Shown here one piece after another: positions 1 to 64,000 of a DNA stretch of 64,000 bases. The stretch's first letter is position 1. Each line of letters starts with the position of its first letter. The position numbers and the translations under genes were made by a program. A model generated the notes under the pieces. It searched no databases, was not told the origin of the DNA, and worked only from the letters and a program-made list of their open reading frames with translations. Source of the stretch: Gammaproteobacteria bacterium (GTDB lineage Bacteria > Pseudomonadota > Gammaproteobacteria > Ga0077536); contig SHZM01000002.1 in assembly GCA_009692265.1 (NCBI GenBank), positions 33,074 through 97,073 on the forward strand. Reading direction: 5' to 3'.

Positions 1-76
1 GATCGAAGAACTAGCTCGTACGAAACTGAACATGATGATTCCACACCCGGATCAAATTCGGCACTCTCGATCGTGA
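1..76 (+). CDS. ftsL: FtsL, C-terminal end (truncated by window start)
   Basis: Frame 2 reads IEELARTKLNMMIPHPDQIRHSRS* and ends in a GTGA overlap with ftsI; FtsL-like tail (AR.KL.M..P) and dcw synteny. Confidence 0.75.
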   Translation, partial: IEELARTKLNMMIPHPDQIRHSRS

Positions 77-1812
77 ACAGTATCGTCCAAAAGCCCTCAA
101 GCTATCGCCGACGAGTAGTCTTGGCATTCGTCGGGAGTGTTGCGTTAGTCCTGATGTGGCGCGCCTTCGACTTACAGTTATCTGATCGACAATTTCTCCA
201 AGAACACGGTGACGCACGGTATTTGCGCGATGTTCAAATCGAGGCTCACCGCGGCATGATCACGGACCGCAACGATGAGCCCTTGGCCATCAGCACACCG
301 GTGAACTCAGTGTGGGTGAACCCATCCATTCTGGTCCATCATCGCAAGCAATGGTCGCTGCTCGCAAAAACGTTGGACATCTCAGAAGATCACTTGAAAA
401 CACTGTTGCTGCCGCGGAGTAAACGTGAGTTTCTGTTTTTGAAGCGCCAAGTTCACCCGGACGTGGCCGATGCTTTGGAACAAGCAGCAATCCCGGGCGT
501 CGGTTTAGTGAATGAGTTTCGACGCTTCTACCCCGGCGTTGAAATTGCTGCGCATTTGATCGGCTTTACGGACGTTGATGATCGTGGCCAGGAGGGTATC
601 GAGCTCGCGTTCGACTCAAGTTTGCGCGGAGCACCAGGTCTGAACCGCGTCATTAAAGACCGTTTAGGCCGGGTCGTTGAGCAAGTTGAACGACTAAAGT
701 CGGTGCAGGAAGGGCGTGATATCGCGCTTAGTATCGATCGACGGCTTCAGTACGTCGCAAACCGTGAAGTTAAAAAGGCGGTTGAAATCAATAAGGCCGT
801 CGCAGGCCTAATGGTTGTCCTCGATGTAAATACCGGCGAGGTCCTGGCGCTCGCTAATCAGCCATCCTTCAATCCGAATAATCGCGGCAACCTCAAGGAT
901 GAATATTTTCGCAATCGCGCGGTCACCGATCTTTTTGAACCGGGATCCACGATCAAGCCATTTACTGTCGCAGCCGGTCTCGACTCTGGGTTGTATACGC
1001 CCACTACTCCAATCGACACGGGCCCAGGAACTTTTCGCGTCGGCCGGCATTTGGTGCGCGATATACATAACTACGGCGCACTGGATGTCGCGGGAGTGAT
1101 CGAAAAGTCGAGCAATGTCGGTGTAACGAAAATTGCGTTGTCAATTGAGCCGCAGCAATTGTGGCACGTGCTGGATCAAGTCGGGTTCGGCCATATGACG
1201 CAGGTTGAACTCCCTAGTGAGCCGACAGGGCGGCTTAACGACTATCGCGGGTGGCGCGAAATAGAACATGCAACCCTCGCATTCGGGTACGGAATGTCTG
1301 TGACGGCCTTACAATTGGCGCGTGCTTATGCGGTCATCGCCAGCGGAGGAATCTTGCGGCCAGTCAGCATTCAGCGTCAGACCACCACGGTCGGCGGCAC
1401 CCGCGTCGTGGCCGAGCTTACCGCGCTAGCCGTTCGAGACATGCTGGAACGTGCTGTGAAAAGCGGCACTGGGAAGGCCGCTGCCGTTTATGGCTATCGT
1501 GTCGGAGGCAAGACTGGGACCGTTCACAAAACCACGAGCAGTGGTTACGACAAAGACAAATACAGATCCCTCTTTGCGGGTTTTATGCCCGTTAGCGCAC
1601 CGCGCCTAGTGGGCGTTGTCGTCATCGATGGGCCGCGTGGAAGTGAGCATTATGGAGGGTTAGTCGCGGCACCAGTGTTTGGCAGCGTAATGCAGGAAGC
1701 CGCGCGGATTTTCAACTTGCAAGCAGACGAAATTAAACTCGATGAAAAAACATCAGCCCAGCTAACTTCACAATCGAGCTCGACGCCGCGCAACGGGAAG
1801 AATCTTCAGTGA
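73..1812 (+). CDS. ftsI: Peptidoglycan D,D-transpeptidase FtsI (PBP3)
   Basis: 579 aa; STIKPF (SxxK), KSSN and KTGT transpeptidase motifs; dcw synteny. Confidence 0.96.
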   Translation: MNSIVQKPSSYRRRVVLAFVGSVALVLMWRAFDLQLSDRQFLQEHGDARYLRDVQIEAHRGMITDRNDEPLAISTPVNSVWVNPSILVHHRKQWSLLAKTLDISEDHLKTLLLPRSKREFLFLKRQVHPDVADALEQAAIPGVGLVNEFRRFYPGVEIAAHLIGFTDVDDRGQEGIELAFDSSLRGAPGLNRVIKDRLGRVVEQVERLKSVQEGRDIALSIDRRLQYVANREVKKAVEINKAVAGLMVVLDVNTGEVLALANQPSFNPNNRGNLKDEYFRNRAVTDLFEPGSTIKPFTVAAGLDSGLYTPTTPIDTGPGTFRVGRHLVRDIHNYGALDVAGVIEKSSNVGVTKIALSIEPQQLWHVLDQVGFGHMTQVELPSEPTGRLNDYRGWREIEHATLAFGYGMSVTALQLARAYAVIASGGILRPVSIQRQTTTVGGTRVVAELTALAVRDMLERAVKSGTGKAAAVYGYRVGGKTGTVHKTTSSGYDKDKYRSLFAGFMPVSAPRLVGVVVIDGPRGSEHYGGLVAAPVFGSVMQEAARIFNLQADEIKLDEKTSAQLTSQSSSTPRNGKNLQ

Positions 1813-3320
1813 ACACATCCATGAGTGTCGAGCCGAGCGCAACCTTATCAAAGCTGCTCGCTGGATTTAGCAGAACAGCATTCGACCACGACCCGGTGGT
1901 GAAGGGCTTGGCCCTCGACAGTCGAATCGTGTTCGAGGGTGATTGCTTTTTCGCGCTGGAAGGAACGCGCGCCCATGGGATGCGGTACCTACACGAAGCG
2001 ATATCCCGTGGCGCAGTAGCGGTAGTCACTGAAAGGGCTCCGGACTGCACCGCTAAGGTTCATGTACCCGTAGCTGAGGTACCGTCGCTAAATGAGCTTC
2101 TCGGCAAAATTGCCGCACGATTTTTTTATCATCCGAGCGAACACTTAGCCGTGATCGCCGTTACCGGCACGAACGGGAAAACCACCGTCGCTCATTTATG
2201 TGCTCAGGCGCTTTCACTTCTCGATTTGCCTTGCGGCTACATCGGCACGTTAGGCAGAGGCCCGTTGAATGCTCTTTGTCCATCTGGCATGACGACCCCC
2301 GATGCGATTACCCTCCAAAATGAATTCAAGAAGCTCTTGAAAGCGGATTTTCGGGCCGTCGCTTTGGAGGCCTCATCGCACTCGCTGGTTCAGTCGCGTC
2401 TTGCTGGAACAGCGGTGGATGTCGCGATTTTCACAGGTCTTGGCCACGACCACTTGGATTATCACGGTAGCTTGGAGGCTTATGCCAAAGCTAAACAAAA
2501 GCTTTTCCAACATCCCGGGCTAGGTCACGCTGTCATAAACATCGATGATGAATTAGGTCGTCGAATCCGCGATGAATTAAATCCCGCTGTGCAGGCCTGG
2601 GAGTGTTCGCTCCTTGGAACATCGGCGCATCGAGGCGCTAAGCATTATGCGTACGCCCGCGCGGTCGCTTATAACGTGACTGGAACACGGCTTGATATTC
2701 TGACCTCGCAAGGTTCAGCGATCATTGAAAGCGAGTTGGTAGGCGAATTTAACGCACAGAACTTGCTGCTCGCACTGACCGCAATGCTCGCATTAAACTT
2801 CCCCCTCACTTCGGCGGCTGCTGTTCTGGCACGAGTGAAGCCCGTGATTGGGCGATTAGAAGCGTTCGGCGCGACCGGCAATTGTCCACGAATCTATATC
2901 GATTATGCTCACTCACCGGATAGCTTGGAGCGCGTGCTAAAGGTGCTCCGCGCTTTTGCGCCTACCCGCGTTTTTAGTGTGTTTGGCTGCGGTGGAAGTC
3001 GCGATCGTACTAAGCGCCCGTTGATGGGGTCGATTGCGCAACGATATTCGGATCACGTGTATTTAACGTCGGATAACCCACGAGATGAAGATCCGAAATC
3101 AATCGTGAACGAAATCCTGGCAGGCTTCGATTCCGTGGATAACGTAACTGTCATCGAAGATCGCGTTCATGCGATTACTACTGCGCTCGCTGCCGCCTCT
3201 GCAACGGATATCGTTCTGATTGCGGGTAAGGGCCACGAAACCGATCAAATCATTGGTACGAGCACAGTCCCGATGAGTGACCAGACGATAGTTCGACGCT
3301 GGCTTGAGGCGCAAGGATGA
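1809..3320 (+). CDS. murE: UDP-MurNAc-tripeptide synthetase MurE (meso-DAP type)
   Basis: TGTNGKTT ATP-binding motif, SDNPRDEDP motif; 4-nt overlap with ftsI. Confidence 0.96.
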   Translation: MNTSMSVEPSATLSKLLAGFSRTAFDHDPVVKGLALDSRIVFEGDCFFALEGTRAHGMRYLHEAISRGAVAVVTERAPDCTAKVHVPVAEVPSLNELLGKIAARFFYHPSEHLAVIAVTGTNGKTTVAHLCAQALSLLDLPCGYIGTLGRGPLNALCPSGMTTPDAITLQNEFKKLLKADFRAVALEASSHSLVQSRLAGTAVDVAIFTGLGHDHLDYHGSLEAYAKAKQKLFQHPGLGHAVINIDDELGRRIRDELNPAVQAWECSLLGTSAHRGAKHYAYARAVAYNVTGTRLDILTSQGSAIIESELVGEFNAQNLLLALTAMLALNFPLTSAAAVLARVKPVIGRLEAFGATGNCPRIYIDYAHSPDSLERVLKVLRAFAPTRVFSVFGCGGSRDRTKRPLMGSIAQRYSDHVYLTSDNPRDEDPKSIVNEILAGFDSVDNVTVIEDRVHAITTALAAASATDIVLIAGKGHETDQIIGTSTVPMSDQTIVRRWLEAQG

Positions 3321-4678
3321 TTGCCCTTTCCCTAAGCGAAATTGCCAGTGCCATTGGGGGTCGTCTTATCGGCCCGGATGCGAAATTTTGTGGCGTAAGT
3401 ACCGATACTCGCACACTCAAGCACAATGAATTATTCGTAGCATTAAAAGGACAACACTTCGATGGCCACGACTCGCTCGCCGAGGCCCAACGTAAAGGCG
3501 CGGCAGCGGTTGTAATCGAGCACAGCGCAGGCACTCTTTCAGCGGTGCGCGTTGACGATACCCGACGTGCTTTGGGAAAACTTGCGAACCTTTGGCGACG
3601 ACGCTTTTCCATTCCGGTTATCGGAATAACTGGAAGTAATGGCAAGACGAGCACAAAAGAGATGGCGAGCGCAATTCTTCGGCAGCGCTACCGCGTGCTC
3701 GCGACGATCGGGAATCTCAACAATGAGATCGGTGTTCCTCAAACCTTGTTTGGGTTGGCTGTGGAAAATGAGGTCGCGGTAATCGAGATGGGTGCCAGTC
3801 AGCCGGACGATATTGGTGACCTTGCACAGATCGCCGAACCGACCGTGGGTGTTGTGACGATGTGTGGACCGGCGCACTTAGCGGGCTTCGGGGATCTTAA
3901 GGGCGTGGCCGCGGCCAAGGGCCAGCTCTTCACCGCCTTGCGCGACACTGGCACCGCAATAATTAATGCGGATGATCAATTTTCGCCGGTTTGGAGAGCG
4001 CTCAGTAAGCACGCTAATCAATGCACATTCGGAATTCGTTCAGCCGCTGAGTTTATGGCGCGGGATATTGTTGAATTAGGACTCGGACGCGGAACAGAAT
4101 TTTTTCTGGTTGCGCCAACCGGAAGCATTGATGTTCATTTGCCCGTAGATGGACTTCATAACATCTATAACGCACTTGCCGCTGCGGCAGCTACCGCTGC
4201 GGTCGGCGCAACGCTAGCGGATACTCAAAAAGGCCTTGCCGCCGTGCGCCCAGTTCATGGGCGACTCGTACCCACTGGTGGCATCAATGGCTCGCTCCTG
4301 ATCGACGACACTTATAACGCCAATCCGGTATCACTGGTTGCCGCGCTGGATGTTTTACGAAATGCCCCTGGACAGCATTGGCTGGTGCTTGGCGACATGG
4401 GCGAATTGGGAGTCACCGAAATTGAGCAACATCGCTTCGCTGGCGAGAGCGCCAAAACGCGCGGTATCGAGCGCCTGTTTTTGATTGGTGAGCTAGCGGC
4501 TGAAGCCGCGGTTGGATTTGGGGGTGGTGCGGAGCACTTCGACGATTCGCAGGGCCTCATTGCGAAACTACGAACCGAGCTTCACTGTGGCATAACCTTG
4601 CTCATCAAAGGGTCGCGCAAGATGCAGTTGGACAGGGTTGTCGCGGCGCTTTCGCTAACGAACGTCTCGCTATGCTGA
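3317..4678 (+). CDS. murF: UDP-MurNAc-tripeptide--D-Ala-D-Ala ligase MurF
   Basis: [21 protein letters not shown] motif; synteny. Confidence 0.96.
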
Positions 4679-5754
4679 TCCATTTAACGGCGTTTCTACA
4701 AGGGTTTAATCCCGGCTTCCATGTTTTTCAATATCTGACATTGCGGACGATTTTAAGCGTACTAACCGCGTTGTTTATCTCTTTGATCGTAGGTCCGACG
4801 ATGATCCGACGCCTAAGTGCGAATCAAATCGGGCAGTTCGTACGAGAGGATGGTCCACAGTCTCATTTGATGAAGGCCGGAACTCCGACAATGGGTGGGG
4901 CATTGATCATTGTTGCGATTGTGGCAACAACCCTGCTGTGGGGAAATCTCAGCAATCGATTTATTTGGGTGGCGCTAGCCGTCACGCTCTGTTTCGGCGT
5001 AATCGGATGGGTCGACGATTACCTTAAGATTTTTCTGAAGAACGCTAAAGGTCTCTCCGCCGCAAAAAAATATTTCTGGCAATCGATAGTCGCACTCACC
5101 GCCAGCTATTTTCTGTTTCACTTCGCACGTACTCCACACGAAACACAATTAATTTTCCCGTTCTTTAAGAACGTCGTTGTCGATCTCGGTTGGTCGTACA
5201 TTGCGTTAGCGTATCTCGTGATCGTTGGCACTAGTAACGCGGTAAATCTTACCGATGGCCTAGACGGTTTGGCGATAATGCCGACAGTCCTGATTGCGGG
5301 GGCTTTGATAATTTTCGCTTACGTGACAGGCAACGTGAAATTTTCCGAGTACCTTGCGATTCCCTACATTGCGGGAGTTGGCGAGCTCTGTGTCTTTTGC
5401 GGCGCAATCGTTGGAGCTGGTCTAGGCTTTTTGTGGTTTAACGCCTACCCCGCGCAGGTCTTTATGGGGGATATCGGCGCGCTCGCGTTAGGCGCAGCGC
5501 TGGGAGTTGTCGCCGTAATCGTTCGCCAAGAGTTCGTCTTGATGATCATGGGTGGCGTTTTTGTCTTAGAAACCGTTTCGGTAATTTTGCAGGTGGTGTC
5601 GTTTAAGCTCACCGGTCGACGAATTTTCCGAATGGCGCCGATCCATCATCATTTTGAGCTGAAAGGCTGGCCCGAGCCTCGAGTCATCGTCAGGTTTTGG
5701 ATAATCTCCGTGATTCTCGTGCTAATCGGTTTGGCGACTCTAAAGATTCGCTGA
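4672..5754 (+). CDS. mraY: Phospho-MurNAc-pentapeptide transferase MraY
   Basis: Polytopic; [29 protein letters not shown] motifs. Confidence 0.97.
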
Positions 5755-7148
5755 TGAAATCCTTAAGCCAGTCACCACTTCTAACACGCGCGAATTCAGT
5801 TTCAGCACAGATCCGTCCTGACCGATGGGTGATCCTAGGTTTAGGAAAAACTGGCTTATCTGTTGCGCGCTTCCTTTCTGCACAAGGCGAAGAAGTTGTC
5901 GTTTTTGATACCCGGTCAGAGCCGCCAAATCTGAAAGTGCTCAGTCACGAGTTACCCGGCATTAAAGTTCATACGACTAACTTTCCAGAAGACTTATTTC
6001 GGCATGCCAAAGCGTTTGTCGTAAGCCCTGGCATAGCGCTGGAACTTCCGGTTTTTGAATCCGCGCGACAGGCAGGTATCCCGATATTTGGTGATATTGA
6101 GCTGTTCACCCGTCATGTAACCGCACCGTATATCGCAATCACGGGATCAAACGGCAAAAGCACGGTCACAACACTGGTCTCCAAGATGATCGAAGCCGCA
6201 GGCTACAGCGTGAAAGCTGGGGCCAATCTCGGTACCCCCGCGCTAGATCTTTTGCTGCCGCCTGAGCCAGCGTACTACGTATTAGAACTCTCTAGCTTTC
6301 AATTGGAGTGCACTACCGGCTTATCGGCGGAAGTTGCCTGCATCCTGAATATCACGGCGGATCACCTTGACCGACATAAATCCATAGACGCTTACGTTCG
6401 TGCGAAAGCTCGAATCTTACACAACGCGGATTACGTCGTGCTCAATGCAGATGACCCGCTGGTTGTCGAAGTTGGCAAGAATCTTCATAACGTTCACTGG
6501 ATCTCTACCAATGTCGACACACCAAAAAATTATGGTGTCGCGAACCATGGCGGGAGTCGCTGGCTAACGCATGAAGGGGCACCTCTGTGGCCGATCTCCG
6601 CGATCCAGATAAAAGGAACCCACAACGAGTTTAATGCGCTAGCGGCAATCGCAATCACAGATCGAATCGGTGTGCCGCGCGCTGTTCAACGCGCAATATT
6701 GGAGCAATTTCCTGGTTTAGATCATCGCTGCCGGTTGGTCGCTGAACATAATGGCGTCCGCTGGTTTAATGATTCGAAGGGAACCAATATAGGTGCCACG
6801 GTAGCTGCGGTCGGTGGAATTTTTAGTGACCGTGCGGGTGTGTTAATTGCCGGCGGGCAGGGTAAAGGCGCTGACTTTCGAGGGCTGCGCACCGCCTTGA
6901 TAAATCGTGTTCATTCGGTCGTATTAATTGGCGAGGATGCAAAACTAATTGAAGCCGTAATCGATGACGTAGTGTCCGTCGCGTACGCGTCCGATATGCG
7001 CGAAGCCGTGGCGTTGGCCGCGAGAGCTGTGCGCTCCGGCGAAAGTGTTCTCCTTTCGCCTGCCTGCGCAAGTTTAGATATGTTCGATAACTATGAAGCG
7101 CGCGGCTATGCGTTCGAAGCGGCGGTTCGCGCGATGCTTCAAACGTGA
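5754..7148 (+). CDS. murD: UDP-MurNAc-L-Ala--D-Glu ligase MurD
   Basis: ITGSNGKSTVTTL, NDSKGTN motifs; likely start MKSLSQ at 5754, overlapping the mraY stop by 1 nt. Confidence 0.95.
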   Translation: MKSLSQSPLLTRANSVSAQIRPDRWVILGLGKTGLSVARFLSAQGEEVVVFDTRSEPPNLKVLSHELPGIKVHTTNFPEDLFRHAKAFVVSPGIALELPVFESARQAGIPIFGDIELFTRHVTAPYIAITGSNGKSTVTTLVSKMIEAAGYSVKAGANLGTPALDLLLPPEPAYYVLELSSFQLECTTGLSAEVACILNITADHLDRHKSIDAYVRAKARILHNADYVVLNADDPLVVEVGKNLHNVHWISTNVDTPKNYGVANHGGSRWLTHEGAPLWPISAIQIKGTHNEFNALAAIAITDRIGVPRAVQRAILEQFPGLDHRCRLVAEHNGVRWFNDSKGTNIGATVAAVGGIFSDRAGVLIAGGQGKGADFRGLRTALINRVHSVVLIGEDAKLIEAVIDDVVSVAYASDMREAVALAARAVRSGESVLLSPACASLDMFDNYEARGYAFEAAVRAMLQT

Positions 7149-8338
7149 GTCAGGCTATTCCTCAATCTCAGGTGCGCGAGATCTCCGTGCTCGAAACGTG
7201 GCCATATGATTTTTGGTTTTCGGCGCTAGTCGTAGTGCTTACCCTACTCGGATTAGTGATGGTCACTTCAGCATCGATCGCGATAGCGGCGCGTAGTGGT
7301 GGCGATGAATTGCATTACCTGTGGCGACAGCTAGGTGCAATCGGGGTGGGAGCGTTCGTCGGCGTGGGTATCTTGAATACCCAGCTCTCAGCCCTCCGGC
7401 GCGCGAGCGCGGCATTGTTAATTGTGGCGATTGTGTTACTCGCAGCAGTACTAATCCCCGGTGTTGGCCGTGAAGTCAACGGAAGCATGCGGTGGCTCGC
7501 ACTCGGACCGTTTACCTTGCAGGCCTCTGAGCCCGCGAAGCTTGCGGTGATTGTCTATATGGCTGGTTATTTGGTCAGACACCAGGCTCAAGTTCGAGCG
7601 GACTTCATTGGCTTCATGAAACCAATCGGAGTAGTCACGCTGGTAGCTGGGTTGCTATTGCTAGAACCGGACTTTGGTGCCGCAGTGGTATTGTTCGCAA
7701 CGATTCTAGGCATGTTGTTTTTAGGCGGCGTGCCAATGGGGCGGTTCCTTGCCTGGGGGATTGTCGCGCTTGCGTCATTATCTTCGCTAGCCGTGTTGGC
7801 GCCGTACCGCATGAAGCGATTGATGGCGTTCCGTGATCCGTGGTCGGATCCGTTTGACACCGGATTCCAATTAACTCAGGCGTTGATCGCGTTTGGTCGG
7901 GGCGAGTGGCTTGGTGTTGGACTCGGCAACAGTGTCCAGAAGTTATTTTTCCTTCCAGAGGTCCATACAGATTTTATTTTCGCTGTGATCGGAGAAGAGT
8001 TAGGGCTAATAGGTGCGTGCATTGTCATTGGATTATTTACCCTATTATTTATACGGATTATTTATATCGGCGGCCAAGCCGAAAGCGCGGGACAACCCTT
8101 CGCTGCCTATCTCGTCTACGGTATCGGGTTTTTGATCGCAATCGAAGCTTTCGTCAACATCGGGGTTAACCTGGGGATCCTTCCGACCAAAGGTCTGACC
8201 TTGCCGCTGATCAGTTACGGCAGCAATAGCATGGTGATGTTATGCGCCGCAATCGCCGTGGTGCTGCGGGTGTCGTTCGAAACACGCGCGCAACGTTGGC
8301 CGTCTGTCCTACCCTCAAGCGGTCACCTAGTACGGTAG
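7145..8338 (+). CDS. ftsW: Lipid II flippase/polymerase FtsW (SEDS family)
   Basis: 397 aa polytopic; FLPEVHTDFIFAVIGEELG and LPLISYGSNS motifs. Confidence 0.96.
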   Translation: MSQAIPQSQVREISVLETWPYDFWFSALVVVLTLLGLVMVTSASIAIAARSGGDELHYLWRQLGAIGVGAFVGVGILNTQLSALRRASAALLIVAIVLLAAVLIPGVGREVNGSMRWLALGPFTLQASEPAKLAVIVYMAGYLVRHQAQVRADFIGFMKPIGVVTLVAGLLLLEPDFGAAVVLFATILGMLFLGGVPMGRFLAWGIVALASLSSLAVLAPYRMKRLMAFRDPWSDPFDTGFQLTQALIAFGRGEWLGVGLGNSVQKLFFLPEVHTDFIFAVIGEELGLIGACIVIGLFTLLFIRIIYIGGQAESAGQPFAAYLVYGIGFLIAIEAFVNIGVNLGILPTKGLTLPLISYGSNSMVMLCAAIAVVLRVSFETRAQRWPSVLPSSGHLVR

Positions 8339-8345
8339 CCGACAG

Positions 8346-9422
8346 ATGACCGCGAGAAGTATTTTGATTGTTGCGGGCGGAACGGGTGGCCACATCTACC
8401 CGGCGTTAGCGGTCGCCGAACGCTTGAAGAACCTCAATATTGGTATCTATTGGTTGGGATCCCAACATGGCATTGAAGGGCGAATCGTTCCTCAACATGG
8501 ATTCGAGTTGAGTAAGATAAAGGTCTTGGCACTGCGTGGACATGGCTGGAGGCGCTGGGTTGTAGCGCCGTGGACACTTGCTTACGCCACAATTCAAGCG
8601 ATCGCAACGATGCTTCGGATCCGTCCAGGCGTCGTGCTCGGAATGGGTGGTTTTGTGAGTGGTCCTGGTGGACTTGCTGCATGGTTATGCCGAGTGCCGC
8701 TCATTATCCATGAGCAGAACGCCGTTGCAGGACTTACTAACCGACTTATTAAGCACCTTGCGACGCGCGTATTAGCTGGTTACCCACAGAGTTTTCGCAG
8801 TGGCTCTAGCGCCGTAGTTACTGGCAATCCGGTCCGAGACTCTATCGCAACCCTCCCTCCTCCCACCTCTCGTTCGCGTGACATGAATTGCCTTAACGTG
8901 TTGGTGATCGGTGGCAGCCTTGGCGCGCGTAGACTCAATGAGGTTTTGCCGGCTGCCCTGCGCTTGATGCCGAATCAGCCGCGCATTCAAGTCTGGCATC
9001 AGACGGGTGACAGCGATCTTGTTGCGACCCGCGCCGCCTACAGCGAATATCGAGAAGCGCGTGTCGACGACTATATCGAGGATATCGCCGCTGCCTACGG
9101 CTGGGCCGATGTTGTCGTATGTCGCGCCGGCGCAATTACGGTGGCCGAGCTTGCTGCTTCGGGAGTGCCCTCAATCTTGATCCCCTTTCCGCATGCCGTA
9201 GATGATCACCAAGCCGCGAATGCGGCCTTTCTTGTTGACCGTGGAGCGGCGGTCATGATCAGAGAATCCGAATTAAGCGCCGAGCGCCTAACGAGGCTTC
9301 TGATCGAACTTAATTCAGATCGCACTCGCCTACTGCAAATGGCTTGTAGTGCCCGGGATTGCGCGTTGCCGAATGCAACTAATGATGTCGCCGCGCGGTG
9401 TCTGGAGCTGATCAATGCTTAA
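8346..9422 (+). CDS. murG: Undecaprenyl-PP-MurNAc-pentapeptide GlcNAc transferase MurG
   Basis: VAGGTGGHIYPALAVA, GMGGFVSGPGG, CRAGAITVAELAA motifs. Confidence 0.97.
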   Translation: MTARSILIVAGGTGGHIYPALAVAERLKNLNIGIYWLGSQHGIEGRIVPQHGFELSKIKVLALRGHGWRRWVVAPWTLAYATIQAIATMLRIRPGVVLGMGGFVSGPGGLAAWLCRVPLIIHEQNAVAGLTNRLIKHLATRVLAGYPQSFRSGSSAVVTGNPVRDSIATLPPPTSRSRDMNCLNVLVIGGSLGARRLNEVLPAALRLMPNQPRIQVWHQTGDSDLVATRAAYSEYREARVDDYIEDIAAAYGWADVVVCRAGAITVAELAASGVPSILIPFPHAVDDHQAANAAFLVDRGAAVMIRESELSAERLTRLLIELNSDRTRLLQMACSARDCALPNATNDVAARCLELINA

Positions 9423-10827
9423 GACGGACGACATCCCGATGCATAACGTGCGACGAATCCATTTCGTTGGCATTGGCGGTGCCGGGATGAGCGGGATTGC
9501 GGAAGTTCTCAATAATCTCGGCTACCAAATTTCTGGCTCAGATGTCGCTGCGAATAGAATGACCGAGATTTTGGCTAACATGGGTGTTCGAATAGATCTG
9601 GGCCACGACCAACAAAACGTTCGTCACGCCGATGCCGTGGTCTATTCGAGCGCGATTATGTCGGACAACCCCGAACTTGTGGCAGCGCGCCAGCAACGCA
9701 TCCCGATCGTACCGCGCGCCGAAATGCTTGCCGAACTCATGCGATTTCGGCGAGGTATCGCCATCGCAGGTACTCACGGCAAAACTACGACGACGAGTCT
9801 AATCGCCAGCGTTCTTGCTGAAGGCGGTCTCGACCCCACATTCGTCATCGGTGGACTGCTGCAAAGCGCGGGTTCTCACGCGAAACTTGGGACCGGTAGA
9901 TATCTCGTGGCCGAAGCTGATGAGAGTGATGCTTCCTTTTTGCTACTTAGCCCGTTAATCGCCGTGCTCACGAACATCGACGCTGATCATATGCAAACCT
10001 ATGATCAAGATTTCGAGAAGCTGCGAGGAAGTTTTCGGGAGTTCTTCAAACGATTGCCCTTCTATGGCGTCGCGGTAGTGTGCGCTGATGATGATTCCGC
10101 GATGTCGCTACTCGATCATATGCATACACGGTGTATTACGTACGGTACTGGGTCCAATGCTGATATACGTGCGCACGATATTCTCATCGAAGGTCGACGC
10201 TCGCATTTTCGCGTAACGCGCGGGAAGCGAGGGGCTTCGTTAGATATTACGTTGAACATGCCGGGACGCCATAACGCCTTGAATGCCCTTGCGGCCATCG
10301 CAGTAGCAGGAGAGGTTGGTATTGCGGACAACGCGATCAGCGCTGCATTGAAGTCGTTTCAGGGCGTAAATCGGCGGTGTCAGATTAAGGGGGAAACTAG
10401 TTTCGGCGAGGCGAAGGTCTTGGTAATTGACGATTATGGACATCATCCGCGTGAACTCGCGGCAATGATCCGAACGGCGCGTGAAGGGTGGCCGGCGCGC
10501 CGCCTAGTCGTAGCGTTTCAGCCGCATAGATATTCGCGTACTCGCGATTTGTTTGACGACTTTGTGGCTGTATTGTCGGGAATTGATGTCTTGCTTATCC
10601 TCGATGTTTACGCCGCTGGAGAAAAACCTATCCCGGGGGCGGATGCGCACGCGTTATGTCGAGCTATCCGAGTTCGAGGCCATCTCGATCCCATTTTCGT
10701 TTCGAGTCCGTCTGACCTCACCAATGTCCTTGCGAGTATCGCGAGGAACGGTGACCTTGTGATGTTCCTTGGAGCAGGAAGCATCGGCCGCGTGCTAGAA
10801 GCGTTGTCGTTCAATGCAGCCGCATGA
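9415..10827 (+). CDS. murC: UDP-MurNAc--L-alanine ligase MurC
   Basis: HFVGIGGAGMSGIAEVL, AGTHGKTTTTSL, DDYGHHP motifs. Confidence 0.97.
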   Translation: MLKTDDIPMHNVRRIHFVGIGGAGMSGIAEVLNNLGYQISGSDVAANRMTEILANMGVRIDLGHDQQNVRHADAVVYSSAIMSDNPELVAARQQRIPIVPRAEMLAELMRFRRGIAIAGTHGKTTTTSLIASVLAEGGLDPTFVIGGLLQSAGSHAKLGTGRYLVAEADESDASFLLLSPLIAVLTNIDADHMQTYDQDFEKLRGSFREFFKRLPFYGVAVVCADDDSAMSLLDHMHTRCITYGTGSNADIRAHDILIEGRRSHFRVTRGKRGASLDITLNMPGRHNALNALAAIAVAGEVGIADNAISAALKSFQGVNRRCQIKGETSFGEAKVLVIDDYGHHPRELAAMIRTAREGWPARRLVVAFQPHRYSRTRDLFDDFVAVLSGIDVLLILDVYAAGEKPIPGADAHALCRAIRVRGHLDPIFVSSPSDLTNVLASIARNGDLVMFLGAGSIGRVLEALSFNAAA

Positions 10828-10876
10828 CTATGCAAGACCTCCCGGCGGTGCCCACCCGGTGTGTAAGGTTGCCAAC

Positions 10877-11815
10877 GTGACAGACTGGTTCGATCGGTTA
10901 ACCGTACGTGGGCCATTGCGGCAGCATGAGCCTATGGCAAAGTATTGTTCCTGGCGCGTTGGTGGTGCAGCAGAATATTTTTTTGAACCGACTGACCGTG
11001 ACGACTTATTACAATTTCTGCGTGGCTTACCAAATGCATTGCCGGTCACCTGGATTGGACTAGGAAGCAATGTCTTGATCCGCGCGGGAGGTTTAGTGGG
11101 TGCAGCGATTATTACAACCCGAGCGCTGACGAATTTGGTAGTTACTCACTCAGCTACGATCGAAGTAGAAGCCGGAGTCCCCTGCGCTAAAGTGGCAAAG
11201 CGGGCAGTTCGCGCCGGCCTAGTCGGAGCCGAATTCTTAGCCGGAATTCCAGGCACCATAGGTGGCGCGTTAGCGATGAATGCGGGCGCATTTGGGAGTG
11301 ACACATGGTCCTTCGTCGAGAGTGTCGAGACGGTCGATCGCCGCGGCGAGATACGTCACAGACCAAAGCAGGATTATCGAATCGACTATCGAATGGTTAT
11401 TGGGCCCGAGCAGGAATGGTTTTTAAGCTGCGTATTGCGATTCGCTTCCGCGCCAACGGTTGATATATCGAACCGAATCCGAGAATTGCTGGGTCAACGC
11501 AATACCTCTCAGCCAATTGGCGTCCCTAGTTGTGGCTCTGTCTTCAAGAATCCGCCTGGCGACTACGCTGGTCGCCTGATTGATGCTGCAGGATTGAAGG
11601 GAACGCGACATGGCGGCTGCCGGATATCCGATAAACATGCCAACTTCATTATTAATGACGGAGAAGCGACGGCCGAGGACATTGAGTCGCTGATTCAAAC
11701 AGTAATAACCACGGTAAGTGCCAAGTTTGGTATCACATTACAACCGGAAGTTCGAATCGTCGGCCAGCAGGCCGTGCCACCAACCGGCGCTGTGCCGACG
11801 TGTGTGGACAACTGA
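10877..11815 (+). CDS. murB: UDP-N-acetylenolpyruvoylglucosamine reductase MurB
   Basis: SWRVGGAAEYFFEP, EFLAGIPGTIGGALAMNAGA, SCGSVFKNP; probable GTG start (MTDWFDRL) inside the 10814 ORF. Confidence 0.94.
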   Translation: MTDWFDRLTVRGPLRQHEPMAKYCSWRVGGAAEYFFEPTDRDDLLQFLRGLPNALPVTWIGLGSNVLIRAGGLVGAAIITTRALTNLVVTHSATIEVEAGVPCAKVAKRAVRAGLVGAEFLAGIPGTIGGALAMNAGAFGSDTWSFVESVETVDRRGEIRHRPKQDYRIDYRMVIGPEQEWFLSCVLRFASAPTVDISNRIRELLGQRNTSQPIGVPSCGSVFKNPPGDYAGRLIDAAGLKGTRHGGCRISDKHANFIINDGEATAEDIESLIQTVITTVSAKFGITLQPEVRIVGQQAVPPTGAVPTCVDN

Positions 11816-11822
11816 GCAACCA

Positions 11823-12761
11823 ATGCAGACTCTTACCGAGATTGTCGAAAGAGCAGGGCGCGTTGTGGTGCTTATGGGCGGGCATACCGCCGAGAGGGCA
11901 GTGTCTCTACGCAGTGGGCAAGCCGTGTTGGAAGCTTTACTCGGCGCCGGGGTAGAGGCTACGGCGATCGATTGGCAGTCCTCAGATCTCGAAGCTCGCC
12001 TACGTGCCGTGCGTCCAGACCGCGTCTTTATCGCGCTGCACGGTCGCGGTGGAGAAGACGGCTGCGTGCAGGGAGCACTTGAAGTTTTGGGCATCCCTTA
12101 TACCGGAAGCGGCGTTCTTGGCTGTGCGTTAGCCATGGATAAAGTGCGCAGCAAGCAAGTCTGGCTGGCGTGTGAGTTACCTACACCTCCATACCTAGTC
12201 GCCGAGGGTGACGATATCGTCGATAAAGTCACTGCGACGCTTGGGTGGCCGGTTATAGTCAAGCCGGTACGCGAAGGATCGAGTATCGGGATCTCGATAG
12301 TTGCAGGCGGTGAAGATCTCGCCGGGGCGATTGCTACTTCGAAAATATACGATCAGTCGGTATTGATAGAACGTTTTATCGAAGGCTCGGAATATACACT
12401 TGCAATTATGGGTGAGCGCGCGTTGCCACTAATTAAGTTAGAAACCCCGCGCCAGTTCTACGATTACGAGGCGAAGTATCATGCCAACGACACGCGGTAC
12501 CATTGTCCTTCTGGATTGCCGGCAGCATCTGAAGCGGAAATCGCGACAATAGGCTTGGCGGCATTTAAAGCCTTAGGAGCACGGGGATGGGGACGCGTCG
12601 ATTTTATGGTCGATCACGCCGGCCAGCCTTGGCTTATCGAACTCAATACGGTGCCGGGGATGACTGATCATTCGCTAGTCCCGATGGCCGCTCGGCGCGT
12701 TGGGTTATCGATGGAGGCTCTCGTGTTGACTATTTTGGCAACGAGTTTCGATTTGCCATGA
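11823..12761 (+). CDS. ddl: D-alanine--D-alanine ligase
   Basis: VVLMGGHTAERAVSLRSG, VKPVREGSSIG, IELNTVPGMTDHSLVP; likely start MQTLTEI. Confidence 0.95.
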   Translation: MQTLTEIVERAGRVVVLMGGHTAERAVSLRSGQAVLEALLGAGVEATAIDWQSSDLEARLRAVRPDRVFIALHGRGGEDGCVQGALEVLGIPYTGSGVLGCALAMDKVRSKQVWLACELPTPPYLVAEGDDIVDKVTATLGWPVIVKPVREGSSIGISIVAGGEDLAGAIATSKIYDQSVLIERFIEGSEYTLAIMGERALPLIKLETPRQFYDYEAKYHANDTRYHCPSGLPAASEAEIATIGLAAFKALGARGWGRVDFMVDHAGQPWLIELNTVPGMTDHSLVPMAARRVGLSMEALVLTILATSFDLP

Positions 12762-13534
12762 AACGCAATCTATCGACTAGATACGCAATCCCGCGGCAAG
12801 AGATGTCATTGACCCGCCCAAATTCATTTCTTGCGATCGCGCTGAGCGTGATGTTGTTAGTAGGGCTGGGTTATATCGCAAAGGCGGTGTCTGGAACGGA
12901 TTACCCGATCCGAAAAGTGTCAGTGGAAGGAGACTTCAGATTTCTGACCCCGACCTATATTCAAGCCTTGGTTACGAAGTCGTTGGACGGAGGTTTTTTT
13001 CAGGTCGACGTGCAAAAAATCCATCGCGAATTACTCGAAGAGCCTTGGATTTTCGATGCGACCGTTGAAAGGCTTTGGCCTGATGTCATTCGCGTCGAGA
13101 TTAAGGAGCAAATTCCGACCGCACGTTGGGGAGAAAATGCGTTGCTGAATTCCGATGCCGACGTATTTGCACCCCACGTGGCTTCCATCCCACAGGCCCT
13201 TCCCCGTCTAAGTGGACCAGTCGGCACTGAAATAGAGGTCTTGCGTGCGTATAAAAAGATGGCTGAGAGGTTAGACGCATTAGGCATGAAAGTCGGTTCC
13301 GTCTCAGTATCGCAGCGCGGTGCCTGGACGCTAACGCTAACCGACAACACCCAGTTGATTTTCGGACGCGACGATATTTGGCGGCGACTTCATCGCTTTT
13401 GCGCTTCGTTTGACGTCTTGCTTAAAGAAGGTTGGACACGGATTGCGAAAGTTGACCTTCGTTTTACAAATGGTTTCTCCGTTACGGAACGAAGGCGGCC
13501 GGAACTCAGGTCAGAATTGCAAAAAAACGGTTAA
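12758..13534 (+). CDS. ftsQ: Cell division protein FtsQ
   Basis: Single N-terminal TM, POTRA-like region (YPIRKVSVEGDFRFLTP), synteny ddl-ftsQ-ftsA. Confidence 0.92.
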   Translation: MKRNLSTRYAIPRQEMSLTRPNSFLAIALSVMLLVGLGYIAKAVSGTDYPIRKVSVEGDFRFLTPTYIQALVTKSLDGGFFQVDVQKIHRELLEEPWIFDATVERLWPDVIRVEIKEQIPTARWGENALLNSDADVFAPHVASIPQALPRLSGPVGTEIEVLRAYKKMAERLDALGMKVGSVSVSQRGAWTLTLTDNTQLIFGRDDIWRRLHRFCASFDVLLKEGWTRIAKVDLRFTNGFSVTERRRPELRSELQKNG

Positions 13535-13578
13535 AAAATGCTCATTTATTCAGAGCACAGGTCGAACGAGGCAGTATT

Positions 13579-14808
13579 GTGAGAAAACAAGAAAAGAATC
13601 TCTTAGTTGGTCTCGACATAGGCACCTCCAAGGTAGTCGCTATCGTCGGTGATGTGTCCCCCGAGGGGAGCATTGAAGTAATAGGAATGGGGTCACATCC
13701 CTCGCGCGGCCTGAAAAAAGGCGTGGTAGTGAATATTGAATCGACGGTGCAATCGATTCAGCGGGCGATAGAGGAGGCCGAGCTGATGGCCGGTTGCGAG
13801 ATCCGCTCTGTTTATGCCGGAATTGCGGGAGGCCATATCCGAAGTTTGAATTCCCATGGGATCGTCGCGATACGGGACAACGAAGTTACTCATGCCGACG
13901 TGGAGAGGGTACTCGATGCGGCACGCGCGGTCGCGATCCCTGCCGACCAGAAAATTCTGCATATCTTGCCCCAAGAATTCATCATCGATGGGCAGGAAGG
14001 GATCCGCGAACCGGTTGGAATGTCGGGGGTGAGGCTCGAATCTCGCGTGCATATGGTGACGGGGGCAGTCAGCGCGGCCCAGAACATAGTAAAATGCGTC
14101 CGCCGGTGTGGACTCGAAGTTGACGATATAATCCTTCAACAACTCGCGTCTTCGTATTCCGTACTGACCGAAGATGAAAAAGATCTTGGCGTGTGTCTGT
14201 GTGATATCGGGGGCGGTACCACGGATATCGCGATATTTACGCATGGGGCCATACATCACTCTGCGGTAATTCCAATTGCTGGTGATCAGGTCACAAACGA
14301 TATCGCGGTTGCATTGCGAACGCCGATGCACCACGCTGAAGATCTCAAAATAAAATACGCCTGCGCGCTTACCCAGCTCGCGAATCCCGAAGAAACGATC
14401 GAAGTGCCCAGTGTCGGCGAACGACCTCCGCGTCGTTTGGTTCGACAAACTCTAGCCGAAGTAGTTGAACCACGGTATGAGGAGTTATTCAGTTTGGTTC
14501 TTGCGGAACTCAAACGGAGCGGATTCGAAAGTATGATTGCGGCGGGTATCGTATTAACGGGCGGTGGAGCCAAGATGGATGGCGCCATTGAGCTGGCTGA
14601 AGAAGTATTCAATATGCCAGTCCGTCTGGGCTCGCCACAGTACGTATCAGGTCTAGTAGACGTAGTACGTAACCCGATTTACGCCACTGGCGTCGGATTA
14701 CTCTTGTTCGGGAATGAAACGATGCGCACTTCGGCGCATCGAAGCCGCTTGGAGTCCTCGACAGGATTGTGGGAGCGCATGAAAAATTGGTTCCATGGGA
14801 ACTTTTAG
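13579..14808 (+). CDS. ftsA: Cell division protein FtsA
   Basis: VGLDIGTSKVVAIVGD, CDIGGGTTDIAIF, GIVLTGGGAKM, C-terminal WERMKNWFHGNF amphipathic tail; GTG start. Confidence 0.96.
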   Translation: MRKQEKNLLVGLDIGTSKVVAIVGDVSPEGSIEVIGMGSHPSRGLKKGVVVNIESTVQSIQRAIEEAELMAGCEIRSVYAGIAGGHIRSLNSHGIVAIRDNEVTHADVERVLDAARAVAIPADQKILHILPQEFIIDGQEGIREPVGMSGVRLESRVHMVTGAVSAAQNIVKCVRRCGLEVDDIILQQLASSYSVLTEDEKDLGVCLCDIGGGTTDIAIFTHGAIHHSAVIPIAGDQVTNDIAVALRTPMHHAEDLKIKYACALTQLANPEETIEVPSVGERPPRRLVRQTLAEVVEPRYEELFSLVLAELKRSGFESMIAAGIVLTGGGAKMDGAIELAEEVFNMPVRLGSPQYVSGLVDVVRNPIYATGVGLLLFGNETMRTSAHRSRLESSTGLWERMKNWFHGNF

Positions 14809-14943
14809 CACCGTGGTGCCTGATTACACTTTTGGGATGATGTTGTTGCATAGAAATAAAAGTCGCTGGAAGTCACAACGTAGGTACCCCACGCTCGAGG
14901 TGACGTACACCCTGAGACTGGGAAATGGAACGGAGGGCTAGTT

Positions 14944-16113
14944 ATGTTTGAGTTGATGGATGCATATGGTCAGAGTGCGGTCATCAAAGTAATTGGGATT
15001 GGTGGCGGCGGGGGAAACGCGGTTCAGCACATGCTGAGCGCGCAGATTGAGGGCGTTGAATTCGTTTGTGCCAATACGGACTCACAAGCGCTTCGCAGCT
15101 CCACCGTAAAAACGGTCCTGCAACTTGGAGGTGATATTACTAAAGGGCTCGGCGCAGGGGCTAATCCCGAAATCGGTCGCCAAGCGGCACTGGAAGATCG
15201 GGCGCGCATTAGCGACGTCCTTGATGGCGCAGATATGATCTTTATCACGGCGGGCATGGGAGGGGGGACTGGTACTGGCGCTGCCCCAGTATTTGCACAG
15301 ATTGCAAAGGAAATGGGCGTATTGACGGTAGCAGTAGTAACTCGCCCATTCCCGTTCGAAGGGCGTAAGCGAATGGAAATCGCGAACCACGGCATCAAGG
15401 AACTGAGTCAATATGTCGATTCGTTAATCACGATTCCGAACGAAAAACTGCTGAGTGTCCTGGGTAGGGATATTAGTTTGCTGAACGCGTTTAAAGCGGC
15501 GAATGACGTGCTTCTTGGAGCGGTACAGGGAATTGCGGAGCTGATTACCTGCCCCGGCTTGATTAACGTGGATTTTGCGGACGTCCGCACAGTCATGTCC
15601 GAGATGGGCATGGCAATGATGGGGACAGGTCGCGGCAAGGGTCCAGGGCGTGCGAAAGAAGCGGCCGAAGCGGCGGTTTCAAGTCCGTTGCTAGAAGATA
15701 TAAATCTCTCTGGCGCACGAGGTATCCTTGTAAATATCACCTCCGGCGCCGACATCACGATGGGCGAATTTGAAGAAGTGGGTAACACGGTTAAAGGCTT
15801 TGCGTCCGACAACGCGACTGTCGTCGTCGGTACGGTCATTGATGAACATATGGAGGGCGAAGTCCGAGTTACCGTAGTAGCGACTGGAATCGGTATCGCA
15901 GCCGAACAGCGGAGCAAGGAACCTATCCGCGAGCAAGGACGCGAGGTGCCAACTGGTTCCTCGAAATCGGCCGAGTCAGAAATCGATTACAAGGGACTTG
16001 AACGCCCAACGGTAATCCGAAACCGAAGTGAGCATCCAGAAACCTCGAATGTGACTAATTCGCGCGCCGACTATTTAGATATTCCGGCCTTCCTCCGTCG
16101 CCAAGCGGATTAG
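14944..16113 (+). CDS. ftsZ: Cell division protein FtsZ
   Basis: GGGGNAVQHM, GMGGGTGTGAAPV, C-terminal conserved peptide DYLDIPAFLRRQ; AGGAGG-like RBS. Confidence 0.98.
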   Translation: MFELMDAYGQSAVIKVIGIGGGGGNAVQHMLSAQIEGVEFVCANTDSQALRSSTVKTVLQLGGDITKGLGAGANPEIGRQAALEDRARISDVLDGADMIFITAGMGGGTGTGAAPVFAQIAKEMGVLTVAVVTRPFPFEGRKRMEIANHGIKELSQYVDSLITIPNEKLLSVLGRDISLLNAFKAANDVLLGAVQGIAELITCPGLINVDFADVRTVMSEMGMAMMGTGRGKGPGRAKEAAEAAVSSPLLEDINLSGARGILVNITSGADITMGEFEEVGNTVKGFASDNATVVVGTVIDEHMEGEVRVTVVATGIGIAAEQRSKEPIREQGREVPTGSSKSAESEIDYKGLERPTVIRNRSEHPETSNVTNSRADYLDIPAFLRRQAD

Positions 16114-16206
16114 GTACGGCATTTGTATTAAGGGAGGGTTCAGCCTACACGGGCGTTAATGGTACGATCTAGTCCTGAGTAAGGCCTTGATAATTTTGGG
16201 TTTCAT

Positions 16207-16240
16207 GTCGCGGAACCTGCATGCTATCATGCGCCGCGAC
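16207..16240 (+). promoter_or_regulatory. Imperfect hairpin in the lpxC leader region
   Basis: GTCGCGG-aacct-GCATG-ctat-CATGC-g-CCGCGAC: 7-bp outer and 5-bp inner perfect stems. Confidence 0.5.
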
Positions 16241-16274
16241 ACCGGCTTGCTGAGGCGGGGGGGGCGGGGATCGA

Positions 16275-17186
16275 ATGCTAAAACAACGCACGCTCAAAAA
16301 CGTTATTCGCGCGACCGGGGTCGGACTGCATACAGGCCGCAAAGTCTTCGTTACATTGCGGCCGGCTGGACCTGACTCTGGAATCGTTTTTCGTCGAGTC
16401 GACCTGAATCCGGTCGTCGAAATACCCGCGCGCGCCGAAAACGTCGGTGACACCAGCCTGTCCACGAGCTTGATCAGAGACAACGCTCGAATCTCGACCG
16501 TTGAACACTTACTTTCCGCTTTCGCCGGCCTCGGTATTGATAATGCCTACGTGGATCTCAGTGCACCTGAGGTACCGATTATGGATGGAAGCGCCGGGCC
16601 TTTCGTCTTTCTAATCCAGTCCGCCGGCATTCAGGAACAAGACGCACCTAAACGGTTCATCCGGATAAAAAAGTCAATCGCGGTCAAAGATGGCGATAAG
16701 TGGGCGAAGTTTGAACCGTTCAGCGGTTTCAAGGTGGCGTTTGCGATTGAGTTCGACCATCCGTTTTTCCAACTAACCAGCAAACGGGCCGAAATTGACT
16801 TTTCGACGACTTCCTTCGTTAAAGAAGTCAGCAGAGCCCGTACATTTGGTTTTATGCGTGATGTTGAATCACTGCGTGGGCGCAATCTAGCGTTAGGTGG
16901 GAGTCTAGATAACGCAGTGGTTGTCGATGATTATCGAATTTTAAACGAAGACGGTCTGCGGTACGAAGACGAATTCGTAAAGCACAAAATTCTTGATGCT
17001 ATTGGGGATCTCTATTTGCTCGGACACAGCTTGATTGGGGCCTTTCATGGTTACAAATCGGGGCACCAACTAAACAACAGGCTGCTTCGAAAGCTTCTCG
17101 CAACAAAATCCGCGTGGGAACTCGTTACCTTTTCCAACGATGAAGAAGTTCCGATCTCGTTCATGCAGCCAATGCCGGCGGTGTAA
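16275..17186 (+). CDS. lpxC: UDP-3-O-acyl-GlcNAc deacetylase LpxC
   Basis: [51 protein letters not shown] motifs; ftsZ-lpxC synteny. Confidence 0.97.
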
Positions 17187-17194
17187 GCCCATCC

Positions 17195-17545
17195 TCAGCT
17201 TTGGCGAATCGGATTCGGCTGAACCGAACGGGTCGAGTCCGGATGGAAGCGTCCGACATAGACTTGTAGGGACTTAATGCCCCGCAGTTCCCTAACGGTT
17301 TTTGCCCATGTGACTAGTTCCGGTGCGAGATATCGCAATCGGGTGGCCCAGAGGGCGGACCGCGCAACTAGCACCAATGCGCCGTCGTCGTGAAATGCCG
17401 CGACGTTGAAATTTCGTGACAGCGGTGTACCAAGCTTAAGAAACAACAGCGCTTCAAGCTCTCGTAGACCCCGAACATGTTCAAATAGCTGGCGCAGTTC
17501 GGAATTAGCCGCAGCGACATCGCTAATTTTGGTAAGGCCTTTCAT
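17195..17545 (-). CDS. dciA: DciA-like (DUF721) protein, predicted replicative helicase loader
   Basis: 116 aa; VLVARSALWATRLRYLAPEL resembles the DUF721 core; position between lpxC and secA is the usual one for this family. Confidence 0.72.
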   Translation of the reverse strand: MKGLTKISDVAAANSELRQLFEHVRGLRELEALLFLKLGTPLSRNFNVAAFHDDGALVLVARSALWATRLRYLAPELVTWAKTVRELRGIKSLQVYVGRFHPDSTRSVQPNPIRQS

Positions 17546-17758
17546 TCCCAGCTCCGATTTTTAACTCCAACGACCCTACACGTTCAGATAGTTGTGTTGA
17601 GCAGTATCGCTAGAATTCGGTTGTCGTGTCCATCCAATTGATAGGCAATGCATCGACTTTGATAGACTAGCGCCCGATTCTTGCATAATCGAAACGACAG
17701 GCCACCTTACAGGTCGAATCGATCTATATCCTTAGAACCCACTAAATCGAGAACCTGA

Positions 17759-20503
17759 ATGACTGATAGTTCACCCAGTCTAAGTCGTAGGCTCCTGCGA
17801 ACGCTGTTTGGAAGCCGCAACGAACGCTTAATCAAAAAAATGCGCAAGACTGTAACTGCGATTAATTCGCTAGAACCAGTGCTCGCGGTCCTTTCAGACA
17901 ATGAGCTTCGCGCGAAAACCGACGAATTCAAAAGCAGAATCAGCAACGGCGAATCGGTCGATTCGCTACTCATTGAAGCATTCGCGGTTGTGCGCGAAGC
18001 CGGCAAGCGTACGCTTAACATGCGTCATTTTGATGTTCAGCTGATCGGCGGACTTGTATTGCACCAGGGACGAATCGCCGAGATGCGCACCGGTGAAGGG
18101 AAGACCCTTGTAGCTACGCTGCCGGCGTACCTTAATGCACTTACTGGTCGGGGTGTTCATGTTGTCACCGTTAACGACTATCTAGCGAAACGAGATACGG
18201 AATGGATCGGTAAGATCCATCGCTTTCTCGGGCTCAGAGTTGGTGTCGTCCTCTCTGGGATGACACAAGAAGATCGCAAAAACGCCTACGCCGGGGATAT
18301 TACCTACGGGACGAATAACGAATTCGGCTTTGATTATCTCCGGGATAATATGGCATTTAGCATCGAACAACGGGTCCAGCGAAACCTTGTTTACGCAATT
18401 ATCGACGAAGTCGACTCAATATTGATCGACGAAGCGCGAACCCCGTTGATCATCTCTGGACCGACCGACGATCGGAGCGATCTATACGTCAAGATCAATC
18501 CCCTAATTCCGACGCTAAAGCGACAGCAAACGGAAGAAGGCGAAGGTGACTTTTCGGTCGACGAAAAATCCCGGCAGGTACACCTAACTGAATCCGGTCA
18601 CGAACACGTTGAAGAACTCCTCAATGAAGCCAAGCTAATTGTAGAAGGAGATAGTCTATACAGCGTGGCGAATATCGGTTTTATGCACCACATCAGTGCT
18701 GCGCTACGCGCACATACGTTGTTCACTCGCGACGTCGACTATGTGGTGAAAGACGGGCAGGTGGTAATCGTAGATGAATTTACCGGACGGACGATGCCAG
18801 GGCGTCGCTGGTCGGAAGGCTTACACCAAGCAGTTGAAGCGAAAGAAGGCGTGCCTATTCAGCTCGAAAACCAGACGCTTGCATCAATTACCTACCAGAA
18901 TTATTTTCGGCTATTCGACAAACTGTCTGGCATGACAGGAACAGCGGATACAGAAGCCTACGAATTTCAGCAAATCTACGCGCTCGAAGTAGTCGTTATT
19001 CCAACCAACAAGCCGATGGTCCGCATCGATCACGGTGATGTTGTATTTCTAACAGCCAAAGAAAAATATAAGGCGATCGTAGACGACATCAAAGATTGTC
19101 TCGATCGCCGGCAACCGGTGCTGGTAGGTACAACTTCAATTGAAACGTCCGAATTTCTCTCAGGATTGCTCCAAAAGGAGTCAATCAAACACCAAGTATT
19201 GAACGCGAAATTCCACGCACAGGAAGCTCAGATCATCGCACAAGCAGGACGCCCTGGATCCGTCACGGTTGCTACGAACATGGCTGGCCGCGGAACCGAC
19301 ATTGTGCTCGGAGGCAGTCTTGACGCCGAATTGGGAGCGTTACCAACCGACAGCACAGACGAAGATCGAGCGCAAATTCGAACCGGATGGGAACAGCGAC
19401 ATGACGAAGTTATAGCAGCCGGCGGGTTACATATTGTTGGTACCGAACGCCATGAATCGCGCCGAATCGATAATCAACTTAGAGGACGCGCCGGGCGTCA
19501 AGGCGATCCGGGCTCAAGTCGATTTTATCTGTCGCTGGAAGATAGTTTGATGCGGATATTTGCATCCGACAGGGTCGCGAGCCTAATGCAAAAACTGGGG
19601 ATGCAAGAAGGCGAGGCAATTGAACATCCGTGGGTTACGAAAGCAATTGAAAATGCTCAACGGAAAGTGGAGGGTCGGAATTTTGACATCCGTAAGCAGT
19701 TATTGGAATTCGACAACGTCGCGAATGACCAGCGCAAGCATGTCTACGAACAACGACGCGAGCTCATGGAAGCGTCCGATGTATCAGAGAATGTTAAGGG
19801 CATACGTCACGATGTCGTAAATGACTTGATTGACACCTTTCTTCCTCCGCAGAGCTACCATGAAACCTGGAATATCGAAGGTCTCGTGCAAGCGCTGCAC
19901 ACTGAACTTGGTCAGACCATTCCCGTAAGTAGCTGGATGGCCGACGACGAAAACCTCAATGAAGAGAGTATTCGTTCAAAAATATTGGAACTCCTTGAAG
20001 CACTTTATGCCGCGAAGGAAGCCCAGGCAGGTGCCGAAGTGATGCGGCAATTCGAGCGTTCTATAATGCTGCAGGTTTTGGATAGCCACTGGAAAGAGCA
20101 CCTAGCCTCGATGGACCAATTGCGCCAAGGCATTCATTTGCGAGGCTATGCGCAGAAAGATCCCAAGCAAGAGTACAAGCGCGAAGCGTTCGAAATGTTT
20201 GCTAAGATGTTGCAGGAACTCATGCGCGACGTAATCGGAATTTTATCCAAAGTTGAAATAAGAGCGCGCGAAGAAGTGGAAGCGTTCGAGGAGCAACGAC
20301 GCGATGCGGCGGCTGTTAAATTGCAACAAATCCACGAATCGGCGAGCGCTTATGCCGCGAGCACTGAGGGAGATGTTTCGGTCGTCGCGCCGCCCGGCGC
20401 TACGCCACCGTTTGTTCGACGAATCCCGAAGGTCGGTCGAAACGAACCTTGTCCGTGCGGTAACGGCAAGAAATATAAGCAATGTCATGGCAAGCTCTCC
20501 TAA
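17759..20503 (+). CDS. secA: Preprotein translocase ATPase SecA
   Basis: [50 protein letters not shown]-terminal SEC-C motif [14 protein letters not shown]. Confidence 0.98.
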
Positions 20504-20534
20504 CAGTCCGCCATTAATTCGTTAGATCGCCTCC

Positions 20535-21752
20535 TTGGCTAAATTAATCCCCCTAGAGCAGCCTGCGGCGATTCGTGGTGTTCGCCTATCGACTGCCACC
20601 GCAGGTATCCGAAAAACTGGCAAACTTGACCTGTGTGTGTTCGAGATTTGCCGTGGTGCCAGCGTTGCTGGGGTCTTTACACGGAATATATTTTGTGCGG
20701 CGCCGGTTACGCTGGCACGTGAGCACCTCGCTGCGGCTCGAGCCAGACTGCTGGTAATTAATTCAGGAAACGCGAATGCCGGGACGGGTGAGGCGGGTAT
20801 ACAGGATGCGCGCGACGTATGCGAAGCCGCCGGCGCCCTCGTCGGGTGCAGTGCCTCCGAGGTCTTGCCGTTTTCTACCGGCGTAATAGGTCAGCGTTTG
20901 CCAGCGGCAAAAATCATCGCGGCCTTACCTAAGGCGATACATGATCTGGGTGACTTTAGCTGGGACGCGGCGGCACGCGCAATAATGACTACGGACACAG
21001 TCCCGAAGTGTTTCAGCGTCGAAGTTAAATGCGATAGCCGCACCTACTCGGTGACCGGAATCGCGAAAGGCGCCGGTATGATTAAACCCAATATGGCTAC
21101 GATGTTGGCGTTTATAGCGACTGACGCGGCAATTCCGCAGGCGGATCTGTCAAACCTTCTGGAAAGCACCGTAAATCGAACTTTCAATCGCATTACGATT
21201 GACGGTGATACCTCGACAAATGATAGCTGTATTCTGATTGCGACGGGCCAATCTGATCCAAATGAACTCGTCTGTAAGAAGCACCCTGACTGGAACGATC
21301 TTTCCGCTGCGATCGTTGACGTTGCAAACAAGCTGGCAAGGGCCATTGTCCGAGACGGCGAAGGTGCGACTAAGCTTGTGACGGTCGATGTCCGCGGTGG
21401 CAGGACGCTCGAAGATTGTCTTAAAGCAGCGTTCACCGTTGCAGAGTCGCCATTAGTTAAAACGGCTTTGTTCGCAAGCGACCCGAACTGGGGACGAATT
21501 CTCGCGGCGCTTGGGCGCTCTGGTGTCGAGGGATTAAAGATGTCGGATTTGGCGATTTCGTTGAACGATTGCCCGATTGTGAAGGGTGGCGAACCAGTCG
21601 CTGATTACGATGAAAGCCTAGCTGCAAAAATAATGGCTCAACCGGAATTTGATATTCGAATCGATATCGGTCATTGCGCAACGCAAGCTTCGGTGCTGAC
21701 TTGCGATTTTTCGTTCGAATATGTGCGTATCAACGCCGAGTATCGAAGCTAA
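20535..21752 (+). CDS. argJ: Glutamate N-acetyltransferase / amino-acid acetyltransferase ArgJ
   Basis: NSGNANAGTG, GMIKPNMATMLAFIATDA, SDPNWGRILAALGRSG; TTG start as given in the ORF track. Confidence 0.94.
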   Translation: MAKLIPLEQPAAIRGVRLSTATAGIRKTGKLDLCVFEICRGASVAGVFTRNIFCAAPVTLAREHLAAARARLLVINSGNANAGTGEAGIQDARDVCEAAGALVGCSASEVLPFSTGVIGQRLPAAKIIAALPKAIHDLGDFSWDAAARAIMTTDTVPKCFSVEVKCDSRTYSVTGIAKGAGMIKPNMATMLAFIATDAAIPQADLSNLLESTVNRTFNRITIDGDTSTNDSCILIATGQSDPNELVCKKHPDWNDLSAAIVDVANKLARAIVRDGEGATKLVTVDVRGGRTLEDCLKAAFTVAESPLVKTALFASDPNWGRILAALGRSGVEGLKMSDLAISLNDCPIVKGGEPVADYDESLAAKIMAQPEFDIRIDIGHCATQASVLTCDFSFEYVRINAEYRS

Positions 21753-21815
21753 CAGTCCGAATATTGTCGATTTTCGGCGTAGCCAATTACCGTCCGATAA
21801 CGAACCCGTACCACG

Positions 21816-22820
21816 ATGGCTATTGCGGAACCGTCGTTACACGTAGTAGTCGCGCTGGTGCGTGACGGTGACGGTCGAATACTCTTAAGTTTTCGATTAC
21901 CGCACCTGGATCAGGGTGGCTTATGGGAATTTCCGGGTGGCAAGGTGCGGCCCGGCGAGGCTCCGTTCAAGGCGTTACAGCGCGAATTAATGGAAGAGCT
22001 TGGGATTGTTGTTGAATCTGCCGCTCAGTTAATAAAAATTTCCTACGCCTACCCGACCTGTACCGTAATACTGGATGTTTGGGAGGTCGATAAATGGAGC
22101 GGAATACCGACGGGCTGCGAAGGTCAACCAATCCTCTGGAAATCCGCTTCCGAATTACGGACATTGAAATTCCCTGCCGCGAATCTACCGATAATTACCG
22201 CTGCCTGCATACCTCGGGTTTATTTGATTACACCGGAGCCGGAAGATGCCGCAGGATTCATGTACGCTCTGGAAGCGAAGTTGAAAAGTGGCGCGAGATT
22301 AGTGCAGCTTCGCGTAAAAAAAGCGGCCGATCATGCAATCGTTAAATTTGGGTGCGAGGCTGTTGAGTTATGCGAGCGATTCGACGCCCAGCTCCTACTC
22401 AACTCGCGGGTTGATCTTGTAGGTGATATCAAAGCACACGGGGTGCACCTTACTTCGACGCAGTTGGCGACGCTGTCGTCGCGGCCGTTGCCATCCCAGT
22501 ATTTAGTAGGTGCCTCGATCCATAGCGTTGACGAACTCGATCAAGCAAGCGCGCTAGGCGTAGACTTTGCCGTGCTTGGGCCCGTGCTACCCACTGCGTC
22601 TCACCCAAGCGCGACATGTATGGGTTGGCGGAAGCTCGAAGACATCGTCGTGAACGCTTCTTTTCCAATTTATGCGCTAGGCGGACAAACTCTCGAAACC
22701 TTACCGCGCGCAATTGCAGCCGGATGCCAAGGGATTGCCGGGATAAGCGGCTTATGGAACTCTGCCGTGAACCTTAATGAATCCGCGCTTAGACACATGC
22801 TGGCGATTGCTGCTCAATAG
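21816..22820 (+). CDS. Nudix hydrolase (MutT-like) fused to a ThiE/TenI-like domain
   Basis: N-terminal Nudix box GGKVRPGEAPFKALQRELMEELGI; C-terminal (beta/alpha)8 ThiE-like region LLNSRVDLVGDIKAHGVHLTS...DFAVLGPVLPTASH. Confidence 0.88.
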   Translation: MAIAEPSLHVVVALVRDGDGRILLSFRLPHLDQGGLWEFPGGKVRPGEAPFKALQRELMEELGIVVESAAQLIKISYAYPTCTVILDVWEVDKWSGIPTGCEGQPILWKSASELRTLKFPAANLPIITAACIPRVYLITPEPEDAAGFMYALEAKLKSGARLVQLRVKKAADHAIVKFGCEAVELCERFDAQLLLNSRVDLVGDIKAHGVHLTSTQLATLSSRPLPSQYLVGASIHSVDELDQASALGVDFAVLGPVLPTASHPSATCMGWRKLEDIVVNASFPIYALGGQTLETLPRAIAAGCQGIAGISGLWNSAVNLNESALRHMLAIAAQ

Positions 22821-22838
22821 GCATGCAAGCTGTCAACC

Positions 22839-23654
22839 TCACAATGTGCAGCAGTGCAGTTCAAACCAGACGCTACGTTGCGCCGGCTGTGGACGTGTAT
22901 TGATTCCCGATGGGCGAATAAATCGGATCGAAAAACGGTGTTTCCCGCCACTGATTTCGGGGAAAATCCCTTCAGTATCGGGGACGATTACTCGAATCAA
23001 TTGACATGAACCGTTAGCGTCCAGAGTTTGCTGAAAAAACCCTCCCTCGGCCATGACTTTCTTCGGTGATGCGCTTTCGCGTACTAATTTCAGAACTGTA
23101 TGAACTGCGTCTTCGATGATTCGCATATCCTGAATCCAGTCCTGCAGGTGCTCCGAGCGTTGGGCTGGGGATCTATGTAACCAATAATGAAACGCCGGAA
23201 TATCGAAACTACAAGTTCCACCAGGGATCGCCAAACGCTGTTTTACTTGTGTCAGAAGATCACACTGACGTAGTCGAGCGCCCGGTTGGCAGCTGTTAGA
23301 TTTTAGGATCGCGATGATAGGTTCGAGGCGCGTCACTGTCTGTTCTAGCGTAGATTGGTTAACCCCGGGGTTCATTCGCAAATTGTTCAAGGTCGTCGCA
23401 TGGCGCTCGATTTCCTTGATGAGCTCACCCTTGATGTCAATACGAGTAAGTTGATCGGCGAGCTCAATCATGCCGACGATTGCGTTTCGCGCATCGCAGG
23501 TTTGTTCGCGTTGCATCGCATCTCTGATTGATTCGAACAGGGTCTCCAGACGAAGAAAGTTCCGAATTCGCTCATTCAGAGGTTGTTCGTATACCGTCAT
23601 GGTATCGCACAACGGGAATAGACTGGGTTGAATATTGTTCACTACCTTAGTCAT
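22839..23654 (-). CDS. zapD: Cell division protein ZapD (DUF1342)
   Basis: TVYEQPLNERIRNFLRLE N-terminus, FDIPAFHYWLHRSPAQRSEHLQDW; next to coaE. Alternative start MTVYEQ at 23600. Confidence 0.9.
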   Translation of the reverse strand: MTKVVNNIQPSLFPLCDTMTVYEQPLNERIRNFLRLETLFESIRDAMQREQTCDARNAIVGMIELADQLTRIDIKGELIKEIERHATTLNNLRMNPGVNQSTLEQTVTRLEPIIAILKSNSCQPGARLRQCDLLTQVKQRLAIPGGTCSFDIPAFHYWLHRSPAQRSEHLQDWIQDMRIIEDAVHTVLKLVRESASPKKVMAEGGFFQQTLDANGSCQLIRVIVPDTEGIFPEISGGKHRFSIRFIRPSGINTRPQPAQRSVWFELHCCTL

Positions 23655-23657
23655 TGC

Positions 23658-24341
23658 TTAAAGCGAGGTTTGTAGGTTAGCGGCATGTGCAAGATAGTCG
23701 GCGTGAAGTCGTTCGACCTGGGACTTTACGGATTCGATATCTGCCACATTCACAATTATCTCGTCAGCCTTATTCAGGCGCTGCTCCCGTGTTGCTTGGC
23801 TGCGAATGATTGCCTCTGCTTCTTGCAGTGTCAAATTATCGCGCGCCATTACTCTCGAGATCTGAGTTGCCACGGGGCAGTCGACGACCAGAATGCGATT
23901 CACTTGATCATAATTCCCTTTTTCAACAAGTAACGGGATCGCGAGCAAGCAATAGGGGCTTAATACCCGCGAGACCTGTTCGCGGATTCGAGTTCTGATC
24001 AGAGGATGGAGAATCTTCTCTAATGATTCACGACGGGCTGGATCGGCAAACACAACGCGTCTTAAGGCCGAACGATCTAGGCTGCCCATGGGGTTTAGAA
24101 TCCCGGCACCGAATTCGGCCACAATGGCGGCTAATCCTTGTGAACCTGGTAGAACGACTTCGCGAGCTACTTCATCGGCATCTATTACCACGACGCCGAG
24201 CCGTTCGAACTCAGCGCAAACCGTTGATTTTCCGGAACCAATTCCACCGGTGACTCCAACGACATAAGGCCAACTCACAGCTGAGTTGCCCCACCCATGA
24301 AGAGTTTCGAGAGAGGTTCTCCCCAGAGCAAAGCGAGCCAT
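23658..24341 (-). CDS. coaE: Dephospho-CoA kinase CoaE
   Basis: VGVTGGIGSGKSTVCAEF P-loop, VIDADEVAREVV; start probably internal (VSWPYVVGVTGG). Confidence 0.93.
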   Translation of the reverse strand: MARFALGRTSLETLHGWGNSAVSWPYVVGVTGGIGSGKSTVCAEFERLGVVVIDADEVAREVVLPGSQGLAAIVAEFGAGILNPMGSLDRSALRRVVFADPARRESLEKILHPLIRTRIREQVSRVLSPYCLLAIPLLVEKGNYDQVNRILVVDCPVATQISRVMARDNLTLQEAEAIIRSQATREQRLNKADEIIVNVADIESVKSQVERLHADYLAHAANLQTSL

Positions 24342-25153
24342 CCTGCAGCAGCCAGATAAGGACCGAAGGGGATGGGTTTGGCCCGATCACGCCCCGCGAA
24401 GGCAATCAAACCAAGACCTACAACTGCACCGACGACAGAGGCACAGAGGATGACGATTGGTAGCACTGCCCACCCTAACCAGGCACCCAGCATGCTCAGC
24501 AACTTAAAGTCGCCGTAACCCATGCCCTCTTTTCCCGTAAAGAGTTTGAACAACCAGTAGACGCTCCAAAGTGCAAAGTAGCCTAGGGCCGCTCCAAATA
24601 CTGCCGAGTCAAGCTCTACGAAAATGCCTTGGCTATTAAGCAATAGCCCCAACCATAGCATTGGAAGTGTTATTGCGTCGGGAAGAAGCTGAGTATCAAA
24701 ATCGATCGCCGCGAGGGCAATTAACGACCAGGTTAAGAGCGCCGCCCAGACCGCAGGCCAGCCGCTCCCGAAGTGCGCGGCAGTGATCGCTGCCATGAGG
24801 CAACTCACTATTTCGATTACCGGATAGCGCAGCGAGATCCGCGCTTTGCAGTGGCGGCAGCGCCCACGAAGAAATAGGTAGCTTAAAAGAGGAATGTTAT
24901 CGAGTGCGCCGATCATCGCTTCGCAGTGCGGGCAGCGAGAGCGGGGGACCAGCAAATTATACGGGGAGATCGCTAAATCGCCCTGGTTCTCGCCGCTGCC
25001 CAGCGCGGCGCACTCTGTCTGCCACTGACGTTCCAGCATCCGGGGTAACCGGTGGATAACGACGTTAAGGAAACTGCCGACTATCAAGCCCACGCCGGCG
25101 ATCGCCACCGCGAGTAAGCCGGGGACCGAGTTAACGGCATCCCACAACGACAT
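24275..25153 (-). CDS. pilD: Type IV prepilin peptidase / methyltransferase PilD
   Basis: CPHC...CRHC zinc motifs, GSFLNVVIHRLP, GYGDFKLLSMLGAWLGW active-site region. Confidence 0.95.
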   Translation of the reverse strand: MSLWDAVNSVPGLLAVAIAGVGLIVGSFLNVVIHRLPRMLERQWQTECAALGSGENQGDLAISPYNLLVPRSRCPHCEAMIGALDNIPLLSYLFLRGRCRHCKARISLRYPVIEIVSCLMAAITAAHFGSGWPAVWAALLTWSLIALAAIDFDTQLLPDAITLPMLWLGLLLNSQGIFVELDSAVFGAALGYFALWSVYWLFKLFTGKEGMGYGDFKLLSMLGAWLGWAVLPIVILCASVVGAVVGLGLIAFAGRDRAKPIPFGPYLAAAGWLALLWGEPLSKLFMGGATQL

Positions 25154-25251
25154 TCAGGCTACCTTTGGGACCGACCGTAACTGCTTCTCAAAAGCCAAGG
25201 CGGGCAGGAGCGCGCTCCAGATAGGCACACGCGTAGGGTTGCCCGGAGTCG

Positions 25252-26475
25252 CTAGACCACCTGCCCCATCTTGAAGATAGGCAAATACATAGCAATGACG
25301 AGGCCACCAATAATCACGCCCAACACCGCCATAATGATCGGCTCAAGCAGGCTGGTCAACGCTTCAACTGCGTCATCAACTTCTTGTTCATACCAGTCGG
25401 CCACCTTGTTTAGCATCGTATCAAGAGCACCTGATTCCTCACCGATCGCGACCATTTGGACGACCATATTGGGGAACAATCCGGCGTCGCGCATGCTGAC
25501 TTGCAGTTGTGTCCCAGTTGAAATTTCATCGCGCATTTTCATTACTACGTTGTAGTACACGATATTGCCGCAAGCACCTGCGACTGAAGCCATTGCTTCA
25601 ACCAGCGGGGTTCCGGCGGAAAACATTGTCGAGAGGGTTCGAGCGAATCGCGCGATCGCCGATTTGTTTAGGATGTCGCCGACAATCGGAATCTTAAGGG
25701 CAATCCTGTCCATGAAATGTGCAAACTTAATAGAGCGTTTTTTCAATTGGAGGAGACCTACGACGGTGCCGATGATTCCACCTATTAATATGTACCAATT
25801 CTCCTGAAACCAATTGGACATATTAATCACCATTTGCGTGAGCGCAGGGAGATCTGCTCCGAATCCCTTAAATAAATCTTCGAATTGAGGAATTACATAA
25901 ATCATCAAGATACACGTGATGATAAATGCCACGACTACCACCGCGACGGGATAAAACAGCGCGCTTTTGATTTTGGATTTCAGCGCTTCGGTTTTTTCCA
26001 TGTAGGTCGCGAGCTTGTGCAAGATGCCTTCCAAAATACCTGCGTGTTCACCCGCAGTGACTAGGTTCACGTAAAGCTCATCGAATTGTTGGGGATGTTT
26101 GCTAAAAGCCTCAGCTAGCGCACCGCCGGCTTCGACGTCGCCCTTGATAGTTAAGATTAAGTTCTGCATGGCTTTGTTTTCGTGACCGCGTCCGACGATT
26201 TCGAACGATTGAACCAGTGGAACCCCTGAAGACATCATCGTCGCAAGTTGTCGACTGAATACTGTAATGTCCTTGGTGGTGATCTTGCCGCCACTATCGC
26301 CGAATAAGGGCTTGGATTTTTTCTTGACCTTGAGTGGATTGACTCCTTGACGGCGGAGTGTGGTCTTGATCAGCGCATCGCTCTGTCCGGACATTTCGCC
26401 CTTGACGCGTTTCCCGTTCTTGTCTATGCCTTCCCAGGCATACATGCCCGACTTTATCGCTGCGGTCTGTGCCAT
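25252..26475 (-). CDS. pilC: Type IV pilus inner-membrane platform protein PilC
   Basis: T2SSF/GspF family signature; FSRQLATMMSSGVPLVQ, VATMVSAGTPLVEA-like second repeat, GEESGALDTML. Confidence 0.95.
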   Translation of the reverse strand: MAQTAAIKSGMYAWEGIDKNGKRVKGEMSGQSDALIKTTLRRQGVNPLKVKKKSKPLFGDSGGKITTKDITVFSRQLATMMSSGVPLVQSFEIVGRGHENKAMQNLILTIKGDVEAGGALAEAFSKHPQQFDELYVNLVTAGEHAGILEGILHKLATYMEKTEALKSKIKSALFYPVAVVVVAFIITCILMIYVIPQFEDLFKGFGADLPALTQMVINMSNWFQENWYILIGGIIGTVVGLLQLKKRSIKFAHFMDRIALKIPIVGDILNKSAIARFARTLSTMFSAGTPLVEAMASVAGACGNIVYYNVVMKMRDEISTGTQLQVSMRDAGLFPNMVVQMVAIGEESGALDTMLNKVADWYEQEVDDAVEALTSLLEPIIMAVLGVIIGGLVIAMYLPIFKMGQVV

Positions 26476-26478
26476 GTT

Positions 26479-28194
26479 TTACTCCACGGTGACGCGGTTG
26501 ATTTCAGCCAAACTCGTCATTCCCTGGCGAGCTTTCTGTAAGCCAGATTTGCGGATATCCCATATCCCTTCGCTAGCAGACTGGTCGGCCAGTTTTACCG
26601 CATTCGAGCCTTCCATGATCATTCGTTTCATTGCATCTGTGATCGGCATCACTTGATAAATGCCGACACGGCCTTTGTACCCGCTGGGGCAATCCGCGCC
26701 CCCGTTGCCAGGACCGTAGAGCTTTACGCCTTCACTTATATCTTGCTGGGTGAAGCCTTCTGCCAAGAGCGCATCGGGCGGCAAATCTTGCGGGACGCGG
26801 AAATCTGGGTGCAGACGTCGGGCAAGGCGTTGCGCGGTAATTAGATTGATCGTGGTCGCTACCGCGAACGGCGGGATCCCCATGTCCTGCAGACGCGTGA
26901 TCGTTTGTGGTCCATCATTTGTATGCAAAGTCGACATGACCATGTGGCCGGTCTGGGCCGCTTTAACTGCAATCGAGGCGGTTTCCATGTCCCGGATCTC
27001 GCCGACCAGGATGATATCCGGATCCTGGCGGAGAAAGGCCTTTAAAGCTTTCGAGAAAGTCATGCCAGTTCGTTCGTCAACTTGAACTTGGTTTACCCCA
27101 GCCAAATTGATTTCCACCGGATCTTCGGCAGTCGAAATGTTGATTTCGTCCCGGTTGATGATGTTGATTCCGGTATACAGCGATACCGTTTTTCCGCTAC
27201 CCGTCGGACCCGTGACCAGAAACATTCCGTAGGGTTTCTCTAGATTCTTGAGGAAAAGCGCTTTCTGGAAATCTTCGTAGCCGAGCTGATCAATATTAAG
27301 TTTAGCGACGTCCGAATCGAGGATACGCATCACCACCTTTTCGCCATAGAGCGTGGGGCAGGTGCTAACCCGAAAATCGATGGCCTTAGTTTTCGACAGC
27401 TTGAGCTTGATGCGGCCGTCCTGTGGGACACGACGCTCAGAGACATCGAGCCGAGACATTACCTTGATACGGGCCGCGATCTTAAAGGCTAGCGCAAGAG
27501 GTGGCTTTGCCATTTCGGCGAGCATGCCGTCCACTCGGAAGCGCACTCGATAGAACTTTTCATAAGGCTCGAAATGTAAATCCGAAGCGCCCCGCTTAAT
27601 CGCATCGAGTAACACCTTATTGACGAAGCGAACGACCGGCGCGTCGTCTACTTCGGAAGTATCGGGCGTTGCTTCTTGTTGGCCGACTTCGAGATCGTCA
27701 AGATTCTCGAAGTCGGATTGCTCCATGTCTCCGAGACCTGAATCGGCCGCCGCCAGCGATTTTTCGATTGCGCGCGCGAGCTTATTTTCTTCAACAAGCA
27801 CCGGGTCGGTGTTTGCGCCAATATGAAATTTAATTTCATCTAGCGCCTGCAGATTGGTCGGGTCAGACACCGCGATGTAGACCCGGTTACCACGCTTGAA
27901 TACGGGGAGTGCGTGATGTCGGTGGATCAGCTCCTCGCTGACCAGCTTGACGATATCAGGGTCGATCTCAAGGGCTTCGATGTCGAGTAGCGGAACGCCA
28001 AATTCCTGCGATGCCGCCTGCGCCACAGCTCTGCTGTCGGCGAGCTTGTTCTCGATGAGATATTTTACGAACGGGACCCGATTGCTCAGCGCATCCTGAA
28101 AGGCGCAAAGCGCCACGGGTTCTTCAAGCAGGCCGTCCGCGACGAGTTTTCGCGCGAGCCCGCCTAAAGGCACTCGATTGCTGGTAACTGCCAC
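26479..28194 (-). CDS. pilB: Type IV pilus assembly ATPase PilB
   Basis: GPTGSGKTVSLYTGINIIN Walker A, DPDIILVGEIRDMETA, HTNDGPQTITRL. Confidence 0.96.
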   Translation of the reverse strand: MAVTSNRVPLGGLARKLVADGLLEEPVALCAFQDALSNRVPFVKYLIENKLADSRAVAQAASQEFGVPLLDIEALEIDPDIVKLVSEELIHRHHALPVFKRGNRVYIAVSDPTNLQALDEIKFHIGANTDPVLVEENKLARAIEKSLAAADSGLGDMEQSDFENLDDLEVGQQEATPDTSEVDDAPVVRFVNKVLLDAIKRGASDLHFEPYEKFYRVRFRVDGMLAEMAKPPLALAFKIAARIKVMSRLDVSERRVPQDGRIKLKLSKTKAIDFRVSTCPTLYGEKVVMRILDSDVAKLNIDQLGYEDFQKALFLKNLEKPYGMFLVTGPTGSGKTVSLYTGINIINRDEINISTAEDPVEINLAGVNQVQVDERTGMTFSKALKAFLRQDPDIILVGEIRDMETASIAVKAAQTGHMVMSTLHTNDGPQTITRLQDMGIPPFAVATTINLITAQRLARRLHPDFRVPQDLPPDALLAEGFTQQDISEGVKLYGPGNGGADCPSGYKGRVGIYQVMPITDAMKRMIMEGSNAVKLADQSASEGIWDIRKSGLQKARQGMTSLAEINRVTVE

Positions 28195-28332
28195 CGTTTA
28201 GGCCTCAATAGTTGCGGTCGGATCCGTCCCTAAAATGGTAGATGAATCGCTACTAAATAGCCATCGGGCCGCGGTATTTTCCAGAACCTCGTCCTCGGCA
28301 GATCAAGGACAGCCGAGGGCCTGCCGGCGCGG

Positions 28333-30903
28333 TCATTTCGAAATTTCGAATCCCTTCGCCCCAGTCTCGATCCGAACGGTGTCGCCGCGTGCGAACCGCC
28401 CCTCTAACAGGGCTTGCGCGAGGGGCGTTTCAAGCAAGCTCTGGATCGTGCGTTTCAGGGGCCGAGCACCGTAAACCGGGTCGAATCCCATCTCGCCGAG
28501 TGTATCGACCGCTGCGGCCGAGATCTCCAGCCCTATTTGCAGTGCGGCCAGTCGTTGGCGCAATAAGTTCAATTGCACCTCGGCAATCGCCCGGATCTGG
28601 TCTCGTCGCAGGCCATGGAACACCACAACTTCGTCGATCCGATTAACGAACTCAGGACGAAAGCTCGCCCGCACCACGTCCATTACCGAAGTTCGCATCA
28701 GCTCATAGTCGGCGCTATCGGTGAACTGTTGAATTTGATCGGAGCCGAGATTGGATGTCATTACAATCACGGTGTTCCGAAAATCGACGGTGCGGCCGTG
28801 CCCATCCGTGAGCCGGCCGTCATCCAGAACCTGCAGCAATATATTGAATACATCCGGGTGAGCTTTTTCGATTTCATCGAGTAGCAGCACCGAATAGGGT
28901 TTGCGACGGACAATTTCGGTTAGATACCCGCCTTCTTCGTACCCCACATAGCCCGGCGGCGCGCCGATAAGCCGCGCAACAGAATGCTTTTCCATATACT
29001 CAGACATGTCGATACGAACCAAGGCATCTTCGGTATCGAAGAGAAATGCGGCCACCGCCTTGCACAATTCCGTTTTCCCGACGCCAGTCGGGCCGAGAAA
29101 CAAGAATGACCCGTTCGGCCGTTTGGGATCAGATAAGCCAGCGCGCGAACGTCGAATGGCGTTGGCGACAGCGCCAACGGCCTCGTTTTGACCAACCACG
29201 CGTTGGTGCAATGCTTCTTCCATCCGCAGAAGTTTGGCGCGCTCCCCTTCCAGCATTTTGGACACCGGAATACCAGTCCACTTTGAGACCACCTCCGCGA
29301 TTTCGTCTTCAGTGACTTTGTTCCGCAGCAAAGTCAGCTGCTGCTCAGTTTCGCCTATGTGGCCTACGCGCTTCTCAAGCGCGGGAATCACCCCGTACTG
29401 AAGTTCCGACATCCGTGCGAGATCACCCGCCCGTTTCGCGACGTCAAAATCAAGTCGTGCTTGCTCGAGCTCTGCTTTTATTTGATGTGCGCCACTTAAC
29501 GTGGATTTTTCAGCTTTCCAGATTTCCTCGAGTTCGGTGTACTCGCGCTCGACTTCTTTAAGCTGAGTCTCCAAATCGGTCAACCGGCGTTTGGATGCCT
29601 CGTCGGATTCCTTGCGCAACGCTTCTCGTTCAATTTTTAGCTGGATAAGTTTGCGATCGAGTCGATCCATCGCTTCGGGTTTAGAATCAATTTCGATGCT
29701 GATCCGACTCGCCGCCTCGTCGATCAGATCAATCGCCTTGTCCGGCAATTGGCGATCGGTGATGTAGCGATGTGATAACTGTGCCGCCGCGACAATCGCC
29801 GGATCAGTAATTTCGACCCCATGGTGAACCGCGTATTTCTCCTTGAGCCCACGCAATATCGCGATCGTGTCTTCAAGCGAAGGTTCGTCCACCAACACTT
29901 TCTGGAATCGCCGTTCGAGCGCGGCATCTTTTTCAACATATTTTCGGTATTCGTCCAGCGTCGTGGCACCGATACAATGCAGTTCGCCGCGGGCCAACGC
30001 AGGTTTAAGCATATTGCCGGCGTCCATTGCTCCCTCGGCCTTGCCTGCGCCGACCATGGTGTGCAACTCGTCGATGAACAAAACAATTTGGCCTTCTTGC
30101 TTCGAGAGATCGTTCAAGACGGCCTTTAGTCGCTCTTCGAACTCGCCGCGAAATTTCGCGCCCGCGATCAGGGCACCTAAGTCGAGCGACAGCACCCGTT
30201 TACGTTTAAGGCCTTCGGGAACTTCGCCGTTGATAATACGTTGCGCAAGACCCTCCACGATTGCCGTCTTGCCAACGCCGGGTTCGCCGATCAACACCGG
30301 ATTATTTTTTGTACGACGTTGGAGGACCTGGATCGTGCGACGAATTTCTTCGTCTCGCCCAATCACCGGGTCGAGCTTTCCCTTAAGCGCCAGCTCGGTG
30401 AGATCAATCGTGTATTTTTCGAGCGCCTTCCGATTTTCCTCGGCATTTGCTTCCGCTACACGTTCACCGCCGCGTAATGCGTCGATGGCCTGCAGCAGCC
30501 CTTGTTCTTTTGCGCCGGCTCGCTGCAGCAGACGCCCGAGTTCTCCTTTGTCCTGAATCGCGGCGATTAGAAATAACTCAGAGGAGACAAAGGTGTCGCC
30601 CCGCTTCTGCGCGAACTTGTCCGTTAAGTTAAGTAGGCGCACGAGTTCGTTTGAGGGGTGAACATCGCCGCTCACGCCTTCCACTTTCGGTAGCCTTCGC
30701 AGCGCGTCGGTGATCTGCGAGCGAAGTTGATTTACATCAGTCCCGATTTTCCCCAAGAGCTGATGAACCGTACTTCCTTCTTGGTCGAGCAGCGCCGCCA
30801 TTAAATGTAGCGGTTCGATAAATTGATTATCCTGGCCCAGGGCACGGCTTTGAGCGTCCGCCAACGCGTTCTGAAAATTTGTTGTCATCTTGTCGGTGCG
30901 CAT
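28333..30903 (-). CDS. clpB: Disaggregating chaperone ClpB
   Basis: 856 aa; two AAA+ modules ([18 protein letters not shown] and [13 protein letters not shown]), ClpB-type middle domain, N-terminal [18 protein letters not shown]. Confidence 0.97.
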
Positions 30904-30941
30904 GATCGAGCACTCCTGAAATTGCTATTTCGTTACCCGTT

Positions 30942-30969
30942 ACATGGGGACAGGCACACGACAATCAAG
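30942..30969 (-). promoter_or_regulatory. Predicted sigma32 (heat-shock) promoter of clpB
   Basis: Minus strand CTTGATT-N13-CCCCATGT, close to the sigma32 consensus CTTGAAA-N(11-16)-CCCCATNT, about 40 bp upstream of clpB. Confidence 0.8.
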
Positions 30970-30975
30970 GATTCG

Positions 30976-31011
30976 CCTAAAAAAAGGTTGTTTGAGGCTA
31001 GCGAGCCAAAC
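30976..31011 (-). terminator. Putative rho-independent terminator downstream of pgeF
   Basis: Minus strand GTTTG-GCT-cgct-AGC-ct-CAAAC followed by aaccTTTTTTT. Confidence 0.6.
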
Positions 31012-31050
31012 CCGGGTCTTCTTTAACGACCCGACCTGTAAAGCGGCCGG

Positions 31051-31779
31051 CTACGCCAACCAGATTAAGCTCGCCATGCGTCCGCAGACACCGTCACGCC
31101 GAAAGGAATAAAAACGCGCTGGCTCGCCCGCGGTACACCCTCCATATCGCTCGATAAAGTCAACTCCGTAGATCTCCAGTTGATACTGGGCTATCCCGGC
31201 GAGGTCGGCGTGCCAATGAAGATCGCGGTATTTGAAAAACGCCGCATGAGCTGGATCAAGTGAGAAAAATCTATTTTTGAGGTCTACGCCGACACGGTAG
31301 GCCGTGGCGCTGATCCCAGGTCCTATCCACGCGCACCAGCGACGTGCTGGCGAAGCCAACTTCGCCAGCGTTTTGCCAATGATTCCGTTGTAAATGCCAC
31401 GCCAACCGGCGTGAATCGCCACCACCGTTGTCGCAGCTCGATCACACAACAGGATCGGTAAGCAGTCTGCCGTCATAACAGCACACACGGTTCCGGCTGT
31501 CGTCGCGTAACAAGCATCTGCTTGCGGTTCGTCATGCGCATGTTCGTCCGCGACCAGATCAGTCCCGTGAGTTTGTCGCAGCCAACAAGGCTCTCGTGGT
31601 AGAGCAAGCTGAGCTCGGAGAAGCTGCCGATTCGTGATGACGGCACCTAGATCGTCACCGACATGGGTCGCGAGATTCAATCCGCGATAGGGCCCCGTGC
31701 TGTGCCCGCCAATCCGCGTTGTACACAAGGCGTGGACACGAGGATCGACGTCCCATGTCGGTTTTATTATCTCGATCAT
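31051..31779 (-). CDS. pgeF: PgeF / YfiH family (laccase-domain) purine nucleoside phosphorylase-like protein
   Basis: QTHGTDLV, TADCLPILL, AIHAGWRGIYNGI motifs; rluD-pgeF-clpB synteny. Confidence 0.93.
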   Translation of the reverse strand: MIEIIKPTWDVDPRVHALCTTRIGGHSTGPYRGLNLATHVGDDLGAVITNRQLLRAQLALPREPCWLRQTHGTDLVADEHAHDEPQADACYATTAGTVCAVMTADCLPILLCDRAATTVVAIHAGWRGIYNGIIGKTLAKLASPARRWCAWIGPGISATAYRVGVDLKNRFFSLDPAHAAFFKYRDLHWHADLAGIAQYQLEIYGVDFIERYGGCTAGEPARFYSFRRDGVCGRMASLIWLA

Positions 31780-31785
31780 TCGAGT

Positions 31786-32760
31786 TCAGGGAGCAAGCGC
31801 TGTGGGCTGTCTAAGTTCATCGCGTAACGCGCGCAAGACGCGTTGCATATCGCGCGGAAGTGGGCTGCTGACTTCAATCGGCTCGCCCGAGCGCGGCTGG
31901 TCGAAAGCCAGGTGCTTAGCGTGGAGTGCCTGGCGATGCAGTGATGACAACGCATTAAGAAGCGGTTGCCCAGCCGTTTTCGAAGGGGCATGTTGCATGC
32001 CATAGGTAGGATCTCCGAGGATCGGGAACCCTAGATGCTGCATATGTACGCGTATTTGGTGTGTGCGGCCGGTTTCAAGGGAAAGTTCGAGGCGCGTATG
32101 GTTTCGGAACCGCTTTACAACGCGATAGTGCGTCACGGCGGTGCGCCCGTTCGTGGCGACCCGCATGCGGGTGCGTTGCAAGCGATCACGACCAACTGCC
32201 GCGTCGATTGTGCCGCTAGCCTGGACTACTCCGTACACAATCGCCTCGTAGCTGCGATGGATCTGCCGACGTGCCATCGCGGCGATCAAGCGCTGCAAGG
32301 CACCCGACGTTTTCGCAACCAATAACAACCCCGAGGTGTCCTTATCCAAGCGGTGCACAAGGCCAGCTCGCGGTAAGGCTGCGAGTTGAGGAAGACGATA
32401 GAGTAAGCCGTTGACTAGGGTATGCTCCCGATTACCGGCGCCGGGATGAACAACCAACCCTGCCGGCTTATCGATGACCAGGAGCTCCGCGTCTTCGTAT
32501 ATCACGTCGAAACTGATTTCTTCGGCGAGCACGGTATCGCTCGCAGCCAAGCTGGCCTGCATCTCAACACGATCGCGGGCATACACGGTTTCACGCGCCC
32601 GTGTGCGAACCGCGCCGTTAATTTCAACCCTGCCGTCTTCAATCCAGGCTTTGATGGCTGTGCGTGAATAATCGGGACACAACGCGGCAAGGGCCGCATC
32701 GAGCCGATGTCCATCTAAGAAATCGGGGATTTCCAGCGCATGCCGAGACGTGGTGATCAT
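31786..32760 (-). CDS. rluD: 23S rRNA pseudouridine synthase RluD
   Basis: S4 domain N-terminus, HRLDKDTSGLLLVAKT, GRTHQIRVHMQHLGFPILGDPTYG; probable start MITTSRHALEIP. Confidence 0.94.
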   Translation of the reverse strand: MITTSRHALEIPDFLDGHRLDAALAALCPDYSRTAIKAWIEDGRVEINGAVRTRARETVYARDRVEMQASLAASDTVLAEEISFDVIYEDAELLVIDKPAGLVVHPGAGNREHTLVNGLLYRLPQLAALPRAGLVHRLDKDTSGLLLVAKTSGALQRLIAAMARRQIHRSYEAIVYGVVQASGTIDAAVGRDRLQRTRMRVATNGRTAVTHYRVVKRFRNHTRLELSLETGRTHQIRVHMQHLGFPILGDPTYGMQHAPSKTAGQPLLNALSSLHRQALHAKHLAFDQPRSGEPIEVSSPLPRDMQRVLRALRDELRQPTALAP

Positions 32761-32893
32761 GGCATGCAGTCTAACAGCTCGGGTACAGTGGGGCGTGAAA
32801 CCAATGGCACTGAGCACTAGAATAGCGCGCCGGTTCCTAAGAGTCGGTCGCGGCTCCCGAAATCAGTTGGTCATTAGAAACGGATATAAAAAA

Positions 32894-33688
32894 ATGCGGT
32901 TCAGTCGATTATTGACAGTTTGGAGCTTGACTGCGGTATGCCTGATCGGCACCGGCTGTGGCTTATGGCCCGATAAAGACCCTGATGAGTTGCCCGAGAA
33001 CTGGCCTGAAGAAAAACTCTATTTTGCCGCGAAAGATCGCCTCGATTCTGGATCGTGCGGAGGGGCGATCGAGTATTACGAGAAACTACAAGCACGCTAT
33101 CCGTTTGGCGCGTACGCCGCGCAAGCGCAAATCGAACTCGCTTACTGCCAGTATAAATCCGACGAAGGGGCAGCCGGAATCGCGACTATTGATCGCTTTC
33201 TGAAACTGAACCCTACGCACCCGCATATAGACTATGCGTTTTATTTACGTGGTTTAATTAATTTCAATCTCGACACTGGGGTCACCGCGCGCTATCTGCC
33301 CCGCGATCCTTCACAACGCGATCCTGGTGCCGCGCTCCAGGCCTTCAACGATTTTTCGGAACTAATTCGTAGTTATCCAGAAAGTCGGTATGTCACCGAC
33401 GCGCAACTACGCATGCGGCATCTTCGAAATATCCTTGCGCAGCACGAAGTGAACGTGGCGAATTTTTATATGCGTCGTGGAGCTTTTGTCGCGGCCGCGA
33501 ATCGCGCCCGCTACGTAGTAGAGAATTATCAACAAACTCCAGCGATGCCCGAGGCGCTGGTGCTGCTTGCCAAAGCGTACAAAGTGCTTGAGCTCAATGA
33601 TCTCTCGGAAGATGCGGTCCGGGTACTAGAGCTAAACTATCCAAATCACCCTGGTATCGCGGAAATTAAACGTACACGCGTGAATTGA
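32894..33688 (+). CDS. bamD: Outer-membrane assembly lipoprotein BamD
   Basis: Lipobox LIGTGCG, TPR-like FAAKDRLDSGSCGGAIEYYEKLQARYPFGAYAAQAQIELAYCQYK; divergent from rluD. Confidence 0.93.
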   Translation: MRFSRLLTVWSLTAVCLIGTGCGLWPDKDPDELPENWPEEKLYFAAKDRLDSGSCGGAIEYYEKLQARYPFGAYAAQAQIELAYCQYKSDEGAAGIATIDRFLKLNPTHPHIDYAFYLRGLINFNLDTGVTARYLPRDPSQRDPGAALQAFNDFSELIRSYPESRYVTDAQLRMRHLRNILAQHEVNVANFYMRRGAFVAAANRARYVVENYQQTPAMPEALVLLAKAYKVLELNDLSEDAVRVLELNYPNHPGIAEIKRTRVN

Positions 33689-33729
33689 GAGTAGCTAGCA
33701 GGGTGTCCACCGTATACGCAGTTGTAGCA

Positions 33730-35388
33730 TCAGCCTAGGTCCTCAAGATTGCCCGGCGTAGGCTCCTGTTCGGAATAGCGGGAAGTGATCGGGAAGCGGC
33801 GGTCACGGCCAAAGGCGCGTTCCGAGATCCGTACACCGGGAGCCGCTTGGCGTCGCTTATATTCATTACGATCGACCATCGCCGCAACCCGTTTTACAGT
33901 GGCGAGGTCATAGCCGCGAGCAGAGATTTCGTGGGGTGTGAGGTCGCGTTCGATGTAGAGCTCTAATATCGGATCTAACACCTCGTAAGGCGGCAAGCTG
34001 TCCGAATCTTTTTGATCCGGGCGCAGCTCCGCGCTTGGGGGACGCTCGATCACACGTTCAGGAATCACACTCCCTTGTTGGTTCCGCCAAGCCGCTAGGC
34101 GATAGACCAACGTCTTTGGGCAGTCCTTGAGAGGCGCGAAGCCGCCGGCCATGTCGCCGTATAACGTGGCATAACCGACCGCCATTTCACTCTTATTGCC
34201 GGTGGTGAGAACGATTCTGCCGGTTTTATTCGAGATCGCCATCAGAATTACACCACGACAACGTGCTTGAATATTTTCTTCTGTAACGTCGGCTGCCCGT
34301 CCTGCGAAGATTGGCGCGAGCACTTGGTTGAATGCCGAAAACGGTGCTTCTATCGGCACGAGATGGCTCTCACAACCCGAGGTGCGCGCCTGCGTCAACG
34401 CATCGTCGATACTCATCTGTGCGGTGTAACGCGATGGCATCGAGATTGCGGTGACGTTATCAGCACCTAAGGCATCAACCGCAAGCGCTAAAGTCAGGGC
34501 GGAATCGATACCACCGGACAATCCGAGTACCGCACCCTGAAATCGGTTCTTGGCGACGTAGTCGCGGATCCCGATTACGAGTGCACGATAGATGGTTTCT
34601 TCGTCGTGGGTGGGCAGCGCTTGTGGACCTTGTAGGTGTATTCCGGTGGATTCGCGGGTTAAGGTCAGCACCATCAAGGATTCTTCGAAATCAGCAACCG
34701 ACGCGATCACCGTACCCTGCTGATCGAGCGCTACGGAGCCGCCGTCGAATACCAGCTCGTCTTGGCCACCGACCAGGTTGCAGTAAAGGATCGGCAGTCC
34801 GCTTGCGCGCTGTGCCGCGCGCAATGCATTGAGACGCGCGTGGCGTTTATTCAAGCTATACGGCGAGGCGTTGAGGTTCAGAATTACTTCAGCACCCGCT
34901 ACACGAGCCGCAAGCGCAGTCTCGGGATCCCAGATATCCTCACAAATACTGAGTGAGAATTTAATTCCGGCGATTTCCACCACGGTTGGCGAGTGTCCCG
35001 GAGTGAAATAACGCTTCTCGTCAAAAACAGCGTAATTCGGCAGTCGCTGCTTACGATAAGTTGATACGAGCGTACGATCCTGGAGAACGCAAGCAGTGTT
35101 GTAGAGGCCTTCCGCTGTCGCCTCGGGGTAACCGAGAACGATCGTCACGCCCGTGGTGGTGTTAGTAATCCGGTGTAGCTCTGTTGCCACCCGGCGGTGC
35201 AGCCCAGGTCGAAACAGTAGGTCTTCTGGTGGGTATCCGGTCAGCGCAAGCTCGGGAAATACTACGAGGTTGGCGCCGAATTCGTCGCGCGCACGCTGTG
35301 CGGTGGTAATGATTCGATCAGCGTTTCCAGCAATATCGCCGACGCAGAGGTTGATTTGCGCAAGCGCGACATGAATAGGAACCTGCAT
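33730..35388 (-). CDS. nadE: Glutamine-dependent NAD+ synthetase
   Basis: N-terminal nitrilase domain (FPELALTGYPPEDLL) and C-terminal synthetase (GLSGGIDSALTLALAVDALG). Confidence 0.95.
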   Translation of the reverse strand: MQVPIHVALAQINLCVGDIAGNADRIITTAQRARDEFGANLVVFPELALTGYPPEDLLFRPGLHRRVATELHRITNTTTGVTIVLGYPEATAEGLYNTACVLQDRTLVSTYRKQRLPNYAVFDEKRYFTPGHSPTVVEIAGIKFSLSICEDIWDPETALAARVAGAEVILNLNASPYSLNKRHARLNALRAAQRASGLPILYCNLVGGQDELVFDGGSVALDQQGTVIASVADFEESLMVLTLTRESTGIHLQGPQALPTHDEETIYRALVIGIRDYVAKNRFQGAVLGLSGGIDSALTLALAVDALGADNVTAISMPSRYTAQMSIDDALTQARTSGCESHLVPIEAPFSAFNQVLAPIFAGRAADVTEENIQARCRGVILMAISNKTGRIVLTTGNKSEMAVGYATLYGDMAGGFAPLKDCPKTLVYRLAAWRNQQGSVIPERVIERPPSAELRPDQKDSDSLPPYEVLDPILELYIERDLTPHEISARGYDLATVKRVAAMVDRNEYKRRQAAPGVRISERAFGRDRRFPITSRYSEQEPTPGNLEDLG

Positions 35389-35446
35389 GTGTCAGTGTGC
35401 TAGCTCAGCAGTTGGAGTGGTGTCGATTCCTCACGCAACCGCGAGC

Positions 35447-36331
35447 TCATGGACGCCCACTGCCGAGCACGCGCAGCATCGTCGCGCCAAGTTCGGCTGG
35501 TGAACGAACCGTATGCACGCCTGCTTTCTCCAGCGCAGCAAATTTATCGGCCGCGGTGCCCTTGCCGCCGGCGATTATCGCGCCGGCATGCCCCATGCGC
35601 TTACCGGGTGGGGCAGTGACGCCGGCGATGTAGCCGACTACAGGTTTTTTGACGTGTTTGGCGATGAATTCGGCAGCTTCTTCTTCAGCGGAACCGCCGA
35701 TCTCACCGACCATGATGATCCCAGCGGTTTGGGGATCGGCTTCGAACAAGCGCAGGCAGTCGATGAAATTCATGCCTTGAATGGGATCACCACCGATCCC
35801 GACACAGGTGCTCTGGCCGAGGCCGGCGCGCGAAGTCTGGTGGACGGCTTCGTAGGTGAGTGTACCCGAGCGCGACACGATTCCGATCTTCCCTGGTGTG
35901 TGAATCGCCGCTGGCATAATGCCCATTTTGCATTCACCGGGGGTTATGACACCTGGGCAGTTCGGTCCGATTAAGGACACCGCTGGGTGATTGTTCAGCA
36001 TGGCTTTCACTTTGAGCATATCGAGCACCGGGATCCCCTCGGTGATGCACGCGATGATGCTGATGCCCGCGTCGACTGCTTCCGCGATTGCATCGGCCGC
36101 GTAGGAGGGCGGGACGAAGATCATGCTGGCGTTAGCCTGGGTCTCAGCGACTGCGTCATGCACGGTATTGAATACCGGGCGCTCCAAGTGCCTGCTGCCA
36201 CCGCGCCCCGGCGTCACGCCGCCGACGAGTTGGGTGCCATATGCAATCGCTTGTTCGGCATGAAAGGTGCCTTGCTTGCCAGTGAATCCCTGCACGATGA
36301 CGCGCGTACTTTTGTTAACCAGGATAGCCAC
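35447..36331 (-). CDS. sucD: Succinate--CoA ligase alpha subunit
   Basis: [33 protein letters not shown]. Confidence 0.96.
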
Positions 36332-37497
36332 TACTCGTTTCCTTTCACGGCGGCGACGACTTTTCGCGCCGCGTCGCCTAGATCTTCCGCACTGGTGATG
36401 GCGAGCCCGCTATCAGCGAGCATTTTCTTGCCTTCGTTTACGTTGGTTCCTTCCAGTCGCACGACGACCGGGACCGTTACCCCAACTTCTTTCACTGCTG
36501 TAATGATCCCCGCCGAAATCAAATCGCAGCGGACAATCCCGCCAAAAATATTGACGAGAATGGCTTTCACGTTGGGATCCGAACAGATAATTTTAAAGGC
36601 CTCGGCGACGCGTTCCGCGGTTGTTCCTCCACCTACATCCAGAAAGTTCGCGGGTTCTCCGCCACAGAGCTTGATGATATCCATGGTCGCCATGGCCAGC
36701 CCTGCACCATTCACCATGCAAGCGATGTTGCCTTCCAGGGTCACGTAATTGAGATCGAATTCCTTGGCGCGACGTTCCTTTTCGTCTTCTTGGCTTGCAT
36801 CGCGCCAGTCGGCGATTTTCTGACGATAGAGTGCGTTATCGTCCAAGTTAATTTTACCGTCGAGTGCCGCCAAGTTGCCGTCGTCGAGAATTGCCAGCGG
36901 ATTGATTTCAACCAGGCTCAGGTCTTTATCGATAAACAAGCGGTATAACCCGTGCAGGATAGTTGCCAGTTGCTTGCGCTGACTGTCGTTGAGATCCAAG
37001 GCGAAACCGAGCTGGCGGGTTTGATAATCTTGCAGGCCAAGCACCGGGTCGACTTTGGATGTAAAAATCTTCTCTGGAGTGGTTGCCGCGACTTCTTCGA
37101 TGTCCATGCCGCCAGCGCGCGAGGCCATGAACGTAATTTGCTTCGAAGCGCGATCAACGACCGCGCTGAGATAGAGCTCGTGGGCGATTTTCGCAGCACT
37201 ATCTATCAACACACAGTTGATCGGTTGGCCACCCGGACCGGATTGATGAGTCACTAACTGAGTGCCCAACAGCGCGTGCGCCGCAGCGCGAACCTCCTCG
37301 AGGTTCTTCACGAATTTGACACCACCCGCCTTGCCGCGCCCACCCACATGGACCTGCGCTTTTACCAGCCACGCACTGCCCCCTAACGCTTGCGCGTGAG
37401 AAACTGCCTCGTCGGCGGTGGTGGCCGGCTTGCCTGGCAAAATCGGCAGGCCGTAGTCGGCGAACAGGCGCTTCGCCTGATATTCGTGAAGATTCAT
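36331..37497 (-). CDS. sucC: Succinate--CoA ligase beta subunit
   Basis: [18 protein letters not shown] start, [26 protein letters not shown]. Confidence 0.96.
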
Positions 37498-37718
37498 CGA
37501 TCTGCTCCAAACTACTCGATTAGCAAAATACGCTTTAATGCGGCTCAAGCCGCGCTTATGTCTCTGACTTGTTGATCGGCGGCAGAGTGGCGAAGATAGC
37601 AGCGAAATTAATATCGCTTCTAAACCTAGGACCGTCCGGCACTATATCGGATAGCTGACACGGTTTGAACGCAGCGCCGTTCCAAAATGCGGCTTAAATT
37701 GATAACTGGAGGAATTTC

Positions 37719-37922
37719 GTGGGAATAGGACGACTCCTCGTCATCGCGGCAATCGCCTGGATCGGCTTCAGGCTTTATCGACGATACCGCAGCAAACCAC
37801 CCTCGCTGATCAAAGACGCAAAGCTAATTCGCTGCGAGGTGTGCGGCGTCTATCTTCCCGAGGCAGATGCTACCGCTTTGCCAAATGGGGAGTTCCGTTG
37901 CTCGCAGCACACTAAGTCATAG
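37719..37922 (+). CDS. Small PP0621-like membrane protein with a Cys pair
   Basis: 67 aa, N-terminal TM then CEVCGVYLPEADA; immediately upstream of pilS, as in Pseudomonas-type loci. Confidence 0.7.
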   Translation: MGIGRLLVIAAIAWIGFRLYRRYRSKPPSLIKDAKLIRCEVCGVYLPEADATALPNGEFRCSQHTKS

Positions 37923-37935
37923 CGGGATCGTCAAA

Positions 37936-39552
37936 GTGCTAGAAATTCGCCAGCGGCGCAGGCTCGAAGCAGGGGCGGGGTATTTGTGGAAGGCGTTACG
38001 CTATTTCAACCTCTATCGGCTGGTGATCGCCGGGCTTTTCACCCTGCTTGGGGGCCTTAAGCGTTTGCCGCCAACCTTCACCGAATTCGACATCCAACTT
38101 CTCACGGTGTCGGCTGCAATCTATCTGAGCGCCGCGATAGGGTTGCAGGTGATAATTGAGCGGCGTCGGTCAACCCCGACCATGGTGCGGAATGGCCAGG
38201 TTGTGCTCGATGTTGCCGCGCTAACCTTGTTTATGCACGCCAGCGGCGGCGCCGCTGGTGGCTTCGGCATTTTACTGGTCGTCGCTGTCGCTGGCGCCTG
38301 CTTAGTGGCGGCTTGGCACGCGTCCTTACTTTTCGCCGCGCTGGCGAGTCTGTCGGTGCTCATCGAAACGGTGTTCGGTAGCCTCTATCTCGCGTATTCG
38401 GCCGCGAGTTACACCCAGGCCGGTCTGCTCGGTGCCGCCCTTTTCGCAACCGCGGTTCTTGCCTCCGTGCTCGCAGAGCAGGCGCGCAAAAGCGAAATGT
38501 TGGCCGAAGAGCGCGCGGTGGCGCTCGAGCAGATGTCGCAGCTTAATGAACATATCGTGCAACGGTTGCGCGCTGGGATTATCGTGCTTGATGCCGAGTT
38601 ACGCCCGGTTCTCGTAAATGCGGCGGCGGCGCATTTAGTGGAGCAGACCCATAAACACGCTGAGCATCCAAAGACTTCAATCGAAGGCGTTATCGCAACT
38701 GCCTTTTACCGCTGGCAGGCTAGTGGTGAAAATCGAAAAACACCGTGGACCTTGGAATCCGGTGCGGAGGTTACCGTGTCGTTCACCCAGCTAGGGCGCG
38801 ACACGGTTGGCAATATTTTGGTGTTCATCGAGGACGCGGCCGAGATGCAACAGCGCGCACAGCAATTGAAGCTAGCTTCATTAGGTCGTCTTACGGCGAG
38901 TATTGCGCACGAAATCCGGAATCCGCTCAGCGCGATTAGCCATGCGGGACAACTACTGGTCGAATCACCCGCCTTGAACGAAGGAGACCGCCGCTTGACT
39001 CAGATTGTTATTGAGCACGCGGGGCGGGTGAACGAAATCATCAAGAACGTGATGATGATAGGGCGCCGCGAGAATGCGATTGCAGAGAGTTTTGCACTTA
39101 GACCTTGGCTGGACGATTTCATCCGCGAGCTGCGCGAACGTCATGCGTTAAGTGAAGATGAGATAGCGACAGAATGGGCTAAGGGTGATCTAGCGGTACG
39201 CATGGATCGCAGTCAGCTAAACCAAGTGTTATGGAACCTGTGCGAGAACGGATTGAGGTATAGTCGATGGCAGCCGAAGCTGCGCCTGGCCTGTGGCCTT
39301 TCGCAGGACGGGGGGCGTCCGTTTCTCGAAATAGTGGATTCTGGACCAGGCATGCCCGCGACAGTCGCCGAGCATATCTTTGAGCCGTTTTTTACCGGCG
39401 AAGCCACGGGGACGGGGCTTGGTTTATTTATTGCGCGTGAATTATGTGAAGCCAATCAGGCGTCACTGACCTTGCTCGATCATGGACAGCAGGGATGTCG
39501 ATTCAGACTTTTATTTGCGCATCCAGACCGACAACAATTAAGCGTTATGTGA
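37936..39552 (+). CDS. pilS: Two-component sensor histidine kinase PilS
   Basis: Multi-TM N-terminus, HisKA SIAHEIRNPLSAISHAGQLL, GTGLGLFIARELCE; followed by pilR. Likely GTG start at 37936. Confidence 0.93.
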   Translation: MLEIRQRRRLEAGAGYLWKALRYFNLYRLVIAGLFTLLGGLKRLPPTFTEFDIQLLTVSAAIYLSAAIGLQVIIERRRSTPTMVRNGQVVLDVAALTLFMHASGGAAGGFGILLVVAVAGACLVAAWHASLLFAALASLSVLIETVFGSLYLAYSAASYTQAGLLGAALFATAVLASVLAEQARKSEMLAEERAVALEQMSQLNEHIVQRLRAGIIVLDAELRPVLVNAAAAHLVEQTHKHAEHPKTSIEGVIATAFYRWQASGENRKTPWTLESGAEVTVSFTQLGRDTVGNILVFIEDAAEMQQRAQQLKLASLGRLTASIAHEIRNPLSAISHAGQLLVESPALNEGDRRLTQIVIEHAGRVNEIIKNVMMIGRRENAIAESFALRPWLDDFIRELRERHALSEDEIATEWAKGDLAVRMDRSQLNQVLWNLCENGLRYSRWQPKLRLACGLSQDGGRPFLEIVDSGPGMPATVAEHIFEPFFTGEATGTGLGLFIARELCEANQASLTLLDHGQQGCRFRLLFAHPDRQQLSVM

Positions 39553-39553
39553 G

Positions 39554-40891
39554 ATGAAACACCAGGCCCTGATCGTCGATGATGAACCAGCGATCCGAGA
39601 GTTGGTCGCGATCACTTTGCGGCGCATGGGCATCGATTGCATGGCGGCCGCGAGCGTGAGCGAGGCGAAGGGGGCCCTGCGCGAACAGGCATTCGATCTC
39701 TGTTTGACCGATATGCGGCTGCCCGACGGCAATGGACTGGGGTTGATCGCGCATATTCAACAGCGCTACCCGCGGCTGCCGGTCGCGATGATTACCGCCC
39801 ACGGCAATATGGAATCCGCGATTCAGGCGCTAAAGGCAGGTGCCTTCGATTTTGTTAACAAGCCCGTTGACATCAATGATCTCAGAAATCTGGTCGCGCA
39901 GGCGCTTAAGGCAGGAGAACTAAAGCTCGATGCCGTCGCGCCGCCGAACTCGCCAGAGTTGATCGGACGATCCGGGGCGATTCAACAACTACATGAAACA
40001 ATCGCGAAGGTCGCGCGCAGCCAGGCTCCCGTGTACATCAGTGGCGAATCGGGAAGCGGCAAGGAACTCGTTGCCCGGCTGATTCACGTACAAGGGCCGC
40101 GCACCAACCAACCCTTTATTCCGGTGAATTGCGGGGCAATTCCGCACGAGCTGATCGAAAGCGAATTGTTTGGACACCTTAAAGGAAGTTTTACTGGCGC
40201 GGTTGCCAATAAGGTGGGTCTTTTCCAGGCGGCCAACGGCGGTACCTTGTTTTTGGACGAGGTGGCCGATTTACCGTTGTTGATGCAAGTGAAACTATTG
40301 CGCGCAATTCAAGAGAAGCGCGTACGCAAGGTAGGCGCTCCTCAAGAAGAGACGGTCGACTGTCGAATATTATCGGCAACGCACAAAGATCTGGCGGAGC
40401 TCGTGGACGCGGGTACCTTCCGCCAGGATCTCTATTACCGAATCAATGTGATCGAACTAAAAGTGCCACCCCTGCGCGCGCGCGGGGACGATATCCTATT
40501 GTTGGCGGAACATGTCGTAACACGCCTAGCGGCGCAGGCGAACGGCGTGGCGTTTACCTTGTCAGATGCTGCGCGTACCGCGCTGCTGACCTACCGCTTT
40601 CCAGGCAACGTGAGGGAGCTCGAAAATATTCTAGAGCGCGCAGTAACACTCTGTGATGGCACGTGCATTGAACCCAGTGACCTGCGATTACCAGTGCTCA
40701 GCGATGCCGAGCGCCAACGCGATCCCAACGACGACACTGGCGAGCTGCAACTGTATCTGGACAACGTGGAACGTAAACGGATCCTGGATGCCCTTGAGAA
40801 AACACGCTGGAACAAGACTCAGGCCGCAAAGCAGCTCGGGATCAGTTTTCGCGCACTGCGCTATCGTCTGGAGAAACTCGGCATCGAATGA
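39554..40891 (+). CDS. pilR: Sigma54-dependent response regulator PilR
   Basis: Receiver domain, GESGSGKELVARLIH, ELFGHLKGSFTGA (GAFTGA-type loop), Fis-type HTH C-terminus. Confidence 0.95.
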   Translation: MKHQALIVDDEPAIRELVAITLRRMGIDCMAAASVSEAKGALREQAFDLCLTDMRLPDGNGLGLIAHIQQRYPRLPVAMITAHGNMESAIQALKAGAFDFVNKPVDINDLRNLVAQALKAGELKLDAVAPPNSPELIGRSGAIQQLHETIAKVARSQAPVYISGESGSGKELVARLIHVQGPRTNQPFIPVNCGAIPHELIESELFGHLKGSFTGAVANKVGLFQAANGGTLFLDEVADLPLLMQVKLLRAIQEKRVRKVGAPQEETVDCRILSATHKDLAELVDAGTFRQDLYYRINVIELKVPPLRARGDDILLLAEHVVTRLAAQANGVAFTLSDAARTALLTYRFPGNVRELENILERAVTLCDGTCIEPSDLRLPVLSDAERQRDPNDDTGELQLYLDNVERKRILDALEKTRWNKTQAAKQLGISFRALRYRLEKLGIE

Positions 40892-40925
40892 ATCAAGCAG
40901 ACCTGCGCTGGAACTGACGATTTCC

Positions 40926-40966
40926 GTCACTTTGTGACTTTCCATCGGGCGACAAATCGATGGAAA
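40926..40966. promoter_or_regulatory. Tandem palindromes upstream of pilA (candidate PilR upstream activating sites)
   Basis: GTCAC-ttt-GTGAC (40926-40938) and TTTCCATCG-N10-CGATGGAAA (40939-40966), about 80-120 bp upstream of the -24 element. Confidence 0.45.
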
Positions 40967-41044
40967 TCGACGCTGTATTGCGATTTCGACCGTCATCTGC
41001 TGCCAAATTGAGGCAGGCGCCACAGAATAGCCGTGACAAATGAC

Positions 41045-41061
41045 TTGGCATGCTTGATGCT
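41045..41061 (+). promoter_or_regulatory. Predicted sigma54 promoter of pilA
   Basis: TTGGCATGCTTGATGCT: GG (-24) and GC (-12) separated by exactly 10 nt; between pilR and pilA. Confidence 0.75.
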
Positions 41062-41178
41062 CCCTTTATACAGTAACGCGCTGCCGGGTCCTGCTCGACG
41101 GTGTCGGAATCCAAGGCTGGCGCCTTCACCCAGAGCGCGGCCCAGAAGTAACTTTAAAGGTCTAATAGGAGATTTAAC

Positions 41179-41619
41179 ATGCAGAAAATGCAAAAGGGTT
41201 TTACCCTCATCGAATTGATGATCGTAGTGGCGATTATCGGCATCTTGGCCGCAGTCGCGGTTCCGGCTTACCAGGACTACACCATCCGTGCAAAAGTCAC
41301 TGAAGGCTTAAGCTTGGCCTCTAATGGTAAGGTTTCGGTGTCGGAATACTTTCAGTCGAGAGGCGCTATGCCGACCGACAACACGCTAGCAGGGATGTCG
41401 CTCTCAACTTCTATCATTGGCAACAATGTAAAAACCGTTGAAGTCACAAGCGATCCTGTTGACGGCGCCATTCATATTACCTACTCGGGTGATCCAATCG
41501 AGGATTCGATACTCATTTTGGTCCCGAGAACCAGCGCTGGCTCGATCGCCTGGAGCTGCTCGGGCACGGGCACCGCCAACTTAGAAAATAAATACCGCCC
41601 GTCTACTTGCCGCGGCTAA
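41179..41619 (+). CDS. pilA: Type IVa major pilin PilA
   Basis: Leader [35 protein letters not shown]-terminal Cys pair (WSC...STC). Confidence 0.96.
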
Positions 41620-41645
41620 CTCAAGCAGCTGTTTGAACAAAGAAG

Positions 41646-41677
41646 ACGCTACGGCTCTTGCCGTGGCGTTTTTTTTT
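41646..41677 (+). terminator. Rho-independent terminator of pilA
   Basis: ACGCTACGGC-tctt-GCCGTGGCGT followed by an uninterrupted T tract. Confidence 0.9.
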
Positions 41678-41705
41678 GGTGCGGCTGCTCACCCGAAAGT
41701 GGTCC

Positions 41706-43610
41706 ATGTTCACTGCTAGTCCTCGCCGGTTTTTTTTCGCGCTATGCCTACTAGGCACTGCGGCGTACTTGCCGGGTCTCGACGGTGGTTTCGCGTTCGA
41801 CGATTACCCAAACATCGTCGAGAATCCAGCGTTGCGTCCGGACGTGGTCTCCTTCAATACATTGGCTTCGGCAGCGCTTTCATCGGATTCGGGACCATTG
41901 AGGCGACCATTGGCATCCTTGTCGTTTCTGGCGAATTATCATTTTTTCGGTATCGGGCCGAAGTCGTTTAAGGTCGTCAACCTGCTCATCCACCTTTGCA
42001 ACGGATGGTTAATTTATTTGTTGCTCACTCGGCTGATGCCGAAGTTTCTTTCCGACCTTGCGCAAGCATCGGCCCTGGCTGGTTTCTGTGCGTTGATTTG
42101 GACGCTACATCCGGTAAACCTTACCGCTGTGTTGTTTGTCGTCCAACGGATGACGAGTCTGGCCGCGATGTTCACCTTACTCGCACTGTTGTGCTACAGC
42201 GCTGCAAGACAGTCGGCCATCTCACAACCCTTTGATTCAAACCTAGGCCTTTGGACTGGCGTGGGAATATTTGCCGTGCTGGGCCTTGCGACTAAAGAAA
42301 ATGCAGTTCTATTGCCACTGTATGCCTTGATGATTGAAGTCACCGTGTTCAAATTTCGCGGTTCTACATGGATCAAGCCGGCCTATGTGAGCGCTCTCGT
42401 TGTCGGCGTTAGTTGTGTGGTTTATCTGCTTGGACCCTATGGATACTTCGATGCGACCTACAGTGCGCGTCCTTTTACGGCGAGTGAACGGCTACTCACT
42501 GAGCTGAGAATTCTCGTTTTCTATCTGGGACAAATTATATTTCCGAACCCGGTAAACATGGTGTTGCTCCACGGGAACTGGACCCTGTCGACAGGGTTAT
42601 TTCAACCGGCGGTCACGGCCGGTGCTGCCGCATTCTGGAGTGTGGCGATTGGTACCGCGCTTGCGACCGCTAGCCGTTTTCCGGTGGTGTTGTTTGGGGT
42701 CGGCTGGTACTTGGTGGGGCACGTATTGGAGTCGACGTATATTCCGTTAGAACTGATTTACGAACATCGTAATTACCTACCGATGCTAGGTCCGGTGTGT
42801 TTGGTGTGTGTTGGGGTAGCGTGCGCTACTGAAGCCATGCCATCTCATAGAACGCTCCTGGCCGGAAGTGCCATTACGATTTTGGCGGTGATGACCACTT
42901 ACCGCGCATGGCAATGGAGTGACTCGTTCACCCTTGCGTTTACCGAGGCGCGGCACAATCCGGAGTCGGCGCGTGCGCGCATGGAATATGCTCGCGTGAA
43001 TTTTCGCCGTTTCATGGTCGAGAAACGACCGGAGCTTCTGGTGACAACACGCGAAGAATTGCACGCCGCGATTAAATACGGCGATCAAGATTTTCACCCT
43101 TTGGTGTCGCTTGTTAACAGTTATTTGATAGCCAATGCGCCGGTTCCCGAGAGGATCCTGCTGTCCTTGCAACAGGAGATGCGGACCGCAAATCCCGCAC
43201 TAAGCTGGCAGGACGGTGTCATTACATTAATAAGATGCCAGATTCTCCGAACCTGTCCCGCGAATCCAACAACAGTGTTACGCGTCACTGCCGCAGCGTT
43301 TGACAATCCACGGTTGCAGCCGGCAGAGAAAGCGGAAATCCTCGAATGGCTAGCGCTGTATTACACGAATGTGATGGGTGATGCGGTTGCGGCGGCCAGG
43401 GCGATTCACGACGCGGTCGAAATCCAACCGAATGACTGGAACTATCGACTGCGGTGGGCTGAAATACTGGCTACCCAGCAGGCATGGAGGGAGGCACGTC
43501 GAGAAGTCCGGCGTGTCACACTGGCGCTGACAAAATTCGATTACTACCTCAAACCAACACAAGTGGCGCGCCTCGAGACGCTTCGTGCAAAACTGGCCTT
43601 GCTCGAATAA
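41706..43610 (+). CDS. TMTC-like polytopic membrane protein with C-terminal helical/TPR-like region (putative GT-C glycosyltransferase)
   Basis: FAFDDYPNIVENP, LSFLANYHFFG, LHPVNLTAVLFVVQRMTSL, LELIYEHRNYLP motifs; start 41706 lies past the terminator. Confidence 0.75.
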   Translation: MFTASPRRFFFALCLLGTAAYLPGLDGGFAFDDYPNIVENPALRPDVVSFNTLASAALSSDSGPLRRPLASLSFLANYHFFGIGPKSFKVVNLLIHLCNGWLIYLLLTRLMPKFLSDLAQASALAGFCALIWTLHPVNLTAVLFVVQRMTSLAAMFTLLALLCYSAARQSAISQPFDSNLGLWTGVGIFAVLGLATKENAVLLPLYALMIEVTVFKFRGSTWIKPAYVSALVVGVSCVVYLLGPYGYFDATYSARPFTASERLLTELRILVFYLGQIIFPNPVNMVLLHGNWTLSTGLFQPAVTAGAAAFWSVAIGTALATASRFPVVLFGVGWYLVGHVLESTYIPLELIYEHRNYLPMLGPVCLVCVGVACATEAMPSHRTLLAGSAITILAVMTTYRAWQWSDSFTLAFTEARHNPESARARMEYARVNFRRFMVEKRPELLVTTREELHAAIKYGDQDFHPLVSLVNSYLIANAPVPERILLSLQQEMRTANPALSWQDGVITLIRCQILRTCPANPTTVLRVTAAAFDNPRLQPAEKAEILEWLALYYTNVMGDAVAAARAIHDAVEIQPNDWNYRLRWAEILATQQAWREARREVRRVTLALTKFDYYLKPTQVARLETLRAKLALLE

Positions 43611-43614
43611 GCGC

Positions 43615-45495
43615 GTGGCTCACCGTCGGAACGACTTTATCACCTTAGGAAGCGCGCTTGTGTTGTTTTTTCTGGTCATCGGCGTTTACTCAGTGGGAAT
43701 TGGTGGTCCGTTGGTATTTGACGACTATGGGACCATTCAACCGCTGCTTAATCTAGGCTTAGTTCCCCACGATTGGCGTGCTTACGTGATAAGTCCGACT
43801 GGACCGTTGGGTCGCCCAATTTCGATGTTGAGCTTTCTGGCAAATCTTCACTGGACTGGAGATAAGCTTTGGCTGTGGAAACTGACGAATATCACGCTCC
43901 ATTGCGTTATCGGCCTGTTGCTTCTGGGAGTCGGGCGGCGGTTATTTCTAATCGCGAACCCGGGATCGCCTCGGGATGCCGAGATCTTCGCTTTTATCAC
44001 AATGGCGCTATGGCTTTTGCATCCCCTTCATCCAAGCACGGTGCTCTATACGGTACAACGGATGACCCAGTTGTCAGCCTTATTCACCGTGGCGGGTATT
44101 CTCGCGTATCTCATTGCGAGGACGCGGAAGGTTGATAATTTCGCCACGCGCGCGTTGCTGTGGGGAAGTTGTTTGGTGTGCTTGCCCCTGGCCGCGTTAA
44201 GCAAGGAATCCGGCCTGCTCTTACCAGCCTACCTCGCAGTGTTGGAGCTTACAGTGTTACATGAGGTGGGTTTGCCTGGCGTGCGCCGGCACTCGCGAGT
44301 GCTCTTACTTTTTTTTCTCGTCGTGCCGGTTGCTATAGGTGGAAGTTATCTCGCGACTCATTTCAGTGAGGCGATCTTGCAACCCCATTTACGGCGTGGG
44401 TTCTCGCTCTGGGAACGCTTGCTGACTGAAAGCAGGGTGGTAATTCACTATCTCGGTTTAATCATTGCTCCGAGCCGTCGAGCGCTGGGGTTTTTTCACG
44501 ATGACATCACCTTATCAACCGGATTACTCGCTCCGTTGAGTACGCTCGGCGCGATTATCGGCCTCGCATCCCTACTAGTAGGGGGCTGGTGGCTAAGGTT
44601 CCGCCTCCCTCTCGTGAGCTGCGGGATTTTATGGTTCTTTGCCGGGCATCTGATGGAGTCGACCATTATTCCGTTGGAACTAATGTTTGAGCATCGAAAT
44701 TATCTTCCGTCCTTTGGCATCATTGTGTCCTTGGTCGGCGCAATGACACTTTCAAGCATCGCACCTCTACGACGGCTTAGAACAACTATCGCGATCGCGG
44801 TTCTGACTCTTTTTACGGCGGTAACGTATTCGATTACACGCGACTGGCGCGATGAGCTTAGCTTGTATACCGCGGGGATCGAGGCACATCCGCGCTCACC
44901 AATAGCCTCCTCGCAACTAGCCGAATTCTATACAGTGAAGAAGCGGTACTCCGATGCTTTGACTACTCTGGCAGCAATCCCCGATACCGGAGCCACTATT
45001 CAGCGGTGGTACATCGCGTGCAAACGCGACGGGAGGATACCCGACAATACTTTCGACGTCGCAGTACTTGCACTCGAGAATTCGCTATCAACTTACTCTG
45101 TAAGCGGGATGGTTGAGCTTGCCAACCTGGGACTCGATGATCACTGTAGATTTCAGCATGAGCAGTTTCTTGAATTACTTGATGGCGCACTGGCCCTCCC
45201 CATGCGGCTCAAGGACAATCGCCAAAAGCTTCTCCTTTATGCCGCGCATTTTGAATGGAAGTTAAAGCGATTTGATTCCGCAATTGAACGACTGGAGCGG
45301 CTTCGAGAACTCATCCCCGAAGAACCAGTTCCATTGTTATTAATGAGCGAATGGCTTCTTGAGGTTGGCGATATAACCCGAGGTAGACAGTCATTGCGAC
45401 ACGCCGAGCACTTGGCTGCGAAGTCGCGGAAGGATTATTCAAAAACACTTCAGAGCGTTCGCGATCTTTATAGCGCGAAAGGCACAAAGTCGTAG
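43615..45495 (+). CDS. TMTC-like polytopic membrane protein, tandem paralogue of the upstream gene
   Basis: LVFDDYGTIQ, LSFLANLHWTG, LHPLHPSTVLYTVQRMTQL, LELMFEHRNYLP aligned with the previous gene; likely GTG start MAHRRNDF. Confidence 0.75.
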   Translation: MAHRRNDFITLGSALVLFFLVIGVYSVGIGGPLVFDDYGTIQPLLNLGLVPHDWRAYVISPTGPLGRPISMLSFLANLHWTGDKLWLWKLTNITLHCVIGLLLLGVGRRLFLIANPGSPRDAEIFAFITMALWLLHPLHPSTVLYTVQRMTQLSALFTVAGILAYLIARTRKVDNFATRALLWGSCLVCLPLAALSKESGLLLPAYLAVLELTVLHEVGLPGVRRHSRVLLLFFLVVPVAIGGSYLATHFSEAILQPHLRRGFSLWERLLTESRVVIHYLGLIIAPSRRALGFFHDDITLSTGLLAPLSTLGAIIGLASLLVGGWWLRFRLPLVSCGILWFFAGHLMESTIIPLELMFEHRNYLPSFGIIVSLVGAMTLSSIAPLRRLRTTIAIAVLTLFTAVTYSITRDWRDELSLYTAGIEAHPRSPIASSQLAEFYTVKKRYSDALTTLAAIPDTGATIQRWYIACKRDGRIPDNTFDVAVLALENSLSTYSVSGMVELANLGLDDHCRFQHEQFLELLDGALALPMRLKDNRQKLLLYAAHFEWKLKRFDSAIERLERLRELIPEEPVPLLLMSEWLLEVGDITRGRQSLRHAEHLAAKSRKDYSKTLQSVRDLYSAKGTKS

Positions 45496-45519
45496 ATAAA
45501 AGAAGCCGTTGCGTATTTT

Positions 45520-46452
45520 CTAGTCTCGATCCCGCTCAATTCGGCGACGTTCAAAATCGGCTTCTTTGTAATGCAAGGAAGATATCAACTCCCCGAGGAC
45601 GCCGATTAGGAAAGTCAGCATGCACGACATATACAACAGCGCGCTCATATTCGTAAAACGATGATGAGCGATAAAGGTATACCCGTAGTACCCGCTCGCC
45701 AATAGAAATAATCCAACGCTGAGCGGAAGGAATAACCGCATTGGTGAGAACAAGGTTCCGATCTTCATGATGATCATCAAAAACCGCAGACCGTCGTGTA
45801 GCAACCGAATATGACTTTTCCCGGCACGTTGCTTGGCGCGAATTGGCACATAGGCAACGGGTAGGCCAGACCGGAAAAAGGCCATCGTGCTGGTCGCGGG
45901 ATACGAAAATCCATTTGGAAGCAGGTATAGAAATCGTTTGAAATGCCGAGCTCGCACGGCGCGAAACCCGGAAGTCAAATCGTCGATTCGGCTTCCAGTC
46001 ATGTAACTCGCGAGGCGATTATAAATGCGATTGGCGAGTCGTCGCGCAAGCGAGGCATGGGTATTCCAGGCGCGAGCCCCTACCGCCATCTCGTACCCTT
46101 CTTCGATTTTCTGGAGTAGTTGCGTGATGTCGTCGGGATCGTGCTGGCCGTCGGCATCCATGAACAACAAAACGTCGCCCCTCGCGTGGCGTGCGCCCGA
46201 TTTGATCGCCGCGCCATTGCCCATTGAATAGGGGTGTCGCAGTCGGGTAACTTCAAAACGCGCACAGATTGTCGCAGTCTCATCGGTACTGCCATCGTCA
46301 ACGACGACTATTTCTGCAGCAGGAAAGGCCGCTCGCAGGTTTGGAAGTAGTTGGGCGAGGCCGTCGGCTTCGTTCTTCGCGGGCAGGACGATGCTTAATT
46401 TTTCATTCGAGCGGGGGTTACCAGTGAGGGCGATCAATTCCTGCACAACCAT
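45520..46452 (-). CDS. Family 2 glycosyltransferase (polyprenyl-phosphate glycosyltransferase type) with C-terminal TM segments
   Basis: SIVLPAKNEADGLAQLL, VVVDDGSTDETA, DADGQHDPDDI, then hydrophobic C-terminus. Confidence 0.88.
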   Translation of the reverse strand: MVVQELIALTGNPRSNEKLSIVLPAKNEADGLAQLLPNLRAAFPAAEIVVVDDGSTDETATICARFEVTRLRHPYSMGNGAAIKSGARHARGDVLLFMDADGQHDPDDITQLLQKIEEGYEMAVGARAWNTHASLARRLANRIYNRLASYMTGSRIDDLTSGFRAVRARHFKRFLYLLPNGFSYPATSTMAFFRSGLPVAYVPIRAKQRAGKSHIRLLHDGLRFLMIIMKIGTLFSPMRLFLPLSVGLFLLASGYYGYTFIAHHRFTNMSALLYMSCMLTFLIGVLGELISSLHYKEADFERRRIERDRD

Positions 46453-46551
46453 GCGGTAGGCCTCCGAATAAGCGAAACGTTACTTGAGCCAGATAGCAGA
46501 GTGCTCGATGCTGTATTGTGCCCCTTGGGCTGCAATAGCGGGAGAAGAAAA

Positions 46552-47697
46552 ATGAAGCGCTGCCTACTAATTACCACGTCCTACCCAAGTCGCGGACCGG
46601 CGGGCGGCGAGGCAGCCGGAGCGTTCGTCCGAGATTTCGCGCAGATTTTGAGCAAGCATATCGAGGTCACGGTGGTGGCACCTGCCCTTCAGGCCGGAAC
46701 CGAGCAGGATGACAACGTGAAAGTGGTCTATTTCCTGGTGCCTAGGATGCCCTTGTCGTTGCTGAGCCCGCTACGGCCCATCGATTGGTGGCCGATTACG
46801 CTTGCATTGAAGCACGGGGCGGCGGCCGCACGGCGTGAAGCAGGTAGCTTTCAGCCCCAGCACATTCTTGCATTTTGGACATTGCCCGGTGGCTTTTGGG
46901 CAAAGCTATGCGCGCGAGCGTTGCGGATACCATACAGCGTCTGGGCACTCGGCAGTGACATCTGGACTCTGGGGAAGATACCGTTAGTGCGCGGCATCCT
47001 TCGCCGGACTTTGCGCGAGGCTAAACACTGCTACGCGGATGGCGAGCAGCTCAGGAGAGACGTCGAGCTACTCTCCGGGCGGTCATGTGACTTTCTCGCA
47101 AGCGCACGCATGCTACCGTGCCCGAAGCGATCGAGGTTCGCGACTCAGGCACCGTATAAGCTCGCCTTTCTCGGGCGCTGGCATGAAAATAAAGGGGCCG
47201 ATATTTTGATGGAGACACTACTGCGATTGAACGACGAGGACTGGCGCTTAATCGACAAAGTGCGAATCGGCGGTGGCGGGCCCTTAGCGAACGTCGTTGA
47301 ACAAGGCGTGCGAGAGCTTCAAAGCGCGGGACGTTCGCTAGAACTCCACGGCTTCATGGGGCGACAAGACGCTGCTGAACTGCTCGGATGGGCGGATTGG
47401 CTCATGATCCCTTCGCGCATCGAAAGCATTCCGGTGATCTTTTCAGATGCGCTGCAGGCGGGATGCCCCATGTTGGCCACTCCTGTCGGAGACCTTGTGC
47501 ACTTAGTAGAGTCTCTCGGAGTAGGCCTGTGTGCCCGCAGCGCGGATAGCGAAGGCTTTACGGAGTTGTTGAAGCGGGGACTGCGCACATCGCCTGGGCA
47601 ATTTAGCAGTGGAATCGTGGCATCGGCACAGAAGTTCAACGTCGCGGAATCCGCGCGAAGATTCCTGCGCGATGCGGAACTCGGAGCACTCGACTGA
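46552..47697 (+). CDS. Family 4-type glycosyltransferase
   Basis: LAFLGRWHENKGADILMETLLRL, GFMGRQDAAELLGWADWLMIPSRIESIPVIFSDALQAGCPMLATPVGDL; likely start MKRCLLIT. Confidence 0.85.
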   Translation: MKRCLLITTSYPSRGPAGGEAAGAFVRDFAQILSKHIEVTVVAPALQAGTEQDDNVKVVYFLVPRMPLSLLSPLRPIDWWPITLALKHGAAAARREAGSFQPQHILAFWTLPGGFWAKLCARALRIPYSVWALGSDIWTLGKIPLVRGILRRTLREAKHCYADGEQLRRDVELLSGRSCDFLASARMLPCPKRSRFATQAPYKLAFLGRWHENKGADILMETLLRLNDEDWRLIDKVRIGGGGPLANVVEQGVRELQSAGRSLELHGFMGRQDAAELLGWADWLMIPSRIESIPVIFSDALQAGCPMLATPVGDLVHLVESLGVGLCARSADSEGFTELLKRGLRTSPGQFSSGIVASAQKFNVAESARRFLRDAELGALD

Positions 47698-47752
47698 ATT
47701 CGGTTTCACCAATTTCTTCGTGTAGAGAAATTCTCGCCAAAGGATAAGGGCT

Positions 47753-48535
47753 ATGCATCCGACGTCTGAAAACGAGCAAGACATGCGCGACCGCTGGGAA
47801 CGACGCGCGATCGAAAAAGGGGGATCGTGCTCCAGTGTGCTTTTTCAGGGGTTGGCCGAGCCCGTTAATGCGCACATTCACACACAGCATTGCGCGGTTT
47901 TAGAAACCAATTTTCTAAATTACATGCCTCGCGGAGCGTTGGTTTTAGATCTCGGCTGCGGGTATGGGCGGCTCGCGCAACAGGTTCGTGCGCGAAGGCC
48001 TGATATTAATCTGGTTGGAATGGATTTTTCGCTCAATTACTGTCTGTTATTCCGCCGAGTAGTCAACGGGCAGGTAATTTGTGGGGACATCCATAATTTG
48101 CCATTTGCTCCTAGTATTTTTGATGGAGTAATCGCGGTCACCGCCCTGATGTACGCCAAGCCAGGTCACCAACAACGAGTCATGAACAACGTGACCAATT
48201 TACTGAAACAAGAAGGACTGGCATTCGTGCTTGATCCAGGTGCTGAATACAGCCGCTTAATTGCATGCTTGCACCCTGCGAGTCGACAAAAAACGACCGG
48301 CGGAGAAAGCTTCTCGAAAGACGAATATCGGAATTTGGCGTACAACGCCGACGTTAGCATCGTGAAGGAAGGTGGATTTCCGTTGCTATCGTTGAGCCTC
48401 CCTGGGTTGTATTTTCTCGGGCGTGGCGCACGGTATCTACGACTGGTATTGAACTTCTTGGCGACAGTAGATAGCGGGCTGAGTACATGGTCGCGTTATT
48501 CGTGTCACCGCTGGATGTTGCTGAAGCGTCATTGA
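47753..48535 (+). CDS. Class I SAM-dependent methyltransferase
   Basis: ALVLDLGCGYGRLAQQV motif I, NLVGMDFS. Confidence 0.82.
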   Translation: MHPTSENEQDMRDRWERRAIEKGGSCSSVLFQGLAEPVNAHIHTQHCAVLETNFLNYMPRGALVLDLGCGYGRLAQQVRARRPDINLVGMDFSLNYCLLFRRVVNGQVICGDIHNLPFAPSIFDGVIAVTALMYAKPGHQQRVMNNVTNLLKQEGLAFVLDPGAEYSRLIACLHPASRQKTTGGESFSKDEYRNLAYNADVSIVKEGGFPLLSLSLPGLYFLGRGARYLRLVLNFLATVDSGLSTWSRYSCHRWMLLKRH

Positions 48536-48543
48536 GGACCACG

Positions 48544-49293
48544 ATGAAATCACTCCGGCAAAAGGCCACCAGCTACTCTAAAGATCAAGATGCTCATCGC
48601 AAGGTTCTAGATTGCGAGTCGCGTACTCGAAAAGCCGAGAAAATCAGAGCCGTTCTACGCGCTGCTGGTGCCTTGTCCAAAGACACCAGGGTACTGGATA
48701 TTGGATGTTCGCATGGGCATATCCTGAAGAATTTGGCACAGGACTCTGGTTACTGTGTCGGCGTCGATATGGATCGTGAGGCAGAGCGACAAACCGCATC
48801 GAACATCGCCTATATCTTGGGCGATGGTGAGCAACTACCGTTCGCCGCACAGAGTTTTGATGTTGTCATTTGCAATCACGTTTATGAACATACCGACAAT
48901 CCACCGACCCTGGCAGCGGAAATTCTTCGCCTGCTGAAGCCAACTGGCGTTTGTTACTTTGCCGGTCCGAATAAATACAGCCTCATAGAGCCACACTACC
49001 ATCTGCCATTCTTAAGTTGGTTACCGCAAGGAGTTGCAAACAGTTATGTCCGCCTGTGTCGCAAGGGCGATGCCTATCTAGTGCGTCCGTATTCGTATCG
49101 TCAACTTGTGGATTTGTTGGGCAGCTTCAACGTCGAAGACTACACACCTCGGATCATCGAGCATCCAGAGCGCTTTCATATCCAAGACCTGATCGCTCCT
49201 GGTTCCGTGCTTCAAAAAATGGCACGACTAAGCTACACACTATGCAGAGGTTTATTCCCGACGTTTATTTTTCTCCTTCGGCGACCGCGGTAA
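48544..49293 (+). CDS. Class I SAM-dependent methyltransferase
   Basis: RVLDIGCSHGHILKNLAQ, FDVVICNHVYEHTDN; likely start MKSLRQK. Confidence 0.85.
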   Translation: MKSLRQKATSYSKDQDAHRKVLDCESRTRKAEKIRAVLRAAGALSKDTRVLDIGCSHGHILKNLAQDSGYCVGVDMDREAERQTASNIAYILGDGEQLPFAAQSFDVVICNHVYEHTDNPPTLAAEILRLLKPTGVCYFAGPNKYSLIEPHYHLPFLSWLPQGVANSYVRLCRKGDAYLVRPYSYRQLVDLLGSFNVEDYTPRIIEHPERFHIQDLIAPGSVLQKMARLSYTLCRGLFPTFIFLLRRPR

Positions 49294-50170
49294 TCCCGTT
49301 GGTGAGCGATGCCTTGAGGGTCAGGGCGATACTGGCGAGTGCAAAATCAATTGTTACCTGCCAGATCCTTGCAAGTAGCGCGATGCTAGCCGCCTGCTCG
49401 AAACCCAAGCTCGGTGCGAGGATGGCGACGTAAGCGCCTTCTTGAACCCCTAACCCTGCCGGCGCAAAGAATGCCAGGATTCCCACCTGGGTCGCCACAA
49501 TGAAGGCGAAGATAAGTAACGGCAACTGTACGGTCGAATCTAGAAAGGCACCTACAAATATCGCCAGTGCCCCTCCTCGTGCGAGTTTTTGCATGGCCAG
49601 CAGCGCAAGATGCAGTGGCAGACGTTTTAATTTGCTGCGCTGCTCTCGAAAGTAGCGCCAACACGCGAGTAATGTGAGTACGCAGGCGATAATCGTCAAA
49701 CCCGCGCCGATCACCACGTCCTCATCAACCGGAAAAGCGACGAGCACCCATAGCCCAAGAACAGCCAGAGCGACAGAGGCCAGAGTAGAGGTTGCAGTTA
49801 TGTAAACCTGAAAAAAACTAGCGTCGAATACGCTTATATTTCCTAGTTCCTTAGCGTGGTAAAGATAACTGCCGACTGCCCAAATCCGTCCCGGCACGTA
49901 TTTACCCATTGTGGGTAAAAAAGTTAAAACAAACACGGTAGGCAATCTTAGCGAACGATGGTTGGCGCGAAAATAATCCCACATGACCCATGCTAAAAAT
50001 AGCATGAAGGTTCCGCCTAACAGCAGACCCAGCATCATTCCCGAGGGATGAAGTAAACGAATTTTGCGAAAGGCGGCCGTGATGAAGTCCGCTAGTTTCC
50101 AGCCGACGATCGAAAAAACGATTAACCACGCGATAGTGAGCAACCTACCCAAGGCTTGAGTGCTAGGCAT
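49265..50170 (-). CDS. UPF0104/AglD-like (lysylphosphatidylglycerol synthase TM family) membrane protein
   Basis: Polytopic; AFFAPAGLGVQEGAYVAILAPSLGFEQA matches the P.G.G.REG-type family motif. Confidence 0.75.
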   Translation of the reverse strand: MPSTQALGRLLTIAWLIVFSIVGWKLADFITAAFRKIRLLHPSGMMLGLLLGGTFMLFLAWVMWDYFRANHRSLRLPTVFVLTFLPTMGKYVPGRIWAVGSYLYHAKELGNISVFDASFFQVYITATSTLASVALAVLGLWVLVAFPVDEDVVIGAGLTIIACVLTLLACWRYFREQRSKLKRLPLHLALLAMQKLARGGALAIFVGAFLDSTVQLPLLIFAFIVATQVGILAFFAPAGLGVQEGAYVAILAPSLGFEQAASIALLARIWQVTIDFALASIALTLKASLTNGITAVAEGEK

Positions 50171-51098
50171 AACCCATCGTGTCGAGAGTCGGTTCAATTT
50201 TTTTCAGGATTCGATCGAAATGATCGGGGAACGGGAAGGCACCTTTGCTCGGAGTGGTATTTATTTCAGGCAAGGACCCCTGTAAGAAAGGTGCAAATCG
50301 GACGAGGGGGAGATCTAAAAATTTCGCCAGCCGAGCAAGTTCCGTGGCGGGGTTTGTCGCCAGTGTTTCTGTTTTTACGGACAATACTCGTTGGGGAGAG
50401 TGGTGTTTGAAATCCAAAATTCTTTTCTGACACATCTCCCACTGCCAAGCACACACATCGGTTAAATGCTTCTGGGTATACGACCGCCACCCTTCGGGCA
50501 GCATAAAATTCCATGCTGCCCCTTCATACCCCTCGATCTCGAGTTTCTCTGGAACATGAAAAGTCACGAATCGCCGGGGGTACAACCACGCCTTCAGCAT
50601 CGATTCAATGGCCGCCATCCCGTGGCGTTGCACATGAACAAATTTCGCGTCAGGAAACATTTCGCCGAGCAACTCCATGCGTAGACTATTGCTGGCGGTT
50701 TTATCCAGCAATCTGCGCGGCAGTGCGTCACGGAAGGGGTTGCACGCGAATAAGAAGGGCGCGGCTTTGAGGTAGACCCCGCCCGCGATTTTGCGCGTGG
50801 CGGTTGGTTCGTACTCCCAAATTCTTTCCGGGTTTACGACATGGCGCCAGAACCAGTGCGGCATGGACTGTTGTTCATAAAGCAACCGGATCCGGTTTTT
50901 TTCTCGTAGCGAGATTTCGGAGGGTAAATGGCATTCTTCAGAGCGCCATGCATGCAGTGATGGATGGCAGGCAGTATCCCAAATATGCTGTCCCTCGCTC
51001 GGCAGTGACCAGAATTTCTGAGAAGTGCGAACGATGTGAAATAGCAGCGACGTACCCGAGCGTGGTGCCCCAACAATAAAGACCGGTTTATGTATCAC
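50163..51098 (-). CDS. Sulfotransferase family protein
   Basis: N-terminal PVFIVGAPRSGTSLLFHIV (5'-PSB loop); PDAKFVHVQRHGMAAIESMLKAW (3'-PB-like region). Confidence 0.85.
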   Translation of the reverse strand: MIHKPVFIVGAPRSGTSLLFHIVRTSQKFWSLPSEGQHIWDTACHPSLHAWRSEECHLPSEISLREKNRIRLLYEQQSMPHWFWRHVVNPERIWEYEPTATRKIAGGVYLKAAPFLFACNPFRDALPRRLLDKTASNSLRMELLGEMFPDAKFVHVQRHGMAAIESMLKAWLYPRRFVTFHVPEKLEIEGYEGAAWNFMLPEGWRSYTQKHLTDVCAWQWEMCQKRILDFKHHSPQRVLSVKTETLATNPATELARLAKFLDLPLVRFAPFLQGSLPEINTTPSKGAFPFPDHFDRILKKIEPTLDTMGYA

Positions 51099-51215
51099 TC
51101 CGAGGCAGCCTTGTTGCGATCGATCGACTTGCGAAGCGTTGGCTGACGCGCGCGCGTTCGCGTACGGTTTTGATTAAAAAGTGCCTTGCGGAAGGTTCGC
51201 ATGAGCGGCATTAGC

Positions 51216-52385
51216 TCAGCGCGCCAGGAGTAAGGAAACGCATGAAATGACATCCTCGATATCGGCATCGAGCAATTTCGGTCCGAGCGGCAGGCTTACT
51301 GTACACCGGCCGGCGGCGGTCGCGTGCGGATAATCCTCCGGCCGCCAACCGAACCGCTCCTGGTAATAGGGGTGTTCGGCAAGGCAAAGATAATGTACGC
51401 CCACTCCTATCCGATGCCGGGTCATTTCCGCCAGAAACTCGTCGCGGCTAAGTGGGGCGGTTGGATCCAGGAGCACTGTGTAGAGATGCAAACCATGCCT
51501 GGTATTGGGTGCGGTCACGGCAGGCAATTGGGCAGGTAAATTCGCGAACGCGGTCTGATAGCGCTCCCAGATTACCCGTCGCCGTTGCCAATGCGCCTCG
51601 ATCTTCGCGAGTTGATGTAAGCCAATGGCGGCTTGCAGATCCATCATGTTGTACTTGAAGCCGCACTCGACCACGTAATAGTGCTTGTAGCCGCTATCGC
51701 TGAAGCGCGTCCAGGCATCGCGATCCATTCCGTGCAAAGCCAACGTTCGGACTCGACCAGCGGCAGCCAGATCGCGAGTGACTACCATCCCGCCTTCGCC
51801 CGTTACAACGTTCTTCGTGACATAGAAGCTGAAGCAGCCAAAAGCACCAAACGTTCCGGCTTTCTTTCCGGCATATTCGGTTTCGATGGCGTGCGCGCAG
51901 TCTTCGATGATGGTCAGATTATGTAACTCGGCGAGCGCCATTAGTGCTGGCATCTCGCAAGGACGGCCAGCGAAATGGACTGGCACGATGGCGCGAGTAC
52001 GCGGGCTAATTTTGGCGCGCACCGCCGTAGGATCCAAATTGAGGGTCACAGGATCGATGTCCGCAAGGACCGGCGTCGCCCCCGCGTGAATGATGGCATT
52101 CACCGTCGCGCAAAAAGTGAGCGGAGTCGTGATGACCTCGTCGCCGGCTTGGATTCCGGCTGCGATCAGACTGACGTGCAACGCTGCCGTACAGGAATTT
52201 ACCGCCGCGACGCAGGCGGGATCGATCCCCTTATACTCGGCGAATGCTTCTTCGAATTGCTTCACCTTCGGTCCCGTGCCGAGCCAACCGGAGCGCATCG
52301 TTGCGACGACTTCCTCGATCTCTTCGTCACCGATGAGAGGTGATCCAAAAACCAGGAACTCCTGACGCGGCGGGCGAGTCGTCAT
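51216..52385 (-). CDS. DegT/DnrJ/EryC1/StrS family sugar aminotransferase
   Basis: CTAALHVSLIAAGIQAGDEVITTPLTF, EDCAHAIET, CFSFYVTKNVVTGEGGMV PLP-lysine region. Confidence 0.92.
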   Translation of the reverse strand: MTTRPPRQEFLVFGSPLIGDEEIEEVVATMRSGWLGTGPKVKQFEEAFAEYKGIDPACVAAVNSCTAALHVSLIAAGIQAGDEVITTPLTFCATVNAIIHAGATPVLADIDPVTLNLDPTAVRAKISPRTRAIVPVHFAGRPCEMPALMALAELHNLTIIEDCAHAIETEYAGKKAGTFGAFGCFSFYVTKNVVTGEGGMVVTRDLAAAGRVRTLALHGMDRDAWTRFSDSGYKHYYVVECGFKYNMMDLQAAIGLHQLAKIEAHWQRRRVIWERYQTAFANLPAQLPAVTAPNTRHGLHLYTVLLDPTAPLSRDEFLAEMTRHRIGVGVHYLCLAEHPYYQERFGWRPEDYPHATAAGRCTVSLPLGPKLLDADIEDVISCVSLLLAR

Positions 52386-53110
52386 ATTAAGAGTTCGTTT
52401 CGGTTCTCTAGCAAAATGCGGTTAGCTTCAAACAAAGAATCGAAAGTTCCTGCGTCAGTCCAGCGGCCGCGACAAAAGCTGTACTGCAATTGTTGGCGCT
52501 GGATATAAACATTATTGACGGCGGTGATCTCCAGTTCGCCGCGTACGGATGGAGTGATCCCGCGAATGATCTCAAACACTGTTTCATCGTAGAGATATAA
52601 GCCGATCACTGCGTACGCTGACTTTGGTTGTGACGGTTTTTCTTCGATATCGATAATTTGATGTTCGTCCAACGCGGCGACCCCAAAGCGTTCAGGATCG
52701 CCTACTTGTTTCAACAGGACGCGCGCACCAGAGCTCTGCGCGGAATAGGCTTTCACGTACGGTTCAATACAGTATTCAAAGACATTATCACCCAACAGCA
52801 CACAGAGGCGCTCACCGCCGCAAAACCGTTCGGCCAAGGCCAGTGCATGCGCGATTCCGCCCGCGGTTTCTTGCACGCAGTAGGCGAGATGACAATTAAA
52901 TTCGTCACCGCTGCCCAAACAGCGCACGATGTCTCCCATGTGCAGGGTACTGGTGACCACTAGGATGTCGTGAATGCCGGCAGCAGTCAGCTGCTTGATC
53001 GGGTGGTAGAGCATCGGCTCCGTGCCGACTGGCAGCAAGTGTTTATTCGTCGCCTTTGTTAAAGGATGCAGGCGGGTACCGAGCCCGCCAGCGAGGATAA
53101 TGCCTTTCAT
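52382..53110 (-). CDS. Glucose-1-phosphate thymidylyltransferase (short RmlA-type nucleotidyltransferase)
   Basis: GIILAGGLGTRLHPLTKATNKHLLPVG, LLGDNVFE, WTDAGTFDSLFEA; 242 aa; 4-nt overlaps on both sides. Confidence 0.9.
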   Translation of the reverse strand: MKGIILAGGLGTRLHPLTKATNKHLLPVGTEPMLYHPIKQLTAAGIHDILVVTSTLHMGDIVRCLGSGDEFNCHLAYCVQETAGGIAHALALAERFCGGERLCVLLGDNVFEYCIEPYVKAYSAQSSGARVLLKQVGDPERFGVAALDEHQIIDIEEKPSQPKSAYAVIGLYLYDETVFEIIRGITPSVRGELEITAVNNVYIQRQQLQYSFCRGRWTDAGTFDSLFEANRILLENRNELLI

Positions 53111-54180
53111 CGCGCGTCCAAGCCTATCCGTTCACCGTTGTAACTCCCTGCCATGACTTGATCACACCAGGAGATATTCGTCAGATACCATTGCACAGTT
53201 TTTACCAAGCCGTGAGTAAAGTCGAACTGCGGGGTCCAGCCGGTTTCGCGCTGAATCTTCTCAATATTCATTGCATACCGAAGATCGTGTCCCGGTCTAT
53301 CGGTCACAAACTCGATTAATCGCCCGTGCAGTCCCCTCGGGTCGGGCGCAAATTCGTCCAGCGCCCTGCATAACGCCTGTACGAGCTCAAGATTAGTCAT
53401 CTCGATCCCGCCACCAAGATTGTAATGCTCCCCAATTCGGCCCCGACACAGCACAACTTCCAACGCCGCCGCATGATCCTCAACGAACAGCCAGTCACGC
53501 ACATTCTCGCCTCGCCCATAGACGGGGAGAGGTAAGCCGCGACACGCGCGCAGGATAGTCAGTGGGATGAGTTTTTCCGGAAACTGATAAGGACCGTAAT
53601 TATTCGTACAGTTAGAGACCACGCAAGGTAACCCGTAGGTGTGGTGCCACGCGCGGACCAGATGATCGGAGGCCGCTTTACTCGCGGAGTAGGGTGAGTT
53701 CGGGCGATAAGCGTCGTCTTCACGAAACGCTGGTGCCGATAATGCCAGGCTGCCATAGACTTCGTCAGTCGAAACATGATGAAACCTAAATCGATCACGT
53801 CGTTCGCCCGTTAATCCCTGCCAGTACTCGCGGGCCGCGGAGAGCAATGAATAGGTGCCGACGATATTGGAATGAATAAAGGCAGCCGGGGAGTCAATCG
53901 AGCGATCCACGTGAGATTCAGCCGCTAGATGCATGATCGCGTCGGGTTGAAAATCGACTAATGCGATTGATAGAGCCTCGGTATCGCAAAGGTCCAATGC
54001 AAGATGGCGATGCCGAGGTTCACCGTCGAACTGGGACAGAGTCGCCCGCGTGCCTGGAAACGAGAGGCGATCGATATTGAGGATTTCCAGCGTTGGATGC
54101 CGCAGCAGCGTACGTACAACGTGATTCCCGATGAACCCAGCGCCGCCTGTAATCACGAGCCTTTGAAAGGGGAAAGTCAT
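53107..54180 (-). CDS. rfbB: dTDP-glucose 4,6-dehydratase
   Basis: VITGGAGFIGNHVVRTLL, HVSTDEVYGSL, YSASKAASDHLVRAW, NCTNNYGPYQFPEKLIPL. Confidence 0.94.
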   Translation of the reverse strand: MTFPFQRLVITGGAGFIGNHVVRTLLRHPTLEILNIDRLSFPGTRATLSQFDGEPRHRHLALDLCDTEALSIALVDFQPDAIMHLAAESHVDRSIDSPAAFIHSNIVGTYSLLSAAREYWQGLTGERRDRFRFHHVSTDEVYGSLALSAPAFREDDAYRPNSPYSASKAASDHLVRAWHHTYGLPCVVSNCTNNYGPYQFPEKLIPLTILRACRGLPLPVYGRGENVRDWLFVEDHAAALEVVLCRGRIGEHYNLGGGIEMTNLELVQALCRALDEFAPDPRGLHGRLIEFVTDRPGHDLRYAMNIEKIQRETGWTPQFDFTHGLVKTVQWYLTNISWCDQVMAGSYNGERIGLDAR

Positions 54181-54199
54181 CGCGAAAATTGTCGCTGCT

Positions 54200-54985
54200 T
54201 TACTGCAATGGCGCTGCCAGCAAGATGGCACGCATCTCGTCGTAGATCTTAGGGCTCGCGGCCACGATATTGCCGTCCTTTAACAATTCTTCCCGTTCGC
54301 CAATGGTGCCAACGAGACCGCCGGCTTCCTGCACCATCAACGCGCCAGCGGCAATATCCCACGCATGCAAGCCGTACTCCCAATAGCCATCGAGACGACC
54401 TGCGGCGACATAAGCAAGGTCGAGGCTTGCCGACCCCGCCCGCCTCACGCCGTCGGTCCGATGCAAAAAGGTCGCGAAGGATTTTAGATAGGGATCGATC
54501 ATCTTTTCATCGCGGATCGGAAATCCGGTAGCCAGCAGCGCATTGTCGAGTAAACGGCATTTACTAACGCGTAAACGCCGCTCGTTGAGTTGGGCGCCGC
54601 CACCGCGGGAGGCTGTGAACAGCTCGTCGCGAATGGGATCATAGATCACGGCTTGCTCAACCGTGCCCTTAACCGCGAGTGCTATTGATACCGCAAATTG
54701 CGGATAAGCATGTAGAAAGTTCGTCGTGCCATCGAGCGGATCGATGATCCATACAAAAGCACTGGTACCAACGTTGCCGGACTCTTCCGCCATGATCTGA
54801 TGGTCCGGATAAGCCTTAAGCAAGGTCTCGATGATCGCAGACTCCGCCTCGCGATCAACGTTCGAGACATAATCGCGTGGTCCTTTTGCTTCGACCTGTA
54901 CCGTGTCGAGCCGCGCCATGCTGCGCGAAATGATGGTGCCGGCCCGCCGCGCGGCACGTACGGCGATATTCAACATGGGGTGCAT
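54200..54985 (-). CDS. suhB: Inositol monophosphatase family protein SuhB
   Basis: WIIDPLDGTTNFLHAYPQF, AWDIAAGALMVQEAGG; divergent from trmJ. Confidence 0.93.
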   Translation of the reverse strand: MHPMLNIAVRAARRAGTIISRSMARLDTVQVEAKGPRDYVSNVDREAESAIIETLLKAYPDHQIMAEESGNVGTSAFVWIIDPLDGTTNFLHAYPQFAVSIALAVKGTVEQAVIYDPIRDELFTASRGGGAQLNERRLRVSKCRLLDNALLATGFPIRDEKMIDPYLKSFATFLHRTDGVRRAGSASLDLAYVAAGRLDGYWEYGLHAWDIAAGALMVQEAGGLVGTIGEREELLKDGNIVAASPKIYDEMRAILLAAPLQ

Positions 54986-55042
54986 GGCGGTCTTTCACGT
55001 CTACAATGGTCAGCAATCTTACCGGATATCGGTGCCTATAAA

Positions 55043-55804
55043 ATGAAGCAAGCTTCGGAATTTGCGGCCGAAACTCCATGCGCGCTTGTCCAACGGACGC
55101 GGATCGTCCTGGTGGAGCCGTCTCACTCGGGCAATATCGGTGCAGCCGCGCGTGCAATGAAGGCAATGGGGATGACCGAACTAGTGTTGGTGAATCCACG
55201 CGCGTTCCCCTCGGCAGAGGCAACCGCGCGCGCTTCGGGCGCCGACGATCTCCTCGTAAACGCGCGGGTCCACGGGAGCTTACCGGAGGCGATTGCCGAT
55301 TGCGGTGTCGTGGTTGGAACCACCGCGCGAACTAGGCATTTGGAATGGCCTGTGAGTGGCCCACGCGAGGTAGCTCGCGCTTTGTTCGAGTTGCCGCCGT
55401 CAACCCAGTGCGCCTTGCTCTTTGGTCGTGAGCAAGCAGGCCTGTCGAACCAAGAACTAGCCCTCTGTCAGCGGGTGATTCGTATCCCGACCGAGGATTC
55501 GTTCAGCTCGCTTAATATCGCGCAAGCCGTCCAGATCTGTGCCTACGAGTTGCGAATGAGCGCATTGGGTGCATCACCGCTGCCTGCAATCGATGATGAA
55601 CCCCTCGCCAATGGAAGCGAGCTCAAGGAAGTGCTTGAGCACCTGTTACGAGTCATGGAGGCGGTGGATTTTTTCAATCCAGCGCAACCGAAGCTGTTAC
55701 CGATCCGACTCAGTCGCTTGGTGAACCGCAGTGGATTAAAGCGCAGTGAAGCGCAGATATTGCGTGGCTTTTTTACAGCCATCGAGAAGCAACGCCACGG
55801 TTAG
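55043..55804 (+). CDS. trmJ: tRNA (cytidine/uridine-2'-O-)-methyltransferase TrmJ
   Basis: SPOUT: RIVLVEPSHSGNIGAAARAMKAMG, LLFGREQAGLSNQEL, PTEDSFSSLNIAQAVQI; start MKQASEF. Confidence 0.93.
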   Translation: MKQASEFAAETPCALVQRTRIVLVEPSHSGNIGAAARAMKAMGMTELVLVNPRAFPSAEATARASGADDLLVNARVHGSLPEAIADCGVVVGTTARTRHLEWPVSGPREVARALFELPPSTQCALLFGREQAGLSNQELALCQRVIRIPTEDSFSSLNIAQAVQICAYELRMSALGASPLPAIDDEPLANGSELKEVLEHLLRVMEAVDFFNPAQPKLLPIRLSRLVNRSGLKRSEAQILRGFFTAIEKQRHG

Positions 55805-55826
55805 AAAGCGCTGGGTTAGCGATCGA

Positions 55827-57356
55827 TTAATTTTTTTGCGGATAGCGCACCAGGATAGCGGCTACCCCCTCTGGAGTACGTTCAACTCGCTCGACGATGT
55901 AGCCCGGCCAGAGCGTGGCAGAGGCTTGGCGGAACCTATTGTCACTCAAGAGCAAATGATAACGACAGAGTGGAGCTGCTCGGTTAGCGCCGGTCTCTGC
56001 TGGCCAGCTTAGATGACGTGAATAGAGCATCGTGGCCTGCGGATCGAGCGAATAAATGCACGCGCCGACGGGCACCACATCGCGGGCTTGGCGCATTATG
56101 CGAATCATTGCTTGTTTGGCTGCGATGTCCCGCAGGGCGACGTTAGCATCCTCCTCAGCCAGCCAATAGCGGCTGGCGCGAAAATCGGCGAGTGCAGCCG
56201 GCAGCGGCGAGGTGACATATTTCCAGAGCATCGGCGCCGAACTTGTGATGACAGTGATGAGCAACAGAATCGATAACCCCCGGGCCCACACTTTCCCGGC
56301 GCGAGCAGCGCCTGTTGCGGATTTCACCCCATCGCAGGCGTATATCATCAACAACGGCACGATCGGGTAGACCAAGCGATACACGACTTCTGGGAAAGGC
56401 CAAATTAAGATGAGGCCTAGGTAGGCGATAACGTAGAAACCGTCGAATTCACAGCGACCTAACCGCTTATAAAACCCCATCATTGCAGCTAACCCAAACA
56501 CCGACCCGCACAGCTGCAGGCCCAGACTCGGCGCCAGGGCGAAACTTCTGAGCAAGCCTGACGCGATCGCGGTTGCGTTTGTGACCAGGACCTCGCCGAG
56601 GACCACCGGATCACCGACCTTGCGTCGAAAAATACCGAGGTAGTCGATACTTCCGCCAAAGCGCGCCGATGCCACTACGATCAACGGCAACAGCGCCACT
56701 CCTGCTACTGGCAAAAATAGCTGTCGCTTCCGAATGCCGGCGGTGATTAGCAGGGCCCCGATGAGCGCGATCCCGCTACCGCGAGTAATTGCGGCGAGGC
56801 CGGCGAACACCGCGGCTGCGAGCCAACACCTAGCGCGGGCGTTGCCCCTGGACAAACATAAGATCGAGGTGGTCGCGCACAGCAGATAGAGAAATTCGCT
56901 CCAAATTTCGGTGCTGAATAACAGTGTCGCAGGTGCTAGCGCGAAGCCGCCGAGTAAGAGCAAGGCTGTCGTTCGATCCTGCAGAATATCTTCAGCCAAG
57001 CGGGTGATCTGGTGTAGCGCCGCGAGCATCAACGTTGTCTGAATTACGTGTGCGAAGGCGATGCGTGTACTGCCAGCGCCGAGGAATCCGAGCACCACCG
57101 AATAGAACGGTGGTAGGTGGGACATTGAACGCAGATAGGTAAGCACCGGTTCGCGCGGATGAAACGGCGAGAAGAAATCGGCCATTAGCAAATACAGAGC
57201 GTCGTCGGCCATGAAACCCGCGAAGCGGGCGCTTGCGGTGAACGGGAAATACCACGCGGCTATCGCCAGCAGTGTCAGCATCCAGGCGAGACCGCCGACA
57301 TGCGGCCGCGGTGTCGGCTTGCTTGTCAGGACTGGCAGCCCTAGGTGAATAGCCAC
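55827..57356 (-). CDS. GT-C (ArnT/PMT-like) membrane glycosyltransferase-like protein
   Basis: Polytopic 509 aa; FMADDALYLLMADFFSPFHPREPVLTYLRSMSHLPPFYSVVLGFLG resembles the first-loop DD region of GT39/GT83-type enzymes. Confidence 0.65.
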   Translation of the reverse strand: MAIHLGLPVLTSKPTPRPHVGGLAWMLTLLAIAAWYFPFTASARFAGFMADDALYLLMADFFSPFHPREPVLTYLRSMSHLPPFYSVVLGFLGAGSTRIAFAHVIQTTLMLAALHQITRLAEDILQDRTTALLLLGGFALAPATLLFSTEIWSEFLYLLCATTSILCLSRGNARARCWLAAAVFAGLAAITRGSGIALIGALLITAGIRKRQLFLPVAGVALLPLIVVASARFGGSIDYLGIFRRKVGDPVVLGEVLVTNATAIASGLLRSFALAPSLGLQLCGSVFGLAAMMGFYKRLGRCEFDGFYVIAYLGLILIWPFPEVVYRLVYPIVPLLMIYACDGVKSATGAARAGKVWARGLSILLLITVITSSAPMLWKYVTSPLPAALADFRASRYWLAEEDANVALRDIAAKQAMIRIMRQARDVVPVGACIYSLDPQATMLYSRHLSWPAETGANRAAPLCRYHLLLSDNRFRQASATLWPGYIVERVERTPEGVAAILVRYPQKN

Positions 57357-57391
57357 GATTGACGCATGAAAGTCGAGTGAAGCTGGTGGTA

Positions 57392-58453
57392 CTAAACTAA
57401 TTGCCCTTTATAAACAACCCGCTCGCTTTGTCTGCCCGCCTTGATGGTCCCGACTCGATAAACCGTTTCGCCGAGGTCGCCTAGCAACGCCGCGACCGTG
57501 TCGGCGTCGGCGCGCTGGACGATTACGAGCATCCCGATTCCACAATTAAAAGTGCGTAACATTTCGCTGTTCTCGACAGGCCCATTCGCCCGTAACCACT
57601 TGAAAATCCGCGGCAGCTGCCAGGCGGTGAGATCAATTTCAGCAAGGGTATCCGCAGGCAGGATCCGCGGCAGATTGTCAGTAATTCCGCCGCCGGTGAT
57701 ATGCGCCAGGCCGTGAATCTCGAATTGCGCGAGCGCCGCAAGCAATGAGCGCACGTAAATCCGGGTCGGCACCATCAAGGCCTCGCCGAGGCTGCGTCCG
57801 TCCAAGTCGTGCACCAACGGCATACCGCTGCGCGCGAGAATCTTACGTACCAACGAATATCCATTGGAATGGACACCGCTCGAGGCGAGACCAAGGATGG
57901 CATCCCCGGGAGCGATCCGTGAGCCGTCGATCAACCGTGCGGCCTCGACTACGCCCACCGTAAATCCCGCGAGATCGTAGTGCTTGGCTGCGTACATGTC
58001 GGGCATCTCAGCGGTCTCGCCGCCCAGCAATGCGCAATTGGCCTGTCGGCAACCTTCGGCAATCCCTTCGATCACACTCGCCGCGGTCGCGACGTCCAAA
58101 GTGCCAGTCGCGAAGTAGTCGAGGAAGAACAGAGGTTCCGCGCCCTGGACCAAGACGTCGTTGACGCACATCGCGACGAGATCGATGCCAATCGTGGCGT
58201 GCTGATTCAGTTCAATCGCGAGCTTTAATTTAGTCCCAACGCCGTCGGTCGAGGAGACCAGGATTGGGTCGCGATAATTCGTTGCGGCCAATTTAAATAA
58301 CCCACCAAACCCACCAAGACCACCCATCACTCCGGGTCGCATGGTCGATTTCGCAGCGGGCTTGATCCGTTCGACTAAACTTGCGCCGGCATCAATATCG
58401 ACTCCGGCGTCGCGATAACTAAGGGGTGGTGGAGGCGACTTCATCGTTGCCAT
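57392..58453 (-). CDS. purM: Phosphoribosylformylglycinamidine cyclo-ligase PurM
   Basis: [66 protein letters not shown]. Confidence 0.97.
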
Positions 58454-58519
58454 GGTAATGGCCGCACTGATGAGCGTAAACCTTGACTTGCTGCAAGCGC
58501 ATCACATAGCGTGCCGCGA

Positions 58520-59548
58520 ATGAACACCTTCGCGACGGTTTGCTGGATCCTGCTCGGTGTCGCGATGAGCGGCGCGCACGCGGCGACCGTCGAGAATCTG
58601 CACACTGCAAGCGTACCCGTGCTGGACGGCTCGGACCTTGAATTCGCTAATGGGCTCGGCGCTGCGTTTGAAATCGTCCTCGTCAAATTAACCGGCGATA
58701 GCGCGAGCCTGAAGCAAGCGAGCCTGCGCAAGCTGGTCGCACGCGCGACCCACTACAACACTGCATTTGGTTACGAGAACGCGGCCGATGGCAGCCTCCA
58801 TCTGCGTGCCGATTTTGATTTACCCGCGGTTAGCGGCGCGTTGAGGGAGCGTGGTCTCAAGGTTTGGGGGAAAGATCGTCCGACCTTAGCAGCGTCGCTC
58901 GTCGTCGCGGATGCAACTGGTCGTACCCTGTCTCCGAGCGAGATGAATCGAGCAATTTTCGAGGCCTTTGTGGCAACCGCTGCGCAACGCGCCGTCCCGC
59001 TGCGGCGACCCGTGACCGACACGAAACTCGCGAATTTGGTCGCAAATGCCGTCACTGATGAGGAGATGCTGGAAGGGCTAGTCAGCGCACTGGTGCCGAT
59101 GGGAACACCAGTGATCTTGATAGGCATCGTTCGCCAGCAGGATGCCGCGACCTGGCAAGGCCGTTGGAGGCTTGAACTGGCCGAGGCGCCGAGCGAGTGG
59201 ACTACGACAGGACCCCTCCCGGTCCCACTCGTGACCGAAGGGGTTAATCGCGCGGTAGATACGATTTCGCGCCACTTTTCAGCCCTGGCAACCGCAAGCG
59301 GCGATAGCGTGGTACGTCTGACGGTCGCAGGCATTGTCACTGCGGATGACTATGGTCGCGTGTTGAATTATCTCGCAACACTCGATCCAGTCGCGAAACT
59401 CGGCGTGCGTCGCGTATTCGGCTCGCAGGTGGAGTTCGAATTGCAGACCGACGGAGGACTGGCGAGTGTGGCGCAAGTCATCGGTTTTGGTGAGGTGCTC
59501 ACGCCTTCCCCGGATAATCCAACGCTTTATCAGCTGAATTCTCTATAG
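58520..59548 (+). CDS. DUF2066 domain protein (secreted)
   Basis: Signal peptide-like N-terminus; divergent from purM and upstream of perM-hda, the usual gammaproteobacterial arrangement. Confidence 0.75.
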   Translation: MNTFATVCWILLGVAMSGAHAATVENLHTASVPVLDGSDLEFANGLGAAFEIVLVKLTGDSASLKQASLRKLVARATHYNTAFGYENAADGSLHLRADFDLPAVSGALRERGLKVWGKDRPTLAASLVVADATGRTLSPSEMNRAIFEAFVATAAQRAVPLRRPVTDTKLANLVANAVTDEEMLEGLVSALVPMGTPVILIGIVRQQDAATWQGRWRLELAEAPSEWTTTGPLPVPLVTEGVNRAVDTISRHFSALATASGDSVVRLTVAGIVTADDYGRVLNYLATLDPVAKLGVRRVFGSQVEFELQTDGGLASVAQVIGFGEVLTPSPDNPTLYQLNSL

Positions 59549-59559
59549 CACTGGACCCT

Positions 59560-60636
59560 ATGAACGAATCACAAAAATGGTTTTGGTTGACGGCGCTTCT
59601 GGTCTTTAGCGGCGTGATTTATCTGCTCGCTCCGATGCTCACCCCGTTTTTGTTCAGCGCGTTACTTGCCTATCTGGGTGACCCGGTAGTCGATCGAATA
59701 GAGCGCCTGGGTTTATCGCGTACCGTTGGCGTAATCATCGTCTTCACGGTGATGTTGTTCGTCGGCATCAGTGCGCTGCTAGGCGTGATTCCCGCGCTTG
59801 AACGACAAATAGTCGTGGTCATCGCGAAGACCCCGCAGGCAATCGACTGGATTCAGGATTGGCTGTTGCCGCGAGTATCGAGTCGCTTGGGGATTGTCTT
59901 AAGTATTGATACGGCAACGTTGAAGCAGTCGCTGGTCGCGCATTGGCAAGAACTCGGTACTGTCGTGCAGCAAGTTGTCATGCACCTCGGCCGTTCCGGC
60001 CAGATGGTACTGGGCTGGTTAAGTTTTCTTTTTCTCGTACCGGTGGTGACCTTTTATCTACTCCGCGATTGGGATCATCTCGTTCGCCATATCGACGATT
60101 TATTGCCTCGCAAGATCGTGCCCACCGTACGTGTGATTGCGGGCGAAATCGACGCGGTGCTTGCCGAATTTCTGCGTGGACAGCTCACCGTGATGCTGGC
60201 GCTCGCTTTACTTTATACCGTTGGTCTCGGCTTAATTGGGCTGGATCTCGCCATCGCAATTGGCATTTCGGCCGGCATGGTAAGTTTCGTGCCCTATCTC
60301 GGAGTCATCGTCGGCGTGCTTTTGGCAGGCATCGCTGCCTTACTCCAGTTCGGCGACGCCTGGCATGTGCTTGCGGTGGTGGCGGTCTTCGGGATTGGGC
60401 AGATTCTAGAAGGGATGGTGTTGTCACCGCTGCTGGTAGGTGATCGCATTGGCTTGCATCCAGTCGCGGTTATCTTCGCGGTAATGGCGGGGGGGCAGCT
60501 CTTTGGTTTTTTCGGTGTGCTGGTAGCGCTTCCGGTCGCAGCGGCAATCGTGGTGCTGCTGCGTCACTCACAAACCGAATATAGGCGCAGCGAGTATTAC
60601 GCTACTGAAATCCCGCTCCCGACCGAAACGGAATGA
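59560..60636 (+). CDS. AI-2E/PerM family permease-like protein
   Basis: Polytopic; SFVPYLGVIVGVLLAGIAALLQFG, GLHPVAVIFAVMAGGQLFGFFGVLVALPVAA. Confidence 0.9.
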   Translation: MNESQKWFWLTALLVFSGVIYLLAPMLTPFLFSALLAYLGDPVVDRIERLGLSRTVGVIIVFTVMLFVGISALLGVIPALERQIVVVIAKTPQAIDWIQDWLLPRVSSRLGIVLSIDTATLKQSLVAHWQELGTVVQQVVMHLGRSGQMVLGWLSFLFLVPVVTFYLLRDWDHLVRHIDDLLPRKIVPTVRVIAGEIDAVLAEFLRGQLTVMLALALLYTVGLGLIGLDLAIAIGISAGMVSFVPYLGVIVGVLLAGIAALLQFGDAWHVLAVVAVFGIGQILEGMVLSPLLVGDRIGLHPVAVIFAVMAGGQLFGFFGVLVALPVAAAIVVLLRHSQTEYRRSEYYATEIPLPTETE

Positions 60637-61346
60637 AGGGGATTCACTCGCAGCTACCATTGGCGTTGTTTGAAACCCCGCGGCTTGGTTTCGACGAGTT
60701 CCATGGCACGAGTAACCGGAGGGTGCGCGATGCGCTAAAAGGTTGGGCCGAGGGTGATGCACATTGGTGCGTGAATGTGTGGGGTGAGACGGGGACCGGT
60801 AAAACACATTTGCTGCAAGCCGCGATCAGACACGCGGATCAGGCGGGGAGGGTGGCGATGTATCTCCCGCTACGGGAGGTTTTCAGCTTTGGGCCCGGAG
60901 TACTTGAGAACCTTGAGCAGATCGAAGCATTGGCCATCGACGATCTCGACCTCGCGGTCGGCCACGAACACTGGGAATTTGCATTGTTCGCGCTTTATAA
61001 CAATTGTGCGGCCGCCGAGCGTCGTTGGATTTTTGCGACGAAGAATCGGCCAGCGAATCTTTCGCTCCGATTAGCGGACCTGCAGTCGCGCTTGTCGTCC
61101 GCCCTGATCTATCAATTGCACGATCCCACGGATCCTGAAAAGCAGCAAATTCTCCGCGCTTTGGCGCATGCGCGCGGCATGGAGCTAAGCGATGCGGTGG
61201 CGAGTTTTCTAATGCGGCGTCTACCACGTTCGATGGCCACGTTGGTCGCGGCACTCGACACACTCGATTCGCTTTCATTACGTGCGGCGCGCCCGCTGAC
61301 AGTGCCCTTTGTGCGCGAAGCGTTAGCGCTGGGCAGCGACGGGTAG
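60633..61346 (+). CDS. hda: DnaA regulatory inactivator Hda
   Basis: QLPLALFETPRLGFDEFH N-terminus, WGETGTGKTHLLQAA Walker A, DDLDLAVGHEHWEFALFALYN. Confidence 0.92.
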   Translation: MKGIHSQLPLALFETPRLGFDEFHGTSNRRVRDALKGWAEGDAHWCVNVWGETGTGKTHLLQAAIRHADQAGRVAMYLPLREVFSFGPGVLENLEQIEALAIDDLDLAVGHEHWEFALFALYNNCAAAERRWIFATKNRPANLSLRLADLQSRLSSALIYQLHDPTDPEKQQILRALAHARGMELSDAVASFLMRRLPRSMATLVAALDTLDSLSLRAARPLTVPFVREALALGSDG

Positions 61347-61401
61347 ACGCATGCGCAAGAAGTGAGTGAATTTTTCGGCCGTGCCGATTTCCTGCGTGTC
61401 C

Positions 61402-61611
61402 TTACCTATTATTTCGGTTATTCAATCCAGCCAGTTGCTGGGTGAGCAGGTTTCCTGTTTGCGTGAGCTGGGAGATCACCAGGTCGAGCGAGTTAAACTG
61501 CTGCGTGTAGCGTAATTCTATCTGGCGTACGCGCTCTTCCAATTGAAGTTTCTTGGCTCCATTCGCGCGGACTTCCGAATCCAGACCTTGCGTGCGCCCA
61601 TCAAGCGCCCC
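61402..61611 (-). pseudogene. fliD: fliD 3' remnant (flagellar cap protein, C-terminal ~70 codons only)
   Basis: Manual minus-strand translation: [69 protein letters not shown]; matches the FliD C-terminal signature (RY..QF..LD.....L..TG..L.QQLA.L). No ATG or usual start in frame; absent from the ORF track. Confidence 0.85.
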
Positions 61612-62097
61612 ACCCGCGGCTACCCGCCTTCAGTATTCGCACGGTTACCACAGTTAGTCGAGCGCGCAGGCACCGGAATCGTCGGTGGCGGATCGATCAC
61701 CACGTTTTATACGGTGCTGACCGACACGGATGACGCCACTGACCCCGTAGCTGAGAACGCCCGCGCGATCCTCGATGGCCACATCGTGCTTTCAAGGGCT
61801 TTGGCGGAGCGTGGTCATTATCCGGCAATCGATGTCGAAGGCTCGATCAGTCGGACCATGCCGCAGGTGACAACAGCCGAGCATCTGGAACTCGCGAAGC
61901 AATTCAAATTGAATTACTCGCTCTATGAACAAAATCAAGATTTGTTCAATGTCGGTGCCTACCAGGCTGGTGCTAACCCGGAACTCGATCGCGCGGTGGA
62001 ACTACGCAGTCGCTTGAGTGGATTTCTGCGCCAAGCACCTAAGGACGCGGTTAGTCTAGACACAGCGGTTGCAACCTTGAGTTTATTACTGCGGTAA
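61612..62097 (+). pseudogene. fliI: fliI 3' remnant (flagellar export ATPase, C-terminal ~160 aa)
   Basis: From T24 of ORF 61543-62097: [20 protein letters not shown]...[63 protein letters not shown]-terminal third of FliI, Walker A region missing. Confidence 0.9.
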
Positions 62098-62107
62098 TTT
62101 GTTCGCG

Positions 62108-62551
62108 ATGAAACGCTCGCGACGCCTAGATCGTATCGTGCACTTGTCCAGCGCCGCCGAGCGGCGTGCGGCGCTCGCGATCGCGCGCGCCGAATCCGAA
62201 CTCCAGAATTTGGAAGCGCAGCGCAACGATCTGCGGCGTTATCAAACGGACTATCTCCAGCGTCTAACCGCGGGGGATCACGCCTGCGTGGCCGGATACG
62301 AAGCGCAGAAGCTTCGGGTGTTTGTGCAGCGGATCGAAACTGCAATTGCGGGAATAGATCAGAAGAGCGCGTTAATGCGTAAGCGTCTGGCGCGCGAACG
62401 CGACCTGTGGGCTACGCAACAACGCCGCCTGACGGTGGTCAGCGAAATCGCGGTACGCGTGCGTGGTGATGAATCGCGCGCGACCGAAGCCAGCCTGCAA
62501 CGCGAAATTGACGATCTCGGCCGCTCCAAAAGGGAGTTTCAGTGTGTGTAA
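62108..62551 (+). CDS. fliJ: Flagellar FliJ-like coiled-coil protein (open reading frame retained)
   Basis: 147 aa coiled-coil-type protein rich in Arg/Glu/Gln, about normal FliJ length, directly downstream of the fliI remnant as in fliI-fliJ operons. Confidence 0.75.
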   Translation: MKRSRRLDRIVHLSSAAERRAALAIARAESELQNLEAQRNDLRRYQTDYLQRLTAGDHACVAGYEAQKLRVFVQRIETAIAGIDQKSALMRKRLARERDLWATQQRRLTVVSEIAVRVRGDESRATEASLQREIDDLGRSKREFQCV

Positions 62552-62577
62552 CCGCGAATTGGAAGGGCTGAACGGCG

Positions 62578-63576
62578 CTAATGCGCGGTACCGATGGCGG
62601 CGAGGTGCCCGCGTTTCAATTGCTCATCGAAATAGCCAATCGTTTTCACCAGGCCTTGCCTTAGTTTAATCGTGGGCTCCCAGCCGAGCTGCTGTTGCGC
62701 GCGGGTAATGTCTGGGCAGCGCTGTTTGGGATCATCACTCGGCAGTGGTTGGAAGATCACGGTAGAACGTGAGCCCGTCAGTTCAATGACGATCTTGGCG
62801 AGATCGGCAATGGCAAATTCGTCTGGATTGCCGAGGTTTATAGGACCGGTGATATCGTCTGGCGTATTCATCAGAGCCACGAGCCCTGCGACTAAATCGT
62901 CGACATAGCAGAACGAGCGAGTTTGTTGGCCGGTGCCGTAGAGGGTGATCGGCTGGTTTTTCAAAGCTTGCATGATGAAATTCGACACTACCCGACCGTC
63001 GTTCGGATGCATGCGTGGTCCGTAGGTATTGAAAATACGCGCAACCTTGATCTGCAATTGATGTTGGCGGTGGTAGTCGAAGAACAAGGTTTCGGCGCAG
63101 CGCTTGCCTTCGTCATAGCAGGCGCGAGTGCCGATGGGGTTCGCATGCCCCCAATAAGTCTCTACCTGCGGATGGACTATGGGGTCGCCATACACCTCGC
63201 TGGTGGATGCCTGGAGGATCCGTGCGCGTACGCGTTTCGCCAAGCCCAGCATATTGATCGCGCCATGCACGCTGGTTTTGATGGTTTGCACCGGGTTGTT
63301 CTGATAATGAATCGGCGAGGCCGGACAGGCGAGGTTATAAATCTCATCAGTCTCGACATACAGTGGAAAGGTCACATCATGTCGCATCAGCTCAAACAAC
63401 GGATTACCTAGAAGTGGCGAAATATTGTCTTTCGATCCGGTATAAAAATTGTCGACGCAGAGCACGTCGTGGCCGGCACGCAGCAAAGTTTCGCATAGAT
63501 GCGAACCGAGAAATCCCGCACCGCCAGTGACCAGAATCCGACGACGCGTTGCAGTTAATGGCGTTGAGTAATCCAT
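62578..63576 (-). CDS. UDP-glucuronate decarboxylase (UDP-xylose synthase), SDR family
   Basis: [63 protein letters not shown]. Confidence 0.92.
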
Positions 63577-63611
63577 GGTATCCCTTCAACCTAGAAACGG
63601 CAGTCGAACGG

Positions 63612-63722
63612 CGCGTGCAGTGCGACCCATTGGGTGCAGGGCAAGGCGCGATGAGGAGGAATAGCCAGCACATCCTCCGAGTTGCAACGCCGCCATGCGC
63701 GCGAGGGGGCATGCTGCACGCG
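63612..63722. repeat. Long imperfect palindromic element (candidate dispersed intergenic repeat)
   Basis: Outer perfect arms CGCGTGCAG (63612-63620) / CTGCACGCG (63714-63722); inner arms GGAGGA (63655-63660) / TCCTCC (63673-63678) around a 12-nt loop. Confidence 0.5.
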
Positions 63723-64000
63723 TCGTAGCGCGGCTTACACAGTAGGTGAAGCCCATTTGAAGTACAAATTTTGATTTGATCATGAGCTTCCTAAGGTTGT
63801 TCAGCGGTCAACTGCCGTTTCTAGGTTCATTTGCGTATGGCGCGTGGGCACGGGGTATAGCTTACTGCATCAGATTGCTACAGTTTTGACTACACCTGCA
63901 GTTACGATGAAAATAAATTGAACTTCTGGGAGTGGCAGAGCGAGTGGGCAAGAAAGCAAATAGGTAATTGATGCGAGTATTCGCTCCTAATCGCCGACAA

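Follow-up and report, generated by a model that had tools for sequence, protein, structure and literature searches.

The two membrane proteins encoded in tandem directly downstream of the major pilin gene pilA, here named TM1 and TM2, are proposed to glycosylate the pilin PilA as lipid-phosphate-sugar-dependent GT-C enzymes from a TMTC-like family that has no name, a reading to which we give a probability of about 0.74. They are located in a 64,000-nucleotide stretch of a gammaproteobacterial contig (SHZM01000002.1), hereafter the window. The anatomy of the locus and its conservation, the invariant residues, the predicted topology, the likeness to GT-C profiles and the co-divergence with the pilin were observed in this analysis, and it is on these observations that the proposal is built.

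The pilA locus and its terminator

It had originally been predicted that two open reading frames lie directly after pilA, and both were found there, with pilin domains confirmed in PilA (Table 1). TM1 starts with ATG and comprises 634 amino acids, and a GTG codon placed 4 nt past the TM1 stop is the probable start of TM2 (about 626 amino acids), in a frame that is open from 43585. These are the sole copies in the whole genome. The original prediction was silent on the antisense GT2 gene and on the hairpin between pilA and TM1. GT2 is found just 3′ of TM2, convergent with TM1-TM2, and its location on the opposite strand counts against pilin glycosylation as the role of this cassette. Further downstream, the window carries a sugar locus, which includes rmlB-like, DegT, GT4 and methyltransferase genes. 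A GT4-like gene recurred near the cassette, forming a neighbour cluster in 29 loci, and its tie to the TM/pilin cassette is uncertain.

Table 1. Features of the pilA locus in the window.
Feature	Position	Strand	Basis
pilS, sensor kinase (context)	37867..39552	+	6TM_PilS PF25323 E 9e-33, HATPase, HisKA; position kept in relatives
pilR, sigma-54 response regulator (context)	39554..40891	+	Sigma54_activat E 2e-68, Response_reg
pilA, major type IVa pilin, presumed acceptor	41179..41619	+	Pilin PF00114 E 6e-22, N_methyl E 1e-10
Rho-independent terminator-like hairpin + T9, pilA/TM1 gap	41640..41677 (core stem 41647-41668)	+	Folding energy versus shuffles
TM1, first-position paralogue: 11-TM GT-C-like, C-terminal helical repeats	41706..43610	+	AF2, conservation, GT-C profile match of the family
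TM2, second-position paralogue	about 43615..45495	+	AF2, second-position clade, EL4 motif
GT2, polyprenyl-phosphate sugar synthase-like, hydrophobic C-terminal segments, presumed donor maker	45520..46452	-	Glycos_transf_2 E 2e-31
GT4-type glycosyltransferase	46501..47697	+	Glyco_trans_1_4 E 2e-14

The segment 41636-41680 presented an MFE of -25.5 kcal/mol (z -7.05 relative to shuffles), with a hairpin followed by nine T between pilA and TM1. A similar hairpin was recovered by one rule in 43 of 65 pilA-TM loci, and a simple consensus terminator scan did not list the one found in the window. In the pilin-accessory cassettes of Pseudomonas, a terminator after pilA damps the accessory gene (PMC11841053), and the window resembles these cassettes in that a strong terminator parts pilA from the enzyme gene. 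Placed 3′ of pilA, this element would hold enzyme levels far under those of the pilin.

Predicted fold, paralogy and conserved residues

TM1 and TM2 shared 32% identity over 450 amino acids (BLASTP, E 5e-50), a likeness that, at this score, is not due to chance. The ordered motif set previously read in the two proteins was present in both of them, comprising FDDY, LSFLAN, LHP..VQRMT.L and LEL.(Y/F)EHRNYLP, and a K-E motif was shared as well. A tree built from 77 membrane domains placed the window family's second-position genes in one clade with those of tandem pairs from other families (17 rows, SH-aLRT 100), which supports the earlier view of ancient paralogues. Moreover, EL4 reads HDD in most relatives, TM2 included, and in TM1 it reads HGNW in the window and HGNW or HADW across the window's genus. 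The cross-family clade and the differing EL4 motifs indicate that the split is old and that the roles probably differ, TM1 and TM2 having parted long ago and probably become specialised. A division of labour is possible, either as start and extension, as modification of two sites, or as an obligate heterodimer.

AlphaFold2 models built from family alignments (pLDDT of 94.9 for TM1 and 95.4 for TM2) presented 11 membrane helices, a count based on the model together with hydropathy, a 60-residue first loop carrying the DD pair, a long TM7-TM8 loop with a lateral helix, and, at the C-terminus, helical hairpins stacked on one another. A Pfam TPR_19 match was obtained in TM2 (E 1e-7) and weakly in TM1, and the tail was all-helical in both models, as expected from the soluble, TPR-like C-terminus that had been proposed. 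The TMTC layout likewise comprises 11 transmembrane helices, a long TM7-TM8 loop with a lateral helix and a helical C-terminus (PMC7801869), so that the 11 helices and the TPR tail of TMTC proteins were recovered in the models, with the membrane side of the tail as predicted.

An alignment of 130 relatives revealed invariant residues at the first Asp of FDDY (D32), R67, N92, P136, Q147, R148, K197 and R355. The DD pair of TM1 corresponds to residues 32-33 in EL1, with D32 kept in 130/130 relatives and D33 in 129/130. Of the 37 positions at which 90% or more of the sequences agree, 35 were assigned to the predicted periplasmic side (p 5e-8). The DD pair, the EL3 Lys and the EL5 Arg match the functional positions given for TMTC and ArnT, D32 and D33 being at or near those for metal or acceptor, R67 and R355 those for lipid phosphate in EL1 and EL5, and K197 that of the EL3 Lys (PMC7801869). 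However, the EL2 Asp that binds the acceptor in ArnT and TMTC was not conserved, as residue 150 was T in 80, A in 36 and N in 12 of the 130 sequences, which weighs against the proposed function. Besides, no DUF1736 (PF08409) match and no match of Wzy_C/O-antigen ligase type were obtained by Pfam in TM1, TM2 or 66 relatives; a PF08409 scan of 150 genomes returned no matches, not even for its controls, and so carries no weight as evidence of absence. Since the functional positions are kept and the EL2 Asp is missing, the family would work like TMTC and ArnT without being TMTC. The original label of TMTC-like proteins therefore held for the 11-TM/TPR layout and the DD, Lys and Arg positions, and failed as strict TMTC membership.

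The comparison with GT-C enzymes that had been suggested as a check was favourable. In hhalign, the membrane-domain profile matched ArnT/PMT-type profiles, represented by two reference alignments made in this analysis, with probabilities of 91 and 93 in local mode and 96 in global mode, against 0.5 and 1.8 for an MFS transporter control. In the forced global alignment, FDDY stood opposite the PDERY catalytic motif of the ArnT/PMT type, in agreement with the proposal that FDDY is the acidic GT-C motif of the first extracytoplasmic loop. In this way, three features of the ArnT/PMT branch of GT-C enzymes were found, namely the EL1 D-D/E motif, the profile likeness and, by predicted topology, the extracytoplasmic conserved residues. 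A Foldseek search of the full-length models of TM1 and TM2 against the PDB returned TPR proteins only, PilF included, with TPR matches swamping the search and no GT-C neighbour among them; this counts among the points against the proposal, though the search was uninformative on the membrane part.

The presence of PilF among these matches, together with the TPR domains known in pilus assembly factors and the TfpY-like proteins that occupy the same slot after pilA and its terminator (PMC11841053), would accord with TM1 and TM2 being non-catalytic, TfpY-like accessory proteins of pilus assembly, with no glycosylation involved. This is very unlikely, considering that the polar DD, QR, KE and EHRNY residues were invariant or nearly so in the 130 sequences, that the family matched GT-C profiles and that its conserved neighbour resembles a lipid-P-sugar synthase.

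Conservation of the neighbourhood and co-divergence

A profile of pilA adjacency had also been suggested as a check, and it showed that the adjacency recurs across many families. Pilins, TM genes and GT2 genes were marked in each of 100 loci outside the window's family, a few of them of mixed origin. In 64 loci, a pilin gene of the same orientation lay immediately upstream (63 detected by script and one missed by the motif filter), whereas in the built-in control, the position directly downstream, there was a single one (63 versus 1, Fisher p 4e-24). Among the 36 loci without an upstream pilin, 10 were at contig ends; the other 26 lacked a pilin beside the TM gene although no contig end was in the way, and this counts against pilin glycosylation as a general role. 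Some pilin-less loci adjoin UDP-glucose dehydrogenase or secretin genes. As these 26 loci had room on the contig, some members may act on other acceptors.

A GT2 like that of the window was found downstream of the TM gene or genes in 63/100 loci, and tandem TM genes (two or more) in 14/100, with neighbour clustering yielding the consensus order pilS-pilR-pilA-TM(-TM)-GT2-(GT4). In the window's family, pilA preceded TM1 wherever the contig extended to that side. The GT2 (63-79% identical) was convergent and immediately 3′ of the TM gene or genes in several loci; in others it was read in the same direction, and in two it lay some kb away. A pilin was present in 16/17 genomes of this family with a TM gene versus 6/19 without (Fisher p 1.4e-4, kinship uncorrected).

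Residues 17-293 of GT2 matched ArnC (E 4e-18), Dol-P-Man synthase (E 6e-14) and Sll0501 (E 5e-12) in the PDB, and GT2 showed the features of a polyprenyl-P sugar synthase-like domain with a C-terminal membrane anchor. A recurring partner of the ArnC/DPMS/GtrB type, maker of lipid-monophosphate monosaccharides, argues against a reading in which TM1 and TM2 are pilin-linked enzymes that use something other than a single lipid-monophosphate sugar, for instance OTase-like enzymes taking an oligosaccharide from a lipid pyrophosphate. The GT-C enzymes STT3 and PglB do take oligosaccharides (PMC7801869), and the nearby GT4 and sugar genes could make a longer lipid-linked glycan; the profile match was, however, of the ArnT/PMT type (the types compared being ArnT/PMT and MFS), and we regard such a transfer as very unlikely.

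The divergence of the four genes was compared in 31 loci by partial Mantel tests given PilR, the pilin being taken without its N-terminal helix. Distances were linked between pilin and TM (0.35, p 0.0005) and between TM and GT2 (0.24, p 0.0005), values in which some effect of shared ancestry or block transfer may remain, and the pilin-GT2 pair showed no significant co-divergence (0.01). The PilR-pilin link was likewise not significant (0.15, p 0.14), though pilR is close to pilA on its other side. The pilin-TM link was repeated in 64 loci for both halves of TM. The TPR tail was considered in these 64 loci as the pilin-specific part, and was set aside on account of a weak signal that was not robust. 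Links of TM with pilin and with GT2, in the absence of a link between the latter two, fit an enzyme that touches both the pilin and the GT2 product.

These data also bear on a further alternative, in which TM1 and TM2, as GT-C enzymes, act on a polysaccharide or lipid (O antigen or exopolysaccharide side chains, as for Gtr and ArnT) and lie by pilA without acting on the pilin. Three-component systems that modify polysaccharides likewise pair a GT2 with a GT-C enzyme (PMC11127046), the window carries its sugar locus downstream, and the relatives next to UDP-glucose dehydrogenase would suit it as well. Nevertheless, this alternative is unlikely in view of the one-sided pilA adjacency, of an enzyme that co-diverges with the pilin while the pilin-GT2 pair does not, and of the pilA-terminator layout. 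Pilin glycosylation by an uncharacterised class of enzyme, as first predicted, was thus strengthened by the adjacency, the terminator cassette, GT2 as a third gene, the GT-C profiles and the co-divergence; what did not stand was strict TMTC identity, and a minority of relatives are found away from pilins.

Proposed mechanism, known systems and family spread

The catalysis itself is inferred from these observations, and so are the donor and acceptor, the linkage, the sequence of steps and what the terminator does. TM1 and TM2 would reside in the inner membrane and glycosylate PilA in the periplasm, ahead of pilus assembly. GT2 would load one sugar onto polyprenyl (undecaprenyl) phosphate on the cytoplasmic side, and a flippase would turn the lipid-P-sugar over. 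TM1 and/or TM2 would then hold the lipid phosphate via R67 and R355, with D32 and D33 in the first periplasmic loop serving metal and acceptor binding, and the sugar would be passed to PilA while the pilin sits in the inner membrane, onto residues at its surface that are probably Ser/Thr. The C-terminal TPR-like domain, placed in the periplasm, may position the acceptor. The alignment of cassette pilins displayed no invariant Ser/Thr site, a point against this proposal.

TMTC1-4 are animal O-mannosyltransferases (GT105) that transfer sugars onto cadherins. Like TM1 and TM2, they combine an 11-TM GT-C module with an extracytoplasmic C-terminal TPR domain, and carry DD and RP in EL1, Lys in EL3 and Arg in EL5 (PMC7801869). 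The window proteins differ from them in lacking DUF1736, in the replacement of the EL2 Asp by T/A/N (of the D169/K219 pair of TMTC1, K197 is kept), in an EL4 where DW is generally absent in favour of HDD and occurs only in some TM1 orthologues, and in being bacterial and linked to pilA and GT2. The ArnT/PMT type (PF02366, PF13231) resembles them in profile over the N-terminal half, with the EL1 D-D/E aligned in the global run, whereas TM1 and TM2 gave no single-sequence Pfam match to it, and ArnT modifies lipid A and has no TPR domain.

TfpW, the pilin arabinosyltransferase of Pseudomonas, is also of GT-C type and encoded after pilA behind a terminator, and it modifies the pilin at several sites (PMC11841053 and its reference list). 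In contrast, it depends on a D-Araf donor pathway, and its description there mentions neither TPR tail nor tandem pair. The O-oligosaccharyltransferases TfpO, TfpM, PglS and PglL act on type IV pilins, as proposed for TM1 and TM2, and the genes of the first three often adjoin their pilin (PMC12645811); unlike TM1 and TM2, they belong to the WaaL/Wzy_C superfamily and transfer glycans as a block. The last residue of the window PilA is Gly, whereas substrates of TfpO or TfpM carry a Ser (or Thr) at the C-terminus. The GtrA/GtrB/Gtr* systems share with the cassette a cytoplasmic lipid-P-sugar synthase and a periplasmic GT-C enzyme (PMC11127046), but their acceptor is the O antigen and the cassette has no recognised GtrA-like flippase.

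A bolder version, tentative and rather doubtful as a whole, would see here a third kind of pilin glycosylation, apart from WaaL-type O-OTases and TfpW, in which a pair of ancient TMTC-like paralogues assembles a short glycan directly on PilA, the first sugar being added by one and further ones by the other, each with a lipid-phosphate monosaccharide from the neighbouring GT2, and in which tailed phages acquired the enzyme, perhaps altering the receptor of infected cells.

In Pseudomonas, phage binding is affected by pilin glycans. If the main proposal is true, a common route of pilus decoration would be recognised, and the animal TMTCs would gain a bacterial counterpart that works in a similar way, is more convenient to study and could perhaps be used for protein glycosylation. 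With its pilin-enzyme-GT2 layout, the locus lends itself to a direct test of the proposal.

The family is large, has no name and is widespread in Gammaproteobacteria. TM1 relatives, whose naming depends on collections of mostly uncultured genomes, were found in 22/40 close genomes and in 110/370 sampled gammaproteobacterial genomes (~30%), mostly by the gene of the major pilin. Even so, curated models do not cover the membrane domain: scanning of 66 diverse relatives revealed none in Pfam 2025, NCBIfam 2026 or PHROGs, with weak, scattered matches in single members only, including one to ArnT (E 7e-4). No PDB match was obtained by phmmer or hmmsearch with TM1 and the membrane domain, the empty search with the membrane-domain profile being a further point against the proposal, and no description of the enzyme was found in the open literature on TMTC/TPR and pilin. 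The plasmid and phage record collections contained no match to the enzyme; relatives were observed encoded on tailed-phage contigs.

Relatives on phage contigs and away from pilin genes

Relatives of TM1 and TM2, the tandem GT-C-like membrane proteins encoded after pilA, were also found on tailed-phage contigs from IMG/VR (L219, L220, L221 and L222). These proteins of ~540 aa, sharing 24-32% identity with TM1/TM2, retained DD, RP, QR, KE and EHRNY and presented a short tail. Their gene was flanked by those of a signal-peptide-bearing protein and an adaptor/tail protein, with a major head protein gene upstream, and they are possibly involved with receptor modification by the phage.

No pilin neighbour was observed at the relative loci L172, L174, L175 and L180, which possibly represent a non-pilin branch. 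The relative was directly preceded at its 5′ side by a UDP-glucose dehydrogenase gene in L174, a position occupied in L172 by a gene of the same length, and by a secretin gene in L180.

Sugar region of the window

The sugar-nucleotide/polysaccharide region, which might supply the donor, encoded a GT4, two methyltransferases, an LPG-synthase-TM-like protein, a sulfotransferase and a DegT aminotransferase. Also encoded there were a UXS-like epimerase and proteins resembling RmlA and RmlB, the UXS and Rml names being assigned by sequence reading. An additional GT-C-like membrane protein, harboring FMADDALY in its first loop, was also encoded within this region.

EL4 motif of TM1

In the predicted extracytoplasmic loop EL4, TM1 and its genus orthologues carried HGNW/HADW where most family members presented HDD. 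The DW of HADW is shared with animal TMTCs, whose EL4 motif is likewise DW and unexplained (PMC7801869), a likeness that may be coincidental.

Coordinates of the features discussed
Feature	Position	Strand	Remark
Phage relative	L219:5773-7176		
Phage relative	L220:5773-7497		
Phage relative	L221:5761-7452		
Phage relative	L222:5833-7455		
Sugar-nucleotide/polysaccharide region	window 46501-54231 and 62578-63576		
Additional GT-C-like protein	window 55827-57356	-	weak PMT_2 match
TM1 EL4 motif	window 42570-42581		residues 289-292
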